A stretch of 64,000 nucleotides of DNA from Liolophura sinensis (lineage: Eukaryota; Mollusca; Polyplacophora; Chitonida; Chitonidae), in NCBI RefSeq assembly GCF_032854445.1, contig NC_088295.1:17037385-17101384 (forward strand), given 5' to 3'. Positions within the stretch are counted from its first letter, which is position 1. The number at the start of each line of letters is the position of its first letter. Both the position numbers and the translations under genes were made by a program. Of the stretch, positions 1 through 64,000 are shown piece after piece. The notes beneath the pieces are model-generated. The model did not search any database and had not been told where the DNA came from. It was given only the letters and a program-made list of their open reading frames with translations.

Positions 1-29
1 GGATAGACATTCACCTAGATTCATGTTTA

Positions 30-245
30 ATAATACAGGCAGCGAGTAGTGGCTGAGTGGGGTGGTGCTTGCACAAGGTGTGGGTTCAATCCCAGCTATG
101 GACAGGAATTTTGAAGATCTCTCACTTTTTGTGAGGCCCTGGTGAAAATAAGCGGTCAATGCCTCTTCAATGGTCGAACGTTCATTGAATATCTTCTAAC
201 AATGTTGTGTGCTTATCTTTACGTCACACATGGAAAGAACAAAAA
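30..245 (+). mobile_element. tRNA-derived SINE-like element, 5' portion
   Basis: A tRNA-like head is visible: an A-box-like stretch (TGGCTGAGTGGGG near 52) and a B-box-like stretch (GGGTTCAATCCCAGC near 83), followed by about 140 bases of non-tRNA body. It lies in the first intron of the slo gene and abuts the inverted-repeat element that starts near 248. The family is not recognised. It could also be a lone tRNA pseudogene with unrelated flank. Confidence 0.45.
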
Positions 246-247
246 AT

Positions 248-699
248 TATAGGGCATGTAGTACGAGACTGCTCTGACGTTAGGATTGGCAAAATTTTGT
301 TCGGCCAAGGATGGCCCCAAACCACTGTCAGAGCTCATTCCATTTAAAAACCTGATGCAGTTACCTGCCCTTGTCAAATACGTCGAGGCTGTCAGTACAG
401 CTGTTCGCTTTAAGCATCACCAAGGAATCTCAGACCCAAGCGGCCTCGGAAATAACACAATGACATTGTGCTTAAGATAAATCGCCAGATGAAAAGATAA
501 GGAACATAAGTGTCTGCAAACTTAAGGTCATGGAGAGGTACTCGATAGATAAATTCTGTATCAAAGTCTGTGACACAATGACATGGCAAGTGCATCAGGT
601 TTTAACTGAAGCACGCTCTGACGTTGGTTTGGGGCCATCAATGGCCAGACATAATTTTGGCCAAGTTAACGTCAGAGCAATCTCAAACTACAGGGCCTA
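248..699. mobile_element. Foldback/MITE element with ~100-bp terminal inverted repeats
   Basis: The left end (from about 251, GTAGTACGAGACTGCTCTGA) and the reverse complement of the right end (to about 699) align over roughly 100 bases. They share CTCTGACGTTA, a GGCCAAxxATGGCCCCAAACCA block and ACCTGATGC further in. There is no transposase. A solo piece of the same terminus lies at 46140-46195. Likely a non-autonomous DNA transposon; target-site duplications are not clear. Confidence 0.6.
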
Positions 700-1229
700 G
701 GAAGGACACAAGTTCATGGGAGTTCTGTGTGGGGGCGGTCGCGCATAAATCAGAAGCTGGGGTTGAAAAAGCACATTATTCTCGAAACGCTCATGTGCAA
801 AGACCATGTGTTGCCAAGGCTATAACCCCAACTTCCGGTATATACAAAAATGCCCCCATGTGGAACTCCCGTGAACTTGTGTCCCTCGTACGCCCTATAG
901 TGCATGTAAATGTAGATGGGCGAAAAGACAAACTTACAACATTTGTGTAACATTTGCGACCTACGAGAAAAAGCAGACTATGACAGTTCACTATGCTAAT
1001 TGTAAATTATCTATTAGAACAAGTTCCAGGTTTTGATGCAAACCTGTACTGGATATACGGCTTGGAATAGTGAGATGGACAGCCATTTGGGGTATAAAAA
1101 AAATGAATTGAATGAAGGCAACCTGCATGTTCAAGCTCTTTAGAATAATAACTTTATTATTGAACCGGTACACACTTGTAACTAAAGTGAAATTATTTTG
1201 TTTAATCTGTCAGAAAGCTCTTAACTCAC

Positions 1230-1556
1230 CAAAATTCTCCCTGTTGTACTTTGGCCTGAGATAAGCTCTCCTGCCCAGTCTTTTGCCTCGGTCATCCATC
1301 CTATCTCATGTTCTGTGGTTCGCAGAAGAGCTGATTTGGGTACATTTTGAGTAACTTTTGTACCGGCCGATTTTTTCTTCTTTCGACAACACAGACATGC
1401 CCCGATTCGGAAAGCCAAGATAACTACAAGCCCTGCTCCAAACGTTACCAGGCTGGATAGCAGGAATACATGCCATGATCGCTCCCCGTTACACTGAGGA
1501 TCGAGCGAGGTGAGCGTGCAAGATGTGACATTCTTTATCGAGTTGTTCTCCGCCAT
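1230..1556 (-). CDS. slo: Slowpoke/BK calcium-activated potassium channel alpha subunit, first coding exon
   Basis: This exon encodes the 109-residue N-terminus of a large-conductance Ca2+- and voltage-gated K+ channel, which acts in the plasma membrane. An extracellular N-terminus with several Asn and Cys is followed by a hydrophobic S0 helix (about residues 29-49), then a cytosolic cysteine/lysine stretch (CLCCRKKKK). In vertebrate BK channels that loop is palmitoylated. The segment [19 protein letters not shown] matches the hallmark pre-S1 motif of Slo1. The exon ends in phase 0 at GRIL, where ATTTTG is followed by donor GTGAGT at 1229-1224. The start is ATG at 1556-1554, preceded by GTACAA. 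The remaining exons lie beyond the left edge, so positions 1-1229 are intron 1. Slo1 is favoured over Slo3 because this gene is invertebrate. Confidence 0.95.
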
Positions 1557-2781
1557 TTGTACCCTATACTTTCCACTTGCATAACGACGTTGTTGATATT
1601 AGAAGACACATATTCTCTCTACGCCACAACACCACCAAGAGTAAATCATCGTTAATACATGGCTTGACCTGCGGCTACACTGAAAACGTAAGCTCACCTC
1701 CGCTTCTGTTAGATGACAACACTCTGCGCGCCTGTACAAATCCTACGCTTGCGCCCTTCATCCACGCCGTGTGGCTTTCATATGAATATTCATGTCTATG
1801 AATATTAATGTAACCCTTTCCTTTCGGCATGAGTAGGTTGTATTTATTGGTACAAATTGATCCTTACGTTTGCGTCTGGATAAAAGGGCGACTGTTGTCA
1901 GGAAACAAAAATTCGAACTTATGCCTAAACTTAATAGTTGTAAATGTATATCTCAACTAGCTTACAGTTAAATATAAATATATGTTTAAAGACCGATCAC
2001 TCCCATCCCACCAAGTCACATTTCGGATGTTTTTTTATGGCTAAATGTTGGGTTTATTCCGAATTTGATTGATTCTTTACGCCCCGGATGGTAACATGTT
2101 TAAAAGCAAAATGTATCAATCACGCACGAGTCACACATGCGTAATGGTAGGGTAATGGATGTTTATAAGTTAGACAGGGCGCGCTTCGGACCTTAAAAGA
2201 ATTTTTTTGTAATACATTGAACAGTTATTGAGATGTCATCCGAGTTATCCCGTAAAAACTAGAAACTGTTTTTTTTTCTAATCCACAGGTAGGCCTATGT
2301 GGTTGTGTTCAGTTTCCCTGGCTACACATTTTATAATGCCGGCGATCAAGGGAGCGGGTGGTTGAGCGGCTGTACCCATCATTATGTCTTCAGTATGCGC
2401 GACAAAGACAATTATGTGGCATATACCACTCACCAGTAAACTAGACCGTATCCCTGGAGTTCACGTGTGCACTGTTTTGTGGTTACCAGGTGAACGTAAT
2501 AATGCAAGTGACCGCTATATTAATTATACATGAATTCCATTCTGTACTCTTATTATTCTGTCTCAGTCAATATTCTTCTTATTTAATCTCTATCAGATGT
2601 TTCTAGTGAAGTATTGATAGGATTACGAATTACACACCATCTATTAAAGTATCATGACGTATTTTTGTTTATCTGAGCTGTCATACACCACGTGGGGGGA
2701 ATCCCCGCTCCGGTGATCGCGCTACTATATGACGTCACGTATTACAGGGAACCCGGGGAAAACAAGCGCGTTGGTGACAGG
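1557..2781. promoter_or_regulatory. Shared head-to-head 5' region of slo (-) and the FUT10-like gene (+)
   Basis: About 1.2 kb separates the two divergent start codons, so both 5' UTRs and promoters should lie here. I see no clear TATA box or other named element. CpG dinucleotides are somewhat more frequent near both starts (1680-1780 and 2690-2800). An upstream in-frame ATG for the fucosyltransferase lies at 2692. Confidence 0.4.
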
Positions 2782-5700
2782 ATGGCTGTGAAGAGGTCGC
2801 CGTATCTCGTGCGGGGCTTTGTGTGTTTCTCCCTTACTATCTGCGTTGTGATGATCTTTATCGGCATTAACGTAAGCTGTGTTAAATCGTTGGAAAGTCT
2901 CATTGCCTGATTTATCATACTTGCAAAGGAACGTGTTGACGTGGCGATAGTGGTTGTTGTTGTTCTCCCAGATAACCCCGGGGAAACAATATATCTAAAA
3001 TTATTCAAGTTTTCCCAAAGTGAAATATATATTCCGCTGAAATCTACTAAAATGCACCCAACCCTTTTCTAAACATCGACACAAAATCGTTGTCTCAAAA
3101 TACCGTACTCCAATGCCATCAATCTGCTTTCTAGAGCTACATATACGATCACTACACAGTTGAGAATGAATCGGAGAAGCAAGTCAGTCAACCTGTCATG
3201 CCCAGCTGTCAACCAAGTTGTAAATACCAAACGGGCACTGGCGAGCAGTCACACAGTTATAGTGACTGTCGACATGTCTTCCCTTCTATTCCTACACTCC
3301 TCTGGAGCCTATTGTGTGAATATGTCTTGTGAGTATGTGGTGGGATTTATTACAATTTGTAGGGGCCTTCCAGCAACCTGAGGATGGCTTTGGGTTTCCT
3401 ACAAGTATTATTAATGCCTATCATGCAGAACAAAACGTTTTTGCTTGAACTATGATACCATGTATTCAATTGTTTTGGGCAGAAATTCACACTTTGAGTG
3501 TGCTTGTTCATTTTAAGACATATATCAGCTTTATGATGTTAATTTGAATAGATTATCTTCAAGAGCTCACTGTGGTGAAGTTACATGTGCATGTCTCTTC
3601 AGCTATGGTCTCAGTTAGGAGAGCCTCAAGGTACTGTGGGGGATAAAATAATGTGAAAGACAACAGCATGTTAATAGGGAAATTGCAGGGACAAATATTG
3701 CATAAATATAAATAAGCCTCCTAAGAGACTCCTATCCTGCCCAGCATAAGCTAGCAACTGTTCATCAGCCCAAACATTACATTAACATTGCTACAAAATT
3801 TAGAAATATTATCTTAATTCATTCAGTTGTGTTTTTTGAAATGTCCACAAATTTAGACCATATATGCCTACATTGTATATGTCTTTCTGAAAATGTACTA
3901 ACTCTTAAACATGAAATATGATAAATGACTTTGAGATTCAGGGATATAACTAGAAATTGTATCAGTTATGTCAGTGTTATTGACTACAAATGAAGATACA
4001 TATAGCTTAGGGCTTTGTGTAGATTTGAGTGAATTTTAATAGTAAAGTGTTGCTCTGTCATGTTTTGTGAAGCCTCTTTATCAATACATAGATTTGTTGT
4101 TTTGAATCATTGTGTATAACTTGAACATGGTCTTATCATCTCATCCACAACAAAACTGCTATTAGAGTTACAGCAGTTGGATCTGTATCATAAGCCTGCT
4201 GATTTCGCAGAGGTTTATCAGGTACATGGCCAGTAAGGCCACATGAATTTAAAATTTAGTTTTATGAGCAGAATATGTTCATTGTCGGAGGCCGCTGTAA
4301 AAACAAAAATGGTCTAATTTTTCTGAACAGTTGTTCCTGTTAAAGACATATCTACATGATCGGAAAGAATTGATAAACAGAAAAATCATGAAACAGAATA
4401 ACATCAGACAAAATAAAAAGGTGGATTTTCAGTTTTACTTTTAATCCATTTTTTTTTTATTTTTGGGGTCACAATACCTGTGAAACACAATATAAAATTG
4501 ATGTCACCTAATGCAGTCTTTAGAAGTGTGGTGTTACAACTTAGTCAACCTCCCTGTTTATAACTTCGTAGTACTCTGGATTTATTAACAGATACTGAGC
4601 CTCAATGACTATGATATGCTGGTGATGGATGAACATCCGTACAAGGGTATGTTTTTTTGTGCCATTGTGATTGAGAATATAAATATAAATGAAGGAATAA
4701 TATTGAATACAAACCAGGAACTATCATTACTACTCATCTTATGTTTATGATAATGCCTCATTTGTAAGCTTTATGACTTCACCATGTCTTTTCTGTATTT
4801 AAAACAGTTTTGTGGAAGGCCAAGAAAACCTTGAACTTTAACATATATTTTTTTGTCTTGACTGCTTTGGGTAATATTGTGGAATCCTTGGAATGGAATT
4901 GTGGTGAAGTTCAATTTGACCACTGTATTTGGATAAAAATAAGCATATAGCTCTAGTAAATCTGGTTGTAGTATAAGAGGAAATGAGATGTCAAATGCCT
5001 TGTTAAACATATAACAATGCCTTGTTAGTACTTGAGCTAATTTTCCACATGAGAATAATGGTAACGTTTTGCTAGGTTAATGTAGTCATCCTTTAAAAAT
5101 GCTAAAGCAGCACAGTTACAGTTTTCTCTGTGGAGTGTAGCCGGCATTAACATTTATTAACATTTAACTCTTACAGGTGTCCATGATGAGAATCGAGCCA
5201 ATGAGGCCATACAAGAGGACATTAAGGTGCCAGTCATCATCTGGTGGACGCCATTCACAGGAGAAAAGGGGAGAGTCAAACGCTGTGGGGATTTGGACTG
5301 CTTCTTTACTGTAGATCGCCACTATCGGCATCACCCTAAAACCAAGGTGAGGTTTTGAAGATGTTTAAGAACGGTAATGAAAGTATGGTATTCTGTGAAG
5401 TAGGTTATAACTTATATGACCTAGAGTCAGGAAACACTGTGCATCATGATGGAAGCACTGTGCATCATGATGGAAACACTGTGCATCATAGAAACATTGT
5501 GCATCATGATGGAAACACTGTGCATCATGATGGAAACACTGTGTATCATGATCTTGAGGTGATAGATCTTTATACATGAAGTTGTGTTCAGTTTTTAATA
5601 TTTTGGCAGGCTTTTCTATTTTATGGGACTGATTTCAATGGACTTGATCTACCATTGCCAAGAAAAGTTGGGGAAGAATGGGCACTGTTACACGAGGAAT

Positions 5701-8700
5701 CTCCAAAGAACTTGTATCTGTTGTCTCACAAGGAAGTCATCACACTGTTCAACCACACAGCCACGTTTAGGCGGGAGTCTGACCTGCCAATAACAACGCA
5801 GTATCTGCCCAGTATTGAGTGGCTGGAGGACAAGAGCTACTTGGTGCCAACCAGTCAAAAGACAGAGTACCAAAGGACGGAGGGACTTGCGCCATTTATT
5901 TACACCCACAGTGACTGCGATCCTCCATCTGACAGAGACACCTTTGTGAAGATGCTGATGAAACACATGAAAGTTGACTCCTACGGAAAGTGTATACACA
6001 ACAGGGACTTGCCAGAATTGTTAGTATCTTTATTTCATTGTCTAATCCTTGTCTTCAACAGTTCAACATGTTAACATTTTGTTTTAATGTATGTAATTTG
6101 TGCATGAAAATGTTTAGATTAGGACTCATAAAAAAGTAAAGAATTGTTTCTAGCTCCTGACCATCGCCATTGAAGTTTTGAATCTACTGTAGCTTTCTCT
6201 GGTTTGACTGCAGCTTTATCACAAGGTTTGTCAAGTACCTGCGAAAGTGCAGTAATTCCCCCTGTCCCCAGTTTCTTGCTACCATAAACCTGGCTGTTAT
6301 ATAAGAGTAATGTCACTAAACACAACCCCAAACACCAACCAAATAATTGACATAAAACTAATCTTCACCAATTAAATGCTTTCATAGGCAGAAAAAAAGT
6401 TTGAAAATCTATTTTATCAACTGTACATCTACACATGTACTTCTAAAACAGTGAATATTTTTTCTAGTTTGCAAGATCCCCTTGAAGGAATGGAACATCA
6501 TGAATTCTACAAACTGCAAGCCAAGTATAAGTTTTCCCTCTCCTTTGAAAATGGCATCTGCAATGACTATATCACAGAGAAGGTTTGGAGGCCGTTGATG
6601 GTAGGGTCTGTACCTATCATAATGGGATCGCCCACGGCTCAGGTGAGGTCAGACCCTAAATGTCATGTTCTGTAACTATCCCAATGGGATCACCCAAGGC
6701 TCTGGTGAAGTCAGGCTCCAAATGCTAGGTTCTGTCATAATGGGTGGCCTAATGCTTAGGTGTGTTTAGACCCTAAATGTTTGGTTTTGTACTTTGTCGT
6801 AATGAGTGGCCCAATGCTTAGGTGAGGTCAGCCCCCAAGTGTTAGGTTTTGTACCTGTTATATTGAATGGCCCGATGCTTAGGTGAGGTCAGACCCCAAA
6901 TGTTAGGCTCTGTACCTGTCATAATGGGTGGCCTAATGCTTAGGTGTGTTTAGACCCTAAATGTTTGGTTTTGTACTTTGTCATAATGAGTGGCCCAATT
7001 CTTAGGTGAGGTCAGCCCCAAATGTTTGGTTTTGTACCTGTTATATTGAATGGCCCAATGCTTAGGTGAGGTCAGACCCCAAATGTTAGGCTCTATACCT
7101 GTCATAAAGAGATTACCCAAGGCTGAGGTGAGGTCAGCTCCCAAATATATGGTTTTGTGCATGTCACAGTGGGTGGCCCAGTGCTTAGGTGAGGTCAGAC
7201 CCCAAATGTTTGGTTTTGTACCTGTCATAATGGGGGCCGAATGCTTAGGTGAGGTCAGACCCCAAATGCTTGGTTTTGTACCTGTGATAATGGGTGGCCC
7301 AATGCTTAGGTGAGGTCAGACCCCAAATGCTTGGTTTTGTACCTGTCATAATGGGTGGCGCAATGCTTAGGTGAGGTCAGACAGCAAATGTTTGGTGCTG
7401 TACCTGTTATAATTAATGGGCCAATGCTTAGGTGAGGTCAGACCTCAAAGGTTAGGTTCTGTACCTGTCGTAATGGGATCACTTAAGGCTCAGGTAAGAT
7501 CAGGCCCCAGATGTAAGGTTCTTTACCTGTCACAGTGGGATCACCCATGGCTCAGGTGATGTCAGACCTCAAATAGGTTCTGTACCTATCATCATGGGAT
7601 CATCCATGGCTCAGGTGATGTCAGACCTCAAATAGGTTCTGTACCTGTCATCATGGGATCACCCATGGCTCAGGTGATGTCAGACCTCAAATAGGTTCTG
7701 TACCTATCATCATGGGATCATCCATGGCTCAGGTGATGTCAGACCTCAAATAGGTTCTGTACCTGTCATCATGGGATCATCCATGGCTCAGGTGATGTCA
7801 GACCTCAAATAGGTTCTGTACCTGTCATCATGGGATCATCCATGGCTCAGGTGATGTCAGACCTCAAATAGGTTCTGTACCTGTCATCATGGGATCATCC
7901 ATGGCTCAGGTGATGTCAGACCTCAAATAGGTTCTGTACCTGTCACAGTGGGATCATCCATGGCTCAGGTGATGTCAGACCTCAAATAGGTTCTGTACCT
8001 GTCACAGTGGGATCATCCATGGCTCAGGTGAGGCATCATCCCAAGTGTTAGGCTTTGTGCATATTATAATGGAGTTTGTGAATACTCATATGTTAATTCA
8101 GTGTTCCGTAACTCACTGACATTAGAGCATTGTTTGAAATATGTACTTGAGCTTTTTTTTCAGGAAATTTGTATGAGTACCTTGAAATTTTCCTATTTTC
8201 TACTGTAACTGGTTATAACATTTGTGTGAATGAATAATGCCCATTGGGGGAAATATTCTAGTGGGCAGAAATTGATATACAGTGTAAAAACAAAATCCAA
8301 ACTTTTGGTCACGTACATAAATACATCCCAGATCTTCATGCTGTGAATTATCAACTGAAATTTTCTACATTTATCGGCAGTTAAGATACTTTAAATAATG
8401 AATGACATTTCTTTGCCTCTGGGACCAAGGCAGTTTAAGCTGGGGTGATTTATCAATCAGTTTATATGTAATTGATGTACATCTTTGTTCCTGTAAATGT
8501 AGTTGTGATTCCTAGCTAAATGATGTACATATAACTTTGCAGTTGTACTGAAGTTGGTATGTACATTTGTTTTAACATTCTAGGACTTCCTTCCGGACAA
8601 GCACTCAGCCATATTTCTTCAGGACTTTGACACGTTGGATGAGTTTGTAAAGTTCATGAAGCGCCTGAATGAGGATAATGATGAGTATGAGAAGTACTTA

Positions 8701-9102
8701 CAGTGGAAGAAGACAGGTGTAACCAACAAGTACCTGCTGGATGTGATGAAGAAGAGAGAGTGGGGCATCAATAACGATTTCAGCAAACCCAACTTCATTG
8801 ACTGCCTCGAGTGCCTGGTCTGCAAGCGCATACATGAGAATGAGGCCCTGAAGACTGCTGGGAAACCCCAGAAAGTCCACCAAGCTGACCAATCCCATTA
8901 CGGGTGTCCACGACCCAAGCTGTATGATTCCTCAGGCAGACAGGTGTTTGACGAAGCATGGGGGTCATTCTGGGACTCTGCGGGTCAGCTGGGGAAAGCC
9001 TTAGGGTACTTTGTGAAGAATAATATAACCTTTGACAAAGAAAAACTCTATGACAAGGCGTATTCCTTGAAAGGGTATAAAGACGCCAGAGATCTGGTTT
9101 GA
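2782..9102 (+). CDS. FUT10: Alpha-1,3-fucosyltransferase family GT10, FUT10/FUT11 (POFUT3/POFUT4) type
   Basis: Six coding exons form a complete 472-residue protein with a consistent phase chain: 2782-2871, 4592-4646, 5177-5346, 5610-6019, 6468-6642 and 8584-9102 (stop TGA). Human FUT10 and FUT11 are about 480-490 residues. A short cytosolic N-terminus and a signal anchor (about residues 11-28) give type II topology. The catalytic region holds WWTPFTGEKG, AFLFYGTDF, PLPRK, HEESPKN, SDCDPPSDRD and VDSYGKC. The GT10 signature FEN-x4-DYITEKVWRP lies at about 268-284, and FECxVC-like LECLVCKRI is near the C-terminus. Vertebrate FUT10/FUT11 are now assigned as ER protein O-fucosyltransferases acting on EMI domains; transfer of that role here is inference. 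The first ATG of the frame is at 2692, but 2782 directly precedes the signal anchor and gives the family's usual N-terminus. FUT10 versus FUT11 orthology is unresolved. Confidence 0.93.
2872..4591 (+). other. Intron 1 of the FUT10-like gene, no recognised content
   Basis: Donor GTAAGC at 2872 and acceptor TTATTAACAG ending at 4591 bound this AT-rich intron. I see no repeat family, RNA gene or exon in it. Confidence 0.6.
5431..5552 (+). repeat. 21-bp minisatellite in FUT10-like intron 3
   Basis: About six tandem copies of a 21-base unit (core GGAAACACTGTGCATCATGA), one of them shortened, lie 85 bases after the exon 3 donor. It stays open in one frame on each strand only because the unit length is a multiple of three; splice sites on both sides place it inside the intron. 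Confidence 0.9.
6598..8075 (+). repeat. Minisatellite derived from FUT10-like exon 5 end plus its splice donor
   Basis: The array starts inside coding exon 5. The exon's last ~45 bases (encoding VGSVPIIMGSPTAQ), its donor CAG/GTGAGG and about 15 intronic bases form the first unit. About 23 further copies of 59-61 bases follow head to tail across most of intron 5. The copies keep the pattern TGTACCTGTCATxATGGG, then a CTCAG or CTTAG, then GTGAGG or GTGATG, so nearly every unit is a potential 5' splice site. Units at 7510-8030 are nearly identical 59-mers (recent spread); those at 6670-7500 are more diverged. The exon segment aligns with conserved GT10 sequence, so the exon is the source and the array the derivative. 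Confidence 0.93.
8076..8583 (+). other. Distal part of FUT10-like intron 5, no recognised content
   Basis: Unique AT-rich sequence runs from the end of the exon-derived array to the acceptor (CATTCTAG, ending at 8583). Nothing further is recognised. Confidence 0.5.
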
Positions 9103-9340
9103 TCCTAGGAAATCATATGGTCGACATTTAGATTGTTTTCTCTACTGTGTTCATTGTTAAAAAAGATTAATATTTTTATCACATGCTCAAGTCTAAATGT
9201 ATATTTTTATACACAATTTTTCTGTGTTGGTTTTGTGCTTGTTATGATTTTTGATACATGCTATTTTCATTTCTTGTAAACACATCTACATTTGCATGTA
9301 TGTATTAAGGTGAATTTGTGTGTATAAATGTGATATGCCC

Positions 9341-9654
9341 AGGGCCCTGTTACATAAAGCAATCATATGATAAGTTGATTGTAATTGTTATGGCAAACAT
9401 GTTGTCTTGATACTTACAATCAAAATGCACGTATTTATTTGATTTATTTTATACATGGCATTTCGTTTTGTGGGCATGATGAGTGGAGGAAATGCCTACA
9501 TTTGGCATGTTACTGCCAAACTGCTCTATGTGCACATCATGTTAGTGGAAGATGAGTACTAGACTATGCAAAGAGTGAGAGCATGTAGATTATGCAAATG
9601 CAATCCTGGAAAACTTACATGTAGCCAATGATTGAATTGTGGAACAGAGCCCTG
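9341..9654. mobile_element. MITE-like element with GGGCCCTGTT termini
   Basis: The left end GGGCCCTGTTACATAAAGC and the reverse complement of the right end (AGGGCTCTGTTCCACAA, ending at 9653) match imperfectly over about 30 bases, including CAATCAT. The interior of about 250 bases has no coding potential. GGGCCC-type termini of this kind are common in invertebrate MITEs. It lies just 3' of the fucosyltransferase stop codon, probably in the 3' UTR or flank. Confidence 0.45.
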
Positions 9655-10288
9655 AAGCTTACAGTACATCTAGACATTCCTAGTTTCTTCTTTCTTTCAC
9701 ATACATGTAGTGTTTTTAAGGTGACTCATTTTAGAATATGTTCTAAAATTCAAAATGACAAAATCAAAATGTTTTAAAGTTTTTAATTTTAATTTTGAAT
9801 GTGTGAATGTTTTTATTAGGTACTTGTACATGTAACATTGCAATACACTAGGCCTACTCTGCAAAGTAATACTTGATTTAATAATTAAGTGCTAATTCTC
9901 TGATTTTTTATGCAAAGATTTGAAATTTACAAATATCAGTACTAGACTTTCAAGTGTCTTATGTGCTACATTTATACCCCAGATTGTGCAGTGTTATAAG
10001 AAATATTATCTATTGTTTTTATTTCCCAGTTGTACAGCTTTGTAAGATTTTGTATGGACATGTTTGTGGTTGTGACATTTAACAAGTCATGTATTGACTG
10101 GACACAAATTGCAATGATATTAAAGGTGCCAGAAATCCTCAGTGTTGTCATGGCAGCTACTGCCTCAAAGTTAGTGCTGCACATACATGTATGTAATTAT
10201 AGAACTTCAGTGGCATTATTGTTATGTTCGTGTGTATTGTCTGTATTTTGATGGTTTGTATTTGATACGCGAGTCATGCATAATCTGA

Positions 10289-10670
10289 TAATAGGGGAGT
10301 TTCGAGTTGGAACTCTTTTGTCATCAAAGGTAAAAACAGCCCTACTATGTCATGTGAATGGTGAAAAATGTTAGGCAACCTTTGTTGACATTAACTTACT
10401 GATCATCTGTCTCACCCATTTCCAGAGGCAGGAATAATACCTCTTTCCCTTATTAACATTTAAAGGTCACAGACATGCAGGTGCTCAATCGTTCTATCAT
10501 TCTTCCAGTCAAATTTATTTTGTATGATTTGTATGATACTTTTTTCAGAAGCCCATGTTATAGTGAATGTGATCAAAAATAGTTGCCTAACATTTTTGAC
10601 AGGTCACACGATGCAGTTGCACTTTTCGACCTTCAACGATTACAGAGTTTGAACAGAAAACTCCCGTATT
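10289..10670. mobile_element. MITE with ~95-bp terminal inverted repeats
   Basis: The left arm begins AATAGGGGAGTTTCGAGTTG and the reverse complement of the right arm begins AATACGGGAGTTTTCTGTTC. The arms continue to a shared AAAAATGTTAGGCAAC. The roughly 190-base core is non-coding. The arm length and good symmetry support a non-autonomous DNA transposon; no clear target duplication was found. Confidence 0.75.
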
Positions 10671-11106
10671 GGTTTCAGTTATGACATTTTTTGCAAATAC
10701 TGCAGAATGTTTGTCATGTAGCATGGAATTCATTCTTGACTTCCTTATTGTTTAGAAGGATATGGTTGGGCTCTATTATTGCTGTTCCTTCAGATGTAGC
10801 ATCTTCTGTGTCTTGTAGTTTGGATTGTTGTGTGTCAGATTGTAAATATTGATATTTATCTCAAATAATGTTTGTAAGGTATACCTGTACAGTGATGTTG
10901 ATGTTATAAGATATATTATTAACTTTCCTCAAACAGAAACTATGTGATAAAAGAACTCATGGGTAATGTACATTTATTTTACAAGAAAACTGACATTAGG
11001 ACATAATGCACCAAAAAACATTATGCCATTATTTTGATGTTTGTAAACTTAAACTGTAATCTGCTACATTGAAACAATTGTATTTCAGAGTGAGTTTTTA
11101 ATGCAG

Positions 11107-11186
11107 GTCAGTTTGCAGGAAATGCTCTACAGCTACAATTTCAGTCACATCTTTCGCTACACAGGCCTGGTGGTTGATTATCTATG
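11107..11186 (+). other. Exon-like segment of unknown gene
   Basis: An 80-base open segment is bounded by acceptor TTTTTAATGCAG and donor TATG/GTAAGA. Frame 1 reads VSLQEMLYSYNFSHIF and ends RYTGLVVDYL, phase 2 out. I do not recognise the protein. No partner exon in phase was found on the plus strand before 15400. It could be an alternative terminal or UTR exon of the FUT10-like gene, a lone exon of an unseen gene, or chance. Confidence 0.25.
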
Positions 11187-12831
11187 GTAAGACATTCAGG
11201 GTTTTGAAAGCTGTTCAATTGAAATGTGACGGAATAAATTAAACTGGGATTATTTTCCAACACTCTAATTTAAGCCATTCTCATCTAGCTTGGTGCCATG
11301 GTTGGTAGGTAGATAGAGTAATGAGTTGTCACCCTATTTTGTGAGTTCAACATTTACTTGCTAAGGTTTTGACTAGCATTGATCTAATTCTATTTTGGAA
11401 ATTATATTAATTTACTGAACATGTTACTGATAGCTTCCAAATCTTTAATTGTTAAAACTAAGGAAGCACATCTTAAGTTACCCAATTAAACTTAAGTATG
11501 GGCGCCAGAAAATAAGAGGGACTTTTTGTTGGTGGAAAAGGATAACATAATTTTATCTCTGTTATAGGCCCATCATCTTGTTGTGTTGTGGATGATAAGT
11601 CAGTTTCCACAGGCATTAAAATGTTACAAACTTCTACATTTAATAACACCGGTAATACAAGTATTTTTGTTGCATAGTTTAGCTCTGTGTTTAAAATTGG
11701 TTAACAAATTTCTTGCCTTGTTTTTGTGCAATGTATATGACTTGTGTTATGTTAAGTCATATTTTTGGATGTAATGCAGATAATATGGGTGTAGTGTTTT
11801 CCAATCCTAATGTGCAGTACTTGCAGGCAACAGTGTGCCAGTCAGTATTCGGTTTGAGGTGCTTGTGTTTCTATGCAAACAGTAGGCCTACAATATTGTA
11901 GACACTTTTGTACAGGAGTTTTCATTGAGACTTGTGTCAGGTAATGTTGATATTAATGTTGACATGTATAGATTTATTCTCATGTTCTGTACAGGCCTTT
12001 CATGTTGTCTTGCCCAGATCGTTATGGCAATTGCTCACAAAGTTCTTGACCTGTAAGATCGCATGTTCAAATCTGACACTGCTTTGTGTCTGGCTCTTAG
12101 TTAAATTGAAGTTTCCTCCACACATACACGTAAACCTGACTACTGCCGTTTAACTGAGAAAAGGCAGGAGTATAGCATTAAATCCAAGTACTCATGCCAA
12201 TTCAATAACTAAATTTCATGTTCTCGACACTCAACCCACTGATACACAGTAGGCTATAACAAGGAAAAATGTGGCAAACAAAATCAACTAAACCTGGACA
12301 GATTGTCAGAAAATTAAGTCATAAAGCATAGCAAATAAAAATCAGTTCTATTCATACTCCAAAGTCTCCTGACTGTAGTCGTGACCAGCTCAAGTTTATG
12401 TTCACAATGTTGGTTTGTGCAATTTTATTTTGAGATGGACTGTACACGTAATGATCAGAGGAGCATATTGGGAGTCACTGCAGGTGATGTCCTGCATGCA
12501 CCAAACGTGTTGTGTGATATACGCAAGATAGACTACTATAGAAATAAAACAAGGAAATATTTATTACATTTACAGTATGCTAATACTTGATGGACTATAT
12601 TTGGCTCTGGGTTGGCAATGTACATGTATATTTCAACTGTTTGTTATGATTTGTATTTTGATTTTACAAAAATTTGACGGGATTTTTTCTCCATAATAAA
12701 GAACTGTATTTGTTGTGTGAGTGTAGGCTTGCGTACTGTTTCCAGCCTGGCACACCTGCAGGAACAACTGTTGGATAAACACCTGCATCTAGTCCATATC
12801 CACTGTTTTCTTCCAGTTTCGAGATGTGCTG

Positions 12832-12911
12832 ATTGGATTTGATTGGTGTTTTACGCCATTCTCGAGAATATTTCACGATGACGCCCAGCATTATGGTGGG
12901 AGGAAACCAGG
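12832..12911 (-). mobile_element. SINE fragment (3' body, MetaSINE-like)
   Basis: Read on the minus strand, this has the recurrent SINE 3' body: CACCATAATGCTGG, then a GAATATTCTCGAG-like stretch, then GGCGTAAAACACCAATCAAA. No tRNA head or tail is retained, so it is a truncated copy. Family: see the entry at 49152. Confidence 0.75.
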
Positions 12912-13386
12912 TGTCAATGTACTGGGCATATACACTAGCACTGCTGAAGGAAAATAGTGACATCATCTCGCATGTCATAATTGTTAATCAGTGTAAGTCA
13001 GGATATTTGTCAGGTAGCTGGCAAAAGGCAATTGGTCAGTCTAATTCTTGCACCAGTAAATATGACTGCCCTTGTGTCAGTGGACAAATTATCAAGTATG
13101 ATATTAAACACCAATCCAAAAATATACATGTATATGACTAATACAACTCTCCATGTGTTTAACATATGTATAATTCCATGTAAGCCTCCATGTATATCAT
13201 CTGTTCCATGAGCCCAAAAGTTCAAATAGACACCAGATTTGGCCTAGCTAGTGTGGTGCTTGATAATTCAAGATTTTCAATCCTGTTTCAGTTATTTAGC
13301 CTAAGTCAATAGAAACTGGTTCATTCAGTTGACCCTATCTGCCATCAGGTCTATGTACATGTAAACAGTGCATCAAAAGTAAATTC

Positions 13387-13406
13387 CCCCCCCCCCCCCC
13401 CCCCCA
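13387..13406 (+). repeat. Poly-C tract
   Basis: An uninterrupted run of about 20 C lies in the left terminus of the Tc1/mariner-type element. The exact length may be a sequencing or assembly estimate. Confidence 0.9.
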
Positions 13407-13693
13407 AACCGTGTTTGACATCTACAAAGATATTTGCACAATCGTGAAATTTTACACACAGTATTTCAGTAATCAAGTCAACACACTGTAGCAAGGATCA
13501 CCCTGTAGATGCAGATGTACTCCAGTGAGTGTGCACAAACGCATTATCGGCCGGATTCTGAAAATTTATGAACAGATTGAAGACGATTTTGACCACATAC
13601 AACCAGACAATGTTATACCATGCTTTTGTATCACACTGAGACAGCGAGCTCACATCGTGTTAATGAGGTGTGTGATCTGATTTTTAGGGAGGA

Positions 13694-13960
13694 CTACCCA
13701 CTCTTCCCGAAGCAGATGTCTAACATCATGATCATTGGACACCATCTAACATGGCGATACACTGCTTGTTTCAACTGGTCCCACAAACTTTCAACGGGAT
13801 TATGATCCAGGGAATTGGCAGACCATTGCATGTCCTCAATGCCTTTGTGTTCAAAGAAGACATTTATAACTCTTGCACTATGTGGACAACTCTTGACGTC
13901 CATAAAAAGAAATCCATTGCCATTTTGAATCTGCTTGTAAAATTTTCAAAATCTGACAAA
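13694..13960 (-). pseudogene. Tc1/mariner transposase C-terminal remnant
   Basis: The minus-strand reading contains VKSCPHSARVINVFFEHKGI, then MQWSANSLDHNPVESLWDQL and KQAVYRHV. This matches the C-terminal DDE region of Tc1-like transposases (xxPHTAR...V..W.SxSPDLNPIExLWdxLkraV). The proline of the usual DLNP core is kept, with H in place of L. Only about 70 residues remain, without the N-terminal DNA-binding domain or the first catalytic Asp, so it cannot be functional. Confidence 0.8.
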
Positions 13961-14135
13961 TAATGCATTTGCTCATGCTCATTGGAGCACATCTGTATCT
14001 CCAGGGCGATCGTTGCTACAATGTGTGGACTAAATTACTGAAATACAGACTACAAAATTTCACAACAATTTGCAAATATCTTGGTAAATGTCAAACAGTT
14101 TCATGGGCAACAAGTCTGGAAGTCCTTTAGGGGAT

Positions 14136-15482
14136 GTTTAGGTATGTGGTAACATGGAGAATGGATGAGTGGGTCTGCTGAGAGTTCATGCAAAATTGGT
14201 TTTGTGTATAACCTGTACTGTATTTCCAGCATTATCCACGTAGTCACTCATGCACGACAGGTTGGAAAGTCCCTGTCACTGACAAGATCTGTGCCTCACT
14301 AATCACATCTTTCTCCCGTCTTGCACATCTAAACAGAACGTTGATCACCCTAAAACTGAACATTCATATGGTATTTCTGGCCTCTACCTATGTGAGTATT
14401 TCCTGATTGTGGATTATGAAATAAAAGTCTAATGATAAGGACTGGAGTTCTTTTGTGATAGTGTATATCATTTCAGAAAAATGTCAGACAAAGAAGAGAT
14501 CTTGAGTCAGTTGTCCTATCCAAGGCCAAACTGGCAATCTTGACACCCGTACTTACCTACTTGGCACTCAGTCAGCAGGGAATAGGTCATATGCAGGCGT
14601 TATGCTCGGTGTCATTGTGTACTGTGACATGTCTGGTGTCCTATATACCGCAACTAGGTGGGGTGTCATGTCTGGTGTCTAAGATATGCTATGTCATTGA
14701 GGCAGCACATATATGGGCATGATATGGGGCCTGTGGGTTTTATTGACACACTTTGGTCAAAACAGTGAAATAAAATAACGGAAGTGACAACAAAACCTAA
14801 GCAAACACTCAGACAGATAAACGACCACTTACGAGAAAGACTGTTAACATGATAAAGTACAAATTTGGTAATAACTTCAAAAATTCTGCTTTAATCAGAA
14901 GGCATCACAGATCTACAGTTTTGTCCGAAGGCATCTCGAGTAGACAAATTAACATTTTCATTCACTGCTATAGGTGATGAATGTAATATACACAAATCCT
15001 TCAAATCCTGATACTAGATCAGCTACACAAAATCTATCAAGGATCCTTACCGGACAGCACATGAAAGCAAGACTGTGAGGACAGTAAATATAACTCTTCC
15101 TAAAATGTCAGAGAACTGGACAACCACTCACACAAGTTACCATATTCCACCTTTGAAGCTGAAGGCACATTCGTGCAAATGTAAAATTTTACACGTTTAC
15201 ATGCATATTCGGACTACATCAAGCACAAATATGTTTTATATAAGTTATACATGACTGCATCATGCAAGGGCCACAGTCTTTCAGTACAGTGTGCTCAAAC
15301 ATACTTTCTCACAGTTCTTGGACTCCATTCTTGGATGTGGAATGCATAAGTAAATGCATGAAACTATACAATATAACCATTGTGTATTGTATATTTACAA
15401 CTATGTATACATGCTTGTACAGATTCTGAGTATCTTAAATAAATGCTGAATATATTTTGTCATAATATTTGGTCAAACACAT
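14136..15482. other. Intergenic sequence between FUT10-like and NACHT-WD genes
   Basis: No gene, repeat family or RNA is recognised. An AATAAA lies near 14420 on the plus strand, but a link to the fucosyltransferase 3' end over 5 kb upstream is not supported. Confidence 0.4.
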
Positions 15483-16007
15483 CTACATACATATGTAATG
15501 TGCTCCTTTACTGGCATACATGAGGAGAGCACAGTAGTTAGCATCCATGAACATTCCCACCTGTGGACCACAGTTTTTCGCACATAGCGCCAGTACCAGG
15601 TGCATGCCACTTTGGTGGAAATCTGCATGATTTCCCACAAACTTTATGTAAGACTGCATTAACATCCCAATAGGGAACTCGTAAAACTCATTCTTGTCTG
15701 TATCGAGATGGTCCAAAACTGTCAACTCATTTGTTCTTTCCTTTATTATCATCACAATTATTGGTGTAGGCGTGCTCATACAACATATACATGTATGAAG
15801 TGCACATGCACTGCAACATCCCAGAAAACAATGATGAATTCTACTGTCATCTGGATCTTCTGTGTAGCTCGTCCTGGAGTCTCTCAGTATGTGAAAACTA
15901 CCAACCCCTTTAATAATGCCAACAAGTCCCCGAGAGGCGTGTAACCAAATAAAGATCAAAACTTCTCCCAGGTTGTTCAACGGCAGGATTGAACCATCAC
16001 CACACAT
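15483..16007 (-). CDS. Unassigned open reading frame, probably in the NACHT-WD 3' UTR
   Basis: A 174-codon ORF lies about 1 kb downstream of the NACHT-WD stop codon on the same strand. Its composition is plausible (many Cys, Met and His) but no domain or family is recognised. At this base composition an ORF of this length can arise by chance in 64 kb. A possible minus-strand AATAAA at 15742-15747 lies inside it, as expected if this is 3' UTR or flank rather than a separate gene. Confidence 0.15.
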   Translation of the reverse strand: MCGDGSILPLNNLGEVLIFIWLHASRGLVGIIKGVGSFHILRDSRTSYTEDPDDSRIHHCFLGCCSACALHTCICCMSTPTPIIVMIIKERTNELTVLDHLDTDKNEFYEFPIGMLMQSYIKFVGNHADFHQSGMHLVLALCAKNCGPQVGMFMDANYCALLMYASKGAHYICM

Positions 16008-16968
16008 CTCTGATGATTCAAAGACCCGAATGTAAGCAACATGCCCAGAATCTTTCCTAGATCAGACAAAAATGGCTATGTTCAATAACAAAACTTGGTT
16101 TGATGTCACAGCAAGGACAAATGGCAAGGTAACAAATGAGAACCCACTTAATCAGCCTTTAAGAAGGGTCTTCTATAGTTATCTATTTTTCTGGTCAGGT
16201 TTATCACAAGACTGCTAATTCTTAGAAAGCAGATAATGACTGGATATGCTTTGCTCAACAACACTTCTTTTGGTTCAATTATGTTCTGATTTTTGCTTCT
16301 CCCACAACATTTTTCCAAAACAATACAGACATTCACATCAGTAAAACACCTGAAGCTCACATACCTTATGTTTACTAACGAGTCACAAAAGGTAGACAAA
16401 GGGAGTTCTTTAATACAGAGGAGGCTGGATTATCCTCCAGGAATTGATCTTTTCATAAGACCCCTCAGATGTATTTTTGTCATTTTGTCAACCTTTCTGA
16501 GATATAGGACATTTGGCTTAAGTACTTTTAATGGAACTTTAATCAACATATGATGTTGTCACGTCAGGTGGCATTACTTTTAAGACAGGGATTTCCATGT
16601 CATCAGGTTTTCCTTACTTGTTCATAAGTCATTTCTATCATTTTGACAACAATTCAGTTAAGAAACAAGATTTCACATCATATGGACTGTATCCCCAACT
16701 TATTAACAGCCTGGACTTCATTAATCTTTTGTGGTAATTAAGTCTTATCAAAACTTGGTCTTTTACACAACTTTTCAAAAGATACAAAATAATATGTGTA
16801 AGCAGAATAATATCAACGGCCAAGAAAACCAGCACATGCTTATATCATTACAATGGATATATGTATAAACCTTCCATGAAATATGTATCACTACAGACAT
16901 GAAAACATCTATCTACACATCAAAACAGTCAAGGAGTATACTGCAATTAATCAGCAATTGGTAAAATT

Positions 16969-16995
16969 TGAAAAAAAAAAAGAAAAAAAAAAAAC
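16969..16995 (+). repeat. A-rich simple repeat
   Basis: An A-run with scattered G lies just downstream of the NACHT-WD stop codon, within the presumed 3' UTR. Confidence 0.8.
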
Positions 16996-17061
16996 AATTC
17001 ATACGAAACTCATACGTAACAATATATACTGTAAAATATCAACGATCGACACCAGCAATTA

Positions 17062-17211
17062 TCATAAAACACAACAGATTTCAGATTTGCTTTTGTTTTT
17101 TTCTTCCTTTTTTGACTGCTTCCTCTCGATTTTTTTGGTTTTCAGTTTCTTCTCCCTCTTCCTCTCCTGAGCCATGATGGCCGTTTTTACTGGTGCTTTT
17201 ATCGGCGACAC
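17062..17211 (-). CDS. Last exon of the NACHT-WD gene: polybasic tail with CaaX-like box
   Basis: Acceptor TGGACAG at 17218-17212 opens 49 codons and a TGA stop. Nearly half the residues are Lys or Arg (for example QERKREKKLKTKKIERKQ). The protein ends SKSEICCVL: the last four, CCVL, fit a CaaX box, with Leu favouring geranylgeranylation. A polybasic stretch next to a CaaX box is the classic membrane-targeting arrangement of K-Ras-type proteins. I do not recall such a tail in human NWD1 or NWD2. Prenylation is inferred only. Confidence 0.85.
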   Translation of the reverse strand: MSPIKAPVKTAIMAQERKREKKLKTKKIERKQSKKEEKNKSKSEICCVL

Positions 17212-20200
17212 CTGTCCATCAGAATTAATATGAAAGTAATTAATTCACAATGTCAGAACTAGATGGGCGTATGGGGTAATCACACCCCATGTATAAAACC
17301 TGAGGAGGCATGAATCTATTTTGGACAGACCTCTCATATGTTGGTAACAGGAGAAAATACGTTTGCTATTATTGCATATTCATTATTTAAACTGTCTGAT
17401 TATAAATTTTCAGAATATGTAAATGTTAATATAAGCACACAAAAGATAAAAACTACACCCAAAATTACCTGTATAATTTCAGGCATACTTGACACAGAAA
17501 AGCGGGACTCTCTCCTCTTTAACTTCACCTCCTTGCGCTCTGGGAACACTGTGGAAGGGCAGTGTACCAGTGGAGGGTGTGGCTTGAGAGGGAGGGGCAA
17601 ATAGTCACCTGGAACAAACAGCCAATTAAATATCAGCAGTCAGTGCTTCATCACTAAGTCTGATTTATGTTGTACTCAAGAATATTTCATTTATTCTATG
17701 GCGATCAGGATTATGATATGAGGAAACTGGGTAGAGCCTAGGGGGAACCCACAGCCATCCGCAGGTGGCTAGTAGACCTTCCCTCCCTATTATAAACTCA
17801 CCAGCGCACAGTGATATGTGTGCACATATCTTTTCATGTCATATTGCTGAAAATGGATGAGTAGTTTGATAGTCATGTCTGATGGTGTACTAGACAAGTG
17901 GAATCATTCACTATAAACATGGTCCACATTTTTATCACTGCCATTTTTCAGGGGGTGAGCTGTGTCTCCAGGCTCTATATCTGCACTAGAAAAAACTCAC
18001 TGATCTTTCTCAAACTTCATATGCCCACAAACTACAAAAATTAAAATGCAATGTATTTCACCTAATGGAAATTATTCCACACATGGTGTTATATAACACA
18101 ATGTGTCTGCTTTCCATGTGGAATGTTAGAAAGACATCTAATCAGATTTACTTGTAACTGAATAAAGTGGCCGCAGCTGCTACAACCCTGCTTATATCTC
18201 CAAACCTTGCTTACCTGCCAGACTATTGACCATCTGTATGCTGACCTGGCTCTGAGACTTCACCTCAGCAGCTGGCGTATTGTGAAGACACATCAGTGGA
18301 ACATGACAATTGTTTGACAGGTGAACTACAATGTTTGAGGCATTAAAAGTCATGGCTATGTCCTCTACATCAGCATGCATGTCAAACAGAGTCAGCTGGC
18401 TGCCATGAAGGAGACTCCAAACTCGCAATGTCCCATCCCAGGAACCTGTCAATCAAACACACAACACCCCATCAGTAATTCTACATTCATAGTCAACCCA
18501 AAGAGATAAACCCAAGACAATTAAACAATATCAATTTTTCAGGTCTACAAAAACAGTTATCAATATTACAACTGTTTCTGTAGGATACTACAATTGCTTT
18601 TGGGCTGCTACATATTTAAGTCGTTTTGTTACAATAGATACACAATTAGTACACTAACTTTTGACACCTTTTATTCAAGCAATGCCCTGTGGTGAGTTAT
18701 TCAATTACAATGGAGTTTTGAATGAATGTTACTTCTCCTCTCAAGTTATTATAGTTATAATACTAGAAAAAACCTGCCATCACTGTTTGTACAATGTCCG
18801 TAATTTCTTGCCTCTTTTAACCAGTGATTTCTGAATTCACTGGATCTGCAAGGTCATTCTGCTGGCCTCTTATGGAAACACGAGGAAAAAATAAACTTTT
18901 TGAGTTAAAATGGTTGATTGGTGTTTAACACTGTAAGATTTTTTTTACTTACCTGTAATATGATGGCGAACAAGTTTACAAGTGGAGGAAATCGGAGCGT
19001 CCCATGTAAACCACACACCTTCGCCTTCTACCTGACAAACCTCGTGAACGTGTTAAAATTGTTAAACTTGTTGTAATGTGTACCCGTACCTGACACCAGA
19101 ATACTCCCATCTGTTGTGACCCTCAGGACACTGATCACCCCCTTGTGACCCTCCAGCTGATGCTCCACTGTTCCTGTTCCCAGGTTCCAGATGATGATGC
19201 TGCGGTCACGTGACCCAGAGATAATGTTACAACTGTTGTGAGTGGTCGTCACACAATTGACAGACCCCTGGTGGCCAACCAAAACCTGCAGGAAATATTG
19301 GGTGTCACTTAAAATATTAGCAGTTCAAGTTTACGGGGTAAAGGCAGCACATAGTTGAAGCAGAAATCTTAAAAAAAAATTTATAATCGAAGTTCATAAA
19401 ACATTTTTTGGGAATTTGTTTTTCAACCTCATAATACAGGATTTAATACCACATAATATGCTTTTGTCAAACAAATGTGTACAAGATATAACAATCGCAG
19501 TCAGCTTCAGCAGATTAACAAATCAAATGCAGTGTATAGTTAAAGCTAACTGGATCTGTGCTTTCTCTGTCTGGTCTTGTTTTGTGGTTTTGAGGATTTC
19601 ATGCGAGTAGAATGCTACTTGACAAGGTGGTGCACACGTAGCTATTCCTTCAGAGAATGAAGTCATCCACTGAACCACTACTTATCCCCTCCCCCCCTCC
19701 TTTCACAAGGAATGAGCAAGAAATAATATTGAGCTATGTTTTTGGAAAACATGCAAAGAAATTAAAGAATAACAACTTTCAGTAACTTTGATACAATTGC
19801 TTTTTGACTGTATAAAACTGTTTGAAAGACAGCAGGATCTGAGTTTGTGATATAATATTACACAAACAGACTAAAGAACTCATGCACCTACAAAATTAAT
19901 ACAACCATTGTCGTGTGGATGTATGTTAGACAAAGTAGTCTCCCTTTGATTGAACCAATTCCTTCATGACAACGTGCATATCATCACCCACTTACCTGTG
20001 TCAGTTTGCCAGTTCTGGTTTCCCACACTTTCAGGGACATGTCATCTGAGCCCGTCACCACATGTTCCGAGTCTTCCGTACATGCCACACAAGTGATGTT
20101 CCCTTTATGAGATATTGTCTGTATCACATTGCTGTCCTCCAGTTTCCAGATCTTAAGGCTGAAATGTCCAAGATAAATCATTTATTTTGTATTAGGTTCA

Positions 20201-23200
20201 CTAAGAGCTGTAATTGGTGTTCAAATAATACCACTATTATATAAATATGTATATATGAATGCTTGTGGGTTTAACATCGTACTTAACCGGGCAGAGCCCG
20301 TGGGAGACCAACGACCGTCCGCAGGTTGCTGGCAGACCTCCCCAAGTATGGCCGGAGAGCAAGCCAGCATGACTTGGTCTTGAACTCACAGCGACCTCAT
20401 TGGTGGGAGGCTCCTGGGTCATTACGATACGCTAGCATGCTAACCAAATGAGTCACGGAGGCCCCTCTCGACTTTGAGAAGGACTCTCTAGCCATTAGGC
20501 CACAGAAGCAGTCACACCATTATATAATATGTATGTAAATGTACATAACTGGTCAGTACAAGCAAGTGCAGCAAACATATGAAACTGTACTAAAAGCAAT
20601 AGTAGTAGAAACCACTATATTTTGTAGCCTACTGTATGTACCACACATAATAATAAAACAACTTTCAAAACAGGATAAACAGCTACAGTTCAAAAATTGA
20701 TTATATTTGACTGAAGTTAGTCACACTTTTGCTAACTTCTCACAGACATGAATACAAACCTGCTAGAGCCTGCCAAAGAGAAGACGTATTCACTGCTATG
20801 TGACAGTGCCATGATGGGGATTGGGTCCGCGTATGAAAATAGAGTCTGGCCTGTATCCACCATCCACAGCTTGAGTTTTTCACTCGCATCCACAGACATC
20901 ACCTTCAAGCTGTCGCTCAGAACATGCACACTCTTGATGGGGCCCTGATGACACTGCCAATAAGACCATTCAGATATTCTTGGCAAATCTAGCCAGTTAC
21001 TGTGACATTACATTTTCTGATGCCATATTCGTCAAATGTCAACCATTCTTCAATAAGCACATGGTGAAATACTATTTTTCTGGCTTTCTATCACTCATGT
21101 GATATTTTATTATGGACAACCTTTCCCTAAAGTCATACACATACTACATGTAGGTATGCATTCAGCCAATCCAGTTCAACTAAATTTCTCAACATAAATA
21201 CACGCATGTATGTTCTAAATGTCTAGTTCATTATCTTCTCTAAGTTTTTGCTTTTGACATGCATATTTTCATAAGTCCACTGGACGCTGATATGAAAAAA
21301 AAGTATATGTATGTTTGAAGTCCCTACCAACACAGGTAAAAATGATTAGCTTTTAATAATTAAATTACACTGACTCCAGGTAAAAGTGATCATGCCAAGG
21401 CCAGTCATTTGGTCATTGATCTGAGCATGTGTACTGCTCCATATTAATATCCACAAAAGAGTAATACGGAATGACCCACACAATGTAATACTTCCCTTTA
21501 TACAAGGTAACAAATGCTACTAACCTGGTAGTCTGTGACGATGGTCCCCATGGAGATAGACCACACCTTGATGGTGTTATCAGCAGAACCAGACAAGATG
21601 TAAGCCTCCTCCTCGGCCAAGGTGAGACAGGTAATAGCATTGGTGTGGCCAGAAAGGTTTTCCATGAAAACACTCAAATCCAAATTCCACAACTTTAATA
21701 TTCCATCTTTGCTACCTGATGAGAAAATATCATCACCATCATCATCAATCCACTAGCAAAACCATCTATCCAAACTTATGCCAAATCATCCTTTTTACAT
21801 TAAGTAAAGGGAAATGTCTCACAAAAACATTTGAATTTCAACAACAATTTTAGCAATGTTACATTGCAAGGTGGCCAGGCTTTCATTAATACATGAAAAA
21901 AGTTTTTGAACACATCCGTGTACACTGTTGATGTCTAATACACACCTGTAACAGCCAGTTTGCCTGTACTGTTTATGGCCACAGCTGTCACTGGGCTGGG
22001 ATGACTGTCATCCACAACTTCTCGCGTGGCTTCCTTGTACATGTTCCACACACAAACCTGTGTCTAAAAGTCATGGAGAAAAGACACGTACAAGGGTTGA
22101 TATTTCAATCAGAATTTCCTGAAGCATGTTCACAAAATATTAATTTTCGTTGCACACACATTTCCCCTGTAAGATATCATCCTACCTTCCAAACAAACCT
22201 TAAGGATTAGTTCTTACTTACTCAGAATTAGACACCCTGTATGTACTGACTAACTGATAAAATGACATTTTTAAAAATGGGCAAATAAATCTAATAAGAA
22301 TGACACCCAAAATCGACTGTTAATGAGGTTGGTTTTAAGCATATTTTATGCCCATGTTAAGTATTAATCTCCTCAAAAATACCTCATAAACCTTCACTCT
22401 TTATGAGTTGTCAGAGCTTCACCGTTTAGCCAAGTGGTTGACACTCAACCAAAGTGACCATCTTCATCCATTTGCTTGCCACCGATGTATCACATACATG
22501 TACATATATACAGGCTTGACTTACATAGGTTATAATGCTTGAAGTTTGTAGACACTTAGAGCATTGTTCGTGATAAAAACAAATATATGTAACACTATCT
22601 TTTCTATAAGCTCATGCTTTATTTCCCACATTTGTCAGGTTTCAGCTTTACACAGGTTAGTCAATTTACCCAAAGTTCATGTTGAAATCAAGAGCAAGCA
22701 GGAAAATTTGACTCTTGGGTGTGTGAGTTTGCTTATACCGTAAAAATACTCTTCAAAAATCAGAAATGTTATCACCGAAGCTGTTGGGAATGTTGGGAAA
22801 TGCCGAAACAAAGATCAAATTCATCACCCAAACAGAGCCTATGGTCTGTATCAGGCAGACAGTTCGAGATTGGTCAGGGCAGTAACTTCTGGATTAGAAT
22901 TCATTATGGGAACAAAACTCTTAGAATCACACAAATAAGTAACCTTGTGATGTTTGAAATTCAAAAATATGATAAAGCGTTTTTCCACTACATGTACCAT
23001 CTGATAATAAATTCTCCACCATGCAAAAATAAATTCTCCGCCATGTGATAATAAATTCTCTGTCATGTGATAATAAATTCTCCGCCATGTGATAATAAAT
23101 TCTCCACCATGTGATAATAAATTCTCTGCCATGTGATAATAAATTCTCCACCATGTGATAATAAATTCTCTGCCATGTGATAATAAATTCTCCACCATGT

Positions 23201-26200
23201 GATAATAAATTCTCCGTCATGTGATAATAAATTCCCCGTCATGTGATAATAAATTCTCCGTCATGTGATAATAAATTCTCCGTCATGTGATAATAAATTC
23301 TCCGCCATGTGATAATAAATTCTCCACCATGTGATAATAAATTCTCTGCCATGTGATAATAAATTCTATAACATCTGTCTGAGAGTATATGACAAATCTT
23401 ATATCATCTTATTTTCGCAGCAAAAAGACAGACAGATGGACAGACGGACAGACACACATACAGATGGATGGACAGTCAGTTATCAGACGTCTCACCCGTG
23501 AAGCTGAGAAGATCATGTTTTGGTCCCGAGAGATTCTGACAGAAATAACACAAGACTTGTGAATGCCCATGAAGGTGCGCAGCAGCTCTGTAGTACAGAG
23601 GTTATAGATGTACACTCCTCCATTGTCACAGCCCAAGACAGCATGGACGCAGTCCTGACCCACAGCTAAGCTTGATACCTGATAGGTTTGAGAAACAAGT
23701 TCAAATGTAATTCAGATAGGCAGTTCATTTCGAGAACTCTAAATGTAGCCCTCTTCATGAACTTGTAACTACCATGGTGACATAATTCCTGTAGTGATGG
23801 TACCTATGGTGATTACATGCATTTACCGTCAAAAGGGCGGTGTGCAATTAAGCCGACCTCATACAAAGTATACATTTTCCACTTATTGCCCACTCTACTC
23901 ATATCTTCCATTGTTTGGTTTCACACTCAAGATGGAAAAATACTGAATAAGGAACCACCCATATAGAAATTTCTCCTCAATCAAAGACAACAAATTTTCT
24001 TGCTGCAGATTTACAAATATAAAGATATGTTTAAAACTTAGTTTACTTTGATCTGACCTGATTGTCTAGCTTGCATGATGAAAACAATTATTTATTGTTC
24101 ACAATTTTCTTGGTTTATACATGTTAGTATTTATTTCATAATTAATAAGACAGTGGCCATTTTCATGGGAGAGGGAAACCCATCATTGGGTTCTTTCCTC
24201 CCCTATAAGCATTATCCCTAAATATGACCTTGAACTCACCTTGCCCTTGTGACCTTTCAGCTGATGCACCTCTGTACCAGTTGTGAATGAGAACACATGT
24301 ACTGAGCCATCTTCACAACCTAAATGTTCAAATAATCAGTTTAGTACACTTGTATTCATTTAACTAAATTTGGAATTTGAAATAAACAATATGATTCTGA
24401 ACAATTTTCAGTTAACACTGTGGTCTGCTTGTGAATGTATCCACACTTATTGGATGGATTCATCAACATGGGTGTTTACATCTTTGGTCCCTAATTTTGC
24501 TTATCTGTGCTGAACAATAACTACAAGCCAAAAATGCTTTAAAATCATAGGAAATATTGGCACACATGTTAACGTTGGATTAACAGGGTCCAGCTTTGAG
24601 GAGAGTATCATACCACTTGACATGTGTGTAATAAAGCTACGGCTGAAGCAGAGGCCAGGAGAAAATTCGACAACACAGGCCCTCTTACAATGAAGGAAAG
24701 TTTCTCTTACTCTACATGAAAGTCCAAACAGTTGCCAAAAAGACAGATGAAAAATTCTACTTTGTCCTCATTAATTTGGTAAAAAAAAGTTTTTTTTTTA
24801 TCTTAACATGATTCAATAAACTTATCTTTCTCAACATTATTTAACTAAGTAAAACACATTTACTACTTTACCACTATCAGGAGAAATGCACTGATATATT
24901 ACCTATGAGGAGAAATGTGTTGTCTATAGAGAGAGTCATACAGAGTATAGGGCTGGTGATGTCTTGACTGATACAGTTTAGAACCGTCATGTCCTCCACA
25001 TACCACAGAATCATACGCTTGTCAAACGATGCTGAATAAACAAAAAGAAACATCTCATTAACAAACTCAAAAACTTCCACTTCATTAAATTTCTTTAGAA
25101 ATTTTACAACCATAAATTATAAAAAAAAACATAAAGTTATAAATTTTTCAGTGAACTGTTCACATGTTTAAGCAACATTCTAGCCAAGTAATCATAAACT
25201 CTTAAACAATTTAATTACCTGTTTTAAAGTGAGATTACCTGTGATAAGTATGGTCCCTGTACTGTTGAACGTGACTGCTGTGACCGTGCTGGTGTGTTCC
25301 CTCAGTCTGTGGCTGACCTTACCCTCCAGAAGATTGTACACCAGCACACTCTTATCCCTGGAGCCACTCACTAGGACTTTGCCATCCTGGGATAGCGTCA
25401 TACACATAACAGCACTGTCATGTTCTCTACAACAGTCACAGCAGTAACACAACAGTCTGGTTTGACTTGTTATTTAATGTAGACTGTAAACTTTTACAAA
25501 GTTACAGAGACCAGTAAGGATTGAACCTTTCACTGACTGTGTATCATAACCACTTTACAAAGGCCAGTAAGGATCGAACCTTTCACTGATTGTGTATCAT
25601 AACCACTTTACAGAGGCCAGTAAGGATCGAACCTTTCACTGATTGTGTATCATAACCACTTTACAGAGGCCAGTAAGGATTGAACCTTTCACTGATTGTG
25701 TATCATAACCACTTTACAGAGGCCAGTAAGCATTGAACCTTTCACTGATTGTGTATCATAACCACTTTACAGAGGCCAGTAAGAATTGAACCTTTCACTG
25801 ATTGTGTATCATAACCACTTTACAGAGGCCAGTAAGAATTGAACCTTTCACTGATTATGTATCATAACCACTTTAGCCACCTCAATTCATCCCAATTCAA
25901 CCAACATTTTGAATGTTCAACATAACACATTTTTAACATAAATATCAATACTAAAAGGGATGAAGGTCTTAAATGTGGGTAGTAACAGTGAGTCAGACAG
26001 TATGAGTTATTCATGAAATTGCAGCACATTTCTTCAAATATTATACTAGAAATAAGACTGAACTAAATTTTGGAAAAACTCGGACATCCAGCAGTTTAGT
26101 AGCAAGTTAGCCAAATGAAATCATTCTAAATGCTTTTAAAACATGATTATAATATGAGCCAACTTATACATGTAATCTTGCCCAGATGGCACTGCTGCAT

Positions 26201-29200
26201 ATACATGTGCTCATTGTTAGTCACTAGCGCTAAAGGATTGTAAGCCTATTAACTAAGCCAGCTACCACTGAACACAGAAACAGCAGAATCCAAAGATGAA
26301 TCCAAGCTTTCAACACAGAACAGGCATATCCAATGGCCAGAACAGGTAGAGCCAATGATCAAACATGCAGAGCTAATGATCAAACATGCAGAGCTAATGA
26401 TCAAACATGCAGAGCTAATGATCAAACATGCAGAGCCAATGATCAAACATGCAGAGCTAATGATCAAACATGCAGAGCCAATGATCAAACATGCAGAGCT
26501 AATGATCAGAATAAGCAGAGTATATGACAACATTAAACCTTTGATTTTCAAAAGCTTAGCTACACCAGTGACTGAGATATGACACAAGCAATCTTTCTCC
26601 AAGCCAGCAGAAGTCTGCACATTCAAATGGATACACGGTTTGATGACAACATCTGACATCTCTATATTCAGCTGAAAATTTCTTAGTTTATGTGGACCAC
26701 ACTATGGACAGACCTAATGACTTCCACACAGTCTCCGGTGAACACGTCCCACAAGCGGATTGTCCCGTCATCAGCACCACTAAACAAACGCTTGTGATTG
26801 GAAGATAATGTCAGGCAGAGAACCACTCCAGCATGGCCTAAAAGCAGAGCAAGTAAAATCATAGTTACAGGAAATTTTATCATTAGGGAGTTTTATACAT
26901 CCAAATATATTGCTTCATATCACATGAACAAAATTACAAAATGAGTATACGGTATCTCTTTAAGAGAACATGCAGACAACATTATTGCTTCACTAGTTAA
27001 TAATAACATAATAATGTAAATAAATTAATACTAATAACATGTATTCTCAAAAAATCACTTGAAGGAGCAGAAAAGTTAAAACACATGACACTATAGGCTG
27101 AAAAGAGCAAATTTTTTTCTATCTGGTGGTGCATAATTTTGCGATTTTTCGTCGTCATACATGTAAAGCCTGAAAACGGTCCATCGCGTCGTCCTTCTTT
27201 AACACCCTGTAATTTATGCTGGGGGTTTGTTGCCTCTCAGCCAATGAGAGTCGTTAAAACTGCTGGCTTGTTTGTGTAAACTTGGAACCTACGTCCAAAA
27301 TTCCGCTGTACTGTTCGCTACCTTCTGGGAAGAAGAGTTCTATCTAAATGGAGTCGCCCACAGCTGATTTGGGTGCTGACTTTATTTATAATTTATCAAC
27401 TTGAGATACATATTACAATTTTTTTTATGGCATGCACCTGCAAGGAAATGCTTACTCTTTTCAACGGTATTTGTTTGGTATTTAAATTTTCTTCTCCTTT
27501 AAAGTAGAAATGTCTTCCCACCTGAGAAAGTCGTCACTAGTTTTCTGGAGGGCACATGGTACATGCTGATCACATTTTTCTCTGTGGCACATAGAATATG
27601 CTGGCTGTTCTGCGTGGGTAAGACTTTGGTGATGCCATCTGACACCTCAAGGGAGGTAATCAGGGGATTCCTGGGGTCTGGCAGCCATGGTGTGAGTGGT
27701 ACAATCAATGGGAGAGAATACGAGTCACACCACTGCATGCATTCTGTCACCAAGCTGTCGATGGTTTGGGGATAAAACTCTACAGCAAACAAACAATTAT
27801 TCCTCCTAATAATCAACAAAACCTGAATCATTTAAGCATTCACTGCCTACAAGTTTGCATGTTTACATAAATATGTAGCTCACTGGCTGCCAATCCATGT
27901 CAGGAGATTTTTCAGGCTTCAGGAGAGGTGCCAGGGTTTTCTTCCCTAAAAACCTTACCACTACGATAAAAGTGAAATTTCTCAAATACATGGTTGAACA
28001 TGAATAATGTGCAAATTGTGCAAATGTGCAAAATGAATAATTACATTAATAAAAGAATGAAAGGTGAATATATTAACTCTATGTAGTATGTTTCACATTA
28101 CTGTAGTTACCTTGGGGACAGCCTACATGTACTATTTGTTTATCCTTGTCCCTCAGTTGGCAGAGCTACCCTATTAGTTCAATCACCATGTGCAGTGGGC
28201 CTTTCTCATTTACTCAGGGGAGCTGCCCTATTAGTTCATTAGCCAGGCGCAGTGGGTCCTTACTATTCATCTAGCCGAATCGCCCTTTTAGTTCATTAGC
28301 CAGCTCTAGTTGGCTCTTACCTTTCAGTGAGCCAAGCCGCCCTATTAAGTCATCAGCCCTATTACATGCAGTGGGCTCTTACCATTCAGTCAACAGAGTC
28401 GTCCTATTAGTTTATTTTAATATTCAGCAGAAATGTTAGTGGAAAAATTAGTTCACTAGACACGTGGGGTGGGTCCTTCCCTTTCAGCTGGCGGAGTGGT
28501 CCTATTAGTTCACTAGACATGTGGACTGGGTCCTTACCTTTCAGGTGGAGGAGTCGCCCTATTAGTTCACCAGCCATATGGAGTGGGTCCTTACCTTTCA
28601 GCTGGAGGAGTCGCCCTATTAGTTCACCAGCCATATGGAGTGGGTCCTTACTTTTCAGCTGGAGGAGTGGCCCTAATAGTTCACCAGACATGTGGAGTTG
28701 GTCCTTACCTTTCAGCTGGAGGAGTGGCCCTAATAGTTCACTAGCCATGTGGACTGGATCCTTACCTTTCAGGTGGAGGAGTGGCAATAATAGTTCACCA
28801 GCCGTCTGGGGTGGGCCCTTACCTTTCAGCTGGCTGAGTCGCTCTATTAGTCCACAAAGCCATGTGGATTGAATCCTTACCTTTCAGCTGGAGGAGTGGC
28901 CCTAATAGTTCACCAGCCATGTGGAGTTGGCCCTAACCTTTCAGCTGGCTGAGTCGCTCTATTTGTCCACAAAGCCATGTGGACTGGATCCTTACTTTTC
29001 TGCTGGAGGAGTGGCCCTAATAGTTCACCAGCCATATGGAGTGGGTCCTTACCTTTCAGCTGGAGGAGTGGCCCTAATAGTTTACCAGCCATGTGGAGTG
29101 GGTCCTTACCTTTCAGCTGGTGGAGTGGCTCTAATAGTTCACTAGCCATGTGGACTGGATCCTTACCTTTCAGCTGGTGGAGTGGCCCTAATAGTTCACC

Positions 29201-32200
29201 AGCCATATGGAGTGGGTCTTTACCTTTCAGCCGGACGTGTCGCCCTATTAGTTTACTAGACACATGGACTGAATCCTTACCTTTCAGGTGGAGGAGTTGC
29301 CCTAATAGTTTACCAGCCATATGGAGTGGGTCCTTACCTTTCAGCTGGAGAAGTGGCCCTAATAGTTCACCAGCCATGTGGAGTGGGTCCTTACCTTTCA
29401 GGTGGAGGAGTGGCCCTAATAGTTTACCAGCCATGTGGAGTGGGGCCTTACCTTTCAGCTGGAGAAGTGGCCCTATTAGTTCAATAGCCATGTAGGGTGG
29501 GTCCTTACCTTTCAGCTGGCGGAGTCTCCCTATTAGTTCATTAGCCAGCTGCAGTGGGTCTTCGGTCAACACCTCTATGGACAGTTTAATCGAGGACAAG
29601 ACCAGGTTGATCTCTGCGTCCAGCAGCAGCCTGTGTGAGTTCTCCAGGTTAGTCAGCAGAGTCTTGATGGAAGTGGAGTGAGCTGTGGCTAACAGGTACT
29701 CAAACGAGCAGTAGGCATACTCCCGAAAACTGTCTTGTTCACCTGACAGAAAACAGCATATTCTAGTATAAATGATTGTGGTTGTAATTCTACTTTGGCA
29801 TTATTGCAACCAATTTGATCTGAGAACTTAACACATGTGAGTACTTCTTACCTATATATCTAGACCCTATGAACAGTGAGGGTGGTAGAATCTGCAAATT
29901 CATCTATATATGTATGCATGAGAGTATTGTACATGTACATACACATCTATGTGAATCATGTTAATTCATATTACAATGGATCTAATCCTAAAATGGAAAC
30001 AGAATCCTTGCTGATTGGTTGCTTTGTGAGATAGGTCAAATTAGATTAAGCTGAATTTTAGGTATGCATCCAGATGTGTCTAATCTCGTTAGATTAGACG
30101 CTTTAACCCCTGATGTCATATCTCCGCTGCCAACCAATCATTTTCGATTCTGCATCCCTTTAAGATCAAATCTGACAAAAATCTGAATGAATGAGTGGTT
30201 GTGGCTTCATACCACTTTGCCAACAATGCAGCCATATTGTGACTGTAAAGGGTTTTGGTGCGACAATGAGGAATCCAAAATCAAACAACAATAGAAATTC
30301 GAAAAAAGCTGCTAAAATAACACAGTTGATAATGTCAGTTAAGAGACAAAAGTGTGTGCTGTTTTACTAGTAATACTACCTGCATGGAGGAGATGATGCC
30401 ACATCTCATTGATGCGCCTCATGTTGTACCTGGTCTCGCTGTACAACAATGGCTGTGGTGAGAGCAACCGGTTTCCACAGTGAATACGCTGAACATTACG
30501 GTCTTTGTCCACTAATGGTTTGTTGTCAATCCAGCTCTCCAGAAAGAGCTCCGCGATCTGTTTGTGCGACTCTCTGGCCATCCTAGGCTGCTGATGGTAC
30601 AGGTATCTTTGTCTCACCACACTGTTTATACTATGATGACACCAACAATACACCTGCTTGTTGTCCAGGAAACAAGGCATCAAGAGCACATCTGGCACAG
30701 GGAAAAGATTTTTCCACATAGAAAATGGCCACAAAAACAAATGTTAGTTGTCTTGCTTGTAATACATTCATGCAGAGAAAAGTTTTAAAAACATTTAATT
30801 TGTTAATAAAAAAACAGTTAAACATTTGGCAAGTATGTCATTAATACAGGTATATGTACCAATGCAACAGCAAATCTGCACTAATTCAATTCCATTTGGT
30901 TTGATTATTATTTAATGCGGTGTTCAAGAATTGGGGAACACCAACATGTCTGAGGTACACTACCAACCTCAGGCAAGTTACAATGGGCAAAGGGGTTAGT
31001 ACACAAGCATGGCGCAATGAGGCAGGAGCCTCCAATCAATGCGGTCTCTGTGAGTTCAAGACCAGCTCACGCTGGCTTCCTCTTCGGCTGCATGTTGGAA
31101 GGTCTGTCAGCAACCTGCAGATGGTTGTGGGTTTCTCCTGGGCTCTGTCCGCTTTCCTCCTACCATAATGCTGGCCACCATCGGATAAGTGAAATATTCT
31201 TGAGTACGGCACAAAACATCACTCAAAAAAAAAAAATAAATAAATAAGTTAGGCAAGTTAGGGATCAACATTCCCACATGACCTACTTGCATAGACCATG
31301 TACACACCATGCTGTTGAAAGATGTATGTCGACAAATATAAAACTACGAAAACAGCCACATGACTGTCATCAACAGCTCATTGTCACCGGGCCCTACAGA
31401 GACTGAAATATACCAACTCCCATCTGAACTGGTAGCTTGTGAAAGGGAAGTGTCTTTGACCACTCGACCTCAGGCTGCTCTCATCAACTGATTTATATTC
31501 ACTGATATTTTCATGTAAGCTTGGCACAATGGACAAAAGCTGAAATTTAGAATTCTTAAGTACAAAGCAGGCATTTGATTATAAACAATGCATTCTTACT
31601 TAGGTCTGTTTTAATTGCTATCCAAAGTGAAACAGGAAAGCGTAGAATGGGAGGTAACTCTTGGGGGTATGCCGCCAAAAGAATGTCGTTGCTAATTGAC
31701 AGGAGATCAAGCAACTCCATCTCTGTCAAGCCAGCTCTTGCTAGAGTTAAGTATCTAGCAATCTGGGAAACAAATATCACACCATGCCTTTTTTCCATCA
31801 CTTCAAACAGTTTCATCACAGACTCTTGGAAAGATTCTTCTGTACACAAGCACTTGTCATAGATACTGTCCCAGGACATACACTGTTTTGCCTGATACGC
31901 CAGCAATGCTAGTCTTCTCATACACTGGCTTGTCATGGAGTTCTTCAGCACATTCTCTTGTTCAGGTGCCAATGTTCTTTTGTCTTTAGCTAGCATGCCA
32001 AGGAAACACGACAGCAACTGCTCTTTAGTTTTTTTTTTAACAACAACGACGGTGTGCTTGTTATTTTGCACTGTTCTATTTGGTGATGATTTTGCAGAAG
32101 TCTCTGTAAATGAGACGAGAATATGGACTCTAGGAGGAAGACGGCATGCCAGCCAAGAGTACCCCTCCTCTAGCCCACCATCCCCATGCACTGCCGTCAG

Positions 32201-35200
32201 ACCATCCAGGATAATAACTAGCTGACGTGACAACTGTGACAAACACTGCAACAGGTTCTGATAGGACGCGCTCAACTGGTCCTTGTCATGTGACAGGAAG
32301 TCTACATCCACGCCTAGCAGGGAGAAGATCTGCTGGGACACACTCTGCAGGTGACACTGCATGGCCATGGGCCTAACAGAATCTAGGAAACGAGCAACAA
32401 CAATAACATCCTTCCCCAGAGTCTCGGGAATAAGTCGCCAGGCACAGTGCGCCAGTAGGCTAGACTTGCCACTAGACTCTGGTCCATACATGACAACAGC
32501 TTTGTGATCAACGCACGCGCCTGCAGTAAGCGCCTTCCTCAGATCCTCTAGCTCGCACTCAAAGCCATCGGAGACAAAGGCAGTCCCCAGTCTGACGCAG
32601 TGGTAGAGGTGGGGCAGAGCCTCCCAAGATACTTGCTCCTTTAAACCCTCATTCAGGTCTCGTGGGGGGTAACACATCAAGCTGGAGGGGGTCGGGGAAA
32701 ACTTAGCAGCCTGCTCTATCAACAGTTTTAACTTTGTAATAACAGCTGCATTAAAGTCATCCAAGTAATCATAATGACTATCCAAAAAATGGGGCACCAA
32801 GCCCTCAGCCGACCAGGGAATGGTAAACGTGTGCTTGTTCTTGTCATTGAACTTCGCAGACACAAACTCCCTCATATTCCTAATGCCTTTCTGACCCTCT
32901 AGATTTAGTTCTCCATCCTTTTCGATGTCAGTAAAGATTTCTGCACATGCATCACTTGGCTCTAGACCTGTGGAATCAAAATAAGATAACGAAGGTCATT
33001 TCCTTTTATTCCACTTTAGCAAAATAAACTGTTAGACATTCATAGGGCATTTATTTGTAAGCCTTAAAGTAAGTCCACATTTCTAATAACACACATTCAG
33101 GAAAATCGTCCATGTTACATAATATTACACCCATACTACATTAACTTAACCCAAGCCTTGATCCAATAACAGTTTGGACAAATGAGTCTTCACAATGAGA
33201 TGTGTTAAAAAATGTCAGGCCGTATACGTATTTTCAGGTCTGCATTTGTGTGAGTCAACTCACACCAGCAATGTCAACTGGCATAACAGTAGTTACAAGT
33301 TACTACCCAAAGAATGATGGAGATATGGTTGAGGAAATCCAACAGTTCATGTAATTCCAATGATCATTTTTGTTTCAAAACTGCTAAAATACAAGATATA
33401 ATTACCTTCCATCTTTCTCATAATACAGACACATCCTCGGACTGATTTCTCCAGTGCCTTTTGAAGCTCCTGTTCAATTCCTACAAAACATCAGTGTGAT
33501 CCTTTGCTTGTGCTTAGATTGAGAACGAACAAAGTTAAATGTAACTGACCATTTTATAAATTAATAATTTAATGCTTTCTAAGCCAATACATGTCTATAT
33601 ATTTACATAGGACACACAAGTACATGTACACAGTCATGCCACAAGCAGAGCCAGACTCTTAACTGTAGTACTGTAACTACAGCAGATTTGTAGTGCTTAT
33701 ATTAGCAGCAGCTAGAGGGAAGCTCACTATAACTCAGTTGGTAGAGCAATACACTTGGAATGAGGAGATCCAAGTTCAAATCACTAATGTGACAAGAGTA
33801 AATCCTTCAACCATTAAAAAAAATGATCCACAGTAGTAAAGAGGGACAAAGGAAGGAGAATCTAGTTACCTGAGAGGAAGAACCTGTCCTGTTTGAGGTG
33901 ATGTACCTGGTTAATCAACCCCTCCCTGAAGGCCTCTCGTGCCCCATGCTGTAACAGCTCTAGCAGCTGGGTATAGATTTCCCGCCAGTCAGACACTTCA
34001 CAGTCACGCACAGCCTGCAATTCAGGGTCTCTGGAAAAAAAAAGATGAACAGAAAACGTCTTGTCAGGGGCTCCTCATAACTCCTCAGTTTTTGCTTTGG
34101 ACATAGTACATGTATGTATTGTCATTTATTTATCTGATTCGTGTTTCACGCCGTGCTCAAGAATATTTTTTATGCGACGGCGGCCAGCATTATGGCGAGA
34201 GGAAACCAAGCAGAACCCAGGAGAAACCCACGACCATCTGCAGGTTGCTGGCTGACCTTCCCAGAGAAGGCCAGGATGGGTAAGATATATCCATAAAACA
34301 CAGAGCTGGAAAAGTGCTTTAATGCATCATGCCTAATGATGTAACCGAGTTTGAAAATAGCATAACAGGTGATTGCAATGATAAAAAACCATTTTTGTTG
34401 AATCAAAAGAAGTACATGTATACTTGAAACGAGCTATTAATATATGCCAAATATATAGCAGGCGCCGCTTATAAATGTAAATAGGCTCTATGAAATGCAA
34501 TGAGTAGGCCCCTATAAAGTGCCCTTCTCCTTCCAATAAAGCACACTTCTCCTTCCAATACATGTTGTCTTCCTCTCCGGCCGTACGTGGAAATGTCTGC
34601 AGCAACCTGCGGATGGTCATGGGTTTCCCCCCGGTTTCCACCCACCATTATGCTGGCCGTCGTCGTATAAGTGAAATATTCTTGAGTATGGCGTAAAACA
34701 CCAATCAAATAAATAAATAAATAAATCCTTCCAATAAAGTGCACTTCTTATACTTCTCCTTCCAACAAAGTGCACTTCTCCTTCCAATAGAACAAACACA
34801 GAATGAATGCACCCTAGGAAGATTACCACCAGGATACAAAAAGCCCAAATAACAAAATTTCATAAATGTCTCTGATTTTGTTGGCAGCATAGTTATGTAC
34901 TTTGGATTATGTACAATATTTGTTCTATACCTTTTGCATATACAGTATACGATGTTTGAGGAGAACCTTTCCCACCTGATGTTATTTGAGCCTATTAAAA
35001 AGATGTGTAGTACGTAGTTCATGCCGGCGTTTACGATGACCTTTGTGGGAAGCTGCTAACTGCTGCATTGCTGTGACTCTGGTTACCATTACACAGGAAA
35101 GACACCCATTTCCACACTCAAAAATTTTTCAATTACACGAAGGTGGTAAATTTTATAGGTTTTCTATATTAATACTTTACCTGCTATTGACATGCTTGAA

Positions 35201-38200
35201 TCGTTGAGAGATTGGGACCAGTTTGTACACAGGAGGGACAGCATTTTCATCCTTCTTGTACCAGTTATCCAGCAGCTTCACATCTGATGACAAAAGTGCA
35301 AAGACAAATAAAGGCATCAGTACTTCACTTTTTCCCTTAAAAATCTCAAAATACTGTAAGATTTAGCCTTTCGAAAGTCACGATATTGACTTGTGTTGTC
35401 ATGTGAAACAATCTATCGGTCAGCTTAATTTTGTTTGTTTTGATGAACAACAAGCTCATAAGCTTGGGAACCAATGCTTGCCTTTGCCTCCCTCAAAAGC
35501 CTCACTGCGGATGTGAACAAACTCAGTTTCCTCCAGGTATGTGGGCAATGGTGGTTTTCCATACTTGTCACCAAGTAAACACTGCAACATGAAAATGGTC
35601 ACACCGTTATGTATAATCTTGAAGGCAAAGGGGGAAGGTCAAAATACTGTAATTCTTCAACCTTTTCGCACATGAAAGAGCAACTTTCAGAGCAATTTAC
35701 GGACATTTTAACTGATTTTGGAGACAAACTATATTAGTTGAGATGTCAAATTTCACAGTATAATTTTATCTGTCTACACAACATATGCCGTCAAAATATG
35801 CTTGAATAAACACTTTCAAACATGTCGAAAGGTTGAAGAATTACAATAGTTCAGTTTAGAACATAAAAAGTCCATAATAGAACAAAACTTTGTCAAAAAA
35901 AGAGGCGAAAAACCGTTACTTGTCATGTCAAAGCCCTGTACCCAGTATCAATTCAATATATGTACATACATGTAAACCATTAAAATAAAAACTCCTTGGA
36001 CAAGAATAATTTAAGTTTACAACAGATACCAGTTTCGATTTTATACAATTAACCACTATGAAAATTTTGCGAAAAAAAAAAAAAACAGACAGAGCCACAG
36101 ACAGACAGGGAGTGAGTGCTTGAGGTTTTAACGTCGTACTGAACAATTTTTCAGTCACATGACAACGAAGGAGTCCTTAGAGTGTATGCAATGTGCCTCC
36201 TTGTTGCAAGATGGATTTCCACCACTCTTTTCTCTAGTGCTGTTTCAATGAAGGCAAGTAAGCGGCCCACCCGAGCCATTATGCTGATACGGGTCAACCA
36301 GTTTACGGTTTTAGGCATGACCCGACCCGGGATTGACCCTGGATCTATCGCCCCCACCCACCACTGCAAGGACATATGTATATGAGGAGAAAATTTGATA
36401 GAACAGGACTTTAGTTTTGTATCTTAACTGTTTCCATACAGTTACAGGACAAATTGTAAGAAAATATTTTGACATCAACAGTCACATTCAAAGCGTACAT
36501 GTAGCTTGCTACTCAAAGCCATACTGACCAGGAAGAATGGTCCAACAGAGATTTGAGATGATTCTTGCAATTCTGACAAGTGCTGCTCAAAAACATAGCC
36601 ATCAAGGACATGGTCAAGGTCACTGCCCTGGTGGACGTCCACTAACTGGAGGTCCAGACCATAGTGCAGGCAGCACAGGTGGAGTTCAGGCAAGGCCTGT
36701 GACCATAAAGTTTGTCTCTCCAACTCAAAATCTGCAAACAGAATATTTAAGTATATTATTTATTTATTTATTTATTTGTATTTAAAACACTAAAACTAGA
36801 TTCCTTCTCTGATAAAACAAACATTTTAATAGCTGTGCCGCCCCACCAAAAAAATTACATTTTTGGCTTTCTGATCGTACTTGTTTTACTCACTAAATAC
36901 TTGGAGCATTTCATACAAATAGATACACCTATTAACTTTATGGCGGCAATTAGGAACTTGTTTTACTCAAAGACATGTGTGGAATCCTCATACCTTTGGA
37001 ACATGTGAATACTGAGAGTGAAGGAACATGGGGCACAATGGTAAAGCACAACTGTGAGTCAAACTACGAGTTGACAGTTAGCTGATCCATCAGTGCAGAT
37101 TTAAACTTGGGCACAATGGTAGAGCACAACTGTGAGTCAAACTACGAGTTGACAGTTAGCTGATCCATCAGTGCAGATTTAAAGTTGGGGCACACTGGTA
37201 GAGCACAACTGTGAGTCAAACTACGAGTTGACAGTTAGCTGATCCATCAGTGCAGATTTAAATTTGGGGCACAATGGTAGAGCACAACTGTGAGTCAAAC
37301 TACGAGTTGACAGTTAGCTGATCCATCAGTGCAGATTTAAACTTGGAGCACACTGGTAGAGCACAACTGTGAGTCAAACTACGAGTTGACAGTTAGCTGA
37401 TCAATCAGTGCAGATTTAAACTTGGGGCACAATGGCAGAGCACAACTGTGAGTCAAACTACGAGTTGACAGTTAGCTGATCCATCAGTGCAGATTTAAAC
37501 TTGGAGCACAATGGTAGAGCACAACTGTGAGTCAAACTACGAGTTGACAGTTAGCTGATCCATCAGTGCAGATTTAAACTTGGGGCACACTGGTAGAGCA
37601 CAACTGTGAGTCAAACTACGAGTTGACAGTTAGCTGATCCATCAGTGCAGACTTAAAGTTGGGGCACACTGGTAGAGCACAACTGTGAGTCAAACTACGA
37701 GTTGACAGTTAGCTGATCCATCAGTGCAGATTTAAACTTGGGGCACAATGGTAGAGCACAACTGTGAGTCAAACTACGAGTTGACAGTTAGCTGATCCAT
37801 CAGTGCAGATTTAAACTATGACTGGCCTAAGGTACAAGGTTGACTTGTTCCACTCCCAATGTACACACATGTACATTTGTCCAATCAAAGCCATAATGGA
37901 AATAATTATTGTCAGGTCATGATTATGATAAGAGTTCAACTCAAGCCTGGATATGCTTGAGTCTGTATTACGCAGATCTATTGATCCTGTGATCCTTGAC
38001 ATCACTGGGCTTGTTAATTGATTGTCATCATTTCAATCACGGATGGGTCAATGTTGTTAAAACACCTTTCCACTAGTCCTTATAGTACAGCCTTTGTGAC
38101 ACAGACAGTTACTAATCTATACATGAACCAAGGAAACACATCAATGAGAGCTACATGCATGGGCCAGGCATACAAACTACTCTATTTCTTCTAATTTTTG

Positions 38201-41200
38201 GGACACACAGCCTGCTCATTTTAGCCAATATATATGTAATTGTTACAGGAATACTGAGTTTCTTTTTTCTCACATGGTTAGACCATCTAATGAACATCAT
38301 ACTCATATCTTTACTTTTCCAAAAGGCTGGTGAAGAAATGTAATATTCTACTTTCAACACAAATAATATCTGTCCCAAATTTTATAAGAATTAGGGTATG
38401 CCAAGTCCCCAGGGAAACACTCAAGTTTATGGCATTTTTTATTTGCGTTGTTCTTTTTGTTTTTTGTTCTGAACACATTAATTTAATTCAAAATGTACAC
38501 ACATTTGGGGAAATATCAGATTTTCTTAACACTGAAATCATCACATGTGATCTTCAAGATGAAAAACATCAATAGAGGAAAATGTGCACATAGCACTGAA
38601 CCCTAAAGTTAGCTGCACCACACCTGTTGTAGAATAAAGCAGAGCTTTCTGTGTATTTTTTAAATTTAAAAAGTTTAACTTTACCCTCACAATTCACAAA
38701 ATCCCATTCAATAGGGTTAGCTGAATCATGGTTATGTACATGAGACATTCTGCAAATGATAACAAAAATTGATGCTGAATATACTGCTCAATAATGAATT
38801 AATGTGATGGTCACCTCTGCATGAAGATGACTATACTGTGGTGTACAATGTATTTATTTTATTTATTTATTTGATTGGTGTGTACGCAGTACTCAAGAAT
38901 ATTTCACTTATAGGATGGCGGCCAGCATTATGGTGGAAGGAAACCCGGCAGCGCCCGGGGGAAACCCCTGACCATCCGCAGGTTGCTTGCAGACCTTCCC
39001 ACGTATGGCTGGAGAGGAAGCCAGCATGTGTACAAAGGATGGGTCAAAGGTTATGGATATATAAGTTAGGATGGATGGTAATAGTTGTAGGAGGAATGGA
39101 TCATGGCTGTAGGACTCAACACAGATATGATTACCCAATAATGGATGTATTTATTCATTTTTTATCTGATTATTGTTCAACACCATACTCAAAACTTTTC
39201 ATCTGTACAATGGTGGCCAGTTTTATAAGAACTGACCACTGGCAAGCTACTGATCAACCTTCCCAAGTCACAGTCAAAGGTGTTCAAGCAGCTATATTAT
39301 CATCTTCACCTACTCAATGTCATCAAGGCCCCACAATGATAGCACAGGTAGCCAGCACAGGTGTGCTGATACATGGACAGGTGTATAATGGCTATAGGAT
39401 GCATGTTGTATGAACCCCTGTCACATACAGTGGGCTGTGTAGTATACATTTTGTACCTGGCGGTGTAGTATACATTTTGTACCTGGCTGTGTAGTATACA
39501 TTTTGTACCTGGCTGTGCAGTATACATTTTGTAACTGGCTGTGCAGTACACATTTTGTAACTGGCTGTGCCGTACCTGGCTATGCAGTATACATTTTGGA
39601 CCTGGCTGTGTAGTAGACATTTTGTACTTGGCTGTGCAGTATAAATTTTGTACCTGGCTGTGCAGTATATATTTTGTGCCTGGCTGTGCAGTACACATTA
39701 TGTACCTGGTTCTACCGTACCTGGCTATGCAGTATACATTTTGTACCTGGCTGTGCAGTATACATTTTGTACCTGGCTGTGCAGTATACATTTTGTACCT
39801 GAGTGTGCAGTATACATTTTGTACCTGGCTGTGCAGTAGACATTTTGTTTGCTAATAATCAGTTACATGTATCTCACAAGATAACATACGGGAGTTCTTA
39901 CTAGAAGACCCTAACACATCCACTAAAAGCCATTGGCTAATCAGGCTATTAGCACAACTGTAAAGCTTTACCTGGTTACCAAGCAACCAAGTATCACTGA
40001 TAATACAGGTAGACTGAGATTATCCAATTATGGTATACAAGTAAGAAAAGAAGATGCAAAAGGATAAGATTTAATAATATCTCATGCCCGTGAAACTGAA
40101 ACTGATAGGTTAAGCAAACAAAATGACTGTGGTTGTTTACAAGTAGGTCTGTTTCCACGACTCTTCCAAAACAACTAATCTTAAATCATTTGTTGCCTTT
40201 TCTTCTAGAGGACAAAATTTTTATGAAAATACTCCCAAACACGACTACCCCAATCTTAAGGTGTTGATGAGCCTTGTGGACGAAAAGTGATAGTCCCCTG
40301 TTTGCACGTCTTACATTTACTGGACCACTTGTTTTTCCACCAATGAAGCAAACAAGTAAGTATGTGCAATAATTACAGGATAGTTCGTCATAAATGTGTG
40401 AAATGGTTATTGGTTTACCGTGGGGACCTATACAGCTGACTACCCTCAAATATATATATGTGTGAAAAATTTATCAGGTAAATACCGATAAGACATTGAA
40501 CAATCAAATATAAATAAATCAATGGTATATGGTTTACTATTCCCAACAGAGTGTTGTTGCCCTTTGTTGGTGGTGACAGTGGAATGTTTCAGTGTACATC
40601 ACTACATTTATATTTCTTGTATCTTTTTGTCTGTGTATGATTTTGTCCACTTTTGTATTGACCTGTCATAACAGACAACAGTTGTTCTCAGAGACAAACT
40701 GTCTGTTGGTTGAACATTTACATGTGGTGACCTATGCTTCATTGTCAACATACACAAATGTAATCTGCATCCTACAAAAATCAATCCAACGAGCCTGAGT
40801 TCCCATGGCAATCAATAATGTCACTTTCAGGTTTTCAGGTGCATGTATATACCTGTTGACGTAAAGGTATATATACAGCGACAAAGACAATGCCTCCAGT
40901 GTCATCTATATGGTACAGGTAATTGTTTTTGTCGTCCAGTAAATACAAGATTGACAAAGGCACTGATCAAAGATCCTCTCACCTGTGTTATGAACTCTAC
41001 GTACTGGTAATCTGAACAAGATAATCCCTGGTCTCTATGAAGAAATCAAACATTTTCCATTAGTATAATCAGCCAATCCTTAGATGTTGAAACCAACATG
41101 ATACCAGTATTGTAACACTACGTATTAAAGTATAAAGGCCCATACATTGAGGAAGAGGAAGCTGTTGCTATGGGCAACACTTCATACCTGTACATGTATA

Positions 41201-43641
41201 TATAGGTTGATCCACAGCTCTCTAGATGATTAAGCTGACAGAATGACATATCCTACTCCTAATTGGGTATGTAGTTAATTAGTAAACTGTCCAAACCAAT
41301 CACAAAATGCCAGTTATTATCCAGTTCATCTTATCTAGACAAATTATAAGTATAACCTGTCTAACCCTTGAAGTGTTTTCTGTATTTCACTGTATTACTG
41401 CATTTTACTGTGTTACTCTGTTTTATTGTATTGCTGCATTTTACTTCATATTATTTAATACATTCGTATTAGATCGATGAAAAATTATTTAGAGAATTCT
41501 TGATAGTTTAAACATGAAAATGCAACAAATGTGTGGTTTTCAACTTCCTAAAGTAATACATGTATTATGGGTATATAAGATATTACAGACAATCATGTAT
41601 AGAAGTTTGATAGCTTAAGAAAGTAGATTGAGTTTAATGATGTCACAACACTCCAAAAAGGTTACAAGCCGCTGTGCTTTGAGCAAATTATAGATGGTCC
41701 AGATTTGTGTGGTTTGTTTCTAGCCAAACATAAGCTACCTGTACTTTTAGAAATTGCACATATACAAAATAACAGGGAAATGCAACACAATCTTGACAGT
41801 AATCATGGTAACTTTCAGTTTCCACAAAAAGCTAAAATTGCACTTCACCTTCTGATCATTTGTTCATACTGAAAGACAACAGTGAAAGGAATCTATCTGG
41901 TGTCTATCATGTCATGTCATGGGAGTTACTGCAGTTTAAAGGCTTCACAAGGGTTTCCCACCCAGACTGCAGATTATGCATTCAAATGTCGCCAAAATCT
42001 GCTAACATTTACCTAAAACATGTAAAAGGTTAATGAATAACCCATCACACATATTTTAGTGATCAAGAAACATGGCCTAAAGTAAATAACACAGCCTAAT
42101 TCAACATGGTGTGGATAAATCACATGGTCCTGTCTAATGAACTGGATTTCCTTTATTAACACGGCTGATTATAAAAATCACATTATGGACTGTCGCTAAA
42201 GGGGTCTTTGACATGTATGACATATAAATGTAGATGCTTATGCTACCTGGCATGCCTTGTTGAATAGAGGAAAACTGCCCATTTAATAAATTGATATTTT
42301 CAGGGTGCATACCAGTTGTAAATTTCCATTAACACAGGAAAAAAAAATGTACATGTGGCAATGTGCTTCTGGTGGGACATAAATCAGCGCTCCCAAGGCA
42401 GATGTCACCAACACCCATGCACTAATTACTACAGCCTGTTAATTGGCTTGATTTACTTCATTTCATTGACAAGTGTCCAGTACACGCAATTAACACTTGG
42501 TTTTCCAACAGTGGAAACTATCAGACATCAAGAATTGTAAGGATTTCACCAGCTAAGCACCTAACATCACATAATCTAGCTGGAGACAGACTGGCCTAGG
42601 CCAATGAACCAATATTTCTTTATCCCTTTTCGTTAAGCCATAATCCCCTTGAACTGAGAATCTACTGAGTGCTAGTCCACTTTAATACTACATGCCTGTA
42701 CATATATCACTATCCAACAACCGTGTAACCCATTATGTACATACCGTGCATAATTTTCTTGCTGTATCATCTGACAAAGGTGTTTATATGATCAAACTGA
42801 AGTGTCACCAAAAAATAAACATGCGAGTTGTTAGCCATTCTCCAATAATGTGTTTGTGACATCTACCAGCTCCTAATTATAGTAATTAACCCTATCAAAC
42901 ACACATCAAAGAATATCCACTAGCAGGTGTAACAGATCCATGTCAGGTACAGGTAGATGGACTTTTGACCCATTGGTATAAAAACATGTTTGTGGTTTTG
43001 AGGCTTCTCATTTGCCTCCACTATATACTGCCTCTCAACAAAGAAAGCATTTTATTAGAGCCCCGAATTAATGTTTCTCAGCCAATAGCCTGTGCAATAA
43101 CATCAGCCAATGAAGAAAGTACTGTAGAGGAGATGGCAATCCAACACCAGGAAAGTTCATCTCTCAGAAGCATTCTATTCTTCAGAAGATACCCGTCTTT
43201 CAGAGGGATTCCATCTTTCAGATCTTTTGTGTTTCAGAAGAATACCGTCCATCAGTACAATTCCATATTTCACATCCTTAAGGCAATATTCAGCTGACTT
43301 TGTGTTCCTTGTACCAACCTATGCGACAATTTTGGAAACACAACATAGGAGCATTTTACTACATAATTTTTTGCGCCAGTTCTGATGAAATCAATTGTAG
43401 GTTACCATTCCCAACAGAAAGTTTAATTAACCAAAGATGTGTATGAACGGCACTCACCTGATTTATTAGAGCAGACATAGATTTTGACTGTCTTTGATGG
43501 TGGCTGTGGGAGGCCACCAAGCCTGCCGGAGATGACATCAGAGTGACGTTTAGGAGGCTGGAAGTGGTGGGCAGGCATAGTAACATTCCGTACAGCAGCT
43601 CCAGACACATCCACACTGTCCTTCAAGCTCAACTCTTCCCA
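17062..43641 (-). CDS. NWD1: NACHT and WD-repeat protein (NWD1/NWD2 family)
   Basis: Twenty-three coding exons join with consistent phases: 43641-43458, 36731-36529, 35581-35482, 35283-35181, 34030-33870, 33480-33406, 32967-31600, 30691-30380, 29742-29509, 27779-27522, 26837-26714, 25426-25239, 25031-24903, 24319-24240, 23678-23496, 22057-21946, 21715-21525, 20953-20760, 20158-19996, 19285-19090, 18445-18215, 17608-17469, 17211-17062. The sum is 1,692 residues (human NWD1 1,564; NWD2 1,742). In order: a family-specific N-terminus (KTVKIYV, LLGDKYGKPPLPTYLEETEF), a NACHT NTPase with GPESSGKS and LVIILDG, a helical arm, 14 WD repeats, and a basic tail. NACHT-WD proteins are thought to be nucleotide-driven oligomerising scaffolds; substrate and partners here are unknown. 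The first exon is uncertain: an in-frame TAG sits directly upstream of 43641, so a further 5' exon is needed unless translation starts at the ATG at 43578. Assigning NWD1 rather than NWD2 is tentative. Confidence 0.92.
17668..17796 (-). mobile_element. Degenerate SINE fragment in intron of NACHT-WD gene
   Basis: The minus-strand reading keeps GAAGGTCTACTAGCCACCTG, CGGATGGCTGTGGGTT and a worn GAATATTCTTGAGTAC. It is an old, internally decayed copy of the SINE described at 49152, in the intron between exons 17608-17469 and 18445-18215. Confidence 0.65.
20253..20466 (-). mobile_element. Near full-length tRNA-derived SINE
   Basis: The minus-strand reading starts GGGGCCTCCGTGACTCATTT (tRNA-like A box) and continues TTCAAGACCAAGTCATGCTG (B box region). 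It then runs through the body GGCAGACC...CGGACGGTCGTTGG...CTCTGCCCGG. The central CACCATAATGCTGG segment is deleted, and the copy ends in a shortened TACGATGTTAAACCC tail. Confidence 0.85.
20466..20519 (-). mobile_element. Second tRNA-like head abutting the SINE
   Basis: On the minus strand, GTGGCCTAATGGCTAGAGAG resembles a tRNA A-box region and directly precedes the SINE head at 20466. It may be the remnant of a tRNA gene or another SINE into which the SINE inserted. No B box follows, so it is incomplete. Confidence 0.35.
22998..23369 (+). repeat. 22-bp minisatellite in NACHT-WD intron
   Basis: About 17 head-to-tail copies of a 22-base unit (core TGTGATAATAAATTCTCC followed by GCCA, ACCA or GTCA) lie between exons 23678-23496 and 22057-21946. 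The varying trinucleotide sorts the units into three subtypes in mixed order, which indicates repeated unequal exchange. The units are unrelated to the neighbouring exons. Confidence 0.95.
25499..25876 (+). repeat. 53-bp minisatellite (7 copies) with tRNA-like B-box motif
   Basis: Seven copies at exact 53-base spacing contain CAGTAAGGATCGAACCTTTC and TGTGTATCATAACCACTTTA. On the minus strand each copy has AGGTTCGATCC, which resembles a RNA polymerase III B box. The unit may therefore have arisen from a tRNA-like or SINE fragment. It lies in the intron upstream of exon 25426-25239. Confidence 0.93.
26352..26510 (+). repeat. 21-bp minisatellite in NACHT-WD intron
   Basis: About eight copies of a 21-base unit (core ATGATCAAACATGCAGAGC plus TA or CA) lie between exons 26837-26714 and 25426-25239. 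They are open in several frames on both strands only because 21 is a multiple of three. Confidence 0.93.
27054..27507. mobile_element. MITE-like element next to a splice donor
   Basis: The left end (CACTTGAAGGAGCAGAAAAG) and the reverse complement of the right end (ACTTTAAAGGAGAAGAAAAT) match. Internal blocks also pair (TGAAAAGAGxAA and GGTGCAT), suggesting arms of about 100 bases. The interior is non-coding. Its right end lies only about 14 bases from the donor of exon 27779-27522. Confidence 0.55.
28140..29545 (-). repeat. 57-bp minisatellite derived from a NACHT-WD exon end plus its splice donor
   Basis: On the minus strand, the first unit is the true 3' end of exon 29742-29509 (encoding DPLQLANELIGRLRQLK) with its donor AAAG/GTAAGG. 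About 23 more units follow, and most of those in 28528-29510 keep CTGAAAG/GTAAGG. Spacing is exactly 57 bases from 29508 back to about 28990, so the exon frame stays open across about ten units and reads repeats like GKDPLHMAGELLGPLLQLK. Two later units carry one extra base. Units at 28140-28500 are older and degenerate. The exon segment aligns with the conserved pre-propeller region of NWD proteins, so the exon is the source. Confidence 0.92.
29509..29742 (-). CDS. NACHT-WD exon feeding the splice-donor array
   Basis: The exon begins after acceptor TTTTCTGTCAG and encodes 77 codons of the helical arm between the NACHT core and the propeller (EQDSFREYAYCSFEYLLATA ... DPLQLANELIGRLRQLK). It leaves in phase 1 at AAAG/GTAAGG. 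Exon 27779-27522 accepts phase 1 (G + AG). This first donor is the conservative choice, since it gives family-like spacing. Any of the next units' donors would splice in the same phase. Confidence 0.85.
29979..30172. mobile_element. Possible small foldback element
   Basis: The left part GATCTAATCCTAAAATGG...GAATCC...GATTGGTTG pairs imperfectly with the reverse complement of the right part (GATCTTAAAGGGATGCAGAATC...GATTGGTTGG). The region also contains the short palindromic segment TCTAATCTCGTTAGATTAGA. It lies in the intron between exons 30691-30380 and 29742-29509. Confidence 0.35.
30992..31248 (+). mobile_element. tRNA-derived SINE copy
   Basis: The copy has the B-box region GAGTTCAAGACCAGCTCACG, the body GGTCTGTCAGCAACCTGCAG and the 3' segment CACCATCGGATAAGTGAAAT ... 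GAGTACGGCACAAAACATCA. It ends in an A-rich AAATAAATAAATAAG tail. The tRNA-like 5' end is worn. It lies in the intron between exons 32967-31600 and 30691-30380, opposite to gene direction. Confidence 0.85.
31600..32967 (-). CDS. NACHT-domain exon of the NACHT-WD gene
   Basis: A single large exon of 455 codons holds the whole NTPase core. The Walker A motif GPESSGKS maps to 32485-32462. The Walker B motif LVIILDG follows about 85 residues later. After it comes a sensor-like stretch PPRVHILVSF and a winged-helix-like LSISNDILLAAYPQELPP segment that matches NWD family proteins. The exon is bounded by acceptor GATTCCACAG and donor CTAA/GTAAGA. All key nucleotide-binding residues are present, so ATP or GTP binding is expected. 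Confidence 0.92.
33727..33800 (+). mobile_element. tRNA-like sequence (SINE head or tRNA pseudogene)
   Basis: An A-box-like AACTCAGTTGGTAGAGC and a B-box-like AAGTTCAAATCAC are spaced as in tRNA genes. The acceptor arms do not pair well and no SINE body follows, so a functional tRNA is unlikely. It lies in an intron of the NACHT-WD gene, antisense to it. Confidence 0.4.
34124..34277 (-). mobile_element. Truncated SINE copy
   Basis: The minus-strand reading contains AAGGTCAGCCAGCAACCTGC, GTCGTGGGTTTCTCCTGGGT, CCATAATGCTGGCCGCCGTC and AGCACGGCGTGAAACACG, ending in ATAAATAAATG. The tRNA head is missing. Confidence 0.85.
34572..34727 (+). mobile_element. Truncated SINE copy
   Basis: The body starts at CTCCGGCCGTACGTGGAAAT and continues AGCAACCTGCGGATGGTCAT and CACCATTATGCTGGCCGTCG. 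It then reads GTGAAATATTCTTGAGTATG and GCGTAAAACACCAATCAAAT with an AAATA-type tail. The tRNA head is absent. It is one of the best preserved 3' bodies in the window and lies opposite in direction to the copy 300 bases to its left. Confidence 0.9.
35645..35848. mobile_element. Tc1/mariner-type MITE with TACTGTAATTCTTCAACC ends
   Basis: The left terminus TACTGTAATTCTTCAACCTT is matched almost base for base by the reverse complement of the right terminus (TATTGTAATTCTTCAACCTT). The arms extend past TTCG to CATGxxxGAAAG. TA at both outer edges fits the TA target duplication of Tc1/mariner elements. It is about 200 bp, non-coding, in the intron between exons 36731-36529 and 35581-35482. Confidence 0.82.
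36110..36375 (-). mobile_element. Interspersed repeat with TACGACGTTAAAACC tail (SINE-like)
   Basis: The minus-strand reading starts near GATCCAGGGTCAATCCCGGG, a B-box-like stretch. It ends GACTGAAAAATTGTTCAGTA followed by CGACGTTAAAACCTCAAGCA. The same 3' segment, in the same layout, recurs at 47155-47225. The family name is not known to me. Confidence 0.6.
36757..36780 (+). repeat. (TTTA)n simple repeat
   Basis: A short TTTA repeat lies just upstream of exon 36731-36529 in gene direction, about 30 bases from its acceptor. It may be the remains of a SINE tail on the minus strand. Confidence 0.8.
37028..37816 (+). repeat. 78/79-bp minisatellite (10 copies)
   Basis: Ten head-to-tail copies contain ATGGTAGAGCACAACTGTGA, CAAACTACGAGTTGACAGTT and GATCCATCAGTGCAG. 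They are very similar to each other (scattered single-base differences such as ACAATGG/ACACTGG), implying recent spread. It lies in the first long intron (36732-43457) of the NACHT-WD gene. GGTAGAGC recalls a tRNA D-arm, but no complete promoter is visible. Confidence 0.95.
38852..39029 (-). mobile_element. SINE copy lacking tRNA head
   Basis: The minus-strand reading runs CTGGCTTCCTCTCCAGCCAT, GAAGGTCTGCAAGCAACCTG, CATAATGCTGGCCGCCATCC, AAGTGAAATATTCTTGAGTA and CCAATCAAATAAATAAATAA. The match to the SINE consensus is good from the body to the tail. Confidence 0.88.
39148..39278 (-). mobile_element. Degenerate SINE fragment
   Basis: A worn copy in the same orientation as the one 120 bases to its left. 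GGGAAGGTTGATCAGTAGCT, CACCATTGTACAG and GAGTATGGTGTTGAACAAT can be followed against the SINE consensus. It is considerably older than its neighbour. Confidence 0.6.
39424..39848 (+). repeat. ~26-bp minisatellite (about 16 copies)
   Basis: Repeated units of GTGCAGTATACATTTTGTAC plus CTGGCT fill this block. Two places have a compound unit in which CCGTACCTGGCTATG interrupts the pattern, showing a higher-order repeat. It lies in the first long intron of the NACHT-WD gene. Confidence 0.95.
39850..43457 (-). other. Remainder of NACHT-WD first long intron, nothing recognised
   Basis: Unique AT-rich sequence with no further exon in phase, no RNA gene and no known repeat that I can see. A short run of related TTTCAGAxG segments lies at 43140-43260. 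Confidence 0.5.
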
Positions 43642-43734
43642 CTAGCATATATGTCTAAGAAATCACTTGGCACAGACATGTACAACAACTTCACAGGTTC
43701 TTGCTGGCACAATGTTTAATTCAGGGTTCAAATC

Positions 43735-43885
43735 AATATAGGGTGGGCATATCGTTCAATATAGCCTGGTCATATCCTCAATACAATCTTTTCATACAGT
43801 ATCCTCCATACAGGGTGGTCATATCCACCATGAAGAGTTGTCATATCCTCCATACAAGGTGGTCATATACTCAATAAAGGCTGGC
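43735..43885 (+). repeat. Short imperfect tandem repeat
   Basis: About six imperfect units of roughly 25-30 bases share GTGGTCATATCCTCCATACA. They lie about 100 bases 5' (in gene direction) of the first recognised NACHT-WD coding exon. Confidence 0.7.
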
Positions 43886-46011
43886 AGCATGACCATTTAA
43901 AGACTTGTGGTTGACTTCCTCTTACAAGGGAATGCTCCTAAAATTACGCTCTCCGGTAAACTGAGCCGATCTGCTCACCTGGAATATTGAAACAGCAGAG
44001 AACTTTAATACAGTGTGGAATTCATCACATTCAGCTATAAGGGTAAACATAATTAATGCATCAAGCAAGACGTGATTTCAACATATGTGTAACTACATGT
44101 ACCTGAAGCAAGTATAGTCATGAGTGTGCAAAGAGAAAAGCATTGTAAGTATCACTGGTGGAAGTTGTAAATCACAATGACAGCACATCAAACAGGGCCA
44201 CAATCTGTAACCAAGGATGACTTAAATAAACAGGTAATTACACTTCAGTTAAATTGTCACCTCGGCTCGTAACAAAAAGCCTGATCCCGGCATGTGGATT
44301 GACAGCTTGTGAAACCATTTACATTTAAGTGGTGATGTCTCAACTTCATTATTATTATTATTACTGAAACCAAGTACAACTATGAGCCTTAAGCAGTATA
44401 TAATTTAACAGATGTCATAAATATGTAAAACATGATGAAGCAAAACAAGCGCTTGAAAGGACATCCCATGTTGTGAACAAGATTAATATGATGGTAGGTA
44501 TTCAATGCAAACAAGGGTATCAGATATATGGCTAAATTATCCTGTCTTCACTGTAGTCTGTGGAAAAAAAGTATAGATCTATAGCCAACTCATTAACATG
44601 TAGCTTAGCTGTAAACTTGCCACAGTACAGACTGATCTCTAATACTCTTTGCTGCCTTGATGACATATTTTATTAAGATTATATGCTACGATAATAAAAA
44701 AAAAGAATGTGTCACTAATACTCGCAAACTTGAATAGCTAGTTTCTTCTCATCTTTTTAATACAGCTTCTCATCTATCTTGCATACATACAATGCCATCC
44801 ATTTGTTTATGAGCTAATGAAGATGTGTCCTACAACTGTCATCCTGCTGTCTCAAAATCTCAAATCTGATCAATGTACATGTACAATATACATGTGCATT
44901 ATCTTGAAACTTGTTGAATATATCCATTTTTAGGTTTGACGAGACTTGCTATCACTACAAATTAAATCAATTTCTTCCCCCTTTTCTCATTTCAGAATTA
45001 TCATCAGATCGGGATTTTGTTCAGCTCTTAGATCTTTAGATCACTACTGAGAAGACTGTTTGAAGATGCTCTGGCTACTGGTCAACATTCAAGATACCTG
45101 TTGCATGTAATTATCAAAGAAATTTTTAACTGCTACATATGTAGGCCTACACGCCATTAAACACTGATCTATAAGGGACCATACTCATCACTGTGCTGGT
45201 GATCCTGAGAGGTCTGTGCTTGCAGTCATCGATAACATAAATCAGCTATAGGCCTACCCATCAATACAACAACACATTCGTGCAGAACAGATTAACACAG
45301 TATAACTGGGGATGTTGATGAGCCTGTTCTATTCATCCAGAATACATGTTCAAGCCAAACCCATTACTATTACCTGGGACTTATATAACAGGCCCAGCTA
45401 TTACAAAATGATGTTTGATTTCTAGATATATTGCTCCCTGAGTGAAGCTAACACACGACACACACTAGGTATAATGAGAGCCAACTATACCTACATATAG
45501 TATTTCATATCTGTGAATATAATAACTATATCCCAGGCTTATACATTTCTGAAATGTAGCCAATTATTGCTAATGTAAAGATCAAATAATGAAATAATTT
45601 GCACACATTTTCCATGAAATTTATTTAACAGATGAATGGCCACTGGCATTTGTTGAGCTGCACTAACTATGAAACATTGGCAGGTCCATTCACACTTATG
45701 AAAATACAGGATACAACTAATTGTTGGCAATACTCACTGTTCTGCATACAATAGGCTGTGTCTATCATACAAAGCTTAAGCTGGCTTTTCATGAAAAAGC
45801 ACTAAAATCTGCTGAATAATTCCATCTGGCACAATCGCCAAAAAGGAAAACCATTGTACTTAATACAACATAACTGGCTGTAATGTGATTTGTGTGTTCT
45901 CTAGCTCGATCATGCACGATTCTACAGCAGACGGTATGTAAATTTTAAAACATTTGTTAGAGGTGTCATTAGGCCCTGTTTTTCTATTTCGCCCAATGTT
46001 ATTTTCTTTTC

Positions 46012-46142
46012 ATTTATCTGTTTATTTTTTGCTTGGTGACTTACACCATACTCAAGAATATCTCACTTATAAAAAGGCAGCCAGCATCATGGTGGAAGGA
46101 AATCGTGGGGTCCAGTGAAAACCCAATACCATTCGCAAATAG
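46012..46142 (-). mobile_element. SINE fragment
   Basis: The minus-strand reading holds TTTGCGAATGGTATTGGGTT, CACCATGATGCTGGCTGCCT and AAGTGAGATATTCTTGAGTA followed by TGGTGTAAGTCACCAAGC. At its left (46140-46195) begins a solo terminus of the MITE seen at 248-699. Confidence 0.75.
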
Positions 46143-46195
46143 TCCGAGACTGATCTGACGTTAGGTTTAGCAGAATCTTGTTCGGCCATCTAGCT
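46140..46195 (+). mobile_element. Solo terminus of the 248-699 type MITE
   Basis: AGTCCGAGACTGATCTGACG and TTAGGTTTAGCAGAATCTTG, then TTCGGCCA, match the left arm at 259-308. No matching opposite arm was found nearby, so only one end survives. Confidence 0.6.
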
Positions 46196-47100
46196 CAATG
46201 TACTTCTAGATCTTTGCTCACACTATGGAGTAGTGAAAATATATTGGCATATGGCATTCTACCTGTATCAAGGGTATGAAGGAGCTAGCATGGCTAATGG
46301 ATTATAACGTAGTCCGATTTCTGCTTGAGATCACGCTCATGTTTGGAGTGGCTGTAGCCTAGTATGAGATCTCTGGATGGATTAAAGACTATTATAAATC
46401 ATCACCAGTGTAGCTCTTTCATATAGGTCCACATCATACACAAAAAGTTATTCATTCAATTACATCATGTACAGCTAGGGCACATACATAATTCTGATTT
46501 ATTAGCTTGCAATGTTTCAATGTACATTCTAACATTGTTGTCAAGCAAGTGAAGAACCGCTAGTTATCCATATACATATCCGTCACACATCTTATAATTT
46601 TATCATTCACTTACTGATTTAGTACCCTATAGGCCTACTTAAAAACAAAATATAAAACTGTTTCGAACTATAAACAATAGGAAAATGCATAACTGCAAAG
46701 TCTCACGTCTCAGTATCTCGAGTCACAATCATTCAATGACTCTATCACTCTAGTTTTGTTAGTCTGATTTTTCTCACTTGAACTTACTTCAGACATTCAT
46801 CATGGATGATTCATATTATATGTTTTAATTTTTCAGCGTGCCCGTTAGTTCGGTCGGAAATGGGAAAAAATGATTATCACTGACATACTCGCCACACTTA
46901 TTTCTCCGTTGCTATGATTTGGAAGGATACGCTAACAGTTTTTTTTTAAACTTAGCCACGGTGGTTACAAAACTCAACAACTCTCAAAACAAATCAGGAA
47001 AGTTTAGCCGAATTTTCCCGCTACTCGCGCAAACAATTTGTGATGCCCGGCATAGCCTAAAACATTCACCCAACATTACACCCGGAAATGCGCACAAAAT

Positions 47101-47105
<5 letters not shown>

Positions 47106-47152
<47 letters not shown>
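47106..47152 (+). repeat. (AT)n microsatellite
   Basis: About 23 AT dinucleotides lie directly before the composite repeat at 47153. Confidence 0.97.
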
Positions 47153-47154
<2 letters not shown>

Positions 47155-47492
47155 TTTGGGTTTTTCGTCGTACTTAACAATTTTTCAGTCATATGACGAC
47201 TAGGAATCATTAGGTTTGTTTAACATATAGTGTGTCTTCTTGTGGCAGGGCGAGTCCATGACGCCAAAGTGCTGCCGCCATGCCGTATCATGCTAAAGAC
47301 ACCATATATATGACATTTCATCTAGCCACATTACACTGACACCGGGCCAGCCTGTCCCGTTTCCTTACTCTAACGTCTCAGAGCTCAGCGCCAAGCGAGG
47401 CAGCAACAATCATTACACGCTGTAGTGTTAGTGAAATACTCTTGAGTGCGGCGTAAAACACCAATCAAATAAATAAATAAATAAATAATCAA
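47153..47492 (+). mobile_element. Composite interspersed repeat: TTTTTCAGTCATATGACGAC-type body joined to a SINE tail
   Basis: The left part (CGTCGTACTTAACAATTTTT, CAGTCATATGACGAC) matches the repeat at 36110-36375 read on the opposite strand. The right part (from about 47420, TAGTGAAATACTCTTGAGTG, CGGCGTAAAACACCAATCAA and an AAATA tail) is the common SINE 3' end on the plus strand. Either two insertions abut or a chimeric SINE formed. Confidence 0.65.
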
Positions 47493-47908
47493 TCAATCAA
47501 GGCCACACAAACCATTCAAAATATGAGTGGTTATTGTATTTACTCTATCTTCAATTAAACTCAAATAAATCATATCTGTCTACAGTTTTGCAACGGGCCA
47601 TGATCAAGATTTTCATTCAGTGGTTAAATATTACATATTTGAAGCCTCGGCATTGAAGGAAATATCAAGTTCTGCGTTAATTTTGAAATGAAAGCAATTA
47701 ACAACAAAGAAGTCGACTTTTCATAATTCGTAGAAGAAAACGATTAAGAGATATTTACGATATTAACGACTACGGCATGGTCGCACGTACTACCGGCAAA
47801 ATTTGACCTCTTGTCATTTGGCCTCAGTCGGAATTTTTAAACTGATCGACTGGACTGGTCTTGTATACAGGCCCACTTTTTAATGTATCCTGATGAAACA
47901 TTATGTTT

Positions 47909-47955
47909 ACCCCCCCCCCCCCCCTCCCCCCCACCACCACCACACACACACAACT
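47909..47955 (+). repeat. Poly-C / CCA / CA low-complexity tract
   Basis: A long C run with a few T is followed by CCACCACCACCACACACACA. Simple sequence with no further meaning that I can see. Confidence 0.9.
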
Positions 47956-49151
47956 TCCACTCAAGCACCATTACGCCTAATTAGGTGATGTTAGATGCAC
48001 TTTATTAATGCTGCTTTGCCATCACATTTAATACACATTCACGTTAAAGCAATACAGAGGGACCAGGCCTCGGGATGAATGCATACAGTCCACCAGCAGT
48101 ATCCTAGACTATGCAGGAATACACTATATAAGACTGCACAGTAATACAAGAGCAGTGACGACAGTGTGAATCAGATGGCTTGCAAATGGTTTTATTTCAA
48201 AATGTCACTATATATGTCGATTCCTATGCACTAAGGGTGCAATGGAGCAATGCAGTTTCTGAGAATGCCTGTTCTGGCATAAATAAAGTCCTAGGCCATG
48301 TGACGGCTAGAATTCGGTACAATTCTGTTAGGCCTGTAAAGCTATAGTTAGGCGAACAAGGTCCAGTCAACCAGTAGACCGCTAGAAGAGACGTAACATA
48401 AGGCTTATCATATCATGGAAAGTAAGGTTTGTATCTGTTAATGTAAGCTGATGGAGTTACTTATGTACATGTCTCCAGAGGTTTGCGAGGCTGGGAAAAA
48501 CGGATAAAAAGTTGTTGGAGAAGTACCGAAGGCCAATCTGTAGATCCACGCGGCTTACCGGTAGGCCTACAAACCATTGTCTTGTAGGCCTTTGGGCCTA
48601 AAATAATAACTGGAGCAACAATGTTGCTGGATTACTTTGGTTAGCAAAATCCTTTCCTCGGCTTTAACGCCATGTTTTACAATTAGATTTTGTTTCCATG
48701 AATTAATTACAATTCATCCGCAGATTATCCCGTCACATAATTTCATCAGGACACATTAAAATTATTTGCGCCAATTAAAGCAGCTTCACCACGGAGCTGT
48801 CAGAGTGATACCCAGTGATCGCCTCGTAAGCGAAAGACGAGAATTCTGAAAGAATAGGGGCAGTGGAAGAATGAAACAGTTCTCAGACCTACCGTCTCAA
48901 GACTGAATGACAAGTGATTACTGTACCGGGAAATACACAGTATATATAAATATACAGTATATATACGGATAGGCTTCATAATCACAGAAATTTTGCAAGA
49001 AAAATATTGCGAAAAATATCTTCACATGCATAGCTCAACAGAATTAAAGTTTAGCCGTCACACGAGCAGTCGTGATCGTTGTACCTTTGAGAATGCATCA
49101 TAGCATTGGTAGGGAACGGCTATATTATTATACTATATTCTCAAAATGATC

Positions 49152-49378
49152 AGGGTCCTCTGTGGTGCAGTTGGTTAGCACGCTAGCGCAGCGTAATAAC
49201 CCAGGAGCCTCTCGCCAATGCGGTCGCTTTGAGTTCAAGTCCAGTTCATGCTGGCTCCCGCTCAGGCCGTACTTGGGAAGGTGCCAGATTTCCTCCCTCC
49301 ATAATGCTGGCCGCCGTAGTATAAGTGAAATATTCTTGACTACGGCGTAAAGCACCAATCAAATAAGTAAATAAATAA
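49152..49378 (+). mobile_element. tRNA-derived SINE with head, body and tail (reference copy)
   Basis: The clearest head in the window: TCCTCTGTGGTGCAGTTGGT then TAGCACGCTAGC (A-box region), and TTTGAGTTCAAGTCCAGTTC (B box). The body follows with CAGGCCGTACTTGGGAAGG, then CATAATGCTGGCCGCCGTAG and AAGTGAAATATTCTTGACTA. It ends GGCGTAAAGCACCAATCAAA plus AAATAAATAAC. About 45 bases of the body (the AGCAACCTGCGGATGG block) are deleted here but present in other copies. The conserved 3' body recalls the central domain of the MetaSINE superfamily; that assignment is from memory. Confidence 0.9.
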
Positions 49379-50185
49379 CAATGGCCAGTCCAGCGTGGAC
49401 CCGAGTCTATTACGCGGAAAGCGATGATTTTTGTAAACGAGGATTTCTGTAAACGGTGATTTCCCTCAAGGCATCGTAGACCATTGCTTAACGAAACACT
49501 TCAACAAGATCATTTTCGCTTTCATATACGTTAAGCTGACCCCAATATCCATTTACAACGACATCGAGAATAGACAAGATATAGAAGTATAAGGAGACAT
49601 ATATATATACAATATCCATACAAATGTAAAACACTTCAACAAAGAAAAATCTGTTTTTGCCTTGTTCCGAAAAGAAATCTCGAACAGTTATATGATAAAT
49701 ATTTTATCTCAACAGACATGCAACCAGACTACTGTCGAAGACTAGCACTGATTTAGCTCACTTTGCTTTGGTTATCTCGTCTGGTAGTCCTGCAGACAAC
49801 ATGCGAAGCGCAGAACCTATGACGTCATTCACGTTATAATGAAAACATTTGTATGGGAACTCTTAGTGTGGAAGGATTTAATGACAACATAAAATGTGAT
49901 CATTAAGATATAAGATGATAAAGTTAGAAGAGTATGTCAGCAAATACTCTGTGGGTCTCTATGTACAGACAAGTGGCTAATCTCTGTTATTTTTCCAGTG
50001 ATAAATTCAACACAATATTGTGCACATTACCGGCACTTCATTCTTCAGCGCGTGACCCGTGTTCACAACAGATGGCGTGGAAAATTAAATGGAGTGAGTA
50101 CAACGTACATATTTATACAGTATTCTGACTTTCAGCCTGTGTCTGCTTATTCGTTTGTGGGAACAGTTGTCATCAACCGAAAGAT

Positions 50186-50402
50186 TTATTTATTTATTAT
50201 TTGATTGGTGTTTTACGCCGTGCTCAAGAATATTTCACTTATACGACGGCGGCCAGCATTACGGAGGGAGGAAACCGGGCAGAGCCCGGCAGAAACCCAC
50301 TACCATCCCACGTACGGCCGGAGGGGAAGCCAGCATGAGCTGGACTTGAACTCACAGCGACTGCATTGGCATTCCTAGGTCATTACGCTGCGCTAGCGCA
50401 AC
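50186..50402 (-). mobile_element. tRNA-derived SINE, near full length
   Basis: On the minus strand: AGTTGCGCTAGCGCAGCGTA (head), CGCTGTGAGTTCAAGTCCAG (B box), CTTCCCCTCCGGCCGTACGT, GCATAATGCTGGCCGCCGTC-like GTAATGCTGGCCGCCGTCGT, and GAGCACGGCGTAAAACACCA with an ATAAATAAATAAAT tail. The block AGGTCTGCCAGCAACCTGCG is missing. Confidence 0.9.
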
Positions 50403-51107
50403 TGAAAGAGTTTGTAGACATATACATAACATAACAGTGCACATACATCTCATATAAGCTGACTAACAAAAGCTGTTGGTATAAACAATGACTGAATGAT
50501 TATGGCTTAATGCTATATAGTTAGTAGCATTGCAGCCAATTCGTGGTGAGAACATAAAACAGGAGACTGCATATGGTTGTCGACGTGATGACAGTCAAAT
50601 CAAAAATGATATACGACGAGTTAATTTAAAACCGGATACACAAGAAAACAAAAGTTAAAATTCGAAACTGTATTAAATATTGTTAAACATATAAGTGTAC
50701 TAAATCTGATGAACGAATAAATGATTAGGGTTTAACGCCATTTCAGGCTTTTCAACCATCTATTGTCATTCAACAAAAGAGAATGACAACATTCAAAATG
50801 ACAACAAACAGGAAACAGAAGCTTTTGAAACCAGGCAATATTAACAAAAATCAGATAAAATTCGAAAATCACATCGAATATAGTTTTTTTTGTATACAGT
50901 ACAGTGAAAATTTTAAATATTTAGCTACAGCATCACGAGCAACGCTGTCAGGCAATTGAAATACACTGTCAACTGTGCACATTTGGGGGAAGTACCCGCA
51001 TCCATGGCAAAGGTGATGTTTCAAACTACGAAGCCCTGTTGTGTTCATCGTGTCCACATGGTACATGGTACAGTCGCCTTTCACACCCAGCTTGCCTATA
51101 TGGACGT

Positions 51108-51278
51108 GCCTAGTGGGTACGTACGTGGGAAAGCCTGTGAGCAGCCTGTGGATGGTTATGGGTTTCCTGCGGGCTCTGCCCAGTGATCTCCCTTCATAAT
51201 GTTGGTCGCCGTTGTATAAGTGACATATATTGTTGAGTATGACGTAAAACACCAATCAAATAAACAATAAATAAACAT
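51108..51278 (+). mobile_element. SINE copy lacking tRNA head
   Basis: Body GTACGTACGTGGGAAAGCCT, GCAGCCTGTGGATGGTTATG, CATAATGTTGGTCGCCGTTG and GAGTATGACGTAAAACACCA, ending CAAATAAACAATAAATAAAC. Moderately diverged. Confidence 0.85.
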
Positions 51279-51386
51279 AGGGCTGTGGCCCGGCGATTCT
51301 ATTCAACTCACAGGCCCGTGTAGGTTTCCAGGGTGAAAGCTAATAGTACAGTGAAGCGATACGTGGAACGCATGGTGGAAAAGCAA

Positions 51387-51609
51387 TACTGCATTTCACC
51401 TAAAATTTGGCATTTTGCAAGGGACGCATTTTGCTTGGTTCTGATTGATTCACTCGCCTTACAGGAAAACGTAAGAGTTTTTTTTTACGAAATTTGATTT
51501 ATTTATTATCAGGAAAATTTTTGTGTTGACATCAAAAATACCATTTTGACGTCTCAATGTTCTGTTGAAAGTGAAGTATTACAGGTCAAACTTTAGGTGA
51601 AATACGGTA
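51387..51609. mobile_element. MITE with TACTGCATTTCACCTAAA termini
   Basis: The left end TACTGCATTTCACCTAAAAT matches the reverse complement of the right end (TACCGTATTTCACCTAAAGT). TA at both edges fits a Tc1/mariner-type target site. The 220-base element has no coding potential. Confidence 0.65.
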
Positions 51610-51895
51610 TACGTTTTATCTTCGAAGATTTTGATTTCCGAATCAAGTATACTACCCTACACACTTACCTTTCAGACACAACATATTTTCTGTTATAATT
51701 TATTGCCTGTATATAGTTCTTCATAAAAATATGTAATAATTTGATAGTTATTCTGATATTCTGGTAAACGATTGAAATAGGTGAATGTGTCTTTTTGTAC
51801 ACATGCATTTCTACAAAATGTTCGAATTATTTGCTTTACACACTCTATTCCATACAGACATACCTCGATAAACACAATAATAAACTATATACTTA

Positions 51896-52802
51896 CCTTA
51901 AGCAGTGCTGTAATGTTATAGGTCGATGTCTCTTGAGTTTCATGTGACGGCTTTATTAGTACTAAGTCAGTGAATTAGAAAATTCTGCATTATCCATGAA
52001 TGACTAGTTTCTGTCAGTCATCTAAGTTAACGCGTTGACTGCCTCTAGAACTCTCACAACTTCTCCGTCCTCAGTCAGTCAGCACAGAAACATGCTCCCT
52101 AGTCGTTCTACCCCCGGATACAGTCACGTTATGTTGTGGACTCGGGAATAATGGAGATTGAGCTGGACACAGTGCGTTAACACCTGCCTGTGACATGTGC
52201 AACACAACAACCGTGGCCACGTTACCATGGATTCCACAGTGCCTGTGTCACCAGTGTTAATTTGACTCAAACGAGAAATGATATATTAATCTGCACACCC
52301 AGGATGCTCAGGAACGTCTACAGATATAGTATATCGGTATATATGTACATAGGCTATACACAAAATATATGTGTAGATATAATATTTATACATATAGGTA
52401 GACAAATATTCATGAAACATTGTTAGATATCCATGTAGGCCTATGTTAAGAAACGTGTTATGCTGTGTTTATATCTTGGAACCATTTCCAGTGTGGTGAA
52501 GAGGTAGGGATTACACCACACCCCCGCCGCCGGCGGTCTCCCACCTGTTCCGCATCATCTGGCCGATCAACAACGTGTTGCTACTGTACAAATATGTCTA
52601 CCAAGAGCATACAGATATTGACTTATGTCACATATATGAAGGCCTAATCACTTTAAAGGAAGTCAATACATGTAAGAGCTATATAAACCAAAGGTAATCA
52701 CATGGCACCTGTCGAACTAGAGGTCGATACACCCGCTTAAGGTCAGAAAAAGCGAGTTGCGTTTAAGATAGATAAGTGTTTAACAAAACTGCAATGCTTA
52801 CC
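51896..52802 (-). other. Candidate 5' exon ends for the NACHT-WD gene
   Basis: Two strong minus-strand donor sequences lie upstream of the first recognised coding exon: TTAAG/GTAAGT (exon end 51897) and CACGAG/GTAAGC (exon end 52802). Neither offers an ATG frame that splices in phase to the exon at 43641, so if used they would be 5' UTR exons. No direct proof links them to the gene. Confidence 0.25.
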
Positions 52803-53344
52803 TCGTGGCATGGGTTGCTGCGGCGCTCAGCAGCGAACGCTGGGACATCATAGGTGGGTGATCTGAATGATGGTATGATAGAGCTCAATAACAAAAAGAC
52901 GTCACCAACCTGCAGTGTCAGCGTCACTCCACGGCATTCGTGACAAGCCTAAGTTATCATACCGTTCCTGTTCTGAGGCTTGAAATATCTCCATAGAAAC
53001 CGGTGGTTATTTTCTAATGATTCTCCATAAAAGGAGGTGGCCGTTGATTTGTCCCTGGCGATGGCTTTGTGATGGTGCTCGGGGCGCTCTTCTGTGGTAT
53101 TGATTGTGCTCTGCTTGTAGGCTTGTTGTTGACAGATCTCACATCTAACAAGCCCATGGTGCACGGATAATCTCACGCGAGGGGGCACAGGTGTGTGTGT
53201 TATGTCGTCCAGATACACACACTGGCAAAATGTGCAATTAATTAATACCTGTCACCAAAACGTTTTAATTGTAAGAACGAATTACAGATGATGTAATGTT
53301 CCAACCATTCCGTGTTCCTTCCCAGCTGGTCACCCATAACTAGG

Positions 53345-53460
53345 CGTGGTGTCAACAGCTGTCATTAGCACGATGCGTGGTTTCTCATGCTATCATCAGT
53401 ATGATGCGTCGTTTCTCATGCTGCCATTAGCGTGATGCGTTGTTTCTCAGGTTACCATTA
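53345..53460 (+). repeat. Short tandem repeat, ~37-bp unit, 3 copies
   Basis: Three imperfect copies contain CATTAGCACGATGCGTGGTT and TCTCATGCT. Intergenic. Confidence 0.75.
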
Positions 53461-54151
53461 TATCCGTCCTACTAGCTTTCTAGGACGTTTATCATTCAGA
53501 TACATAGCTGCATCGTTAACGCACGGAGAGTATTGCGAAAGACTATGGTATACCTAAGTGTTTTTTATTTATATAGAAGACTGATACATGCAGGCAGGTG
53601 TTCGTGTGCTGACCCGTTTAGCACACGAATTACGTCTAAGAAGTCAAATGTTTATACGGGCCGTTGAAGCTTCGTCGTTCAGTTCAGTGTTAAAAAAGCT
53701 ACAAGAGTGACAACAAGCATGTCGAATTTCTCCACGAAATGGTTTGCTGTTCTGCTTACGGTTGAAAAAACAGGTGGTCCAAAAACCCTAGAGTTAGTTT
53801 TTCAAGTTTCCAAACGATTTGCCTTTCATGAAGGCATGGATTGACAGCAGAAGGCGGAAGTATTCTGTACCTACTAAAAACATCCGTATCTGCTCTTGCC
53901 ATGCATTTCACAGCTGAAGGCTATGAGATGAATACAGCTGAATTTCCACAACAGCTCCTGCACACAGTAGTTATAAAATAATATTAACTGAACTGAAAAC
54001 TGATAGATAATAAATCTCTGTACACTAACGCTGACGTCCACATCGTACATGTATTGATATTGTATGCAACTATATGCCCCTACAGGCACAGACTATTCGG
54101 GATGCCGACAATAACATGTGCCGATAGTTGTCATCGCATACAGGTGTGAAT

Positions 54152-54823
54152 TTAGAATCCCTCGGGAAATAGAATGATATTTATTGTGAAGCGGACAGAG
54201 GGAGAGAAGAGTAGATAAATTTTAAATCTGAAGATAAACGCACGAAATGTACACTGTAACACAGGGTAAAGCTGTAAATAACCAGTCCGTATTGCCAAAG
54301 CGGTTGGAATGTGCGGGCTGAGATGAAATTCAACGACTAAAAACTCGTAATCTGAAGTCTGGCCAGAGATTTCAGTGTCATAGATCGCAACTTCATTGTC
54401 GTACACGATGGGTTCAGTATTGATATGGCAGTATAGTTGCTTCTGTGTAGCTGGAATCCATCTCGAAAATTCCATCGTTTTGATAGGAATTCCCAGGTTA
54501 TTTAGGCCAGCTAGACTTAAGTTGGCCATCTGTAACGTCAACCGCAGCCGGCTGGAGATCGTCTAGAGTAGTAAATTTATTGTTGCATTTATACGTTTCC
54601 CAGAGGCCCTCCCAGTAATATACTGTTTAAACAGGTGGAAGATTTGAGCCCGCTTTTCTTGTTTAACCCGGCAGATTTTCAACTCCGTTGAAATTACGTC
54701 CAGTTTTTCAAAGCGCGACACAAGAATCCAAGAGCACGAGACTGGTAAAATTTTATGTAAAGATTTTACAAAAGCGTGCCAAATTGAATAGTAATATCGG
54801 GTTCTGTTGTTCTCGAGTCGCAA
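54152..54823 (-). other. Two adjacent open frames of unknown status
   Basis: Minus-strand frames of 86 codons (54823-54563) and 129 codons (54541-54152) lie back to back in different frames. No motif is recognised. Frames of this length are expected by chance in this much sequence, so no gene is claimed. Confidence 0.12.
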
Positions 54824-55045
54824 GTTGGAGTTGAGGACGGAGATGGAATACTCAAGAGAACTATGTGATGGATAATTAATTTGTCGAGTTTTCTCACTAT
54901 AATCTTGTTTTTTGGATCTTGTTTCGAATGTTTCTAGAAAAGCGCATCACAAATTCGGAAGTGAGCTCACCCATTCGATTTAATATCGATGGAAATATAC
55001 ACTTGGTGGTCGGTGGTTCTCTTGGAGCACTCCGGTTTCCTCCTG

Positions 55046-55174
55046 GGGCCCGTTCTACAAAGCTGTCACAACCATGCCACAAGCGCATTTACTAGGGTGA
55101 CGTATCTATTCACTGTATGTTGTAATGGAAATAGCGACAGGTGCAGTTTTGCGTCTGCTTCGTGAAATGGGTCA
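55046..55174. mobile_element. Small MITE-like element with GGGCCCGTTCTACAAAGC ends
   Basis: The left end GGGCCCGTTCTACAAAGCTG pairs with the reverse complement of the right end (TGACCCATTTCACGAAGCAG). About 125 bp, non-coding. It directly adjoins a second inverted-repeat element at 55177. Confidence 0.5.
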
Positions 55175-55176
55175 GT

Positions 55177-55397
55177 GGCCCCGGGATCACGAGGTAGTAT
55201 TAGACTTTAGCCAAAGTTTCAATCATTAAATTTAGGATGTTCTGTTCTGTTTTTTTTAGCTGAAATTTGTTTTACAATAATTTATCCAGCATTTAAGTTG
55301 TCAAGCAATAATTTGACTTTGTTACGTCAGAAATAAGCATAATAAAGTATTTCGAAATTTTGACTTAAATCTAAAATCGCTTCGTGATCCCGGGACC
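55177..55397. mobile_element. MITE with CCCGGGATCACGA termini
   Basis: The left arm GGCCCCGGGATCACGAGGTA and the reverse complement of the right arm (GGTCCCGGGATCACGAAGCG) match. They extend imperfectly through TTAGACTTTAGCCAAAGTTT for about 45 bases. A solo terminus of the same kind is at 58905-58945. Confidence 0.7.
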
Positions 55398-56399
55398 AGG
55401 TCTCCAGTGAACTTTATACCACACAAGACCACACAAGACAGCACTAAGAAATCGACAGCATATTGCCACCAACAAACAATGAACGTGCAGCAATCCACGA
55501 ACTTCCCTGTTCGGGAATAAGATTGATTCCGCTTCTCGTGTGGTATAATGATTGAAAGGCACCATCATCGCTCACAACTCAATAAGTAAATGCATACTTA
55601 TGTATAAATAAATGGTTTCCATGGGCGAAACTATAGATAATTTTTGAGATATATAATCTAAGATATTTTTGAAGATATTTGGCATTCTGACGCTTTTCTT
55701 ATTCATGTTTTGTGCATTTGAGGAATATGTAGTACATATTTATGCGATTTTTAAAGTAAAGTCTTCATGTTTGTTTACATTTATTAACATTCTTTCTTGA
55801 CATACCGAAAGGCTATGTTAATATGCAAGGGCAAAATGCGACGTAATCATGTATATTCATCTGTATTTTCTTTGTTTCGGTAATGCTATACATTTCAATT
55901 TCTTCTGTCATAATCATATGAATGCAGACAGATAGCTGGTTGATCTTGCCCGGACTTGTCATTGTGACCTTTATATTATCTCTAACGCGTCGCTACAAGT
56001 CATCTATTTCTCATCCGTCTGGGCACACTTGAGATAACGACAGCTGGCAGCTGATATTTTATACCGGTATATACTCACATTTCATATCCCAGTCTTAAAT
56101 ATTAGTATGCACTCATTTATAAATATAAACAATATAGAATATTTGTATCTCTGTATATATGCTGAATTTTGAAATTCCTAATGGTCAAATTTCATTATCT
56201 GATACACCGACGCTGCATACATGAATTGTCACCTTATACAGATTACCATCTAAATACACAGTGAGATTTGAAGTAGTGGTAACGTTATCTCCCGGGTTAT
56301 TAATATCGTCAGTACTAAGTTACACGTGATATTGTACGTCACAACTCGTGAGTAGGACTATACCGCATTAAAATAACCGTGTATTTATCAAGTTCACTA

Positions 56400-56486
56400 C
56401 ACACCCCTTATAATTTCTCTGTAATTTATCCGCCCACGACCCAGAGAAAGCCTTTCTATCCTTCGGTTCAAACCACCAGAGACAAA
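56400..56486 (+). other. Putative 5' UTR exon of the CYSTM-family gene
   Basis: The coding start at 57173 sits directly after an acceptor (TTGTTTTTAG), so an upstream exon is required. A strong donor, ACAAA/GTAAGT, ends a candidate exon at 56486. The exon start is arbitrary here; no TATA box is obvious. Confidence 0.4.
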
Positions 56487-57172
56487 GTAAGTATATGCTA
56501 TACTTAATTCCAAATTCAGTTGGCCTACAAACTAGAAATATTAGTTCTTTCTGTGTCAGATATTTCGAGGCATAGTTGAAAGATCTGGTTCAATTCTGAC
56601 TCACGTAATGCTTTTGAATAGTTTACCTAGGTAATTCCGTACTTGATGCTGGGTTGGGTTGGTCATAATTGTCCTAAGACCTGTTATCAAAATAAACCTT
56701 AAAGCAAACCTTCATTAATGTACTTCTCCCACAAATAAGTGTGTAATAGTATATTAAAACTGAACTAAATCTACTGCTGTTATACTTCGCTTTTGCACAA
56801 CTGCATTGTTGACTGGGTTTCGTTAAAATCTTGAATATAAAACCTGAGTGACTTAATACCGGTATTAGCTAATACACTTATGGACATTCGAATCATGATG
56901 GGCCTGGTGACAGGGTGCTTTGTCAGGGTTTCTTCGGCATGGTATCTCAGTGAGGCAGCATCATAAATGCGATTGTTTTTTACACGGATACACAGGAGAG
57001 ATACGACAGGGGTAATTTTGAAGAAACGTCAAATCACAAGTGGAAAGAGGATAATAATACTTAGTTTTAACAACGCATTGCAGTTTTAATTGCTGGCCTT
57101 TCTGATTCACAATACTGTAGATGGAAGATGGCTTTTTTCACATTGTTACATGTAGGCCTATCTTGTTTTTAG

Positions 57173-59522
57173 ATGAGCTACAACCAGCAGGGAGGCTATT
57201 ATCAGGGCCAGCCACAACCAGGCTATCAACAAACCACGACTGTTTACTCCTCACAACCACAAGTCGTGTAAGCACAGATTTTCGTTGTTAAAGCTTAACG
57301 TCAATCTTCCTAGTTGTTGTGTACCTTGAAACTTAATTTGTTTTGGGTGTTGGTATTAATCTCAGAAAATAAACCTCAGACAAACAGTTCGGAAAAGTGC
57401 TGGAAGTGCCATGAACTTATTGGGAATCAAATATAGCCATCTTAACACAAAGCGAAGCTGTACAGTCCGAGACGAGAATTCGAGAACAGTCGAGAAGACA
57501 ATTAGGCAAATCGAGTGAATGCCCTCAGTTTTTATAAACACACGTGTTTTTCAGTTTGTTTGAGATCCTGTGTTGAGATCCGACCTCACATGTCTTCTAC
57601 AATAGACAAAATAATATAAGCACATTGTGAATATAAATTTACCTTGCTGTCAAGATTGAAAAGTAATTTAATAAGATGTGACTTACGACACGTGTTGCAA
57701 TCGGGGTTTTCGTGTTCGACTGGTTAGCGTTCTAGCGCAGAACAATGACTCCGGAAGTCTCTCTCCAGTACAGTCGCTGCGGGTTCAAGTGCAGCTCATA
57801 TTTTTTTTCGGTGTTTACTATAGCATATAGGAAACCCATGAACTACACCCGTCAATCCAAACTTGGCCAGCAGCAACACACGGATGGTCATGGATTTCCC
57901 TCGTACTATTGCCATAATGTTGGTCGCAGCCGTACAAGTGAAATATTCTTCAACACGTCGTAAAACACCAAATAAATAAATAAATAAATATGTGTTATTT
58001 GAAACCAAACCACCGATATTTCCTCGCTTAAAAATGATCCATATACTTAAACAAAGCAGCGGACGAATCAAGATTTTAAAGTCAGTCTTTTGCACTTGTG
58101 ATTCTGTTGAGTATAACAAAATCAATCAATTGTGCTTATGTAAGTAACTTAAGGTTTGCGTCGTGTATAAATACGTAATTACTGCTTCATGGACTCCCTA
58201 CCGCGATCACACATAACAACGAAAGCTCACCAGGCCTCACCAGGTGTTGTTTTCATTTGTGTTAACCAATGGTTCTTATCGTACACAAGACTCTGAGCTA
58301 TATTGAAATGGCGATCGACCTTTGAAGGATCATCTCTAGTTCACTGTAACTGTCAGTGGTTATAACGTCCTCACTAGTCTCATACATACCGCGTATACTT
58401 AAAGGATACGTGAAATGTTTGGTTTTTATTTCTTAATATGCAGTTTAGGATGTGTAATAATATACAACAGTACAAACGCATTCTAAACATCATTTTTATT
58501 GGGTAATGCGGCTATGAAGTACAATTTTCTTAAGACCTCATCGGTCAGTTTGGAAATTAAATACCTTATAATGATAAGGTCAACGATTATAGCTGTCAAA
58601 TCAACTATGTGGGGGAATAATCCCAATGGGGCACGCCTGTGCCACACATATTAAAAACATTTGTGTTGGAATCTAAAACAACAGCTTGCGTGTTTCACTT
58701 ATTAACAAAATGTGTTACCCTACAATATCTTTGTGTCACAAAATACTAAAACAAGAACAAAACCTTGTTCTAATTCAACACAAGATGGAGCTGTTCCAAT
58801 ATGACACAAGACTTTTGTTTGAAAGAACACAAGTTTGTGTTCATACAACACAAGTTTTCTTTGTGTGCAGTGTAGGCAAGCTGAAGTGCTCTTACGTATG
58901 GCTGCGCTTGAGTCTTAAACATATTCGTGATCCCGGAGCCAGATAGGCTAAGTAGATTAAGGCTTATGCTATTTTTTGTTGACTCACAAAAGGTGGTGGT
59001 GAGTTCTGCTCTGGCTCTCCGCTCTGGCCCTCGAATCCAGCTCTAGCGGTTTCGGTTGTAGCTTTGGATCAAAAGAGCTTGATTGGGAAATATAAATTTC
59101 TAACACTGTTGACCAAAGTTTTTCTGGTTCGTCATATAGTTAACATTTATATTACACCCTATAATAAGATCCCTGACGTTTACCATATTATACAGACATG
59201 CACAAGGCGACATGCCCACTGTGAACAGAACAAAATGTAGATTGGTCTTCGCGCCACTAGGTCACATTGTAATAAATTAGCATGGTCCAAGCAGATTCAA
59301 GCTATGTATGAGTTGGCCAAGCAGTGAAATGATTACTTTATCTCACACGCAAAAGATACATTTATTTTCGTTGTTTAATACGGCATATGAATTTACGATT
59401 CTGTTTTCAGATATGTGCGGGACGAGCATTGCCACCGTGACGGTGATGCCCAGATGGCTGCGGACTGCTGTTTGTTAGCTTGCTGTTGGACATTGTTATG
59501 TTGCTGTCTGACCAGTAATTAA
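57173..59522 (+). CDS. CYSTM1: Cysteine-rich transmembrane (CYSTM family) protein
   Basis: Two coding exons, 57173-57267 and 59411-59522, give 68 residues. The first encodes a Gln/Gly/Tyr/Pro-rich leader (MSYNQQGGYYQGQPQPGYQQ). It leaves in phase 2 at GTCGT/GTAAGC and joins after TCTGTTTTCAG. The second encodes VYVRDEHCHRDGDAQMAADC and a short Cys-rich hydrophobic segment (CCLLACCWTLLCCC) before the stop TAA at 59520. The order TVY-x-V(Y)V, acidic/basic linker, then LxACWxxLCCC is the CYSTM signature. Human CYSTM1 is 97 residues. These proteins are tail-anchored or palmitoylated membrane proteins linked to stress tolerance in plants and fungi; the animal role is poorly known. A candidate AATAAA lies near 60217. 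Confidence 0.87.
57706..57992 (+). mobile_element. Diverged full-length SINE in CYSTM-family intron
   Basis: Head TGTTCGACTGGTTAGCGTTC, B box GCGGGTTCAAGTGCAGCTCA, body AGCAACACACGGATGGTCAT, CATAATGTTGGTCGCAGCCG and AAGTGAAATATTCTTCAACA, then GTCGTAAAACACCAAATAAA with an AAATA tail. It carries an insertion of about 60 bases after the B box (57798-57860). Confidence 0.85.
58905..58945. mobile_element. Solo CCCGGGATCACGA-type MITE terminus
   Basis: GTCTTAAACATATTCGTGAT followed by CCCGGAGCC is the reverse complement of the termini of the MITE at 55177-55397. No opposite arm is found nearby. Confidence 0.45.
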
Positions 59523-60534
59523 CTCTGGCAGTCGTCTCTATTATGCAAAAACGGCTGCCAGAATGTGACTGGAATATGTTTGTAAATTGTCTTGGATTTT
59601 TTCCAAGGTTGACGTATTATATGTGTATACAAGATGAAAAATGGACTTACACTTTCCTGAGATGACCCTCAATTTTCTACAGCTATATCCATATTGTTGA
59701 GATTCCATAGATATATCATGGCAATTTTTTTTGAAAGACATGTTTACTGAGAATGGCGATGTTCCATTCCACACTTGGACGTAACTTCCTCCTCTAGTTG
59801 ACAACCTGTACAATGTTTCCTGTTTGAATAGCTATCTTGGACCAATAAGTACTTGCGATAGTAGAATGTGTTAAGCATATATCGTACTCTTGCATGGGAG
59901 ACGGCATCATCCTGTATATGGGGAAAACATAAACTTTGTCTTGTATGAATTGAATGATTGTTATTTTGGTGGATTATTGGGTAGAGTGAAGTCTGAACTA
60001 CGCACAGATGTTAAATTTATTTTAGTGTATACATGCCGATCCATTCTGTATTATAGTAAGATGCATGCCAGACCATTATGTTTCATAATTTTAAGCGTTT
60101 CACCCTCACCTATACTATCAAGAAAGAGAAGAATGGGACGGGAATGAAGTCATCGACCAATATATATGTACACACTTTGGCTGTCAGTATATCCATGCAC
60201 ACACTCTCCATCAGGCAATAAACTAGTGAAAGGGAGAAAACTCTTGAGACGACATACAGACGTTTGAATTTTACGCCATGGATTACCACAAACAAGCCCA
60301 TTCAGTATTTTACATAGCTCTTCTTTTAAACTGAGTTGCATAAGCACACCAAATAAAATCGCCATATAATATACATGTCCTGTATTTATCAGTTCAACTC
60401 AATCCTCTGACTCCCAGCATATCGAGGGCCTGCTTATTAGTTATTGCTTGATTAATGTATGCATGTCTGCCGATTAAAGAATTGTTATCACACCGATTCT
60501 ACTACAGCAACAGTCTCAGCTCCAAAGGAGGGAA

Positions 60535-60535
<1 letters not shown>

Positions 60536-60569
<34 letters not shown>

Positions 60570-60582
60570 ATGAATAAATTGG
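60536..60582 (+). repeat. (AATA)n simple repeat
   Basis: About eleven AATA units with one GAATA. No SINE body precedes it, so it is an independent microsatellite or a lone tail. Confidence 0.95.
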
Positions 60583-60834
60583 AAACATACAAAATAAATA
60601 AAAACCCGTATGGGAATATTTGAGAATATTTTTCTGTTCACAATGTGCAGGATTGTCCGGAAAACAAGGAAACATTTTACTTTCAGTAAATTAAAAAAAT
60701 TCTTGTGATGATGCGTGACAACTATGAATATGGAGATATGGAGATTTGAATCCTTAATTCACTGTTTTTCAGTTTGTCTGGCAGTTTGTCTGACAGTCTG
60801 AATGTCTGAGCTGGTAATTCATTTCGTTTTTTAT

Positions 60835-61093
60835 TGTTGTTTAATGCCATACCCAAGGTTTTTCACGCATATGGATGTGGTCAGCTTTGGGGGTGAAGGT
60901 TAAAGTTAACCATTTTCAACGATCGTAAATAGCTCTACGAGAGCTGTCGACCACTTACTGTCCCCCAGAGGCATCTGTGAACAGTGAGAGCAGATGAAAC
61001 TGCAAATTCTTTGTCCAATTCCAGAACTGAACCTACACCTCGTGTGACTCGCGGTTAGTAGTCGCGCACATCACTGAGCCACATCTCCCTGGG
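60835..61093 (-). mobile_element. tRNA-derived SINE, second subfamily
   Basis: The minus-strand head GAGATGTGGCTCAGTGATGT (A box) and GAGGTGTAGGTTCAGTTCTG (B box) are clear. The body is unlike the common SINE, but the 3' end GCGTGAAAAACCTTGGGTAT followed by GGCATTAAACAACAATAAAA resembles the common AATATTCTTGAGTACGGCGT tail in layout. Confidence 0.65.
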
Positions 61094-61099
61094 ATGATG

Positions 61100-63905
61100 A
61101 AAACCACTAACACTCATAGAGCCAATATAAATTGTGTAAGCTTTGCTGTATAAAATACTATTGTTACCTTAATGATGTAATATTTATTTACCAATATTAA
61201 CACATATAGTCATTACACATTTCTCAGAATTAATCATACTATGAAGTTAAAGTAGACATTTTTTATTACATTTAGGCTTCATCGCTATAGCTACATTGCC
61301 TTACTTCACCTGAACGTGGAAAAGGTAGAATAAGGCTTTCTTTGACTATACAGTTTTATGAAAAGTCGATTGTGAATTGTTTTTGTTTCCTAATATCTTT
61401 TAGTAGACCAATGTCTGTTCTGATATGAATACAAATGTATGTAAACTCCTTCAAATTTATTTACAAGAGAATATTTTATAGAACTGACATTAGCATAATA
61501 AGCGTAAATACAACACCTGTCGTTTGTGTGGAGATTAATATCCATGTATTGTATTTGAATCACCAGGAAGTACCGCATCATTCAGAGGCAGGTGTTTGTG
61601 CGCAAAATCGATAAAGTTTCCGGTCACGTGATGCTTAAGACAAGATTAATCATTTCAGTTTAACATCCAGAAGGAGGATATTTCGGTTTAAATATTGTAC
61701 TTGGATTATGAACTTTATGGTTTATAAGCTAAATACAGTACACATGTAATTTGTATTTTAATGAAAACAGCTGAATATATATATGTAGTTATCTAATACC
61801 ATGCCGACATTTTAAGTAGCTACACCTACGCTGCTAATTTGTTTTGGCAAATATATATGTCTCTATAACATCCTTGCGGAATTTGGTCTACCTCGTGTAG
61901 ATCTGGAAATTCCATTTACGGCTGGCGATTTGTTTAGATAATAAGTTTATTTAATAATAATCTATATCTACTTTCTCTCAAGAAAACACGTTAACAAACT
62001 TACTAATACATAAATTACTGATGTCGAAACCCACTATGTGGTTGCTTCCTTGGTGGACTGTGCTGGTGTAAAATGTCTATCGGAAGTGCTATGTCGTAAG
62101 AAGATAGTATCAATCGGGATTTCTCTACTATACTCTAAATATTACTAGTATAACAACAGAGATTTAAAGATTCTAGAATGTCTGCATTTCTATGTCAATA
62201 CACTTACTAAAAGTTCTCCTCGGGTGGATGACAATGTTTTGTTGGAGGCGTCCAACGACATTTTACACAGTTTTGTTTTTCAAGAATTATTTAAACTTTG
62301 AAAAAATGTTTTCGTGTTATTCAGTTCAACAATTCTTTCATCTGACGGTCAGGTTTAAGGGTGAAGAATTTTGGCTGTGGAAATACCAAATACCTTAACA
62401 GAATACTCAACCTTATTAGTCAAGGGCAAGTGGTTGCAAGTGAAGCATTTTTGACCTCCAGTGACACATTAATTAGCCTTTTAGACTTTCCCTTTCTGAC
62501 AACATCAAAGAAGAGTACGTTTTCAAGGTTTAAGAACAAACAATGGATTCAATGATATATGATAAGTATGACATGTGTATTCATTAATCGAAAAGGTTTC
62601 ATATTTTTGAGATAGTTAAAATCTTTATCAACCACAGTAATAATAACTGGAGAAGTTCACTAAGAGAACTTAACATTGGCTAAGGCATGTTGATTTAAGT
62701 ATTTCACCTTGCAGGCGCACTAACATTTACCGAGGTCATGTGCAGCTGGCAAAACGAGGTCGTTTTCAATAGCTAGACTTACAGCCTTTTTTTCGGTGAC
62801 TTGAGATGAGCAATGCATGGTGTCTGAATCACGGAAGATGGTCCCTGTTGATATTAATGATTCAAAACTTGACACAATTCAGACACACTTGTCAAGTAAG
62901 AATGATAAATCCCCCAGGTAATCGGCGTTGATGGCGTTACATCTAAATCCGAGAAAAGCTGGGCACATGGAGGACAACATGAGGGAAACTCACACCAGAT
63001 GATTTGACAACGTACTTCTCACTCTCCAGTGATAAATAGTACTACGGCACATTATTGCACACAATAAAACATGCATGCTTTGTCAGAATATTAACCAACG
63101 TAACAAACATCAAAAACGTCAGGGCAAAAAGGTTGATTTCTGGTAAATTTCCAGCTCTCTTGGTCTACCTGTAAGTAAGGAAGAGCCCAGTCACTTTACA
63201 CGTTTAAAGGCATGTTTCTAAACTAGGGCTCATTTCGCAAAGCTGTCCTGGGCGGAAGTTGATTGCACATGTTAAAGACCAATGCTTTCTTGACAGTCAC
63301 AATGAACTAAGCTTTCTGGAACTGGACTCTGATTAGGTAGGCCTGCTTTTCTGAAATTTCAGTTCATGCCACGTGCTCCACCAACATGCGCCTGACAAAC
63401 ATGAGGCATGTGCAGCTGGCAAATTACACCTTTCGTGCTACGTATATGTACACAGAAGATAACGGGAATGCTTCCGTGTTTGTGATAATGATTACGTGTT
63501 CTCATGTATAATTGACACCATTGGCAGGATAATTAAAGACGTAAAGCATAGAGAACAAAACCAGAACAGGTTACGCCCTTTAGTGACTTTTTCTGTTTTC
63601 ATTTCACCACTGATACACATAGCTAGTAATTTATCGTACTGCTGTATTTAATATGTTCATTAGTACTGTCTCCATAGTGTGATGCAATTGCTAGATTTAG
63701 TTACAAAGACCAGATGCAAATCCATAGGCAACATCGACCTTCAATATGTGTGATTAATTACTGACAATCGGTCCATTTAGGCAATATTTCACCGTGTCCA
63801 ACCCATGGCGAAAGCTCTGCGAAATCCCTAAGGGGAGACGACTGTATCGTTTATCTCCGAATCACCTTCGAAATGGCAGTCTACCATTGCCTTAGGGGAC
63901 ACTTT
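61100..63905. other. Intergenic sequence, nothing recognised
   Basis: AT-rich sequence with no supported gene or RNA. A GGGCTCATTTCGCAAAGCTG stretch at 63228 resembles the terminus of the 55046 element, but no opposite end was found. Confidence 0.4.
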
Positions 63906-64000
63906 NNNNNNNNNNNNNNNNNNNNNNNNNNNNNNNNNNNNNNNNNNNNNNNNNNNNNNNNNNNNNNNNNNNNNNNNNNNNNNNNNNNNNNNNNNNNNNN
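63906..64000. other. Assembly gap (N)
   Basis: Every base from 63906 to the window end is N. Confidence 1.

Follow-up and report, generated by a model that had tools for sequence, protein, structure and literature searches.

In the chiton Liolophura sinensis, a gene of the NACHT-WD type contains an intron that opens with a series of similar splice donors, 57 nt apart and in register with the coding exon that precedes them. The preliminary description of this locus had offered two readings of the ladder, either a built-in length switch, in which the choice of donor adds 19-residue units to the protein, or a set of decoy donors that the spliceosome must ignore. Which of the two fits, and how did such a structure arise? 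We examined the question in a 64-kb window (the whole stretch of DNA analysed, to which positions refer unless a sampled locus is named).

The gene and its repeated exon end

The modelled part of the gene (Table 1) is 100% identical to the NCBI protein P0001, named qui-1-like by NCBI, whose first and last exons fall outside the 18-exon model. Of its Pfam domains, HTH_NWD1 (45.7 bits; cut-off, 27) and WD40 (54.5 bits; cut-off, 27) exceeded their thresholds, and NACHT (22.4 bits) was under its cut-off of 26.7; the order, in which NACHT and an NWD1 winged helix precede WD40 repeats, is that of the NWD1 type, and the gene had been assigned correctly. Rfam gave no match at the gathering score in the window.

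The repeat joins ~51 nt from the end of exon 29742-29509, whose last residues are EDPLQLANELIGRLRQLK, to the first ~6 bases of the intron, and each intronic unit begins with the donor-like GTAAGG and ends with the copied exon tail. The tandem units span the exon-intron boundary, and many of them hold splice signals. TRF placed the array at 28449-29560, with a period of 57, 19.5 copies, 84% matches, and 0% indels, which together with the donor positions confirms that the exon end and its donor recur every 57 bases, with about ten donors in register. The coordinates first given for the array were too short, as ~24 units can be followed into degraded sequence at ~28150, where its decayed 3' end is approximate. 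Units U1 to U18 are alike and match the exon tail at 37 to 44 of 51 nt, all 18 retaining the boundary GT; U19 and U20, in which the GT is gone, share 31 and 27 of these 51 nt with it, and U21 to U24 are irregular in length, yet match the exon at 38-39 nt. No copy of the array was found elsewhere in the genome, both matches falling inside the array itself, a result to be read as a lower bound.

Ten donors share one phase (29508, 29451, 29394, 29337, 29280, 29223, 29166, 29109, 29052, and 28995). On the minus strand, no stop interrupts the frame between 29800 and 28910 and the acceptor before 27779 matches donor 29508 in phase, so that splicing from any of the ten to exon 27779-27522 would, as had been argued, preserve the reading frame. 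Eight of the ten joins have their last seven exon bases in common, and the true exon departs from the units ~20 bases upstream of these. From the tenth unit onward, frame-breaking insertions of 1 nt are tolerated: there are two, which appear as 58-nt steps (at 28937 and 28822) and after which the donors lose phase, and the last of the nine out-of-phase sites (28480) has GG in place of GT. U1 pairing energies are -10.0 for eight of the in-phase donors and weaker at 29223 (-6.8) and 28995 (-5.0). The ladder is not due to chance, since 14 of 22 listed array sites equal the first donor in U1 pairing, against ~0.46 expected per 1.2 kb on one strand (49 of 7975 GT sites in the window pair equally well, array sites included). 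The donor 9-mer is also less variable than the rest of the unit (P 0.033), a reduction that is not clear in the array at locus L003 (P 0.155) and is absent in that of a FUT10-like gene (P 0.44). Across the three arrays, which were chosen for their donors and of which the NWD array was covered up to U18, all 67 units compared retain GT (P 0.002, random offsets).

Table 1. Positions, strands, and supporting observations for the features discussed
Feature	Position	Strand	Basis or remarks
Modelled part of the NWD1/qui-1-like gene, Liolophura sinensis	19996..36731	-	18 exons, 1394 residues, reads without stop
Coding exon whose tail seeds the array	29509..29742	-	Splice sites, phase; identical in P0001
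Exonic unit U0	29509..29565	-	Alignment with intronic units
Intronic array, ~24 units	28150..29508	-	TRF; units and identity to exon
Ten donors in one phase, 57 nt apart	28995..29508	-	Positions, phase; U1 pairing energies
Nine out-of-phase unit starts	28480..28937	-	Phase 1 (two) or phase 2 (seven), after 1-nt insertions
Next coding exon, acceptor of the array-bearing intron	27522..27779	-	Splice sites, 18-exon model, P0001
FUT10-like gene exon, ends GGCTCAG/GTGAGG, seeds the second array	6468..6642	+	Pfam Glyco_transf_10, E 1.2e-15
Second boundary-spanning array, FUT10-like gene	6643..8033	+	24 donor-like sites, steps 55 to 62 nt; TRF

Protein products and coding constraint

At the protein level, products with added units were found neither in P0001, which joins exactly at donor 29508, nor in nine aligned homologues, none of which has a unit-sized insertion at the junction, nor among 8000 candidates scored in a repeat-region search, where no protein had the 19-residue repeat besides the single exonic copy of P0001. 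The units show no coding constraint: only 4 of the 25 distinct variants among U1 to U9 are synonymous, compared with 30.5% expected; third codon positions are no more variable than others (0.093 versus 0.167); the family-motif residues Q879 and L880 are lost in all nine in-frame units, and R887 in eight of the nine, with proline instead in seven. A frame as long as that observed stays open without selection in 33% or 50% of simulations, depending on the model. A coding repeat was rejected on the substitution pattern among the units, together with the lack of a further protein that carries it among the candidates scored. With the P0001 junction, the homologues, the search for repeat proteins, and the lack of constraint all pointing the same way, the length switch finds no support, and decoy donors are the better fit, the first donor being the one used in P0001. 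Low-level use of later donors may occur.

Origin of the array and alternative explanations

We consider it very probable that the array is a near-neutral intronic minisatellite, derived from tandem duplication across the exon/intron boundary, a 'mirage'. The seed would have comprised ~51 nt of exon end and ~6 nt of intron start, so that each unit would begin with a functional-looking donor; unequal exchange or slippage would have expanded and partly homogenised the array to ~24 units. The first donor, together with the exon's own acceptor, would define exon 29742-29509, with the entire array removed along with the intron, the mRNA unchanged, and the array close to neutral; donor 29508 is probably the one used and the remainder leaves with the intron. 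The multiple-of-three unit and the frame open over nine units would be unselected, both resulting from a seed of coding sequence with few near-stop codons. Donor conservation, unit retention and exon skipping in human ABCA7, and human boundary repeats that alter splicing imply that 'neutral' may be too simple a term.

Arrays of like build recur in the genome. In the FUT10-like gene (Table 1), the join of 6468-6642 to 8584-9102 is gapless against nine homologues, on which the junction rests, since no L. sinensis fucosyltransferase was present among the best 120 of 743 matches. Sampling of 230 kb of the genome yielded two more probable cases at other exon ends, with units of 98 and 25 nt. For the exon frame at L003, Pfam gave nothing at E 0.1 and the PDB match (4u49, E 0.75) was at chance level; that at L006 stayed below the SHIPPO cut-off (E 0.021) and matched nothing in the PDB; at L004, a 55-bp unit repeated 9.3 times contains six occurrences of the donor motif, with no clear exon at the edge. 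Donor-boundary arrays may thus be unexpectedly frequent in L. sinensis and, because the units of the other arrays (55-62, 98, and 25 nt) are not multiples of three, 57 = 3 x 19 appears coincidental. In L011 and L012, arrays considered as acceptor-side candidates stop, when judged by eye, ~40-50 nt short of exon-like frames, which they leave out. Units of the array at the start of L011 (1-513) contain CTGGTAAG, and those of another array in this locus (3369-4232) hold the acceptor-like CTGTTCACAG.

Regulated use of several in-phase donors, lengthening the arm from the NACHT/winged-helix part to the propeller by 19-residue units, could draw on ten donors in phase, eight of them equal to the first in U1 pairing, on a frame open across nine units, and on the less varied donor columns of this array. 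It is nevertheless very improbable, in view of the insertion-free P0001 and homologues, the unconstrained units with their frequent proline for R887, the lack of a further database protein bearing the repeat among the candidates scored, and similar arrays elsewhere whose units are not multiples of three. The units might instead affect splicing while leaving the exon unchanged, acting as U1 decoys that delay splicing or make it more likely that the intron is retained or an adjacent exon skipped. This we regard as improbable: 14 sites pair with U1 like the first donor, most units keep GT (with an ascertainment bias, the arrays having been chosen for donors), and a longer ABCA7 array raised next-exon skipping (PMC5954066), but the present data carry no sign of regulated splicing and amphioxus mirages are reported as non-interfering (PMC3087553, PMC3902484).

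Many units read ...CTCCTCCAG/CTGAAAG/GTAAGG, and each could be taken for a cryptic micro-exon, 7 nt between an acceptor and a donor, making the intron a nursery of intron gain, for which mirages have been proposed as a source (PMC3087553), or a recursive splicing track. The pseudo-acceptors, however, score from -8.4 to 2.8, where the 23 acceptors modelled in the two genes reach 0.8 to 12.7 (leave-one-out), and they lie under the 90th percentile (5.2) of 1039 AG sites; 6 of the 16 listed have no AG, and just 50 nt separate a donor from the next pseudo-acceptor, which leaves this explanation exceedingly unlikely. Assembly of tandem arrays is prone to error, and the HiFi depth was 14x (PMC11068029), but the chance of an assembly artefact is practically negligible, given a mean HiFi read of 8,347 bp (PMC11068029) against a 1.4-kb array, units that can be told apart (84% matches), and the recurrence of such arrays in the genome.

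The mirage origin can be extended to a joint reading of all these arrays, which we put forward tentatively and with considerable doubt. Donor-spanning minisatellites would be a feature of the whole chiton genome and might sit in thousands of its introns. The donor would be captured preferentially, and almost all units would retain its GT, since unequal exchange can place any one of them first. Later donors of the NWD gene, used at a low level, would then leak steps of 19 residues into the linker, as the unit there is a multiple of three. If true, this would provide a raw, still unselected source of length variants in a sensor protein. What is new here is the possible generality of donor-spanning arrays in one genome and, if the observed frequency holds, chitons would offer natural experiments on the choice of the spliceosome among twenty near-equal donors, and on how introns change.

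Relation to known boundary repeats

The kind of repeat is already known, from amphioxus mirages and from human analogues in ABCA7 and CBS. The VNTR in ABCA7 intron 18 has ~24 reference units, each starting at the exon's donor GT, one of which can be retained, and longer arrays lead to more skipping of the next exon (PMC5954066). It shares with the chiton array the number of units and the GT heading each, but its unit is 25 bp, so that one retained unit shifts the frame, and the repeat is described as intronic from the GT, without the copied exon tail of the 57-nt chiton unit; it is also polymorphic (12 to about 427 units) and disease-linked, whereas the chiton array is known from one assembly. 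The 31-bp VNTR of CBS (c.1444_1467+7; 16 to 21 copies; PMC2630376), with 24 bases of exon and 7 of intron in its unit, likewise covers the exon end and the intron start, although its unit, unlike that of 57 nt, is not a multiple of three. In human segmental duplicates, internal tandem repeats (minisatellites) also lie at exon-intron boundaries and can alter splicing (PMC2812944); these are tied to novel introns and alternative transcripts, while the annotated chiton product has an ordinary intron and uses the first donor.

The mirages of amphioxus (Adh3, the globins BflGb6 and BflGb9, troponin C, and PGBD5) are minisatellite-like, span the boundary, contain splice signals, and are reported to be harmless to regular splicing, with units of 10-72 bp in Adh3, 150-160 bp in the globins, and 60 and 108 bp in PGBD5 (PMC3087553, PMC3902484). 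No mollusc case was recognised among the literature records listed. The chiton array has in common with these mirages tandem repeats over an exon-intron boundary with splice signals; it differs in belonging to another phylum, in ten units that keep the reading frame, and, relative to BflGb6, which repeats the acceptor boundary 3 to 6 times, in having ~24 units on the donor side only. Boundary-spanning mirages are now found outside lancelets as well, and even so striking an in-frame ladder of donors can emerge as a side effect of the way minisatellites arise.

Anatomy of the NWD donor array and the donor probably used

The ladder of splice donors claimed in the preliminary description of the NWD gene (an NWD1/qui-1-like gene) is real: in the intron between exons 29742-29509 and 27779-27522, a series of ten donors, the first at 29508 and the last at 28995, has a spacing of 57 nt and a single phase, and on the minus strand no stop interrupts the frame between 29800 and 28910, confirming that the exon frame continues across the units. 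The plus strand is likewise open across this stretch (180 codons). Two 1-nt insertions place nine further sites (28937-28480) in phases 1 and 2, the last of which (28480) lacks the GT, and decayed units reach approximately 28150; about 24 units follow the exonic unit, occupying about four fifths of the 1.7-kb intron. The gene model is identical (100%, full length) to P0001, the NCBI protein "protein qui-1-like [Liolophura sinensis]" of 1673 residues. In Pfam, the WD40 repeats and the winged helix of NWD1 pass their cut-offs, and NACHT falls short of its own. In agreement with P0001, exon 35581-35482 is followed by a GC donor (AAAG/GCAAGC) at 35481 on the minus strand. A separate 53-bp array, in which no exon-derived sequence was noticed, stops about 75 nt upstream of the acceptor of exon 25426-25239.

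The annotated product suggests that the spliceosome picks the first of about twenty near-equal donors. Calculated pairing with U1 snRNA equals that of the first donor (-10.0) at 14 of the 22 array sites listed; across the gene model, the 18 donors range from -4.5 to -13.2. The junction in P0001, EDPLQLANELIGRLRQLK-EFYPQ, corresponds to donor 29508 with zero added residues, and a unit-sized insertion is absent from all nine aligned homologues (Solemya, Pecten, Argopecten, Ylistrum, Ptychodera, Owenia, Polistes, Dreissena and Trichonephila), two of which are one residue longer there. A query for the long form, scored over the repeat region, matched P0001 alone among 8000 scored candidates; the P0001 cluster holds one sequence, and since clusters are built at 90% identity, any annotated isoform with 19 extra residues should also fall inside it. 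The length switch proposed earlier is not reflected in P0001, the nine homologues or the scored candidates; the part of it that stays plausible is that donors two or three are used at a low level, which would keep the frame for nine steps.

Features of the window and of the sampled 10-kb genome stretches (L003, L006, L011)
Feature	Location	Position	Strand	Description
NWD gene	Window	19996-36731	-	18 exons, without in-frame stop
NWD array	Window	28449-29560		Period 57, 19.5 copies (TRF)
53-bp array	Window	25502-25875		7 copies, 97% matches
FUT10-like gene	Window	2782-9102	+	
FUT10-like exon	Window	6468-6642	+	Ends GGCTCAG/GTGAGG; Pfam fucosyltransferase, E 1.2e-15
FUT donor array	Window	6643-8033	+	Boundary-spanning, in FUT10-like gene
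L003 array	L003	3020-5811	-	98-bp unit; starts within open frame, frame end recurs in units (by eye)
L006 array	L006	7997-8096	-	25-bp unit; starts within open frame, frame end recurs in units (by eye)
L011 arrays	L011	1-513; 3369-4232		Donor-like CTGGTAAG and acceptor-like CTGTTCACAG in units, respectively

Coding constraint and donor conservation

The reading-frame property is striking and probably accidental. The first nine intronic units (U1-U9) hold 25 distinct variants relative to the consensus, 4 synonymous and 21 nonsynonymous, the neutral expectation being 30.5% synonymous. Across U1-U18, variability is 0.093 at third codon positions versus 0.167 at first and second positions, a third-position value reached in 6.4% of column shuffles and the reverse of protein constraint. 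Depending on the model, 33% or 50% of simulations leave the frame open, and a multiple-of-three unit in one of four arrays is the chance expectation. Among the nine in-frame units, the family-motif residues Q879 and L880 are lost in all nine and R887 in eight (replaced by proline in seven); D876 is retained in eight and L884 in all nine.

With regard to the donor itself, in the NWD array its 9-mer is less variable than the remaining positions of the unit (0.048 versus 0.160; P 0.033); lower variability is not clear in L003 (P 0.155) and is not found in the FUT array (P 0.44). The GT is intact in all 67 units compared (18 NWD, 23 FUT and 26 L003), which random offsets match in 0.18% of trials, a result to be read cautiously, given that (i) the arrays were originally noticed by the donor motif, (ii) FUT sites were listed by a GT-containing pattern, and (iii) NWD units from U19 on (U19 and U20 lacking GT) and one 143-nt L003 interval were excluded. 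If real, this retention could be explained simply by the possibility that any unit becomes the first after unequal exchange and then has to splice.

Similar arrays in the window and genome

The FUT10-like gene, which may be an old neighbour of the NWD gene, carries 24 donor-like sites including the true donor, in steps of 55 to 62 nt, the last at 8028; the join GSPTAQ/DFLPDKHS aligns gap-free with nine homologues. In Solemya, NWD and FUT10-like homologues have consecutive locus numbers (ScPMuIL_004146, _004147), and contigs of identical length are listed for the two in Pecten, Argopecten, Ylistrum, Owenia and Ptychodera. Part of P0121, a predicted fucosyltransferase of Batillaria attramentaria (672 residues), is present twice internally, by real duplication or gene-model error.

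We sampled 20 randomly placed stretches of 10 kb on one contig (C1) and one on each of three others (C2, C3 and C4), taking arrays of period at least 20 and at least 3.5 copies, with overlaps merged, and marking those whose AGGTRAG count was at least half the unit number. Three of the 41 arrays in the first 20 stretches reach the mark (L003, L004 and L006); the motif is absent from all five arrays on C2, C3 and C4, and no array reaches the mark with the reversed motif. Four of 419 permuted motifs also reach three sample arrays, all four overlapping the donor consensus. Adding nine window arrays gives 5 of 50, matched by none of the 419, but the sample-only figure is fairer because the two window arrays among these five were known ahead of the motif test. 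The L003 and L006 arrays are probable exon-tail-plus-donor arrays, and no firm homologue was found for their open frames; a clear exon was not seen at L004. The L011 arrays are possibly boundary-derived, without an identified exon. Scaled up from 230 kb to 609 Mb, the two probable cases would become about five thousand (Poisson range about 600-19,000), which is arithmetic on two counts rather than a survey. The genome comprises 609,464,459 bases in 632 contigs, in keeping with the published assembly of 609.5 Mb in 632 scaffolds (PMC11068029), which was first assigned to L. japonica and has since been reassigned to L. sinensis (PMC12441733).

Proposed origin and known systems

A duplication would have placed a copy of the exon tail and donor inside the NWD intron; with the exon still ended by the first donor the mRNA would be unaltered, and because of this the array would be free to grow. 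In intron 18 of human ABCA7, each array unit starts with a donor GT; single-unit retention was observed at a level independent of array length, and skipping of the next exon increased with array length (PMC5954066). The human CBS 31-bp repeat takes in 24 bases of exon and 7 of intron (PMC2630376), and human exon-intron boundary repeats have been linked to alternative transcripts as well as novel introns (PMC2812944). The chiton array shares structural features of the amphioxus "mirages", tandem repeats spanning exon/intron boundaries (PMC3087553, PMC3902484). Boundary-spanning repeats are already known, and the NWD array appears to be another example.
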